Source of the DNA: Alphaproteobacteria bacterium | Lineage (GTDB): Bacteria > Pseudomonadota > Alphaproteobacteria > Caulobacterales > Aquidulcibacteraceae | DNA length: 33,880 nt | Assembly: GCA_018971945.1 (NCBI GenBank) | Contig: JAGWZH010000024.1 | Coordinates: 1-33,880, forward strand | Direction of reading: 5' to 3' | In this document: piece after piece, positions 1-33,880 of the stretch | Layout of the letters: every line of letters starts with the position of its first letter | Position numbering within the stretch: the stretch's first letter is position 1 | Made by a program: the position numbers and the translations under genes | The notes under the pieces: generated by a model | The model's database searches: none | What the model was told of the DNA's origin: nothing | The model's input: the letters and a program-made list of their open reading frames with translations, nothing else

Positions 1-226
1 CGTCAAGGCGGCCCAGATCCAGGCTCAGATCCAAGCTCTGGGCCGCAGCCTCGGCGGCGGCGGCGTTTTTCGGATCCAGGCCCCTATCCAGCATGCTTAA
101 GCCGACAGCCCGGTAAAGCAGGCCCGTGTCCAGAACTTTCAGGCCAAAAGCCTCGCCGACGCGCCGCGCCAAGGTGCCCTTGCCGGAAGCGGTGGGTCCG
201 TCGATCGCGATGACAAGCGGTCTCAT
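1..226 (-). CDS. cmk: Cytidylate kinase, N-terminal part (gene runs off the left edge)
   Basis: This is the first ~75 residues of (d)CMP kinase, which phosphorylates CMP and dCMP with ATP in the cytoplasm. The start MRPLVIAIDGPTASGKGT contains the P-loop typical of Cmk (usually GPAASGKGT; here Thr replaces the first Ala). It is followed by the conserved LDTGLLYRAVG segment, which in this family lies in the CMP-binding region. The ATG overlaps the aroA stop codon as ATGA, so the two genes are translationally coupled. The aroA-cmk order (often followed by rpsA) is common in alphaproteobacteria. The 3' part lies outside the window. Confidence 0.93.
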   Translation of the reverse strand, partial: MRPLVIAIDGPTASGKGTLARRVGEAFGLKVLDTGLLYRAVGLSMLDRGLDPKNAAAAEAAAQSLDLSLDLGRLD

Positions 227-1545
227 GCATCGACCCGGATATCAGCGCCCAAACCCGCCATGAAAGCGGAAAACCCCGGAAAGCTCGTCGCGATCATGTC
301 CGCGTCTTCAACGATCACCGGGTTCTGGGCGGCCAAGCCCAGAACCAAAAAACTCATGGCGATGCGATGGTCGCCATGGGTTTCGATCACAGCGCCGCCC
401 TTGACCCCGCCTGCGCCCTTGCCCTCGATGATCATGCCGTCAGGACGCTCCTCAATCTCCACCCCGCAGGCGCGCAGGCCGTTCACCATCAGCGCGATGC
501 GGTCGCTCTCCTTGACCCGCAGCTCCTCGGCGCCGGTCAGCACGCTCGTCCCCTCTGCGAAAGCGCAGGCGACCGCCAGGATCGGGAATTCGTCGATCAT
601 GTCGGATGCGCGGGCGGCAGGGGGAGACACGGCCCTCAAGCCCCCGCCGCGGATCAGAAGGTCCCCAATGGTCTCGCCCGCGCTGTCAGTCTGCGCCAGA
701 ACCGTCAGCGCAGCGCCCATGTCGCGCAGCGTCGCATAAAGGCCGGCGCGCAAGGGGTTAAGGCACACGCCCTCAAGCCTGACCTCCGAGCCCGCCAAAA
801 TGGCTGCGGCGACGGCGGGAAAAGCCGCCGAAGAAGGGTCCGCCGGCACCGTCACCGGGGCGGGATAGAGGCTGGCTGGGCCCTCCACCGAGACGCGCCA
901 GCCGCCCGAGGGGCATTCGCTCTCCGCGATGCTGGCGCCAAAGGCCTTAAGCATGCGCTCGGTGTGATCGCGGGTGCGCTTGGGCTCGAGGATCTCGGAT
1001 CGTCCCTCCGCCCCCAAGCCGGCCAGCAGAATCGCCGATTTGATCTGGGCGGAGGCGATTTGGGGCGCATGCGCCAAGGGAGCGAGGCCCGCCTTGCCCT
1101 GCAAGGCGACAGGCAGACGGCCGCCAGCCCGGGCGAAGCTCTGGGCGCCCATGGTGCGCAAAGGGTCGAGCACCCGCGCCATGGGCCGCCCTGAAAGACT
1201 CCCATCGCCGGTGAAAATCGACAGAATCGGAAAGCGTGCGGCCGCGCCCATGGTCAGGCGCGCCCCGGTGCCGGAATTGCCGAAATCAATTGGCGCGATG
1301 GGCTCCTTTAAACCCCCGCGGCCCACCACCCGCCAACACCCGTCGCCAAGCGCTTCAACAGAAGCGCCATAGGCGCGCATGGCTGCGGCGGTGTTCAAGA
1401 CGTCCGCGCCTTCCAGAAGACCCCTCACCGTCGTCTCGCCATGCGCCAACGCCCCCATGATCAGGCTGCGGTGGGAAATGGATTTGTCGCCGGGGGGTCG
1501 CGCCCGACCGGACAGCGATCGTACGGGATGCGCCTTGAGCCGCAT
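223..1545 (-). CDS. aroA: 3-phosphoshikimate 1-carboxyvinyltransferase (EPSP synthase, class II-like)
   Basis: EPSP synthase (440 residues) joins phosphoenolpyruvate and shikimate-3-phosphate in the sixth step of aromatic amino acid biosynthesis. Visible motifs are PPGDKSISHR near the N-terminus, GNSGTGARLTMG, RPMARVLDPLR, ASAQIKSAILLAG, RDHTE, DPSSAAFP, LRVKESDR, THGDHRIAMS and ATSFPGF. These match the class II (Agrobacterium CP4-like) rather than the E. coli-like class I pattern. In CP4 an Ala in the GNAAT segment underlies glyphosate insensitivity; here the equivalent residue is Gly. I chose the ATG at 1545 because AGGA lies 4 bases upstream; an in-frame TTG at 1560 is less likely. The stop overlaps the cmk start by 4 bases. 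Confidence 0.96.
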   Translation of the reverse strand: MRLKAHPVRSLSGRARPPGDKSISHRSLIMGALAHGETTVRGLLEGADVLNTAAAMRAYGASVEALGDGCWRVVGRGGLKEPIAPIDFGNSGTGARLTMGAAARFPILSIFTGDGSLSGRPMARVLDPLRTMGAQSFARAGGRLPVALQGKAGLAPLAHAPQIASAQIKSAILLAGLGAEGRSEILEPKRTRDHTERMLKAFGASIAESECPSGGWRVSVEGPASLYPAPVTVPADPSSAAFPAVAAAILAGSEVRLEGVCLNPLRAGLYATLRDMGAALTVLAQTDSAGETIGDLLIRGGGLRAVSPPAARASDMIDEFPILAVACAFAEGTSVLTGAEELRVKESDRIALMVNGLRACGVEIEERPDGMIIEGKGAGGVKGGAVIETHGDHRIAMSFLVLGLAAQNPVIVEDADMIATSFPGFSAFMAGLGADIRVDA

Positions 1546-1610
1546 GGGTTCCTGTCTCAATGAGGCTTACCGTTCGCCAGGTCGGTGGGAAGGGTTCCAA
1601 AAGCTTTTGA

Positions 1611-1645
1611 CAGGGGCGGAGGATAGTGGCAAGCGAGCGCCCCTG
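1611..1645. promoter_or_regulatory. Dyad with two -35-like TTGACA boxes between divergent genes
   Basis: The 133-bp gap between aroA (leftward) and the TIGR02300 gene (rightward) contains a perfect 8-bp inverted repeat, CAGGGGCG at 1611-1618 and CGCCCCTG at 1638-1645. Consensus TTGACA hexamers overlap or abut it at 1607-1612 and 1646-1651. No good -10 box lies at the expected spacing. The dyad could be an operator or just a GC-rich hairpin. Confidence 0.3.
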
Positions 1646-1678
1646 TTGACAAGCCTCATAGCCCTTCAGGAGATGCGC

Positions 1679-2182
1679 GTGGCCAAGGCGGAGTTGGGCG
1701 ACAAGCAGACCTGTCCCAGTTGTGGGGCGAAGTTCTACGACTTGAAGCGGCGCCCAGCGGTGTGCCCCAAGTGCTCGACTTCGTTCGACCCCAGCGAAGA
1801 GGTCTACAAAGTCAAACGCGTGCGGTCCCGGACGGCGACGGCGCAGCCGGATTATGAGGACGAGGAAGAAGAAGAGGTCGGCGCCAAGGTCGCCGTCGAC
1901 GATGGCGACGAGGCGGAGGAAGAGGTCGAGGAAACCCCCGATCTCGATGAGGCGGTGGCCGAGGACGCGCCAGAAATCCTAGACGAAGAAGACGAAGAAG
2001 AGCCTGTCGTCGTCGCTCGGGCCAAAGGCGATGAATTGCCCGACGGTTTTTCGGAAGATGATGAGGACGTCATCGCCGACGACGAAGACGGCGTGCCCTT
2101 GCTCGAGGAGGATGAAGCCTTCGACGACGACGATCTCGGCGAAGTGGTCGAAGACGGCGACGAGGAAGAGGCTGACCGGTGA
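1679..2182 (+). CDS. TIGR02300-family protein: zinc ribbon plus acidic tail
   Basis: The protein has 167 residues. The N-terminus MAKAELGDKQTCPSCGAKFY, followed by a second CPKC pair about 18 residues later, makes a two-CxxC zinc-ribbon-like domain. It matches the short conserved alphaproteobacterial family TIGR02300, whose function is unknown. The rest (from about residue 60) is dominated by Asp and Glu with no predicted fold, giving a strongly acidic low-complexity tail. I chose the GTG at 1679 because CAGGAG ends 6 bases before it; the in-frame ATG at 1673 directly abuts that ribosome-binding site and would leave no spacing. It is divergent from aroA and sits just before tRNA-Ala. It is probably cytoplasmic. 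Confidence 0.88.
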   Translation: MAKAELGDKQTCPSCGAKFYDLKRRPAVCPKCSTSFDPSEEVYKVKRVRSRTATAQPDYEDEEEEEVGAKVAVDDGDEAEEEVEETPDLDEAVAEDAPEILDEEDEEEPVVVARAKGDELPDGFSEDDEDVIADDEDGVPLLEEDEAFDDDDLGEVVEDGDEEEADR

Positions 2183-2191
2183 ACAAGCCGC

Positions 2192-2219
2192 TTGATACAC
2201 ACGCGGCGCGCGATTAAAG
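2192..2219 (+). promoter_or_regulatory. Possible tRNA-Ala promoter
   Basis: TTGATA at 2192-2197 and TTAAAG at 2214-2219 are separated by 16 bases and precede tRNA-Ala by 60 bases. The match to -35/-10 consensus is only partial. Confidence 0.25.
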
Positions 2220-2230
2220 ACACCCACCTT

Positions 2231-2255
2231 CGCAGCCGGCCCCAACCGGCTTGCG
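2231..2255 (+). other. Hairpin between TIGR02300 gene and tRNA-Ala
   Basis: CGCAGCCGG at 2231-2239 can pair with CCGGCTTGCG at 2246-2255 with one bulged T, leaving a 6-base loop. There is no T-tract, so it is not a standard intrinsic terminator. It may be part of the tRNA leader or a 3' end structure of the upstream gene. Confidence 0.35.
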
Positions 2256-2279
2256 ACGTTCGGTTCAGGATCTGGTTTA

Positions 2280-2355
2280 GGGGCCATAGCTCAGCTGGGA
2301 GAGCGCCTGCATGGCATGCAGGAGGTCAGCGGTTCGATCCCGCTTGGCTCCACCA
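2280..2355 (+). tRNA. tRNA-Ala (anticodon GGC), CCA encoded
   Basis: The cloverleaf reads directly from sequence. The acceptor stem GGGGCCA pairs with TGGCTCC (one G-T pair), with D arm GCTC/GAGC, anticodon stem CCTGC/GCAGG around the loop ATGGCAT, and a T arm containing GGTTCGATCC. The anticodon GGC reads GCC alanine codons. The 3' CCA is encoded at 2353-2355. Confidence 0.96.
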
Positions 2356-2387
2356 TTTTCCCCGTCTCGTGTCTTGAGGAAAGGCCC

Positions 2388-2837
2388 ATGGCGACCCCCT
2401 CGCCGTCCCGCGGCACAGCATCGCTTCTGGGCTTTTTGGGCCTCGTTCCCTTTGTCGGTTTGGCGCTCGCCGCGGCCGCGGGCGCTGCGCCCTTCGGCTA
2501 TGACGCCGAGTTCGCGCTCGTGGCCTACGGAGCGACGATATTGTCGTTTCTGGGCGGGATCCAATGGGGGTTCTTGCTGAGCCCCGGGGGCCCAACGCCC
2601 ATAAAGCGCTTCGGCTTGCGGCTGGCCCTGGGGACCGCGCCGCAGCTTCTGGGGTGGGCGGCGCTCTTATGGGCCTCGCCCCTGAGCCTTATGCTCTTGG
2701 CGGTTTCGCTGGCCGCGCATTTGGCGGTCGACGCCCGCGCGGTGCGCGATGGGCTCGCGCCGTCCTGGTTTATGAGCCTCAGGACGCCGTTGTCATTGGG
2801 AGCGGCGGCAAGCCTGGTCGCCGCAGCCTTGGTCTGA
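2388..2837 (+). CDS. DUF3429 family membrane protein
   Basis: This is a 149-residue hydrophobic protein with about four or five membrane segments. The segment YGATILSFLGGIQWG is the hallmark of DUF3429 (related to eukaryotic TMEM69), a family of unknown function. The start at ATG 2388 is supported by GAGGA 7 bases upstream; an ORF start further upstream would run into the tRNA. It follows tRNA-Ala by 32 bases and is likely a separate gene in the inner membrane. It converges on the cytochrome c gene. Confidence 0.85.
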   Translation: MATPSPSRGTASLLGFLGLVPFVGLALAAAAGAAPFGYDAEFALVAYGATILSFLGGIQWGFLLSPGGPTPIKRFGLRLALGTAPQLLGWAALLWASPLSLMLLAVSLAAHLAVDARAVRDGLAPSWFMSLRTPLSLGAAASLVAAALV

Positions 2838-3194
2838 CGGGCTCTCCCCCTCTGTCCAGCGATGCGCTGAACGGTCTTGGTCGGCAACCGGCCTCATGAT
2901 CGGCGCCGCCCATCGCCCAAATCGCGCCCGCTCCCGATCCTGTGCAACGCCCTCTTCCTTCTTAAAAGGGCCTTCAGCGGAAGAACGCGCGGGTCGCCCC
3001 CCCTCGGGTCCGGGCTACCTTTTTCGTAAAACAGCCGCGATTTCGCGCCTCCGCCCATCAAGAGCGTTTCTCTAAAGCCTCACCCCCTGCCGATCACGGG
3101 CAGCTCTAAGCGGCGGCGCGTCGCCGCCGAGGCCGAGCCCTCACCGGGGGCCGTCCCCAAAGGCTTCGGTTTGGCATGGCTCGCTGATCCCGCC
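2838..3194. other. Intergenic region between convergent genes
   Basis: I see no convincing gene here. It holds a perfect 8-bp stem with a 3-base loop at 3111-3129 (CGGCGGCG/CGCCGCCG), which could help end transcription of the two converging genes although it lacks a T-run. A short T-run (CTTTTTCG) lies near 3017-3023 on the plus strand without a clear stem before it. Confidence 0.5.
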
Positions 3195-3710
3195 CTAATC
3201 GCTCTGTTGGCTCAGATAAGCGATGAGATCAGCCCGGCGCTGGGGCTGGTTGATCCCGCTGAAAACCATGGTCGTGCCCGGCATCATCGCCTGGGGCCGC
3301 TCAAGATACGCAAACAGCGTTTCTTGGGTCCATATAAGCCCCGAGTTCTGATTGGCTTCAGAATAGGCGAAACCAGGAACCGCACCCGCCGCGCGGCCGA
3401 CCACGCCATGCAAGGAAGGGCCCGTGCCGTTGAGGCCAGGTGCGATGGCATGGCAGGATTGGCACAAAGCGCGATAGAGACGGGCGCCCACCGCAGGGTC
3501 GCCGGAGAGGCGAGCGCCGTCCGCACCGACAATCTCGAGCAATAGAGGTTGCGCGGTCGGCGCCTCGACCATCGCTGGCGGGGTTTGGGGAGCAGACGAC
3601 GCCGTCGCAGGGGCGTTTTCCCTCGGCGCGGATGGGGGAACGCCGCAGGCCGCCATCACGGCAAGCGCGGCCGCCAGCAGCGGCGCTTGGCCAAGACGCT
3701 GCAAATCCAT
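3195..3710 (-). CDS. Class I cytochrome c, probable lipoprotein
   Basis: The 171-residue protein has a hydrophobic N-terminal segment ending in MAAC at residue 22, a weak lipobox. A Pro/Ala-rich linker (residues 24-55) and a single cytochrome c domain follow. The haem site is CQSCH (83-87) and the likely sixth ligand is Met148 in PGTTMVF, as in cytochrome c2/c550-type proteins. It would carry electrons in the periplasm, tethered to a membrane. The ATG at 3710 has GGAG about 9 bases upstream; an in-frame ATG at 3725 has none. It lies alone, divergent from the lipoprotein gene and 17 kb from the Ccm genes that would be needed to attach its haem. The physiological partner cannot be told from context. 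Confidence 0.85.
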   Translation of the reverse strand: MDLQRLGQAPLLAAALAVMAACGVPPSAPRENAPATASSAPQTPPAMVEAPTAQPLLLEIVGADGARLSGDPAVGARLYRALCQSCHAIAPGLNGTGPSLHGVVGRAAGAVPGFAYSEANQNSGLIWTQETLFAYLERPQAMMPGTTMVFSGINQPQRRADLIAYLSQQSD

Positions 3711-3966
3711 TGCATTGTGCTCCATGATCTGATCGCTTAACGGGGGTCTAGCGCGGGCGGCTCCGTCGTCAAACCCATGATGGCGGCTTCGGCGCGATGT
3801 GGCGTATTTGTGACCAAGCGCCCGCCGACGATCGTCGCCAATCTGTCAAAAATATGTCTCCAAACTTTCGCGGGGCTGTGACGCAGGCTTCGCAACCCCG
3901 CTTTAGGCGTTGTCAAATCGTTAAGAGGCCGTCGCGGGGCGGAGGCCTGAACGCTGGGGATTTTTC
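3711..3966. promoter_or_regulatory. Divergent upstream region of cytochrome c and the surface lipoprotein
   Basis: This 256-bp region should hold promoters for both flanking genes. It contains a hairpin with stem GCGGGG (3870-3875) and CCCCGC (3896-3901), and a TTGTCA hexamer at about 3911-3916. A second small inverted repeat, AGGCC (3926-3930) and GGCCT (3944-3948), lies just before the GGGGA ribosome-binding site at 3956-3960. I could not assign a regulator. Confidence 0.4.
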
Positions 3967-6783
3967 ATGACATTGGCGAACACTTTGCGTGCGTCCGCTG
4001 CGGCGCTGGCCTTAGCGCTGGCGGCGTGCTCCGGTTCGGACGTGGCCTCGCCCGGGGCGACCAATTCCGGAACGCCTCCCGGCGGCGGCGGCGGCGGCGG
4101 CGGTTCTGGCGGCGGCGGCGGCACTGTGGCTTGCCCGACCGGCACGACCAATGTCGGCGCCCTTGCTGGTTCGACCGTGTGCCAATTGACCGGGCAGATC
4201 CTTGTCAATCTCACGCTGCCACGGCTGACCGGGGTGGTCTACCAGCTGAATGGCCGCGTCGATGTCGGCGTAGATGTCGGCGCTGCCGGAACCAGCGCCA
4301 ATGGTCGCGCCGCCACGCTGACGGTGGAGCCCGGCGTCACCGTCATCGGCAATACGGGGCTCGATTATCTGGTGGTCAATCGCGGGTCGCGAATCAACGC
4401 GGAAGGCTCCGCCACCCAGCCGATCGTGTTCACCAGCCGCAATGATTTCACCAATACCGGAAACCGCGCCACCGCGCAGGGGGAATGGGGCGGGCTGGTG
4501 CTCTTGGGCCGGGCTCCGATCAATGAGTGTCGGACGAGCGGCGCTGTCGGGGGTTCGGCGGACTGCGAGAACGAAGTGGAAGGGGTGTCGGGGACGCCGG
4601 CGCTTTTTGGCGGCGCTGTGCCGACCGACAGCTCGGGCACCCTGCGCTATGTGCAGGTCAAGCACTCGGGCTTTGAACTTGCCCCCAACCGGGAACTCAA
4701 CGGCATCACGTTCGGCGGCGTCGGGTCGGGCACGATTGTGGAGAATGTTCAAGTCCATAACAGCTCCGATGACGGCGTGGAGTTTTTCGGCGGCACGGTG
4801 AACGCCCGCTTCCTTGTCCTGACAGGCAATGACGACGACAGCGTCGATGTGGAGATGGGCTATACCGGCAGCCTGCAGTTTGTGTATGTGCGCCAACGCG
4901 ACGCTGGCGGAGACAAGCTGATCGAAAGCGACAGCTATTCTGGCTCGCTCACAACGCTGACTGCTGACCTCGTCAACAAGACGCCGCGGTCAAACCCCAC
5001 GATCGCCAATTTCACCTTTATCGGGGTCAATCCCAATGGGTCAGGCTCGAGCGCTGCGATCGGGGGCATGCACCAGCGGGAAGGCATGGCTGGACGTTTC
5101 GTCAACGGCATCGTGGCGGGATCAGGCTCGTGCCTGGATATCGACAATCAGAGCCTGACAACCGCGCTGCCCACCTATAATGGCGTGCTTTTGGGTTGCG
5201 CGACGACTTTCAACACCGACGCAGACGATGAGTCCGCGACCTTCAACGCTGGCGCCAATAACCGGGTGGCCACGCCTGCGGAGCTCACGCTGACGGCGAA
5301 CTTCCTGCCCGGTCCTTTCGAGCGTGGCCTCACTCCCGCCCCAACCCCAAGCGGGCTTTTGCCTGCGGCCTATCTGGGCGCCTTCGACGCCAACGCCACC
5401 CCTGGGTCGAACTGGACCACGGGCTGGACTGCAGCCAACACCGTGGCCCCGACCGCGGCTTGCCCCACAGGGACGACCGAAGACGGCACAATCGCAGGAC
5501 AGCGGCGCTGCGTCCTGCCTGCAGTGATCGCGGCCAATACGCGTCTGACCTTCGGCAATATCTATGAGATCAACGGCCGGGTGGATGTCGGTCGGGATGC
5601 GGGGGCTTCGGGAACAGGCGGGACCACGGTGGACCTGACCATCGACGCGGGCGTGACGCTGTTTGGCCGCAACGGTCTTGACTATCTAGTGGTCAATCGG
5701 GGTTCGCGGCTCTTCGCCAACGGCGCGCCGAACGCCCCGATCGTGATGACCTCGTTCAATGACATCACCAATCCTGCAGGCCGCAACGAAGCCACCGCAC
5801 AAGGGGAGTGGGGCGGTCTGGTGATCCTTGGGCGGGCCCCGATCAATGAGTGCCGCGCCAGCGGGGCCATCGGCGGCACTGCCGATTGTGAAAACGAGAT
5901 CGAAGGCGTCGGTGGCGCTCCGGCCCTGTTCGGGGGGGCTGTGGCGACGGACAATAGCGGCCGGCTTCAATATCTGCAGGTGCGCTATTCCGGGTTCGAG
6001 CTCGCGCCGAACCGGGAGCTGAACGGCATCACGTTCGGCGGGGTCGGCAGCGGCACGGTTGTGGAATATGTCCAGGTGCATAACAGCTCCGACGACGGGA
6101 TCGAGTGGTTCGGCGGCACGGTGAATGGACGCTATCTCGTCGTCACCGGGGCCGACGACGACAGTTTCGATGTCGAAATGGGCTATCAGGGCCAGGTGCA
6201 GTTCGCCGTGGCCGCGCAACGCACAGGCGGCGGCGACAAGCTCATGGAAAGCGACAGCTATTCAGGAACGCTCACGACCTTGACCGCTGACCTCGTCAAT
6301 AAAACGCCGCGGTCCAATCCGGCCTTCGCCAATTTCACCTTTATCGGCGTCAACCCGAATGGTTCTGGCTCGAGCGCAGCGGTTGGCGGCCTGCACCAGC
6401 GCGAAGGCATGGCCGGCGCCTTCACCAACGGGATCGTGGCGGGGTCGGGCCAGTGCCTCGACGTGGATAATCAGAGCCTGACCACGGCCCTGCCGAGCTA
6501 CCGCTCGATCGTGCTTGGCTGCGCCACGGCGTTTAATTCCGACTCCGACGACGAAGCGGTGGTGTTCAACCCCTCGGGCGTCACGACCAATAATGTCGTT
6601 GCGACCCCAGCTCAGCTGACCCTGACCAACCGGTTCGTGAACGGCGCCTTCGAAGCCGCCCAAACCGCCTCCACGCCCAGCGGGTCGTTCTTCCTCTCCG
6701 CGCCTTATGTGGGAGCGGTGCGGGCCTCCGATACCTGGTGGCAATCTTGGACCTGCGGTCTCGCCACAGGATCGAGCTGCTGA
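3967..6783 (+). CDS. Large duplicated lipoprotein (beta-helix-like), partner of the TonB receptor
   Basis: The protein has 938 residues. It starts with a lipoprotein signal peptide ending in LAAC (Cys21); the residue after Cys is Ser, so no inner-membrane retention Asp is present. A Gly-rich linker spans residues 39-53. Two similar ~440-residue units follow, each opening with ACPTGTT (Cys56 and Cys499). Shared motifs include GVT, GLDYLVVNRGSR, QGEWGGLV, GRAPINECR, SGFELAPNRELNGITFGG, VQVHNSSDDG and ESDSYSG. Periodic short beta-strands and SDDG/DDDS turns suggest a right-handed parallel beta-helix. Similar proteins, often called hypothetical or lipoprotein, occur beside TonB receptors in marine proteobacteria and Bacteroidetes. 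It is probably surface-exposed or secreted. The substrate is unknown and I see no catalytic motif. The GGGGA ribosome-binding site is 6 bases upstream. Confidence 0.85.
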   Translation: MTLANTLRASAAALALALAACSGSDVASPGATNSGTPPGGGGGGGGSGGGGGTVACPTGTTNVGALAGSTVCQLTGQILVNLTLPRLTGVVYQLNGRVDVGVDVGAAGTSANGRAATLTVEPGVTVIGNTGLDYLVVNRGSRINAEGSATQPIVFTSRNDFTNTGNRATAQGEWGGLVLLGRAPINECRTSGAVGGSADCENEVEGVSGTPALFGGAVPTDSSGTLRYVQVKHSGFELAPNRELNGITFGGVGSGTIVENVQVHNSSDDGVEFFGGTVNARFLVLTGNDDDSVDVEMGYTGSLQFVYVRQRDAGGDKLIESDSYSGSLTTLTADLVNKTPRSNPTIANFTFIGVNPNGSGSSAAIGGMHQREGMAGRFVNGIVAGSGSCLDIDNQSLTTALPTYNGVLLGCATTFNTDADDESATFNAGANNRVATPAELTLTANFLPGPFERGLTPAPTPSGLLPAAYLGAFDANATPGSNWTTGWTAANTVAPTAACPTGTTEDGTIAGQRRCVLPAVIAANTRLTFGNIYEINGRVDVGRDAGASGTGGTTVDLTIDAGVTLFGRNGLDYLVVNRGSRLFANGAPNAPIVMTSFNDITNPAGRNEATAQGEWGGLVILGRAPINECRASGAIGGTADCENEIEGVGGAPALFGGAVATDNSGRLQYLQVRYSGFELAPNRELNGITFGGVGSGTVVEYVQVHNSSDDGIEWFGGTVNGRYLVVTGADDDSFDVEMGYQGQVQFAVAAQRTGGGDKLMESDSYSGTLTTLTADLVNKTPRSNPAFANFTFIGVNPNGSGSSAAVGGLHQREGMAGAFTNGIVAGSGQCLDVDNQSLTTALPSYRSIVLGCATAFNSDSDDEAVVFNPSGVTTNNVVATPAQLTLTNRFVNGAFEAAQTASTPSGSFFLSAPYVGAVRASDTWWQSWTCGLATGSSC
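4132..6780 (+). repeat. Internal tandem gene duplication, ~1.33-kb unit
   Basis: The lipoprotein gene consists of two in-frame copies with a period of 1329 bases (443 residues). Unit one starts at 4132 and unit two at 5461. The protein motifs line up nearly residue for residue over long stretches, while both copies have diverged at many positions. It is therefore an old, functional duplication rather than an assembly artefact. Confidence 0.9.
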
Positions 6784-6797
6784 TCCCTGCAAGTACG

Positions 6798-6829
6798 GAT
6801 CAGGGACGGCCGGGGGGTCGTCCCTGATC
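6798..6829 (+). promoter_or_regulatory. Strong hairpin between lipoprotein and receptor genes
   Basis: GATCAGGGACG (6798-6808) and CGTCCCTGATC (6819-6829) form a perfect 11-bp stem with a 10-base loop, in the 77-bp gap before the receptor gene. No T-run follows. TCCCTG at 6784-6789, just after the stop codon, could instead pair with CAGGGA at 6801-6806, so two exclusive folds are possible. It may be an mRNA-stabilising or attenuator element that sets different levels of the two proteins. Confidence 0.6.
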
Positions 6830-6860
6830 GCCTTCTCCTCCCGCGATGGGGCGCATGACC

Positions 6861-9515
6861 ATGAAATCCTTTACCAATACTCTTCAGCGCTTGCTGCTCC
6901 TCGCTGGCGCCGCCTGGATCGCTCCGGGACTGGCGATGGCGCAAGATGGGCAGTCTCCCGCCGACGCGGGGCCGCCATCGGCGGAAGAGGCTCTCGAAGA
7001 CGAGATGGGCTCTGAGGAGTCCGAAGAGATCGTCGTTCTCGGCCGGTTCATTCCCGAGCCGATGCGGCAGACGTCTGAAGTGGCGACCTTTCTGTCTGCT
7101 GAGGACCTGGCGCGGCAGGGCGACGATAATGCGGCGGCGGCGCTGACGCGCCTGTCGGGCCTTTCGGTGGTGTCTGGCCGGTTCGTGTTTGTCCGCGGTC
7201 TTGGCGACCGGTACTCCTCTGCCCAGCTCAATGGTTCGCCCCTGCCGAGCCCAGAACCCTTGCGCCGGACCGTGCCCTTGGATCTCTTCCCCTCCAATGT
7301 GCTCGAAGGGGCGGTCGTTCAGAAGACCTTCTCGCCGAATTTTCCAGGCGAGTTCGGCGGCGGCATCATCGATCTGCGGACGGTCGATGCGCCCAATGAG
7401 CCGTTTTTCAATCTGAAGCTCGGCTCCGGCTTCAACACCGAGGCGGGGCTGCGAGAGGGGTTTGTGTATCGCGGCGGGGACTATGACTGGACAGGTTTTG
7501 ACGACGGCACCCGCGAGCTGCCGCCGATCATTGCCAACGCAGTGGGGACCAACAGGCCGCTGACCAATCTCAATTTCACCGACGCCCAGCTCGAACAGTT
7601 CGGCGAGAGCCTGACCAATTCCCCGCTCACGGTTGTGCAGCAGATGGAAATCCCGTTTGACGTGGAGGTGGAAGCCACGGGCGGGGCGTCCTGGGACATC
7701 GGCCGATATAATCTCGGCGCGATCGGGGTCGTGGCCTATTCCAATGATTGGCGGGCGCGGCAGGCGCGGTTCGGCTCGGCGGCGAGCACCGTGAGCGGGG
7801 TGCGCGACTCTACGGTCTGGGACATCACGCTCAATAGTCTTGTGGGCCTGAGCCTCGGCTGGGACACCCATGAAATCGCCGGGACGCTCTTTTATGTCCA
7901 CAACACCGCCAAAGAAACCCAGATCACCGCCACTGACGACGACAATGCGGGACGCTCGCGGCAGGAAAACACTGCCTGGTACGAGCGGGAGCTCCTGTTT
8001 GGGCAGCTGACCGGGGATCACGAGTGGGATCAGCTGGAGTTCAATTGGCGATTGGCGGCGTCGCAATCAAACCGCGAGGCTCCCTATAACCGCTATATCA
8101 ACTACCAGCTCAACACGAGCACCGGCCAGTTCTTCTATCGCGACCGCGGCAACGATAACCGCACAAGCTTCTCCTCGCTGACCGATGAGATCGTCAGTGG
8201 CGGCGCCGATCTCACTTACACCCTGCCCCTGAGCGACGCCCGCGATCTTGAGCTTGCGGCGGGGTTTGATCATTCCCACACCGTCAGGAACTTCCGTTCT
8301 TTGGATCTTGCTTTCACCCAGCTCCAAATTCCTCTGCCAGCGGATGTCGCAGGGGCGCGGGTCGATTTTCTGTTCGGACCGGACAATATTGGACCGCAAC
8401 GCTTCCAGCTGCGCGTCGCGAACACGTCGAATGTCGGCTATAAAGGCGACCTTGCGGTGGACGCGGCCTATGTGCGGGCAGATGTGGAAATCATCCCGCT
8501 TGTGCGCCTCGCGCTCGGGGTGCGCTATGAGGATGCGGTCCAGACCGTGACCTCGCGGAGCCTTTTTGGAACGCCTTCGGCGCCGCGCACCAATTTGGCC
8601 AACACCTATTGGCTGCCGGCCGCGACCCTGACCTGGAATTTCGCGGAGGACCTTCAGCTCCGTCTTGGCTATTCCCAGACCATCGCCCGGCCGCAATTTC
8701 GGGAGCTTGGAGCGTCTTTGTTCAACGATCCGGATACGGACCGTAATTATCGCGGAAATCCGCTTCTGGTGGACTCCGAGCTGCAGAACTATGATGCGCG
8801 CCTTGAGTATTATTTTGGCCGAAGCCAGTTCGTGACAGGCGGTCTGTTCTACAAGACCATCGAAAACCCGATCGAAGAATTTTCCTTCTCCACGGGCGGG
8901 GGCGACATCACCTCGTTTTATAATGCTCCAGAGGCTGAGCTTTATGGCGTGGAGCTTGAGTATCGGACCCGGTTTGAAAGCCCATTTTCCGGCGCGTTCT
9001 GGGACGACCGGGACTGGCTCTTCGCCGTGAATTACACCTATACCCAGGCCGAAATCGTGGTGGACGATCCAAGTAAGCGGGTCGCTGACCCAGGCCGGAT
9101 CGGGCAGTCGGATCCGACCTCGCGGGTGGGAGACCTCGTCGAAGACGGCTCGCAATTGCAGGGCCAGTCCCCGCACCTCGCCAATCTGCAGTTCGGCTGG
9201 GAAAGCGATCAGGACGAACTCACCCTGCTTGTGGGTTATGTCGACGCGCGGGTGCTGGAACGCAGCGGTTTCACCGCCACGAGCGGGGGCGCCCCGCGCT
9301 ATGTCGACACGAGCGTGGTGGAAGAGGCCGCAATCAATGTCGATCTTGTCTATCGGCGGAGTTTGTCGATCCTGGGTCGGGACTATCGGTTCAGCCTCAG
9401 CGGTCGCAATCTCTTGGACGAGGAGCATGTCGAGACCCGGCAGGGGACGGGGGAAGACATCAACAGCTATGGCCGGGGCATGAGTTTCTCTGTAGGATTG
9501 TCGACGGCCTTCTGA
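6861..9515 (+). CDS. TonB-dependent outer membrane receptor
   Basis: The protein has 884 residues. The signal peptide MKSFTNTLQRLLLLAGAAW ends around AMA-QD (residue 24/25). An acidic region containing EEIVVLGRFI is a TonB-box-like segment, and a plug domain follows with FVRGLGDRYSSAQLNG and SNVLEGAVVQKTFSPNFPGE. The remainder is a ~650-residue beta-barrel ending in the terminal Phe expected for outer membrane barrels. The GLGDRYS type of plug belongs to a receptor subfamily commonly found with the beta-helix lipoprotein encoded just upstream. It would import or handle a large ligand using TonB-ExbB-ExbD energy; the ligand is unknown. I chose ATG 6861 because it gives a clean signal peptide and GGGG lies 9 bases upstream; ATGs at 6846 and 6855 are alternatives. 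Confidence 0.93.
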   Translation: MKSFTNTLQRLLLLAGAAWIAPGLAMAQDGQSPADAGPPSAEEALEDEMGSEESEEIVVLGRFIPEPMRQTSEVATFLSAEDLARQGDDNAAAALTRLSGLSVVSGRFVFVRGLGDRYSSAQLNGSPLPSPEPLRRTVPLDLFPSNVLEGAVVQKTFSPNFPGEFGGGIIDLRTVDAPNEPFFNLKLGSGFNTEAGLREGFVYRGGDYDWTGFDDGTRELPPIIANAVGTNRPLTNLNFTDAQLEQFGESLTNSPLTVVQQMEIPFDVEVEATGGASWDIGRYNLGAIGVVAYSNDWRARQARFGSAASTVSGVRDSTVWDITLNSLVGLSLGWDTHEIAGTLFYVHNTAKETQITATDDDNAGRSRQENTAWYERELLFGQLTGDHEWDQLEFNWRLAASQSNREAPYNRYINYQLNTSTGQFFYRDRGNDNRTSFSSLTDEIVSGGADLTYTLPLSDARDLELAAGFDHSHTVRNFRSLDLAFTQLQIPLPADVAGARVDFLFGPDNIGPQRFQLRVANTSNVGYKGDLAVDAAYVRADVEIIPLVRLALGVRYEDAVQTVTSRSLFGTPSAPRTNLANTYWLPAATLTWNFAEDLQLRLGYSQTIARPQFRELGASLFNDPDTDRNYRGNPLLVDSELQNYDARLEYYFGRSQFVTGGLFYKTIENPIEEFSFSTGGGDITSFYNAPEAELYGVELEYRTRFESPFSGAFWDDRDWLFAVNYTYTQAEIVVDDPSKRVADPGRIGQSDPTSRVGDLVEDGSQLQGQSPHLANLQFGWESDQDELTLLVGYVDARVLERSGFTATSGGAPRYVDTSVVEEAAINVDLVYRRSLSILGRDYRFSLSGRNLLDEEHVETRQGTGEDINSYGRGMSFSVGLSTAF

Positions 9516-9550
9516 GACGCATGCGGGGGACAACGCGCTGCTCTTGGCTG

Positions 9551-9582
9551 GGAGCGGCTCTCATGGGTCAGAGCCGTTCTCC
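9551..9582 (+). terminator. Possible terminator/attenuator between receptor and gspC
   Basis: GGAGCGGCTCT (9551-9561) can pair with AGAGCCGTTCTCC (9570-9582), with an internal bulge and an 8-base loop. It lies in the 152-bp gap between the receptor stop and gspC. No T-run follows, so full termination is doubtful. It may reduce read-through into the secretion operon. Confidence 0.35.
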
Positions 9583-9667
9583 GGGGTTCCGGAGGGCGGT
9601 TCTTGGCTATTCTGCGGGTCTGAAAACGAAAGGCACGGGCTTTGCGCCCGTCGGGAGTTGGGGTTCC

Positions 9668-10579
9668 ATGGCGATTGCTCACCGTACGCTTTTGGCGCAA
9701 GCTGCTCGCGCGAAAGGGCGCAGCGCCCCGGTCGTCCGCCCCGCCGTAGAGGCCGTTTTGGCGGCGGCGATCGCTCTGGGGGCAGGGCAGGCGGGATGGG
9801 CCGCGTTGACCACACCCACAGCGGACGCCGCAGGACCCGGCGATGCGCCTGCCGCTGATCAGATCGCTTCGACGACGGCATTAAGCCTTGAGGCCTCCCC
9901 GTTTGCGCCGATGGCGGGACCGGTCGATCAAGTCGCCCTCGCGCAACTGGATCTGCTTCAGCTAACGGGGGTCCGCATGGCCGCTGACCCTTCCCGCAGT
10001 GGGGCCATTCTGCGGATGAGCGATGGCAAGCAACAAGCCTTCCTGGTCGGGGGGGAGATCTTGTCCGGCATTCGTCTTGTTGCTGTGAGCCCCCACGGGA
10101 TCGTTGTGGCGCACGCGGCCGGCGAACGCTCCCTGGCGATGCCTGTGGCCCAAACGACGGGTCTGCGCCAGGGTCTGCAAGCCCTCGGGGCAGGGCCGGT
10201 TTCGGCCGCCGCTTCAGGGGCGGGCGGGGCCCTTGCCGCTTCGGCGCCGCTTGCGGAGACGGCGGGACCCAGTCCCGCATTCGGTCCTGCAGAGCAGGCC
10301 TGGCTGGCGGCGACCCTGCGCAACCCTGTGGCGGGGCCGGCAGGGGTGCGGGGCTTCCGGCTCGCCGACAATGTCCCGCTCGCTGCGCGGGCGGCAGGGG
10401 TTGCGGCGGGGGACGTCGTGGAGGCGATCAATGGCGCGCCGGCGGGGAACATTCTTGCAGCGATCGCCGCGGCGCAGGCGGGAGGGCCGGTGGCCCTGAC
10501 GGTGCGGCGGGCGGACGGGGAAACCGCCCATCTGCGCTTCACCCTGCCCTACGGGGCGGCGGCGGAGCTCGCCCCGTGA
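9668..10579 (+). CDS. gspC: Type II secretion protein C (inner membrane/periplasm linker)
   Basis: The 303-residue protein has the GspC layout: a short cytoplasmic N-terminus, one membrane helix (about 27-47), a homology region (about 92-165) and a C-terminal PDZ-like domain (about 220-295, including ARAAGVAAGDVVEAINGAPA). GspC bridges the inner membrane platform and the GspD secretin and helps select cargo. Its position directly before gspD is the standard operon order. I chose ATG 9668 with GGGAG 10 bases upstream; the longer upstream frame is not conserved-looking. Its stop overlaps the gspD start as GTGA. Confidence 0.88.
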   Translation: MAIAHRTLLAQAARAKGRSAPVVRPAVEAVLAAAIALGAGQAGWAALTTPTADAAGPGDAPAADQIASTTALSLEASPFAPMAGPVDQVALAQLDLLQLTGVRMAADPSRSGAILRMSDGKQQAFLVGGEILSGIRLVAVSPHGIVVAHAAGERSLAMPVAQTTGLRQGLQALGAGPVSAAASGAGGALAASAPLAETAGPSPAFGPAEQAWLAATLRNPVAGPAGVRGFRLADNVPLAARAAGVAAGDVVEAINGAPAGNILAAIAAAQAGGPVALTVRRADGETAHLRFTLPYGAAAELAP

Positions 10580-12585
10580 AGGGGGCGCTCAAGGCCGCCA
10601 CGCGGGCGATCGCTGTGGCGCTGGCGACTGCTTCATTGCCAATCCCTCTCAGCGTGGCGTTCGCCCAGCAAGCCGCCCCACAAACGGGGGGCGTGGCGCT
10701 CAGGGAAGTCGATATCCGCGCCTTCATCGCTGATGTCGGCAACGCGACGGGCCGGACCTTCATCATCGATCCGCGGGTGCAGGGCCAGGTGACCGTGCTC
10801 GCCCAGCAGCCGCTGGACGACCGGGAATTGTTTGATGTGTTTCTCAGCACGCTGCGGGTGCACGGATTCGTGGCGATCCCGACCGCCCAAGGCGCATGGC
10901 GGATCGTGCCGGAAGAAACCGCGGCGCGGGACCCTTCAGCGGCTCCGGCCTCCGCCAACCAGAACCGCTTCGTGACCCAGGTGTTTCGGTTGAGCTTCGC
11001 AGACGCAGCGAGCGTGGCCACGGCGCTGCGCCCAATGTTGTCGGAACGGGGACAAGCCACCGCAAGCGCAAGGGGCAATGCGGTGATCGTCGTGGACTAT
11101 GGCTCCACGGTCACCCGGTTCGGAGAGATCATCGCCCGGCTCGATGTCGACAGCTCGATCTTTCGCTCCCTGCCCCTTGAGAATGTCTCGGCGCAAGAGA
11201 TGGCGCGCCTCGCCCAGGGCATGGCGACCGCGGTCGGAGACGATGCGGGCGCGCGGCCGCTTTTGCAGGCAACCCCGGTGGCGGGAAGCAATAGTCTTGT
11301 GTTGAGGGGCGATGAGGCCCTTCTTGATCGGATCATCCCGATCCTGACTGAACTCGACAGAGGGGCCGAGCTCGAGAGCGCGGTGCAGGTTCTGCCTCTG
11401 CGCTATGCTCTCGCAGCGGAACTCGCCCCGGTCCTGCAATCGGTCTCGGCCTCGATGACCGCGCAGGCGAGCCCCGAGGGACAGCCCCAGCCAGGTCGCA
11501 CCGCCAATATCGCCGCCCACGCCGCCACCAACTCCCTGATCATCAGCGCCAGTCCCGACATGCAGGAGACCTTGGCGCGGGTGGTGCGGTCTTTGGATGT
11601 CAGGCGGGAGCAAATCCTCGTCGAAGCCATCATCGTGGAAGTGTCTGACGCTGCGGCTGAAGAGCTCGGACTGCAGTTTCTGGTCTCCGGCAGCGGGGAG
11701 AACGCGACCCCGTTTCTGTCCACCAGCTACGCCAACACCGCCCCCAATCTGCTCGCGGTGACCGGCGCGCTCACTTTGCGGGAGGGCGATGACGAGGAGG
11801 ACAGCGCCGCCCTGACCGAACTGCGGCGGGCGGCGGTGCGGTCGCTTCTGGGGGTGAACGGGGCCTTTGGCGGGGTTGGAGGGCGCACCGATGACGGGGC
11901 GCTTTTGGGCCTCATTCTGAGAGCCCTGGCGGAGGACAGGGAGAGCAATGTGCTCTCCACGCCTTCGGTCATGACCCTCGACAATGAAAGCGCCTCCATC
12001 CTTGTCGGCCAGCAAATCCCCATCACGACCGGGGAGGCCTTGAGCGGCAATAATGACAATCCTTTCCGGACCGTGCAGCGCCAGGATGTCGGGGTGCAGC
12101 TGCAGGTGCGGCCCCAGATCAGCGACGACGGGGCGATTCGGCTGGAAATCGTGCAAGAGGTCTCCAGCATTTTCGGTCCCGTGATCGCAGACTCTACCGA
12201 TCTCATCACCAATCGTCGGGTCATCACCACAGTGGTTCAGGCGGATCCAGGCGCCATCATCGTCCTGGGCGGCCTCATCCAGGAAGAAGTGCTCAGGACT
12301 GAAGACGGCGTGCCCGGCCTGCGCAATCTTCCAGTGGCGGGAGGGCTGTTCCGGAGCCAGAGCCAAGAACGACGCCGGACCAATCTGATGGTGTTTTTGC
12401 GGCCGACTTTGGTGTCGACGCCGGATCAGGCGCGGGCGGTCACAGCCCGCCAGGCGGATTTGTTGCGGATGACGCCAGGGCTTGACCCTGCCATTCTCGG
12501 GAGGCTGGAAGCCGAGCTTGGACGCGCCGCGGCGACGCGAGGCGGCGCGCCCTCAATCACCGCCCAGGAGCTCTCGCCGCCGTGA
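10576..12585 (+). CDS. gspD: Type II secretion secretin GspD
   Basis: The 669-residue protein forms the outer membrane pore. A signal peptide ends near residue 30 (SVAFA-QQ). N0 (about 38-110, [20 protein letters not shown]) and the N1-N3 repeats (about 125-345) come next, followed by the secretin core. The core contains [20 protein letters not shown], the glycine-rich turn region, LQVRPQIS and [14 protein letters not shown]. The ~75-residue tail after the core shows no pilotin-binding motif I recognise, and no pilotin gene is present. It starts with GTG overlapping the gspC stop. Confidence 0.96.
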
Positions 12586-14105
12586 GCGGGCAGGCGCCTC
12601 CGCAAGACGAAACGACCGCGCCCAGGACCGGCCACGGGCTAGACTACGCCTTCGCCAAAACCCATGGTCTTGTGCAATTGGACGAGACGGGACCGCCCCA
12701 CCGGATCGGGGTGCGCCCCGGCTCCGATCCGCTCGCGCTTGTGGAGGCGAGGCGGGCGCTTGGGGGCACGCTCGACGTCGTCATGTTGACGACGGCGGAT
12801 TTCGACGCCGCCCTGGCGCGGCGCTACGCCGTCTCCTCCGAAGCCGCCCGGAGCCTGGCGCAGGGATTTGACGCCGACGCCGCCATCGACGCCCTGGGGG
12901 ATGGGGCGGGGGTGACCGCGGATCTCTTGGACAACCAGGACGACGCTCCGGTGATCCGCCTGATCAACGGGCTGATCGCGGAGGCTATTCATCAAGGCGC
13001 CTCCGACATCCATGTGGAGCCTTATGAGAACGCCTTGATCGTGCGGATGCGAGTCGACGGGCAGCTGCGCGAAGTGCTGCAGGCGCCGCCCCGCTCGAAA
13101 GCGCGCATCGTCAGCCGGATCAAAGTGATGGCGCGGCTGGATATCGCCGAAAAACGACTGCCCCAGGACGGCAGGCTCTCGCTCTCCCTCGGCGGTCGGA
13201 CCGTGGATGTGCGGGTGGCGACCTTGCCCTCCCGGTACGGCGAGCGGGTGGTGATGCGGATCCTGGACAAAGACCAGGCGCTCCGCAGCCTTGAGGCCCT
13301 CGGCCTGCCAGGGGCTCTGCAGGAGCGGTTCCGGGGACTCCTGTCGGCGCCCAACGGCATTCTTCTGGCCACGGGCCCCACAGGGTCGGGCAAGACCACG
13401 ACGCTCTATGCCGCCTTGACCCTGTTGAACGACAAGGCGCGCAATATTCTCACAGTGGAAGATCCCATCGAGTACGCCATCGAAGGGGTCGGCCAGACCC
13501 AGGTCAATCCGAAAATCGGGCTGACATTCGCCTCGGGCCTGAGGGCCATTCTCAGGCAAGATCCCGATGTGGTCATGATCGGGGAAATCCGCGACCCCGA
13601 AACCGCGCAAATCGCGGTCCAGGCCTCCCTGACGGGGCATCTCGTCTTGTCCACCGCCCACACCAACAGCGCGGTCGCCGCGATCACGCGCCTGAAGGAC
13701 ATGGGGGTGGAGCCGTATCTTCTGGCGTCAACGGTGCGGGGCGTGCTGGCGCAGCGGCTGGTGCGACGATTGTGCGCGGCCTGCAAGGCGCCGGCGGTGA
13801 TCGGGCCCTCCGAACGGGCGCAGTTCACCGCCTTGGGCCTTGAGGACCCTACCGTCTTTGAGGCGAGGGGCTGCCCCGCCTGCAAAGGCTCAGGCTATGT
13901 GGGACGCATCGGGCTTTATGAACTTGTCACCGTGACCGATGATCTGCGCCGGCTGATCCACACCGACGCCAACGAGGATCAGCTGGCCGCCGTCGCTTTT
14001 CAGGAAGGAGAATCGCTGCGGGCGGCTGGGCTCAGGTGCGCCGCGGCGGGGACCACCTCGCTGTCTGACGTGCTGAGAGCGCTCGGCGGAGGCGGCGCGG
14101 TCTGA
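12582..14105 (+). CDS. gspE: Type II secretion ATPase GspE
   Basis: The 507-residue cytoplasmic ATPase drives pseudopilus assembly. Visible are Walker [10 protein letters not shown] (265-273), the Asp box around [16 protein letters not shown], Walker [10 protein letters not shown] (330-338) and the His box LVLSTAHT (354-361). The zinc-binding Cys pairs CAAC (398-401) and CPAC (431-434) are typical of GspE. The [10 protein letters not shown] segment (140-149) marks the N2 domain. All catalytic motifs are intact. GTG start, overlapping gspD by GTGA. Confidence 0.97.
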
Positions 14106-15343
14106 TGGGTCGCTTCGCCTATACCGCCATCGATCCGAAAGGACGGGAAACAAGCGGGGTGATCAGCGCGGCTTCGGAAACCGCCGCGCGGGCGGGCCTG
14201 GAGCGCAAGCGCCTCCTGCCGGTGGCGCTTCGGGAGGCCGCAGGCGAGCAGACCCCAGAAAGCGCGGCCGACCGCGCCGCTTTGAGGACGGGGGCGCGGC
14301 AGGGACACTTAAGCCTGCGGCAAAGGCTGATGGTCACCCAGCAATTGGCGGTCCTGATCGAGGCGGCGGCGCCGGTGGACGAGGCCCTGGCGATGACCGC
14401 CGCACAACAGGAAGACGCCAAGACCCGCCGCATTCTCAGAGAGGTCCATGCAGGGGTGCTGGAAGGCTTGCGCCTGGGGGAGGCCCTGTCCCGACACCCG
14501 CGCAGCTTTCCAGGCCTTTATCGGGCGGCCGTGGCAGGGGGCGAACGCTCCGGACGCCTTGGCCGCACGCTGCGGCAGCTCGCGGACTATCTTCTGAAGG
14601 CGGAAAAAATCCGAACCAAGATCATCACCGCCTCGATCTATCCGATTGCGCTCATGGTCGTGGCGCTCGGGGTGGTCAGCGCCCTGATGATCTTTGTGGT
14701 GCCGACCTTGAGCGAACAATTTGTGAGCCTTGGTCAGGAGCTGCCCATCGTGACCCGGGCGCTGATGGGGGTGTCGTGGTTCTTGTCGCAGTTCTGGCCG
14801 CTTCTTTTGGGCCTCGGCGCTGGGCTTGCTGCTGTGGCGGCGATGCTTTTGCGGCAGACCCCAGTCAGACGCGCGGTCGACCGGTTTTTTCTCACTGCGC
14901 CGGGGCTGGGACGCCAGGTCAAGGCCATCAACGCCAGCCGGTTTGTGCGCGCCGTCGCGCTCCTTACCGCTTCGGGGGCGCCCGTCCTCGACAGCGTGCG
15001 CGCCGCGCGCGACGCGGTGGATCATCTCATCGTGCGCGACGCCATCGCCGGCATCGCTGAACAGATTGAACAGGGCGAGCCTTTGTCGCGGGCGATGCGG
15101 GCGAGCGGGGCGTTTCCCATGATGACGAGCTATATGGCGGCAAGCGGGGAAAACGCCGGCGAGCTGCCGGCCATGCTTGAACGCGCCGCTGATCAATTGG
15201 ATCAAGACCTCGAAGCCTTCACCGACACAGCGCTCGGGCTTTTGGAGCCCGCGATTATCCTCGCCATGGGGGCCATGGTGGCTGGCATCGTCCTTGCGAT
15301 CATGACCCCTATTCTAGAGCTCAACAGGATGGCTTTGGGATGA
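14105..15343 (+). CDS. gspF: Type II secretion inner membrane platform protein GspF
   Basis: The 412-residue polytopic protein has two cytoplasmic helical repeats and three membrane helices, near 180-200, 220-250 and 380-405. The opening [20 protein letters not shown] and the repeat motifs GEALSRHPRSFPGLYRAAV and GEPLSRAMRASGAFPMMTSY are characteristic. GspF connects the GspE ATPase to the pseudopilus. The start overlaps the gspE stop by one base (TGATG). Confidence 0.96.
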   Translation: MGRFAYTAIDPKGRETSGVISAASETAARAGLERKRLLPVALREAAGEQTPESAADRAALRTGARQGHLSLRQRLMVTQQLAVLIEAAAPVDEALAMTAAQQEDAKTRRILREVHAGVLEGLRLGEALSRHPRSFPGLYRAAVAGGERSGRLGRTLRQLADYLLKAEKIRTKIITASIYPIALMVVALGVVSALMIFVVPTLSEQFVSLGQELPIVTRALMGVSWFLSQFWPLLLGLGAGLAAVAAMLLRQTPVRRAVDRFFLTAPGLGRQVKAINASRFVRAVALLTASGAPVLDSVRAARDAVDHLIVRDAIAGIAEQIEQGEPLSRAMRASGAFPMMTSYMAASGENAGELPAMLERAADQLDQDLEAFTDTALGLLEPAIILAMGAMVAGIVLAIMTPILELNRMALG

Positions 15344-15858
15344 GCAAATCTCGACTTCAGACCCTCTTTCGCTCCCGCTCTCGCCTGCGCGCGGGATGCT
15401 GCTCGCAACCCAGGCCCATAGCCCTGGCAGGGCCCCGGCTTGGACCGGATGCAGGGGTTACCCTCATTGAGATGCTGATCGTGATCTTGTTGATCGGGCT
15501 TGTCTCGGCGGTCGTGGCGATCAATGTCCTGCCCTCGCTCGACCGCGGCCGCACCGAAAAAGCGCGCAGCGACATCGCGCAATTGGAGACCGGGCTTGCG
15601 ATGTTCCGGCTGGATTTCGGGCGTTATCCGAGCATGCAGGAAGGCCTCTCCGCCCTCGCCGCGCCACCGCCGCGGCCCGGCGGACCCGGGACGGAGCGGG
15701 GCGCGCCCTATATCCGCGCCCTGCCGAACGATCCGTGGGGCCGGCCCTACGCCTATGTGATCCCAGGCGCTGAGACCGATTATGAACTCTACACGCTCGG
15801 GGCGGACGGACTTGAAGGCGGTGAAGGGGCTGACGCCGATGTCCGCACGGGTCAATGA
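15340..15858 (+). CDS. gspG: Major pseudopilin GspG with an unusually long leader
   Basis: The 172-residue major pseudopilin polymerises into the periplasmic piston. The prepilin site is DAG|VTLIEML: Gly39, mature Val40 and the conserved Glu at +5 (Glu44). Position +1 is Val instead of the usual Phe, and the leader is 39 residues, Arg-rich, with two Cys, where most GspG leaders are well under 15. No later in-frame ATG, GTG or TTG exists before the site, and the ATG overlaps the gspF stop, so the long leader seems real. FRLDFGRYPS, NDPWGRPY and the calcium-loop segment LGADGLEGGEGADADV are typical GspG features. Confidence 0.94.
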   Translation: MSKSRLQTLFRSRSRLRAGCCSQPRPIALAGPRLGPDAGVTLIEMLIVILLIGLVSAVVAINVLPSLDRGRTEKARSDIAQLETGLAMFRLDFGRYPSMQEGLSALAAPPPRPGGPGTERGAPYIRALPNDPWGRPYAYVIPGAETDYELYTLGADGLEGGEGADADVRTGQ

Positions 15859-16327
15859 CAAGGCCAATCCCGATGCGGGCTTCACGCTTCTGGAGGCCCT
15901 CGTCACGCTCATGATCGTGGGGCTTCTGGCGGGCGCGATCGCCCTGTCGACGCCTGCCCCGCACGCCGAAGCGAAGGCGGAAGCCGAGCGCTTGGCCGCC
16001 CGGCTGATGCTGGCGCGTGACGACAGCATTCTGCGGAACCGGGTCGTGGGCCTGATGATGACCGAACAAGGCTACGGCTTCAGCAGGCTCGAGGCGGAGG
16101 GGTGGAGGACGGTTCAGGAAACCGCGCCGCTCCGGTTCAGGACCTTGCCCCAGGATGTGCAGGCGAGGGTGGTTGAGGAGAGGGGCCAAGACACCTCCCT
16201 CATAGCCGTCCGGTTTGATCCCATGGGTCAGGCGAGCCCCATAGAGATTGCGGTCGAAGGCGGGGGCGGGGCCTATCGGGTGGGTGTGTCGGCGACAGGA
16301 GCGGTGGGTGTTGAACGGGTCCGCTGA
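15839..16327 (+). CDS. gspH: Minor pseudopilin GspH
   Basis: The 162-residue protein has a prepilin-type N-terminus, PDAG|FTLLEALVTLMIVG (cleavage after Gly14, Glu at +5). The C-terminal domain is variable, as expected for the GspH/FimT family. GspH is thought to sit below the pseudopilus tip and link it to GspG. I chose ATG 15839, with GAAGGGG about 9 bases upstream, giving a 20-base overlap with gspG; an in-frame ATG at 15782 would add an atypical 19 residues. Confidence 0.88.
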   Translation: MSARVNDKANPDAGFTLLEALVTLMIVGLLAGAIALSTPAPHAEAKAEAERLAARLMLARDDSILRNRVVGLMMTEQGYGFSRLEAEGWRTVQETAPLRFRTLPQDVQARVVEERGQDTSLIAVRFDPMGQASPIEIAVEGGGGAYRVGVSATGAVGVERVR

Positions 16328-16730
16328 TCCTTTAGGGGTCATTTCTGCGCCTCATGCTCCCAAGGACGCCGGCTTCTCGCTTGTGGAGGCGCTTGTGGCT
16401 CTTTTTCTCTTTGGCGCAGCGGCGGTGGGGCTTGCGCAGCTGCAAGCCCAGTCCCTGCGTCTGTTGCAGGAAACCGAGACAGCCTCGCTTGGGGGACTTC
16501 TGGCGCAAAACACGCTGGTTGAGACCCTGGCCGTCCAGATCCCCCCCAGCGTGGGCGTCACCGAAGGTCAGACCCAGCTCGCTGGGCGCGCCTGGGTGTG
16601 GCGGCGCGCGATCGAAGCGACTGAAGATCCAATGATTGTGCAGATCTCTGTGACGGTGTTTGCTGAGGGCGAAGACCATCCCGTCGCGCAAGCCATGGCG
16701 TTCGCGCAAGGGGGACAACCCGGCCCATGA
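16308..16730 (+). CDS. gspI: Minor pseudopilin GspI
   Basis: The 140-residue tip pseudopilin has cleavage site KDAG|FSLVEALVALFLFG (Gly22, Glu at +5), followed by the GspI-like segments LLAQNTLVETLA and GRAWVWRRAIEAT. GGAG at 16298-16301 is 6 bases before GTG 16308 and 9 before TTG 16311, and both starts are possible. The overlap with gspH is 20 bases. Confidence 0.88.
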   Translation: MLNGSADPLGVISAPHAPKDAGFSLVEALVALFLFGAAAVGLAQLQAQSLRLLQETETASLGGLLAQNTLVETLAVQIPPSVGVTEGQTQLAGRAWVWRRAIEATEDPMIVQISVTVFAEGEDHPVAQAMAFAQGGQPGP

Positions 16731-17335
16731 GCCATCAAAACGCCCCCGGCCAAGCAGGCTTCACGCTTGTGGAGGCCCTGGTTTCGCTTTTCGTGTTCGG
16801 ATTGATCGCTGCAGGGGCGACGGGCCTTTTGATCCAGGCGGCGCGGGCGCAGCTTCAGGCCGCGGAAGCGCACGAGGCGCTCGCCAGCCTGCAGACGGCG
16901 CGCTCATTGCTAAGCGGGGATCTCGCCCAGATGGCGCCCCGAGCGCCACGGTCGGCCCTGAATGCAGGGCAGGGCCCAATCTTTGTGGGTGGAGATGAAG
17001 AGGTCGGGCTCGGTTTTGTCCGATCGGCGATGGTTGGCGATGGCGGGCCTTTGCCGTCCAATCGCCTTTCCTATGTCGCCTACGCCATCGAGAATGATCG
17101 CCTCCTGCGCCGTGTCCGGACTGATCTTATAGCGCCGGCCGCGCCAGCGGAGGACGATCAAATTCTGCTTGAAGGGGCGAAGAATTTGAAATTCGCCTTT
17201 TTCGACGGGATCGTGTGGCATGACCAATGGATCGCCATGGATGGAGGCCTGCCCCGGGCCGTGGCCTTGACGGGGGAAGTCCCCCGCTACGGGCCGATCC
17301 GCATCGCGGTTCTGACCGCGGAGACCTGGCCATGA
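16727..17335 (+). CDS. gspJ: Minor pseudopilin GspJ
   Basis: The 202-residue protein has prepilin site GQAG|FTLVEALVSLFVFG (Gly11, Glu at +5). The conserved C-terminal region contains LLEGAKNLKFAFFDG and PRAVALTGEV, as in GspJ/PulJ. GspI, GspJ and GspK form the tip that starts pseudopilus assembly. ATGA overlap with gspI. Confidence 0.92.
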   Translation: MSHQNAPGQAGFTLVEALVSLFVFGLIAAGATGLLIQAARAQLQAAEAHEALASLQTARSLLSGDLAQMAPRAPRSALNAGQGPIFVGGDEEVGLGFVRSAMVGDGGPLPSNRLSYVAYAIENDRLLRRVRTDLIAPAAPAEDDQILLEGAKNLKFAFFDGIVWHDQWIAMDGGLPRAVALTGEVPRYGPIRIAVLTAETWP

Positions 17336-18342
17336 CCGCTCAGCGGGGCAAGCCCCCGGCATGGGGCCCGGAAGCCGGCGCCGCCCTGGTGACGGTTCTG
17401 GTGTTGCTCGCTGTGATGGCGGTTCTGGCGACCGCGCTTGTGGAGGCGGCGCGGTTCAGCCTGGCGCGGCTTCATAACCAGGAGCAGATGAGCCAGGCCC
17501 GATGGTATCTTTTCGGGGCGGAGCGGGTCGCTGCAGCGCGGGCTGGCGAGGCGATCAGAGCGCTCGAGGGGGGAGGCGCGGACTTTTTATGGCAGGGCTT
17601 TGAGGCGAGCTATCCCATCGATGGAGGCGCTGTCAGCCTTACCGTCCGGGACGGCTCGAACTGCTTTAATCTCAACAGCCTGATCACTGGCGATGATGAG
17701 GGAGGTACAGCTTCGAACCCCGCCGCCCAAGTGGAGTTCTTGGCCATTATCGAACAATCAGGCGCACAGGTCTTCAATGCCGAAGGCCTTGCAGCGGCGC
17801 TGACCGATTATCTGGATACGGACCAAATACCCCTGCCGGGAGGGGCTGAAGACGAACCCGGCGCCGCGTCGGACCGCTATCGCACGGCCAATGTGTTGAT
17901 CGGCGATGTCAGCGAGCTCCTGGCCGTCCGGGGTTTCACGCCCGACATCGTGGCGCGCCTTGCGCCCTTCGTCTGCGTCCGGCCCAGAGCCGCGGTCAGC
18001 ATGGTCAATATCAATAGTTTGCAGGCCCAGGATGCGCCCTTCTTGACCGCGATGTTTGGGGGGGCTTTGTCTTTGCAGGCCGCCCAGGCCCTGATTGCCG
18101 CCCGGCCTTTGGGGGGATGGCGGGACGTGGAGACGTTTTTCGATGACCCCCGTCTGGCGGCCCTTGAACCCAGCGACGGCTTCAAAGCCCGGTTTGGGGT
18201 GCGCCCACGCTATCTTGTGATGATAGGGCGGGTCCGCTGGCAGGGGGTGGAGGAAAGCTCCGCGGCGCTGATCGAGATCGGTCCGCCGTCGCGGATCGTG
18301 CGACGGGTCTTGGGCGCGCAAGTCACGGAGCGGTCGGTATGA
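17332..18342 (+). CDS. gspK: Minor pseudopilin GspK (tip subunit)
   Basis: The 336-residue protein begins with a short leader and EAG|AALVTVLVLLAVMAVL (Gly16). As usual for GspK, the +5 Glu of other pseudopilins is absent (here Thr). VRDGSNCFNLNSL and the helix-hairpin-helix-like segment AVSMVNINSLQAQDAP, followed by LIAARPLGGWRDVETFF, are hallmark regions of the large GspK globular domain. Two Cys (in SNCF and FVCV) could form a disulfide. ATG 17332 overlaps the gspJ stop. Confidence 0.94.
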   Translation: MTAQRGKPPAWGPEAGAALVTVLVLLAVMAVLATALVEAARFSLARLHNQEQMSQARWYLFGAERVAAARAGEAIRALEGGGADFLWQGFEASYPIDGGAVSLTVRDGSNCFNLNSLITGDDEGGTASNPAAQVEFLAIIEQSGAQVFNAEGLAAALTDYLDTDQIPLPGGAEDEPGAASDRYRTANVLIGDVSELLAVRGFTPDIVARLAPFVCVRPRAAVSMVNINSLQAQDAPFLTAMFGGALSLQAAQALIAARPLGGWRDVETFFDDPRLAALEPSDGFKARFGVRPRYLVMIGRVRWQGVEESSAALIEIGPPSRIVRRVLGAQVTERSV

Positions 18343-19625
18343 GGGGGCGAAGACAAGGGATTCTGGCGCTCTTGGCGGGGGACGATCCCAGCGGTCCCAT
18401 GGCCTTCGCCGTGCTTGCGGGAGAAGGCTCAGGCCCTGAAACCGCCCCTCTTGCGCAAGGGGTGCTGACGGCGGATCAACGAGGCGGGGCGCCGGCGGCG
18501 CGACCGTCTCGCACCATCCTGATCCTGCCTGCTTCCCTGGGACGATTGACCCGGGCGGCGCTGCCGGCGCGGACCGACGAACAGGCCCGGGCGGCGGCGC
18601 GGTTCTTGTTGGAAAGCAGCCTGGCGACAGACGGGGCGGGGCTGCACTATGCGGTGGGCGCGGCTCAGAATGCGGAAGGGGATCGGCTCCTGGCGGCGAT
18701 CGATCCGGCGCTGCTGCAGCGGTTTCTGGACCGCTGCCGCCAGCACGGGGCGGAGCCTTTCATCGTGGTGTTTGACTGCGCGGCGCTGCAGCCGGCCCCG
18801 GGGGAGGCGAAGGCGGTGGAAGGAGGGGACCGGCTGGTGATCGGGGCGGGAGCGCAGGGTGGGTTGTCGCTTGAGTCGGCCCTCGCCCGGACGGTTGCGC
18901 CACGCTGGCTGCAGTCCTTGCCCGAACCTTTACGGCGGATCGTTTATGTCGGGCCGGACGCCCCCGCCCTGCAAGAAGCGGTCGGGCCCTCAATCGAGGT
19001 GCGCCGCGCACCCCTCGCGCCGACGCTTGAGGTTTTGGCGCGTGACGCCCTCGCTGCGAAAGAGACTGCGCCGAATTTGCGCCAAGGGACGTTCGCTGCA
19101 GGCGCTGGGGGGCAGGCCAGAGCCGGCCGTGGATGGAAACTCGCGGGCCTTCTGGCGGCGGCGGCGATCCTGTCGCACGCAGCGGCCCAGGCGGTCGCAG
19201 GCTTCCGCGACGGCCAGGAGGCGAGCGCTGTGGAAGCGCAGACCCAGGCCCAGCTCCGCACTCTTGACCCCGCCCTTGCTGAGGGCGCAGACCTCGGCCC
19301 TGCGCTCGCGGCTCTCTCCAACAGCCTGCAAAGGGCGGCCCCACACCCGATCTTGTCGGTGAGCGAGGCCCTGACCGAAACCCTGAGGGCTGCGCCGGAG
19401 GCGCGATTGGACAGCCTGACCTATGAGGCAGGCGCTTCCCGCATCCGGGCGGTGGTGTCGAGCCCTGCGCCATCGGCCCTCGCCGCGGTCGTCGCCGCCC
19501 TGCAGGCCAAGGGCCTCGACGTGATGGTCTCCCCTGGCGCTTCAAGCCTGGTCCGGGCCAGCCAAACCCTGGAGATCGCCGCGCCGTCGCCGGCTCAGCA
19601 AGAGGAGGGCAGGGAAGGCCCATGA
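18339..19625 (+). CDS. gspL: Type II secretion platform protein GspL
   Basis: The 428-residue protein has a cytoplasmic actin-like region (residues 1-250) that in this family binds GspE. The NLRQGTFA motif (246-253) seen in many GspL proteins comes next, then one membrane helix (about 266-288) and a periplasmic ferredoxin-like domain ending near residue 415. It is followed directly by gspM, its usual partner. ATGA overlap with gspK. Confidence 0.9.
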   Translation: MRGRRQGILALLAGDDPSGPMAFAVLAGEGSGPETAPLAQGVLTADQRGGAPAARPSRTILILPASLGRLTRAALPARTDEQARAAARFLLESSLATDGAGLHYAVGAAQNAEGDRLLAAIDPALLQRFLDRCRQHGAEPFIVVFDCAALQPAPGEAKAVEGGDRLVIGAGAQGGLSLESALARTVAPRWLQSLPEPLRRIVYVGPDAPALQEAVGPSIEVRRAPLAPTLEVLARDALAAKETAPNLRQGTFAAGAGGQARAGRGWKLAGLLAAAAILSHAAAQAVAGFRDGQEASAVEAQTQAQLRTLDPALAEGADLGPALAALSNSLQRAAPHPILSVSEALTETLRAAPEARLDSLTYEAGASRIRAVVSSPAPSALAAVVAALQAKGLDVMVSPGASSLVRASQTLEIAAPSPAQQEEGREGP

Positions 19626-20095
19626 GGGAAAGCTTTGAAGCCTTCTGGCGCGCCCGCACCGAGCGGGAGAGGCTCTTGCTGTCTGCGACGCTGTGGCTCA
19701 GCCTCTTGGCGGCGGCGCCGGCGCTCGTATGGCAATCGGCAAGCCATTATCGCTCTGAGGCGAAACAGCGCCTTCAGCGGGCGGAAGCGCTTCACGCGCA
19801 GGCCGTCGCCATCGATCCGGCGGCTTTGGTCGCGGCTCGGCCAAGAACAGAGCAGGACCTGCAGGATTTTGTCGGCGCGCGCGCTCTAGGCCTTGCAATG
19901 TCTGTCGCCCGGGTTGAGCGCCAAGGGCCAGACCGGCTTCGCTTCGTGTTTGAACCGGGTGACAGTCTCGCGGCGCTCAGGCTTGTCGAAGCGCTCACCC
20001 AGGCGGGACTTTCGGTTGACCGGGTCGCGCTTGTCCGGGTTGATGGAAGCAACCTTGTGGCGGCCGAACTCGATGTTTTGGGAGCGCGATCATGA
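19622..20095 (+). CDS. gspM: Type II secretion platform protein GspM
   Basis: The 157-residue bitopic protein has a short cytoplasmic start, a membrane helix (about 18-38) preceded by RTERERLLLS, and a small periplasmic ferredoxin-like domain (SVARVERQGPDRLRFVFEPG). It matches GspM in size and position. It pairs with GspL in the inner membrane platform. ATGA overlaps at both ends. Confidence 0.87.
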   Translation: MRESFEAFWRARTERERLLLSATLWLSLLAAAPALVWQSASHYRSEAKQRLQRAEALHAQAVAIDPAALVAARPRTEQDLQDFVGARALGLAMSVARVERQGPDRLRFVFEPGDSLAALRLVEALTQAGLSVDRVALVRVDGSNLVAAELDVLGARS

Positions 20096-20577
20096 CCAGA
20101 GCCTTTGGCATCGGCCTGAAGGGCCTTTTGGCGGCGGTGCTTATGGGCGCGGCGCTGGCGGCGGTCACCCAAGCCGCCGCCCAATCCAGGTCCCTGATCT
20201 TTCAAGAACTCGCGCCCCAACGGCTCGAACGGGAGCAATGCGGGTTGTTTTTGTGGACCGTGTCGGAAAGACCCGAGCTAATCCTCGTGGCCTTTGACAA
20301 TCCAACGGGGGCCGCCATTCAGGTGGAAGGACGGGAACGCTTTCTGAGCCGGACCCAATTCGGCGGCGAGCGCGTGTCTGGGGTTTTCGAGCGGCAGACC
20401 TTCGAGGGCGCCGGTCTGCGGGTGCGGGTGGAGGTGCAGTTCGACCCCAACCGGCCGGTTCGGGACGGGGCGATGGTGCGCGAAGGCTCCATCACCGCCA
20501 CCGATCGCGATGGATGGCAGACGGTGATCCCCGTCGGCGGCTTGAGCGGCTGCCAGCGCCTTAACCCCTCCAACTGA
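20092..20577 (+). CDS. Uncharacterised secreted protein at the gspN position
   Basis: This 161-residue protein has a signal peptide (cleavage near AAA-QS, residues 30/31) and a mature part rich in beta-strands. Two Cys (Cys50 in EQCGLF, Cys154 in SGCQRL) could form a disulfide. It is not the classical ~250-residue GspN and I do not recognise a family. The ATG overlaps the gspM stop (ATGA), so it belongs to the secretion operon and is its last gene. A periplasmic accessory role in secretion, for example with GspD or the pseudopilus, is inferred from position only. Confidence 0.8.
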   Translation: MTRAFGIGLKGLLAAVLMGAALAAVTQAAAQSRSLIFQELAPQRLEREQCGLFLWTVSERPELILVAFDNPTGAAIQVEGRERFLSRTQFGGERVSGVFERQTFEGAGLRVRVEVQFDPNRPVRDGAMVREGSITATDRDGWQTVIPVGGLSGCQRLNPSN

Positions 20578-20979
20578 TCCCCCCAACTGCCCTCCCCAAA
20601 CGGCCCCCCCTGACTGAGCTGGCAGCGTCTATTCAGGTGGTGGACATTTCTGATCGCGCGCTTCGGCCTGACCGCGCGCTTTGGGCGCGCTGACCGCCAA
20701 GGGTCTGCACGCACCCAAGGTCGGGGTGGTCATCGGAGGATCCCCCAACAGTGACCGGCTACAAAAGGTCACTTGTCTCAAGAGACTCAATCCCGCGACC
20801 AGGCATTGAAGGCGCATCGCGCTCGTCTTGCCCCCGCTGGCGTCTTGCCCCCGCCGGTCTCGTCTCAGCACTCCGGGCTCAGCGCGACTTGAAGTCGATG
20901 ACGGCAAAGCTCTCTCGATCAGCCTCGATACGTTTAAGGATTTTGCCCCTTAAGCCGCACCCGGAGCGATCAGGGCGCC
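20578..20979. other. Intergenic region between the convergent secretion and cytochrome/cyclase operons
   Basis: I see no intact gene. The stretch contains a small hairpin GCGCGC-TTTGG-GCGCGC at 20674-20690, a dyad AGTGACC (20750-20756) with GGTCACT (20767-20773), and a 17-bp tandem duplication (20824-20857). Two plus-strand fragments in different frames look protein-like: one around 20773-20840 (reading ALKAHRARLAPAG) and one around 20887-20955 (reading LEVDDGKALSISLDTFKDF then stop). They may be a decayed small gene. No standard terminator with a T-run was found. Confidence 0.45.
20824..20857. repeat. 17-bp tandem duplication
   Basis: CGTCTTGCCCCCGCTGG (20824-20840) is followed immediately by CGTCTTGCCCCCGCCGG (20841-20857), which differs at one base. 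Seventeen is not a multiple of three, so if the region was once coding the duplication broke the frame. Confidence 0.85.
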
Positions 20980-22215
20980 TCAAAGGGCCTCTATGGCCTC
21001 GCGCACCCGCCTGCGCTCCTGCGAACCCCTCGGCAGGGATTGCTCAAGCGCTTCCCAGCGTCGTCGCGCCTGCGCAGGATCGCCGCGGTCGGCGGCGATC
21101 TCCCCCAATCGCCAAAGGGCCTGGGCGTCCCCCGGCGCCAGAGCGAGGACGCGCCCATGCGCTCGTTCGGCGTCCTGGGAGCGCCCCAAGACATCATAGG
21201 CCCGGGCCAGCCGTCGCCAGCCATCAAGATCATCGGGCGCGCCCCGCAGACGATCCTCGAGACCGGCCACCATGTCGTTGATCATAGCGGCGCGATCCTC
21301 AGGAGCGAGGGCCTCGGCGGCGGCGACCTGCTCGCGCGTGGGGCCCTGTGGGGACGGGGCTGCCCCGCTTGCGGCTTCCGCCGAAGCGATCTGACGTTCT
21401 ACCGTCTCTCGCCATGGGGCGTCGGGAGGGGTGTCGCTCAAAAGCGCGCGCCAATCCCGCAAGGCGCCCTCAAGATCTCCCCCTTGGCCCCTCGCAAGCG
21501 CCAGATAATAGCGCGCCTGGGGGTCGGAGGGCGAGGCGGCCAACATGGCGTTGAAAATCTCTTTGGACACCTCATCAACCCACCCCTCGCCAGCAATCAC
21601 ACGCGCTTCGGCGTACTCGGCGGCAAGCTGGCGATCCGCTCCCGCGACGAGCTCATGGGCCCGCGCATAGGCCTCGACCGCCTCAGCATTGCGGCCGAGC
21701 CGGATTTGGGTGCGCGCCAGCAGCGCCCAGCCCTGGGGATCGTCGGGCGTGGCGGCAAGCCGCGCGCTCAAGGCGGTGACCATTTCGTCCATCTGCGCAT
21801 GCATGGGGTCATCGCCGACCATCTCGGATGGCGGGGCTGCTTGCCCCCGCCCGAAGGCCTGATCGGGGTCGCCCAGAGACAGATAAAGGGCGCCGGCCAG
21901 GATCGGCGCCAGCAACAGGACCGCTACGGCCGCCCCTTGCGCGGGGGGATAATCTGACGCTTGAGGACTGGCCCCGCCGGCCGGTTGAGCGGCAACCAAA
22001 AGGCGGCGCTCGACTTCTGCGCGTGCGGCCAGCAGGTCGGCTGCGTCTACGCCTTGGGCTGCGCCTTGCGCGTCGAACTCGGCAAGCTGGTCGCGATAGA
22101 CCGCGGCGTTGAACATCTCCGGGGCGGCGAGCGGCTCGGCCTTTTGAAGAAGGGGACGCACCAGGATGGCGCAAACGCCCAAGGTGAGAATGGCGGCGCA
22201 CAAAAACAGAAGCAT
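20980..22215 (-). CDS. ccmI: Cytochrome c maturation protein CcmI (TPR chaperone for apocytochrome c)
   Basis: The 411-residue protein has two membrane helices (about 2-22 and 92-114). Between them is the typical CcmI loop with NAAVYRDQLAEFD and the RAEVERRLL region, and a large periplasmic TPR domain follows, with repeats such as DPQGWALLARTQIRLGR and DLDGWRRLARAYDVLGR. CcmI holds apocytochromes c for haem ligation by CcmF/CcmH. Here it is the last gene after the cyclase (3-base gap, CGGAG ribosome-binding site 6 bases upstream) instead of next to ccmF/ccmH. Confidence 0.93.
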   Translation of the reverse strand: MLLFLCAAILTLGVCAILVRPLLQKAEPLAAPEMFNAAVYRDQLAEFDAQGAAQGVDAADLLAARAEVERRLLVAAQPAGGASPQASDYPPAQGAAVAVLLLAPILAGALYLSLGDPDQAFGRGQAAPPSEMVGDDPMHAQMDEMVTALSARLAATPDDPQGWALLARTQIRLGRNAEAVEAYARAHELVAGADRQLAAEYAEARVIAGEGWVDEVSKEIFNAMLAASPSDPQARYYLALARGQGGDLEGALRDWRALLSDTPPDAPWRETVERQIASAEAASGAAPSPQGPTREQVAAAEALAPEDRAAMINDMVAGLEDRLRGAPDDLDGWRRLARAYDVLGRSQDAERAHGRVLALAPGDAQALWRLGEIAADRGDPAQARRRWEALEQSLPRGSQERRRVREAIEAL

Positions 22216-22218
22216 GCA

Positions 22219-24069
22219 TCACTCCGTTTGAAGGGCGAAGCTATAGACCTTGACTGGTTCAGGCACCCCCTTGAGGGTGACATTCCCCAAAGCCTGCGCC
22301 TGGCTCGGGGCCCCCGCCGCCTCATAGCAGGCTTGGCTGAACAACATCCGCGCCCCTACCTCCTTGTTGGCCGCCTCCAAGCGGGCGGCGATGACGACGA
22401 CCTGGCCATAGGCGGTGTAGTTAAACCTCCGGGCGCCGCCAAAATTGCCTACAAGCCCCTCTCCGGAATGCAGCCCGATGCGGGTGCAGCCAAGCACCCG
22501 GCCATGCCTTGCCTTGACTTGACGGCGATAGGCTTCGCTGAACGCATCCATGTCCTTGGCGCAGGCAAGGGCCCGCACGGCATGATCGGCGGAGGCGACA
22601 GGGGCGCCGAACAAGGCGATCAGTCCGTCCCCGGTCAGCTTGTCCACCATGGCCTCGTGCTTCCAGAGCACCTCAATCAGCCCATCAAAATAGCCGTTGA
22701 TGATGGTCTCGAACTCCTCGAGGGGCGTCTGGGCGACCAGGGTCGAGAAATTCTCGATATCGGTCACCATCACCGTGATGGTGCGCCGGTCCGCCCCGAT
22801 CCGCACCGGCTCCTCCCCCTCCACGATGCGGCGGATCACCTGCGGGGCGAGATAGCGTTCAAGGGTTGAGGCGAACAAGGTGCGCTCCCCCTGCAGCTGC
22901 GAGGCCACCAGCCGGCTGAGAAGAAAAAACGACAAGGCGAACGCAAGAAAAGTGGTCGCCAGAGGGATCATGACCCCATAAAGCCCGTAGGCGCCAAAGC
23001 CAAACAACACGGCCGCCGCCATGCCGCCCAAAGCCGAAAGCGCCGCCACCCACCAAGAATGCGTCGCCCGGCCGAGCCAGGCTCCCCCCAAAGCCGCGGC
23101 AAGCACGACCAACAGATCGCCCAGCCAACCCAAAGAGCCGACGCGATCGCCTTGCATCAGCTGGGAAAGCACATGGGCGTGAATCTCCACCCCCGGGGTG
23201 CCGTCTTCATGGCCCGCCCGAAAACGCAGCGGGGTGAAATGCATGTCTTCGGGCAAGACCTGCTGATCAGAGGCGGAGGCTCTCGTGACCCGTCCGATCA
23301 AAACGATCCTGCCCGCCAGGGCCCCATCGGGGAGTTCATCGACAAGATCGGCGGGGACGACAGGGGTGATTGATCCCCGATCGGCGTCGTCTGTCTGCTC
23401 GCGCGGGGAGCGAAAGCGAATGGCGAACCGTTCGCTTGGCGTCTCCACGCCAAGCTGGTCAAGGATCGCTGCGCCAAAACTGCGCCGCCTCTCCGGCGCC
23501 GGATCATAAAAGCGTACCCCATCATCAAACACGTCTTTGACCAGAACGAGCGCGTCCGCATAGGTGAAGGAGGGGACCACGGGATAATCGATCCCGGGCC
23601 TGCGGCCAGGATCCACCGCGGCGACGACAGGGGCTGAAACCTGGGCCGCCTGTTGGGCGAAACGCGCGAATTCGGCCGTTGAGCGGAAATCATCCAACAG
23701 CACGTCAACGCCGATCACCCGGGCCCCCAGGCGATCAATGTCAAGGATCAGCTCGCCCAGCCAGACCCGGTCGATAGGGGAGATGCAGCCGCAGTCCGAA
23801 GCCTCGCGCATCTCCTGCATCGCCGCCTCGTCGATCTTGACGATGGTGATGGGGATGGACCCTTCGTTGGACGCCGCTGGACCCAGAAGTCCAATCCTCA
23901 AATCATAGAGAAAATTCTCGACTGTGCGCAAAGGGGCTGTGGGCCCGAGCGCCAGGGCCAGGCACGCGGCAAGCAGGGCAAGACCTGCGGTTGAGACGAG
24001 GGCCATGAGGCCCTTGGCGCGGGCCAGCTCCTCTCTGAGACGGCCGAGCCAAACCAAAGCACCCGACAT
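22219..24069 (-). CDS. CHASE2-domain class III adenylate/guanylate cyclase with altered active site
   Basis: The protein has 616 residues: one N-terminal helix (about 24-42), a CHASE2-like extracytoplasmic sensor domain (about 45-305), three membrane helices (about 315-388) and a C-terminal class III cyclase domain (about 425-610). Metal-binding Asp437 (TDIENFS) and Asp481, Lys477, Thr552 and the transition-state Arg563 (AARLE) are present. In the usual GDxVN motif, Asp and Asn are replaced by Gln556 and Val559, so the catalytic Asn is missing. It should make cAMP or cGMP unless the change disables it. I chose ATG 24069 with GGAG 6 bases upstream; a GTG at 24075 overlaps that site. It is flanked by a CpdA-like phosphodiesterase and ccmI on the same strand. 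Confidence 0.92.
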   Translation of the reverse strand: MSGALVWLGRLREELARAKGLMALVSTAGLALLAACLALALGPTAPLRTVENFLYDLRIGLLGPAASNEGSIPITIVKIDEAAMQEMREASDCGCISPIDRVWLGELILDIDRLGARVIGVDVLLDDFRSTAEFARFAQQAAQVSAPVVAAVDPGRRPGIDYPVVPSFTYADALVLVKDVFDDGVRFYDPAPERRRSFGAAILDQLGVETPSERFAIRFRSPREQTDDADRGSITPVVPADLVDELPDGALAGRIVLIGRVTRASASDQQVLPEDMHFTPLRFRAGHEDGTPGVEIHAHVLSQLMQGDRVGSLGWLGDLLVVLAAALGGAWLGRATHSWWVAALSALGGMAAAVLFGFGAYGLYGVMIPLATTFLAFALSFFLLSRLVASQLQGERTLFASTLERYLAPQVIRRIVEGEEPVRIGADRRTITVMVTDIENFSTLVAQTPLEEFETIINGYFDGLIEVLWKHEAMVDKLTGDGLIALFGAPVASADHAVRALACAKDMDAFSEAYRRQVKARHGRVLGCTRIGLHSGEGLVGNFGGARRFNYTAYGQVVVIAARLEAANKEVGARMLFSQACYEAAGAPSQAQALGNVTLKGVPEPVKVYSFALQTE

Positions 24070-24197
24070 CCGCACCTCCAGCCCATGGGGTCAAAACATG
24101 TCCCCGCTGCCTTCCCATCATGCTCCCGCGGCGGGGGGAAGCGGCCCCCGCGAGCCTTCAGGGCGGCGCTCGCGCGCATCGCCCGCGCGCGGTCGGA

Positions 24198-25031
24198 TCA
24201 GGCTTTGATAAAAGGAAACTGGTAATGAACCGCGGGGGCGAAATCGCCCGCCTGACACACATGGGTCGTCAGCACGCCCTGACGCCACATCAAAAGTGAA
24301 AACCCGACGGGTTCGTCGGTGAGGATTTCGCGACCGTCCGGAACCCGCATATCCACGGGGGAAAGATCAAGGGTGAGCTGGATTGAGGTCGCCGGCGAGA
24401 CCGCAACGATCGTGCCGGCGAAAGGGGCATGAAAGCCTCGGTGCAGGTGCCCGCAGATGACGGTGCGAACATGGCGCTGATCCCGCAAGGTCTTGGACAA
24501 CCGTACAATCCATTCCTCCTTCGGGCCAGGATCCATCCACTGAATGCCGCTGGCGATCGGAGGGTGATGCAGGGCGACCACGGTCGGCTTGCGTTTGTTT
24601 TTGGACAGGGTGGACTTCAGCCACTTGGCGCGCTTGGCGCAAAAGGCCCCGTTGTTTTGACCCTCCTCAAGGGTATCGACCATGACCACGCGGAGATCGT
24701 CGAAGTCCAACACATACTGGATGAAGCCGTTGGCGTCGGTCTGGACCTGCGGCGCCTTGAAGGCCGCCTGCAGGGGGCTGCGCAAATCATGATTGCCGAC
24801 GCCAAAATAAATCGGGATCTCTGAGGCTTCTACAATCCTTGCAAGTTCGGCATATTCCTCCGGTTCGCCCCGATCGACGAGGTCTCCGGTCGCCAGAATA
24901 GCGACAGGACGGGGCTTGAGCGCGTGAATGGCCTTCAAAGCCGTCCGCAAGCGCGCCTCGTTGCGCGCCTGGTTCAAAGGGTCCTTGTCGGAGGTGATGT
25001 GCAGGTCGGTAATCTGGGCGATGGTCAGCAC
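24198..25031 (-). CDS. CpdA-like calcineurin-type phosphodiesterase
   Basis: This is a 277-residue metallophosphoesterase with all five motifs of the class III cyclic-nucleotide phosphodiesterases (CpdA/GpdQ type): TDLH (8-11), GDLVDRG, GNHD, HHPP and GHLHRG. These residues bind two metal ions. CpdA proteins hydrolyse cAMP in the cytoplasm, and the adjacent cyclase makes that substrate plausible. I chose the GTG at 25031 because GGGAGG lies 8 bases upstream and the protein then starts at MLTIAQITDLH as in the family; longer frames add atypical residues. The gap to the cyclase is 128 bases. Confidence 0.86.
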   Translation of the reverse strand: MLTIAQITDLHITSDKDPLNQARNEARLRTALKAIHALKPRPVAILATGDLVDRGEPEEYAELARIVEASEIPIYFGVGNHDLRSPLQAAFKAPQVQTDANGFIQYVLDFDDLRVVMVDTLEEGQNNGAFCAKRAKWLKSTLSKNKRKPTVVALHHPPIASGIQWMDPGPKEEWIVRLSKTLRDQRHVRTVICGHLHRGFHAPFAGTIVAVSPATSIQLTLDLSPVDMRVPDGREILTDEPVGFSLLMWRQGVLTTHVCQAGDFAPAVHYQFPFIKA

Positions 25032-25506
25032 GATTATTCCCTCCCCGCGTTTGCTTACAGCCACCAAAGCCCAATAATGCTCCAATATCAATTCCATGCC
25101 GCGCAGTCCTGCGGGCTTTTTGGCCGCTTGTTGTTCGCGCCATGGCCCAAAAGGTTTGTTGGCAAGCCTTTCTGTTGCAGACATTGACCACCGACCTTGC
25201 GGCTTTTTGTTCTGAAGAAGCGTTCGATTGGCTCCCTTGGGGCTCTATTGGGGGCCAGCGCGCGCCTTCTGGAAGCGCGTCGCGTGAACGTGCGTCTGCG
25301 AAAACGCGCCCGTCAGCGCGCTTCCGCTTGTCTCACACCCCGCAAGGATCAGCCCTCAGCGCGGGGTGAGGGTCGTGCCCAGGACATATTGTCAGAGATG
25401 AGCGAGGGCTGGCGCGCGGACTGCAAGGGTCAGCGCGCGCCGGCCCTTGCGTTGGCTTGTCATCGGGAACCGATGCGCGGTCTGCCCACCCTTTGTCGGG
25501 GTCGAA
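25032..25506. other. 475-bp intergenic region with two large hairpins
   Basis: No convincing gene is visible. It separates ccmH from the phosphodiesterase and presumably holds the phosphodiesterase promoter. Hairpin one (25332-25370) pairs CTCACACCCCGC with GCGGGGTGAG, with a 2-base bulge. Hairpin two (25406-25446) pairs GGGCTGGCGCGC with GCGCGCCGGCCC through 12 positions, one of them G-T. Neither has a T-run on the minus strand; either could act as a terminator for the electron-transfer/ccmFH operon. Confidence 0.5.
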
Positions 25507-25977
25507 TCACGAGGCGGGCTCGCTCTGCTCGGCGAGCCTGGCCTTCTCCTCAGGCGTCAGAGGGCTTGGGTCCGGCGTCTCGGCGCTGCGGCGGATGAAG
25601 CGGACCGCGGCAAGCCCGCCCAAGACGAAGATGATCAGCGGCCCGCCCCAAAGCAGGGCGGTTTGCGCCGTCCATTCGGGGCGCAAACGCACCGAAGCGC
25701 CATAGCGCTCGGTCACCGCCGCCAGAACCGCTTCGTCATCATCCCCCGCCGTGATGCGCTCGCGCACGAAAGTCCGCAGGGCGCGGGCCACGGGGGCGTT
25801 GGAGTCGTCGATGGTCTGGCCCTGGCACACAAGACAGCGCAGTTCCCGGCTCAAATCCCGCGCCCTTGCCTCCAGCGCGGGATCGGCAAGGCGTTCCTCC
25901 GGCTCGAGGCCCGGCGAAGCACTGGTGAACAGGGCAAGGAATACGGCCAGCGCCGCCCAGGCGTTCCGCCCGCTCAT
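25507..25977 (-). CDS. ccmH: Cytochrome c maturation protein CcmH
   Basis: The 156-residue protein has a signal peptide and a periplasmic three-helix domain with the redox motif LRCLVCQ (Cys48, Cys51). A C-terminal membrane helix (about 110-130) follows. CcmH keeps apocytochrome CxxCH cysteines reduced and works with CcmF and CcmI. The ATG overlaps the ccmF stop (ATGA). Confidence 0.95.
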   Translation of the reverse strand: MSGRNAWAALAVFLALFTSASPGLEPEERLADPALEARARDLSRELRCLVCQGQTIDDSNAPVARALRTFVRERITAGDDDEAVLAAVTERYGASVRLRPEWTAQTALLWGGPLIIFVLGGLAAVRFIRRSAETPDPSPLTPEEKARLAEQSEPAS

Positions 25978-28001
25978 GGCGCCGCCCCTTGCGTCTCCGG
26001 CGGGTCCAGGTTCGGTCGCTGTCGCGGATCGGGGTTTGGGGCGAGGCGGCGTTGCGCCGGCGCGCCCACACGGTGCCGCCGATCGAGCAAGGAAAGAAGC
26101 CCACCACCTGCGAGCAAAAGCGCCCCCGCCCAAAGACACCCGATCACAGGATGGCGCCAGGCGCGGATGACCCGCGCCCCATCCTCCCGGGGGTCGCCCA
26201 GCGCCACATAGAGATCGCCCCCAAGGGTCAAGCGGATCGCCGCTTCGGTGGTCTGCTGCTCGGCCACGGGATACCATCGCCGTTCTGGTCGAAGCGCATC
26301 GATCTGTCGGCCTTCCCGCAAGACCGTGATCGCTGCGGTCTCGGCGATATAATTATCGACGCGGCGTTCCTCGACGCCTTCATAAACCAGGGTAAAGCCT
26401 GCGATCTCCATCCGCTCGCCTGGGCGCAAGGCCTCTGACGCCTCGGTTTTCCAAACCGTCCCGCCCAGCATGCCGATCAGCATGATCCCAAGAGCGGCAT
26501 GGGCGAGCGTCCCCCCCCAATAGGCCCTCGGCAGGCCGGCGGCGCGCTTCAAGACAAGCTCAAAGGACCGTCCGGTTCCAAGTCCTGCGCGGACCGCAAG
26601 GTCGGTCGCTGAACCGGCGATGATCCATACGGCCATCGCCACTCCCAGCGCCGCAAGGCCGCGCCCCTCTCCCGTCAGCCAAAGCCCGAGGCCTGCGCAG
26701 ACCAGGGTGAGGGCGGCGGCGACCCGAAGCCGGCGGGCGGCGGCGCGCCAGTCCGCCCGCTTCCAAGGCAGGGCGACGCCGATGGACATCGCCGCAGCGA
26801 TCAAGGCGGCGATGGGGGTGGCGGTGGCGTCGTAATAGGGCGCGCCCACCGACACGATGTCGCCAAGGGCGACTTCGGCAATCACCGGCCAGAATGTCCC
26901 AATCGCGACGGTGGACAAGAGCGCAGCGATGGCCAGATTGTTGAACACCAAAGCGGATTCCCGACTGACCGGCTTGAAGCCGCCCCCGGCCCGCAACGCC
27001 CCGGCGCGCAGGGCGAACAACGCCAAAGCTCCCCCCGTCAGCGCCAAACACAAGGCCAGAAGCAGCATGCCGCGGTCGGGATCATTGGCGAAGGCATGGA
27101 CGCTGGTCAAAAGCCCCGAGCGTACGACAAAGGTGCCCAAGGCGGAGGTGGAAAAGGCGATGATGGCGAGCAGAATGGTCCAGGACTTCAAGGTGTCGCG
27201 CTTTTCAACAACCGCTGCGCTATGCAACAGCGCGGTGCCCGCAAGCCAGGGCATGAGAGACGCGTTTTCAACCGGGTCCCAAAACCAAAACCCGCCCCAG
27301 CCCAGCTCATAATAGGCCCAGGCCGATCCAAGCGCGATGCCAAGGGTCAACGCCGTCCAGGCCAGAAGCGTCCAGGGACGAACCCAGCGGGCCCAAGCCG
27401 GATCGACCCGACCTTCCAAAAGCGCAGCCACGCCGAAGGAAAACGCAATGGAGAAACCGACATAACCCAGATATAAGAACGGCGGGTGAAACGCGAGCCC
27501 CGGGTCCTGCAAGAGGGGGTTCAGGTCGCGACCATCCAGGGGCGCGGGATCCATCCGCAGAAACGGGTTGGACGTGAAAAGAACAAAGGCGAGAAAGCCT
27601 GCTCCGATAAGCGCCTGCACCCCCAAAACCCGCGCCCTGAGGGTGGGGGCGAGACGGCGGTCGAACCAGGCGACCATGGCCCCAAGCCAGGCCAGGATCA
27701 TGATCCAGAGGAGCATCGAGCCCTCATGGTTGCCCCAGACGCCGGAGATCTTGTAAAGCAAAGGCTTGGCCGAGTGGCTGTTCTGGTAGACATTGGCGAC
27801 GGAAAAGTCAGACGTCACATAGGCATGGGTCAGGGCGGCGAAGGCGGCCGTCATCAGCGCCGCCTGCAGGACCGCAGCGGTCGAGGCAAGGGCCACCGCC
27901 TGCGGATGACGCGTATGACCCCCCCAAAGCCCGCCGGCCGCCTGGGCGATGCACGCCAGCAGGCTCAGGATCAAGGCCAGATGGCCAAGTTCGATGATCA
28001 T
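25974..28001 (-). CDS. ccmF: Cytochrome c haem lyase subunit CcmF
   Basis: The 675-residue polytopic inner membrane protein has about 15 helices. Key features are NSHSAKPLLYKISGVWGNHE (74-93), FHPPFLYLGYVG, and the WWD-type haem-handling motif WGGFWFWDPVENASL (235-249). A periplasmic loop near the C-terminus contains AALRPERRWYP-like residues. It transfers haem from CcmE to apocytochromes. Length and motifs are normal. Its ATG overlaps the decahaem gene stop (ATGA), tying it to the electron-transfer operon. No ccmE, ccmG or ccmABCD lie in the window. Confidence 0.96.
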   Translation of the reverse strand: MIIELGHLALILSLLACIAQAAGGLWGGHTRHPQAVALASTAAVLQAALMTAAFAALTHAYVTSDFSVANVYQNSHSAKPLLYKISGVWGNHEGSMLLWIMILAWLGAMVAWFDRRLAPTLRARVLGVQALIGAGFLAFVLFTSNPFLRMDPAPLDGRDLNPLLQDPGLAFHPPFLYLGYVGFSIAFSFGVAALLEGRVDPAWARWVRPWTLLAWTALTLGIALGSAWAYYELGWGGFWFWDPVENASLMPWLAGTALLHSAAVVEKRDTLKSWTILLAIIAFSTSALGTFVVRSGLLTSVHAFANDPDRGMLLLALCLALTGGALALFALRAGALRAGGGFKPVSRESALVFNNLAIAALLSTVAIGTFWPVIAEVALGDIVSVGAPYYDATATPIAALIAAAMSIGVALPWKRADWRAAARRLRVAAALTLVCAGLGLWLTGEGRGLAALGVAMAVWIIAGSATDLAVRAGLGTGRSFELVLKRAAGLPRAYWGGTLAHAALGIMLIGMLGGTVWKTEASEALRPGERMEIAGFTLVYEGVEERRVDNYIAETAAITVLREGRQIDALRPERRWYPVAEQQTTEAAIRLTLGGDLYVALGDPREDGARVIRAWRHPVIGCLWAGALLLAGGGLLSLLDRRHRVGAPAQRRLAPNPDPRQRPNLDPPETQGAAP

Positions 28002-29953
28002 GGATGGGTCGCTCCAACAAACGCGGTCCGCGCCAAAGGCGTCCAGCCCTCAGCGCGCAGCGCCGACGTTTCGGCGCTCATCGCCGGTTGTCCCTCCAAA
28101 GCATGATAGCCATGGCAACTCGCGCAGCTTGAGGGAATTCGTCCCCGGCGGCCATCGCTGGCGTGGCAGGTCTGGCAGGTTTCGATGCTTGGGATCAAGA
28201 CGTCGCCAGCGCTCGCGGAGGTCTCCGCAGCGTGGCAGTCGAGGCAGGTCATGCCGGTTTCATGCGGGGCATGGGGGAAGCGGGCGGCGGGGAGGAACTG
28301 ATCGCGCAGACGCACCGGCTCGACAGCGTATCCAAAGCCGCCATCGGCGGGAGGGGTGACCACATGACACCCAAAACAGGCCCCCCGGGGAGCGAAGAGC
28401 CCATGGATCCGCCGTGACGCCTCCTGGTCGGCAACGCGAAACACCGCGCGTCCCGGCGGCGGCGGCCTCAGCCCCGCAGGCCCAGGCCGGAAGCGCTCGG
28501 CCTCGGCCGCCGGGGTCAGGCCAAGCACCCGATTGACCACCCGGGCCTGATAGAAATCCCGCAGCGTGGCCACCGCGAGTTCCGGCGTGCCGTGCCTCAA
28601 GGCGCGGGGGACGCCGTTGACCGTATCGAAGGTCAAAGAATGGCAAGCCGCGCAATGCCGCTCCATCGCGATGGGACGAAACAAGGCGCGCGCCTCGTCG
28701 GCCTCATGGCAGTCCGCGCAGCCCAGGCCCTCTTCGCCATAACCGAAAGAGGGGTCGAGATCGCGGGCGATGGCTGTGACGCAGCCATCTTTGTCAAGAT
28801 GCACCGCATGCGGAAACACTAGCCCCGAACGGTCCCCGGCCGCGCCTGCGGGTAATAAAGGCGGATCGTACCCGCGAAAATTGGCCTGGCCGATTTCAAA
28901 CCCGTCGCAGGCTTCCGCTGGGGCGTCCGCTGCGCTCTCGCGCGCGGCGCGCTGGGCCTCAAGGGCTGCGATGTCCCAGCGACGCACCGGATCGGGCCCG
29001 GCCCCGACGTCGGAAAGGGTGGGCCTGAACTCCGGATGGGCGGCCATGAAATCCGCCGCATCGCCCAGGTCTGTGTCCGCGAGGCGTTCGCTCATCCCAG
29101 CATGGCAGCCCACGCAGCTCATATCCGCCACGGGCAAGACGCCGTCAGGTCCATTGTGCTCGGTATGGCAGGCAGTGCAGCGATCGCTCGGCTTGCCGAA
29201 AAGTTCCGCCGTGGAGATTAGAAAAGCCTGGAATGGCCCCGCCTCCGGCTGCGCCCTCAGCATCCGGCCGGGATCGGCATGGTGCAAGGTCGACTGGTGG
29301 CAGTCGACGCAGGTCTCGTCCTCTACGCTTACAAAGGGCGTCTTATGGCAGGCGCCGCAACTGTCGATCGCCCCGGCGTGGGCATGAGAGGTCTCGCCGG
29401 CCAGCCAGAGGCCTTCTGCGATGGCCCGGTCGGCGCCGCCGCTCACCGGCGCCCCGGGCGCCAGGCGCGTCATCGGGAAGGTCAGCCCAAGCAGGAGAAT
29501 CGTCAGACCCAAAGCCCATGCCGAGGCCCTTTTCGACAACCAGGCGCCGCGGAGGCTGAAGACCTTCTTGACCTTGTCGGCGCGCAAATCCGCACTCTGT
29601 GGCTGAACCCGCGCCACATCGATTTGCAGGCCGCCCCCGTCGGTCGCTCGGATCGAAAGGTCAAACGGTCCGATCTTGAGTTCCGCGGGCCCGCGGGCGA
29701 GGTCGAATTGGGCCTGATCAACAAAGCGACGGTCCACCATGATCCGTCCGGCCGCAGAGGCGGATTGGACCCGCACAAGGCCCGGCGAGGGCGCCGTGAT
29801 CTTGGCATGGAGAAGGCCCACGGCGAGGTCTTGAAGGTGCACATCGCTGCCGCTCGCCCTGCCGACAAGATAGGCGGGTCCGGCCGCCGTGGCTGTTCGC
29901 ACGCTTTCGCGTCCGTCCGCCCGCCGCGTCACATAGCGTATGGTCGCCGTCAT
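27998..29953 (-). CDS. FHA-like domain fused to a periplasmic decahaem cytochrome c
   Basis: The protein has 651 residues. An N-terminal FHA-like fold (about 1-115) shows VGRASGSDVHLQDLAVGLLH. The FHA Gly-Arg and His are present, but the phosphopeptide-binding Ser is Gly46. One membrane helix spans about 144-162, and a large C-terminal region carries ten CxxCH haem sites starting at Cys199, 215, 259, 280, 412, 434, 526, 570, 593 and 610. Haem attachment puts the C-terminus in the periplasm and the FHA part in the cytoplasm. It probably accepts electrons from the membrane cytochrome encoded just upstream (7-base gap) and passes them to a periplasmic or outer membrane acceptor. It resembles multihaem c3/c7-like proteins in haem spacing; I recognise no named family. 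Confidence 0.85.
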   Translation of the reverse strand: MTATIRYVTRRADGRESVRTATAAGPAYLVGRASGSDVHLQDLAVGLLHAKITAPSPGLVRVQSASAAGRIMVDRRFVDQAQFDLARGPAELKIGPFDLSIRATDGGGLQIDVARVQPQSADLRADKVKKVFSLRGAWLSKRASAWALGLTILLLGLTFPMTRLAPGAPVSGGADRAIAEGLWLAGETSHAHAGAIDSCGACHKTPFVSVEDETCVDCHQSTLHHADPGRMLRAQPEAGPFQAFLISTAELFGKPSDRCTACHTEHNGPDGVLPVADMSCVGCHAGMSERLADTDLGDAADFMAAHPEFRPTLSDVGAGPDPVRRWDIAALEAQRAARESAADAPAEACDGFEIGQANFRGYDPPLLPAGAAGDRSGLVFPHAVHLDKDGCVTAIARDLDPSFGYGEEGLGCADCHEADEARALFRPIAMERHCAACHSLTFDTVNGVPRALRHGTPELAVATLRDFYQARVVNRVLGLTPAAEAERFRPGPAGLRPPPPGRAVFRVADQEASRRIHGLFAPRGACFGCHVVTPPADGGFGYAVEPVRLRDQFLPAARFPHAPHETGMTCLDCHAAETSASAGDVLIPSIETCQTCHASDGRRGRIPSSCASCHGYHALEGQPAMSAETSALRAEGWTPLARTAFVGATHP

Positions 29954-29960
29954 GATCGCT

Positions 29961-30827
29961 TCACCAGAAATAAAAGACGCTGACGATGTGGGCGATCAGC
30001 GCGGCAATGAGACCGAAGGTGCAGGGCACATGCACATAGAGCCAAAGCTCAAGAAGCGCCTTGTAGCGCGCATAGCGCCGCACCCGCAGCAACAAGGCGC
30101 GCCTGCGTTCCAAGAGCGACACCACCGGGCCGAAACTGTCGTCGGGGTCAGCGTCTGCCTCGATTTCGGCGCGCAGGGCCAAGATCGCGTGGCGCGTAGG
30201 GCAGGAGCGGGGCTGGGCGTTCAAACGCGCCAGCGGCCCCCGCACAAGCTCGGTCTTTTCGATCGCGTCCTTGATCCGGGCCGAAAACGCGTCCGGCAAA
30301 GGCTGGGCGGCGATGCGCAATTCCCGGTCGATGGCGGCGATCGCCTCCAGCATCTCCTTGGAACTGGTCTCTCCGCGGTTGTCGCTCATCCGCCTTGGGA
30401 TGACGGCGTAGACATAGACGCCGAACAGCCCCGACAGGATGACGATCATCATCAAGACATAAGCCAGGGTGTGGATGTTCCAGCCGACCTGAAATCCCGC
30501 ATGTAAGGTGGCGATCAGGCTCAGAGACAAACCCAGATAGACGTGGGCGGAGGTCCAGCCTTTCAGGCTCCAGCCGCCGCCGGTGATCGCGCGCTTGCGC
30601 AGCCCAAGCAGCGTCAACCAGAGGATCAGACCAGCGCTGATGGCGCCGAGCGTGTAGCCCAACCAGCTGCCGCCATGATGGCGCGGCTCGATGTCGATGA
30701 TGACGTAGGCGAGCAACGCGAAGGCGCTGAGCGCGCCCGCCGCCCAGGCGTAGCGATAACCAGCATGCTTCAAAAAGCTTTCATGGCGAGCGCTGGCGCG
30801 CCTCTGCACAGATTGGGAGGCCCTCAT
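29961..30827 (-). CDS. Dihaem cytochrome b-type membrane protein
   Basis: The 288-residue protein has five likely membrane helices (about 27-46, 54-76, 94-112, 119-143 and 262-287) and a cytoplasmic helical loop (about 145-258). Helix three contains His95 and His109, and helix five His266 and His280. Each pair is 14 residues apart, the spacing of bis-His haem b ligands in quinol- or ferredoxin-linked cytochromes b. It would move electrons from the iron-sulfur flavoprotein across the membrane to the decahaem protein, or to and from quinones. The ATG overlaps the preceding stop by one base (TGATG). Family name not recognised. Confidence 0.78.
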   Translation of the reverse strand: MRASQSVQRRASARHESFLKHAGYRYAWAAGALSAFALLAYVIIDIEPRHHGGSWLGYTLGAISAGLILWLTLLGLRKRAITGGGWSLKGWTSAHVYLGLSLSLIATLHAGFQVGWNIHTLAYVLMMIVILSGLFGVYVYAVIPRRMSDNRGETSSKEMLEAIAAIDRELRIAAQPLPDAFSARIKDAIEKTELVRGPLARLNAQPRSCPTRHAILALRAEIEADADPDDSFGPVVSLLERRRALLLRVRRYARYKALLELWLYVHVPCTFGLIAALIAHIVSVFYFW

Positions 30828-33283
30828 CACAACGGGTCCGCTTGCGCCAAACGGGCCGCTTCCAGATAGGTCTCCGGAGAAACCCGGATCGCTGCGCCGG
30901 TCGGGCAAGCGCGCACGCAGGCGGGGCCGCCATCGACCCCCTTGCACATGTCGCATTTGACCGCGACTTTGGGGGTCTGCGCCTTGGCTCCGCCGAGGCG
31001 TGTTTCGACCCAGTCAGGATCGGGCTGTCCGGGGCCAGGTCCAAGGCCGAGCAAAAGCCACTGCAACAGGCCTGGTTTTTTGGGCGGCGTGCGCTCCATC
31101 TGGATGACGCCGTAGGGACAATTGCGCTGACAGGCGCCGCAGCCGATGCATGCGTCGGTGATGAAGACCTCCCCATCCGGGGCGCGATGGATGGCGTTGG
31201 GAGGACAATCAGACATGCAGTGGGGATGTTCGCAATGCCTGCAGGAGGTAGGCACATGCAGGTGGGCGAAGGTTCGTCCCGCCTCCCGGTCAAGGCGCGA
31301 GATCCCCTGATGGGTTTCTGCGCAGGCCGTCTCGCAATTGTCGCAGCCAATGCAGAGGGTCTCATCGATCAAAAGCGCGTCGGTGGCGTCGCCCAAGCCT
31401 TCCTGGATCAGGAAGGAGGCGACGGAGCTGTACATGTCCACGACGGATCCGAAGCCCGCTTTTTGCCCCTCGATAAACTGGTTCACCTGACGGCGGGAGG
31501 CGACCTGCTGCTCGACCCGGCGCGCCAGCGCCGGCTCCTTGGCGAGAATGCGCCGGAACGCTTCCCCCGGCAGCACAAGCGCTTCGGTCTTGACGGCGGC
31601 CCTAACGCTGGCGTTCCGCTTGCCCTCGTCAAACAAGGACATCTCGCCGACATAGGCGCCAGCGGGCACATAAGACAAAAAGACCTGCTTTGAGCCAAGG
31701 GTCTTTTCCACCACCGCGCTGCCGGAGCGGATAAGGAAAATATCATAGCCAATCTCGTCTTCGCGGATCAGCGTCTCCCCGGCGCGAAACGTTTTCAGCG
31801 CCGCGCCGTCCAAAGCCTCCTCAAACAGGGCTTTGTCGAGGTCTTGGCCAAACACCTGCTTGAGCATCCGCTCGCTTACCAGCCGGTCGATGCGGCGTTT
31901 GACCCCCGGCACCGTCGCCATCAGTTTGAGCGCGGCCGTCCGCGGGGCCTCGATGACGATGGTTGGGGCTTGGGCTGCGCGGACCGTTGCGCCCCGGCGG
32001 CGCCCCGAGATCAAACCCACTTCGCCGAAAATCTGACCCTTGCCAATCGGCACGGTGATCGCGGGGTTAGACGGGTCAACCTCCACCGCGACCGCCCCTT
32101 CGACAATGGCGAAGAGAGAGGAGCCAAGCTCGTTGCGGGTGATGATCGCCTCTCCCGGTGCAAAGGCGTGCACTTCAGAATCCAGCAAAAACTCCCGCAT
32201 TTGGAGCGGGGACAAGTCCTGCAGCACCTCCACCCCGGAACGGAACGCCTCTAGCCAGTCTTCCAGGTCGCGTTTGATCGGCAAAGGATCGGTCTTGGCG
32301 CGCAGCAGCGGCTCATCGGCGGGCTTGAGATCGACCACCCCGGCGACGCGCTCGATGACGTCATATCCCTGGTTCAGGCAGTGCTTGATCAGGGGATAGC
32401 CGGCCAAGGCGCCGATGACATAAAGACCGGAGACGCTCGTTTCAAAAGACGGGGTGAGGACCGGAAACGCTTCCCTGTCCGGCCCCGTGAACGCCACCCC
32501 GCAGGCCTCCAGAAACGCTCGGGGTGGGGTGGCGCCCATGCGGGCGATGACGCGGTCCACCCGAAGCCGCGCCTCGCCCTCTCTGGTGTCGACGAGCAGC
32601 ATGCCGGCCTCAAGAGAGCGGGGAGCGGCCTCCGTCAGAACGACGATCCGCCCTTCGTCCCTCGCCTCCTCCAGGAGGGCCACATTCGCCGCCTTCGCGC
32701 GCGAAAAATCCGCCCCGCGGTGCAGAAGCGTCACCCGGTTGGCAAGATCCGGCTCGGCCAGCCCCAGGGCGTTCTCGATGCCCGCGTCGCCGCCGCCGAC
32801 AACGACAATGTCTTGATCGAAATGTTCCCGGGGATCGTCGAGCTGGTATTGGACCAAAGGGAGATCAGCGCCCGGAATCTTCAAGTGGTTGGGGTTGCCT
32901 GACGTGCCGATGGCCAAAACCACGACCTTGGCGCGCACCTCGCCCCCGGAGCGCAAAGACAGAACAAAGGCGCCGCGTTGACCCGAAATCGCGGTCACTT
33001 CCGCGTTGAAGCGCACCTTGATCCGCGCCCGCGCCGCCTCATTGTCCCACACGCCGAGCACATGCTCACGCCGGCCAGCATCAAAAGACAAGTCGCTGCG
33101 CAGGGTCAGCTGCTGCGGGGTCGCCATGACGTGCTTGCCCCGCTGATAACGAAATATCGTGTCGCTCAGATGGTCGGTTTTCTCCAAAAGCAGGTGCGAC
33201 AGGCCACGGGCCGACGCCCGGGCGGCGGCGCTCAAGCCAGCTGGGCCTGACCCGATGATCACAAGGTCGGCGCTCTCGGTCAT
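30827..33283 (-). CDS. Fusion: FAD/NAD(P) oxidoreductase, two cyclic-nucleotide-binding domains, 4x[4Fe-4S] ferredoxin
   Basis: The protein has 818 residues. An N-terminal thioredoxin-reductase-like flavoprotein module (1-325) has FAD motif GSGPAG (11-16) and NAD(P) motif GGGDAG (163-168), but no redox CxxC. Two CRP-like domains (about 355-470 and 485-600) follow. Both keep the phosphate-binding cassette: FGEVGLISGRRRGATV (Glu421, Arg430) and VGEMSLFDEGKRNASV (Glu547, Arg556). The C-terminus (640-800) has 16 Cys in four clusters like DmsB/HybA: Cys644/647/650/654, 681/684/689/693, 712/715/718/722 and 777/780/789/793. No signal peptide, so it is cytoplasmic. ATG 33283 has GGGAG 6 bases upstream. 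It is the first gene of the operon and the likely electron entry point, possibly switched by cAMP or cGMP. Confidence 0.9.
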   Translation of the reverse strand: MTESADLVIIGSGPAGLSAAARASARGLSHLLLEKTDHLSDTIFRYQRGKHVMATPQQLTLRSDLSFDAGRREHVLGVWDNEAARARIKVRFNAEVTAISGQRGAFVLSLRSGGEVRAKVVVLAIGTSGNPNHLKIPGADLPLVQYQLDDPREHFDQDIVVVGGGDAGIENALGLAEPDLANRVTLLHRGADFSRAKAANVALLEEARDEGRIVVLTEAAPRSLEAGMLLVDTREGEARLRVDRVIARMGATPPRAFLEACGVAFTGPDREAFPVLTPSFETSVSGLYVIGALAGYPLIKHCLNQGYDVIERVAGVVDLKPADEPLLRAKTDPLPIKRDLEDWLEAFRSGVEVLQDLSPLQMREFLLDSEVHAFAPGEAIITRNELGSSLFAIVEGAVAVEVDPSNPAITVPIGKGQIFGEVGLISGRRRGATVRAAQAPTIVIEAPRTAALKLMATVPGVKRRIDRLVSERMLKQVFGQDLDKALFEEALDGAALKTFRAGETLIREDEIGYDIFLIRSGSAVVEKTLGSKQVFLSYVPAGAYVGEMSLFDEGKRNASVRAAVKTEALVLPGEAFRRILAKEPALARRVEQQVASRRQVNQFIEGQKAGFGSVVDMYSSVASFLIQEGLGDATDALLIDETLCIGCDNCETACAETHQGISRLDREAGRTFAHLHVPTSCRHCEHPHCMSDCPPNAIHRAPDGEVFITDACIGCGACQRNCPYGVIQMERTPPKKPGLLQWLLLGLGPGPGQPDPDWVETRLGGAKAQTPKVAVKCDMCKGVDGGPACVRACPTGAAIRVSPETYLEAARLAQADPL

Positions 33284-33432
33284 GACCTGCTCCCTCCCAG
33301 GAGCGGAAATACTGGCATAGGTCGCCAGCCGTATGCAAACGTCGGGACCCGTTGTGGGCAAGGTCAAGGCCCGTCGCCCATGGGGTGGGGAGAAGGCTCG
33401 CTCCCCGCAAAGGCAGCAACGGGCTGCCAACA

Positions 33433-33465
33433 GCGCTCTGGCCGCGCTCTGGCCGCGCTCTGGCG
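33433..33465. repeat. Three tandem copies of an 11-bp unit
   Basis: GCGCTCTGGCC occurs at 33433-33443 and 33444-33454, then GCGCTCTGGCG at 33455-33465. The copies are identical except for the last base. Confidence 0.9.
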
Positions 33466-33791
33466 GCGGCGGGCGCGGCAAGAGCTTTGGCCGCCCCACT
33501 TCGAGCCAAGCCCAAAGGCAAAGGTCAGAGGCGTCAGCGACAAAAAACCCATGATCGCATCGGAGTTTCGCCAAGGACGCTCGCGTGATCGTCGGGGCGG
33601 CGCATGAAGACGCCGCTTTCCATCAAAACACGCAATTATTCAGTGTCTTCGGTTGGCAGCGGGCCGCAAATGTCCACCCCGATGACAGCGCGCTTGATCC
33701 CGGCGCCTCTCCAAAACCCTGAGCGGCGCGGCCAAACCGCCGGACAGATGACCGGCTGCTCGCACCGGACAGATCCCCTGTTCGCTGCAGA

Positions 33792-33880
33792 GATGGGGCG
33801 CTGGCTGGGGGCGTTGGCTGACTGGGGGCGCTGGCTGACTGGGGGCGTTGGCTGACTGGGGGCGTTGGCTGACTGGGGGC
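33792..33880. repeat. 17-bp tandem repeat reaching the window end
   Basis: GGGGGCGTTGGCTGACT repeats at 33807-33823, 33824-33840 (one change, C for T), 33841-33857 and 33858-33874. The first six bases of another copy run to 33880. A shortened degenerate copy precedes it at 33792-33806. There are no spacers. The array must continue beyond the window or mark a contig end. Confidence 0.95.

Follow-up and report, generated by a model that had tools for sequence, protein, structure and literature searches.

A CHASE2 cyclase and class III phosphodiesterase pair recurrently encoded near a candidate cNMP-binding redox protein

Gene content of the locus

The window (the whole stretch of DNA that was analysed, 33,880 nucleotides) carries the following genes, listed by coordinate.

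20980..22215, minus strand: CcmI, by profile match; its start lies 3 bp past the cyclase stop
22219..24069, minus strand: CHASE2 / class III nucleotidyl cyclase, 616 aa, from Pfam domains and residue reading
24198..25031, minus strand: class III phosphodiesterase (PDE), a SpdA/CpdA/Rv0805-like metallophosphoesterase, 277 aa, GTG start
25507..26277, minus strand: CcmH; ORF bounds, the true start probably being further in
25974..28001, minus strand: CcmF haem lyase subunit, by profile match
27998..29953, minus strand: protein with an FHA-like N-terminal domain (FHA matches below cut-off) and a decahaem part (10 CXXCH)
29961..30827, minus strand: membrane cytochrome-b-like protein (weak cytochrome b561 match, below cut-off)
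30827..33283, minus strand: R, with a YpdA-like FAD/NAD(P)H domain, two cNMP-binding domains (cNBDs) and a C-terminal 4Fe-4S part, 818 aa

An earlier note had described a cyclase and a phosphodiesterase adjacent to each other, on the strand of an operon headed by a protein with two cNMP-binding domains, and the ORF and profile readings agree with this: the cyclase ORF (22219-24069) and PDE ORF (24198-25031) lie downstream of R, the cytochrome-b561-like protein, the decahaem cytochrome, CcmF and CcmH and upstream of CcmI, all on the minus strand. A single tight operon running from R through the cyclase was ruled out for the window by gaps of 475 bp (ccmH to PDE) and 128 bp (PDE to cyclase). A scan for sigma-70-like promoters across 24000-25600 returned none (0.3 expected), a result of little weight in a GC-rich genome. 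Two starts involved a choice. R was read from the ATG at 33283, its ORF being open upstream to a TTG at 33574, and the cytochrome-b-like ORF is open to 30956, the start at 30827 being chosen because relatives mostly align from residue 42-58. The decahaem protein has a single hydrophobic stretch (residues 143-161), placed before its 10 CXXCH motifs.

Features of the cyclase, the phosphodiesterase and R

Both domains of the window cyclase scored above their Pfam cut-offs (CHASE2, 83.5 bits; Guanylate_cyc, 46.8 bits; scored on the 618-aa ORF), and the protein consists of one N-terminal hydrophobic stretch, CHASE2, a hydrophobic cluster and the catalytic domain. In the alignment, the metal-binding Asp437 and Asp481 are present, as are Lys477, Thr552 and Arg563, while the transition-state Asn of the N-R pair is replaced by Val559. 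Lys and Thr at the purine positions suggest cAMP, by rules that we assume to apply. The roles of the metal, purine-position and N-R residues are likewise those we presume, with partial backing from passages of PMC4215837. Val replaces Asn in all nine members of the window cyclase clade, whereas the remaining 74 cyclases in our tree have Asn; the Asp pair, Lys, Thr and Arg are retained in the five distinct clade members that were read (eight window-type cyclases were cut by the end of the locus and gave no residue, some of them being refetched later). The reading that the window cyclase is simply dead was not accepted because Ma1120, with Ala at the Asn position, is an active adenylyl cyclase, and changing that residue to Asn cut its activity drastically, according to the passages of PMC4215837 consulted. 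The tree, which left out sequences shorter than 550 aa, duplicate tails and misfits to the motif pattern, also ruled out that all cyclases near R form one family.

The PDE has a GTG start, preceded by a GGGGAGGG stretch, and no hydrophobic stretch. It matches Metallophos at 71.5 bits, a score taken over the longer 328-aa ORF, and the columns of its metal-ligand motifs (DxH, GD, GNHD, H and GHxH) are invariant in the seven sequences aligned. Against the NCBIfam equivalog models it reached 127.2 bits for SpdA (cut-off 400) and 98.8 bits for CpdA (cut-off 225), so that the label "CpdA-like" given earlier is loose, both scores being below cut-off and SpdA the higher. The SpdA model likewise outscored the CpdA model in all six PDEs tested (the window's and five more). 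In a structure-chain comparison, the nearest solved chains were Rv0805 and a phosphohydrolase that we take to be GpdQ. The parts of PMC4222275 available to us report that the 3',5'-cAMP activity of SpdA was not detectable, cite Rv0805 as being about 150-fold better on 2',3'-cNMP, and hold that substrate is unpredictable from sequence.

R combines, in this order, a pyridine nucleotide-disulphide oxidoreductase (NAD(P)H/FAD) domain, two cNMP_binding stretches and a 4Fe-4S part, and has no hydrophobic stretch. The N-terminal FAD/NAD(P)H region aligns with the YpdA/Bdr bacillithiol disulphide reductases; R differs from them in falling far under the family cut-off (NCBIfam TIGR04018, YpdA: 135.4 bits against 339.9) and in its fusion with cNBDs and an Fe-S part. 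PKA RI-alpha and PKG chains align over the tandem cNBDs, both of which are folded in the predicted structure. Among 127 distinct R loci (five duplicates were removed beforehand), Glu421/Arg430 and Glu547/Arg556, in the two putative nucleotide pockets, are invariant in 127/127, as are the 16 Cys of the Fe-S part. We presume that these Glu/Arg pairs are phosphate-binding-cassette residues. As read from sequence, the topology of the cyclase, R and the PDE fits a nucleotide loop confined to the cytosol.

Recurrence of the neighbourhood

Of the 385 genomes sampled from the class, 36 carry R (the window's own counted). Named strains also have it, for instance Phenylobacterium kunshanense and Marinicaulis flavus. 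The pair and R are not neighbours in this genome alone, which the earlier note had named as grounds for refutation; the arrangement recurs in many genomes. In the alphaproteobacterial clade with R identity of at least 57%, a split chosen after the data were seen, 66/78 loci have a PDE no further than 10 kb from R, 65 of these 66 have it on R's strand, and in 53/78 it adjoins the decahaem cytochrome gene (same strand, ORF gap below 400 bp); a nearby PDE is absent from the other 12. A cyclase lies within 10 kb in 17/60 clade loci having 8-kb flanks on both sides. Outside the clade, neither was found near R (cyclase 0/18, PDE 0/26), and the putative pockets of R are nonetheless intact (32/32), which suggests that the pair joined, at a later stage, a module in which the binding domains were already present. 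The cNBDs would then be the older element, the PDE and cyclase having perhaps joined the locus in a branch of Sphingomonadales, Caulobacterales and Parvularculaceae. The genomes are related and these counts are therefore not independent.

Among 47 named R-positive genomes (the search covered 47 of 80, with L104 left out), 13 have a CHASE2 cyclase no more than 10 kb from R and 29 have one no more than 35 kb away, against 0.6 and 2.1 expected at random; distances were matched by hand, and the null placed all class III cyclases randomly, ignoring kinship. In one of the 29 (G226) the CHASE2 and cyclase domains occupy separate short frames. In the other 18, some of which have R on a short contig, that contig carries no CHASE2 cyclase up to 35 kb from R. 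A cyclase match also accompanies R at genome level, both in the order (18/18 R-positive against 44/182 R-negative genomes) and in the class (25/36 against 74/349, with 11/36 R-positive genomes lacking a match at E<=1e-30); these figures were crossed from hand-typed genome lists, with the R-positive class genome G610 left out.

Gene order and spacing around R differ between genomes. A window-type cyclase is paired with a PDE near R in the window, G086, G022 and G200, the PDE-cyclase gap being 3 bp in G022 and G086. At two further loci (L073 and L075), cyclases of about 750-795 aa with 20-21% identity to the window's lie 36 bp from a PDE near R; that of L075 is outside the tree, and its distinctness rests on a separate alignment. 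The pair also adjoins ccmI in G200, as does the cyclase in G122; in Phenylobacterium the pair is near R, though not beside ccmI. In sphingomonads (L217-L219), a cyclase and a gene of about 240 aa are close to HbpS/barrel/decahaem module genes, with no ShlB-sized gene in between. The sphingomonad cyclase of about 690 aa can also lie far away from R, next to ShlB or CHAT genes (L228; ShlB also in L223), so some of the proximity may belong to another cluster, which weakens it as clean evidence. Pfam tests of the neighbours of this cyclase covered L223, L228, L231 and L218, other ShlB-sized genes being judged by size.

A possible nucleotide-controlled electron-transfer module

The genes, their domains, the intact putative pockets of R and the recurrent neighbourhood are established at the level of sequence. 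In our judgement, it is as likely as not that the cyclase and PDE serve as the signalling arm of an electron-transfer module under nucleotide control. On this reading, CHASE2, in the periplasm, would receive an envelope signal, the cyclase domain in the cytosol would produce a cyclic mononucleotide, and the PDE would hold its level low; the nucleotide would bind both cNBDs of R and gate electron flow from NAD(P)H. Electrons donated by NAD(P)H would travel over the Fe-S clusters of R to the membrane cytochrome b and the periplasmic decahaem cytochrome, and CcmF, CcmH and CcmI would assemble the haems. The local signalling circuit proposed in the earlier note gains from the recurrence of the neighbourhood and from the PDE being a frequent same-strand neighbour of R in one clade, and loses from the greater resemblance of the PDE to the 2',3'-specific SpdA. 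Caution is also called for by the preference for the SpdA model in 6/6 PDEs, by Val in 9/9 of the cyclase clade and by a cyclase near R in only 17/60 loci; the window pair, 475 bp from ccmH, could serve ccmI.

The PDE might instead be a SpdA-type 2',3'-cNMP phosphodiesterase that clears 2',3'-cNMPs from RNA decay, which would otherwise block the cNBDs of R, thereby insulating the switch and leaving the cyclase product untouched. The model scores and the preference reported for Rv0805, one of its nearest solved chains, point this way, and an insulating role was proposed by the authors of SpdA (PMC4222275, in the parts consulted); however, 127 bits is far under the SpdA cut-off, the same source cautions against predicting substrate from sequence, and we consider this explanation rather improbable. 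Less probable still, the cyclase-like protein would be a weak or non-catalytic CHASE2 sensor, or would feed a general cAMP pool for CRP-like regulators, its adjacency to ccmI reflecting regulation of cytochrome c assembly and not direct control of R. Such a role would suit the clade-wide Val, the 3-bp gap to ccmI with its counterparts in G200 and G122, and the 232-aa CRP-like protein encoded in the genome, which could read the same nucleotide pool, but it sits poorly with the five catalytic residues kept across the clade members read, with the active Ma1120 and with the Phenylobacterium pair away from ccmI. That these genes merely hitchhike in a respiratory or envelope region, with no functional tie, seems very unlikely: the variable order and spacing, the lack of a nearby PDE in the loci outside the clade and the separate cluster that sphingomonad cyclases can form speak for such coincidence, but the PDE lies beside the cytochrome gene on the same strand in 53/78 loci and cyclases are placed near R far above random expectation.

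In its wider form, the module takes in a decahaem LVIVD cytochrome and what is probably an outer-membrane barrel, which makes a trans-envelope electron chain plausible; in genomes with the full set, the path perhaps continues via the barrel to a surface decahaem cytochrome. The barrel candidate (about 620 aa, not in the window) had no Pfam match at E 1e-5. Its low-confidence model (pLDDT 54.9) appears AlgE-like with 18 strands; AlgE ranks first, and MtrB does not appear, among the best 50 of 775 fold matches. MtrCAB-type porin-cytochrome conduits combine multihaem cytochromes with an outer-membrane barrel gene. The module has the former and probably the latter, and differs in the AlgE-like barrel model and in its inner-membrane donor, where a cytochrome b is combined with a cNBD-bearing protein of NAD(P)H type. 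We offer only tentatively, as a doubtful extension, a whole-envelope conduit from R through cytochrome b, the periplasmic decahaem cytochrome and the AlgE-like barrel to the surface LVIVD decahaem cytochrome, in which an envelope signal would lead the local CHASE2 cyclase and PDE to open or close the path by allosteric action on the tandem cNBDs.

Related arrangements are known, as far as the portions of the sources used here describe them. In Xanthomonas campestris, XC_0250/XC_0249 likewise link a class III cyclase to a cNMP-binding effector, a GGDEF protein altered by the nucleotide, whereas the effector proposed here is an electron-transfer protein of flavin/Fe-S type, and the linked genes include a PDE as well as a cyclase with CHASE2 (PMC3770947). 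The cyaD1/clr locus of Sinorhizobium meliloti likewise brings together a cyclase, a cNMP-binding protein and a class III PDE (SpdA, whose NCBIfam model is the best match to the window PDE), but SpdA acts on 2',3'-cNMP and the receptor is a transcription factor (PMC4222275). CyaC, a redox-responsive adenylate cyclase of S. meliloti, also ties a cyclase to respiratory redox state; there redox controls the cyclase, whereas in the proposed module control would run from the nucleotide to redox flow (PMC10463352). By title and abstract, the matches listed from the open-licence PMC literature included no published description of the module and no LVIVD decahaem-type cytochrome; the portion of PMC9226611 seen names no cyclic nucleotide.

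If true, gating of an NAD(P)H electron-transfer protein by cNMP would amount to fast, direct second-messenger control of redox flow. The known bacterial effectors of 3',5'-cNMPs are mostly transcription factors, channels, acetyltransferases and c-di-GMP enzymes. As R is widespread and occurs in named strains, the idea of such a switch is testable.

Gene layout of the window and the R protein

The window is the complete contig C68 of an assembly of 3.4 Mb in 233 contigs. The genes of interest are listed in 5' to 3' order on the minus strand.

30827-33283 (-): R, the FAD/NAD(P)H protein that heads the operon
ending at 29961 (-): cytochrome-b-like membrane protein, directly after R; cytochrome b561 match below the Pfam cut-off
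27998-29953 (-): FHA-like decahaem cytochrome; FHA-type match below the Pfam cut-off
after the decahaem cytochrome (-): CcmF, then CcmH; Pfam matches over cut-offs
24198-25031 (-): class III phosphodiesterase (PDE); metallophosphoesterase match over the cut-off
22219-24069 (-): CHASE2/class III nucleotidyl cyclase; both domain matches over cut-offs
starting 3 bp past the cyclase (-): CcmI

The sub-cut-off b561 and FHA-type identities are tentative. The gaps are 475 bp from CcmH to PDE and 128 bp from PDE to cyclase. Two class III cyclase matches occur in the assembly as a whole, and R accounts for two of its six cNMP-binding matches; the cyclase and cNMP-binding matches in the window exceed Pfam cut-offs. 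Upstream of R, the contig end (33800-33880) carries short tandem repeats, CCCCCAGTCAGCCAACG-like on the minus strand. A type II secretion cluster (9521-20095, +; GspC, D, E and L called by Pfam, pseudopilin-like ORFs judged by eye) heads towards the cytochrome operon, preceded by a 938-aa protein without a Pfam match (3967-6783) and a TonB-dependent receptor (6846-9515). In Shewanella, surface cytochromes are exported by type II secretion.

In R, a YpdA-like FAD/NAD(P)H domain is joined to a pair of cNMP-binding domains (cNBDs), and the C-terminal part contains 16 conserved Cys. These Cys, and the Glu and Arg of both nucleotide pockets, are invariant in all 127 distinct R sequences (95 in the near group, at least 57% identical to the window R, and 32 in the distant group). 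In profile alignment, the middle of R aligns with the tandem cNBDs of PKA RI-alpha and PKG. The flavin domain and the two cNBDs come out folded in the structure model of R (mean pLDDT 69.4), whose Fe-S part is poorly modelled; a simple scan of R found no hydrophobic stretch.

Recurrence of the PDE and cyclase beside R

R loci were pooled from the window, 80 named genomes, 17 genomes of the order and 34 of the 35 other R-positive genomes of the class (132 rows, 127 distinct). The best 80 of 561 relatives, which were the named genomes kept, fall in Sphingomonadales, Phenylobacterium and other Caulobacterales, and Parvularculaceae. The earlier note had proposed that an envelope signal sensed by CHASE2 sets a nucleotide level tuning the electron-transfer chain. 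The PDE part of this neighbourhood recurs in other genomes: among the 78 of 95 near-group loci extending at least 6.5 kb downstream, 66 have a PDE within 10 kb of R, on the strand of R in 65. It adjoins the cytochrome gene (ORF gap <400 bp) in 53 loci; the window lies outside these because ccm genes intervene. Where both flanks extend 8 kb, a cyclase lies within 10 kb of R at 17 of 60 near-group loci (26/95 disregarding flank length). Among the 32 distant loci, neither a PDE (0/26) nor a cyclase (0/18) was found near R.

In Phenylobacterium, dehydrogenase and TPP-enzyme genes come between the cytochrome and the PDE-cyclase pair, which is about 5 kb further on and has a gap of 3 bp in genomes G022 and G086; at one locus (L088:15276-19917), an ELFV dehydrogenase, a TPP enzyme and an aldehyde dehydrogenase separate decahaem cytochrome and pair. 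At loci L073 and L075 the PDE next to the R genes has, at a distance of 36 bp, a longer cyclase unlike that of the window.

At genome level, R is present in 18 of 200 genomes of the order (the window's own counted) and 36 of 385 of the class. Cyclase matches at E<=1e-3 occur in 62 genomes of the order (18/18 R-positive versus 44/182 R-negative), and P0001-like cyclases at E<=1e-30 in 99 of the class (25/36 versus 74/349, leaving 11 R-positive genomes without one). Searches of 47 named R-positive genomes found CHASE2 in all, several being histidine-kinase-like proteins, and a class III cyclase in 46. With coordinates matched by hand, a CHASE2 cyclase lies on the R contig within 10 kb in 13 of the 47 (0.6 expected under random placement) and within 35 kb in 29 (2.1 expected).

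Part of this excess may be an effect of another cluster. The CHASE2 cyclase near R in several sphingomonads is a ~690-aa type, in a family followed by a 240-280-aa protein and, at some loci, accompanied by ShlB-type or CHAT-domain genes (L217-L219, L223, L228; by Pfam, ShlB in L223, ShlB and CHAT in L228). At L217-L219, this cyclase and a ~240-aa gene lie close to the module's HbpS-like, barrel and decahaem genes. One ShlB-sized and one very large gene intervene at L221, L222, L224 and L226, and at L228, L229 and L234 the cyclase is far from R or on a different contig. It is this mixed placement, with ShlB/CHAT neighbours, that suggests the second cluster.

Catalytic residues of the pair

In the window cyclase, the two metal Asp are present, as are Lys, Thr and Arg, but the transition-state Asn is replaced by Val. 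Nine of the 83 cyclases placed in a tree carry Val and form one clade (support 1.0); the remaining 74 have Asn. Mycobacterium avium Ma1120 has Ala at this position and is an active adenylyl cyclase, its activity drastically decreased by Ala to Asn (PMC4215837); the Val clade may therefore be active, altered or weak. All aligned metal ligands are kept in the PDE (7/7 sequences). The SpdA model outscored the CpdA model in 6/6 PDEs tested, all below both cut-offs; the substrate of SpdA is 2',3'-cNMP and its authors hold that class III PDE substrates are not readable from sequence (PMC4222275).

Electron-transfer module and proposed circuit

In distant Alphaproteobacteria, the genes for R, cytochrome b and the decahaem cytochrome often have three more behind them, encoding an HbpS-like protein, a protein of ~620 aa and a large decahaem LVIVD cytochrome. 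At 23/32 distant and 52/95 near loci, the fetched stretch includes the ~620-aa protein, the LVIVD cytochrome or both. Modelling gives the ~620-aa protein an 18-stranded beta-barrel fold (mean pLDDT 54.9), with AlgE as best solved-structure match (E 7.4e-16). This putative AlgE-like outer-membrane barrel recurs beside a ~1,330-aa LVIVD-repeat decahaem cytochrome (L122:15991-19998(-), L097:20102-21970(-) and equivalents), and HbpS-like proteins of roughly 650 aa are found repeatedly next to the barrel gene (L138:16506-18449(+) and equivalents). In the window's genome the LVIVD cytochrome (70-71% identity) is present as fragments on two contigs other than the window, and one fragment has an in-frame stop. 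The barrel and LVIVD proteins could possibly form a porin-cytochrome conduit, unlike MtrCAB, and electrons might plausibly take a path to the cell surface.

Linkage of a class III cyclase with a cNMP-binding effector is already known from Xanthomonas XC_0250/XC_0249 (PMC3770947); searches of open-licence literature turned up no description of an NAD(P)H electron-transfer effector that binds cNMP. The most likely reading of the observed genes, domains, conserved residues and recurrent neighbourhood is one circuit, for which we infer cyclase product, PDE substrate, nucleotide binding, control direction and signal. An envelope signal would act on the cyclase's CHASE2 domain, and the cyclase would make a cytosolic nucleotide, with the PDE as brake; the cNBDs of R would receive the nucleotide, and electron flow would be the output.
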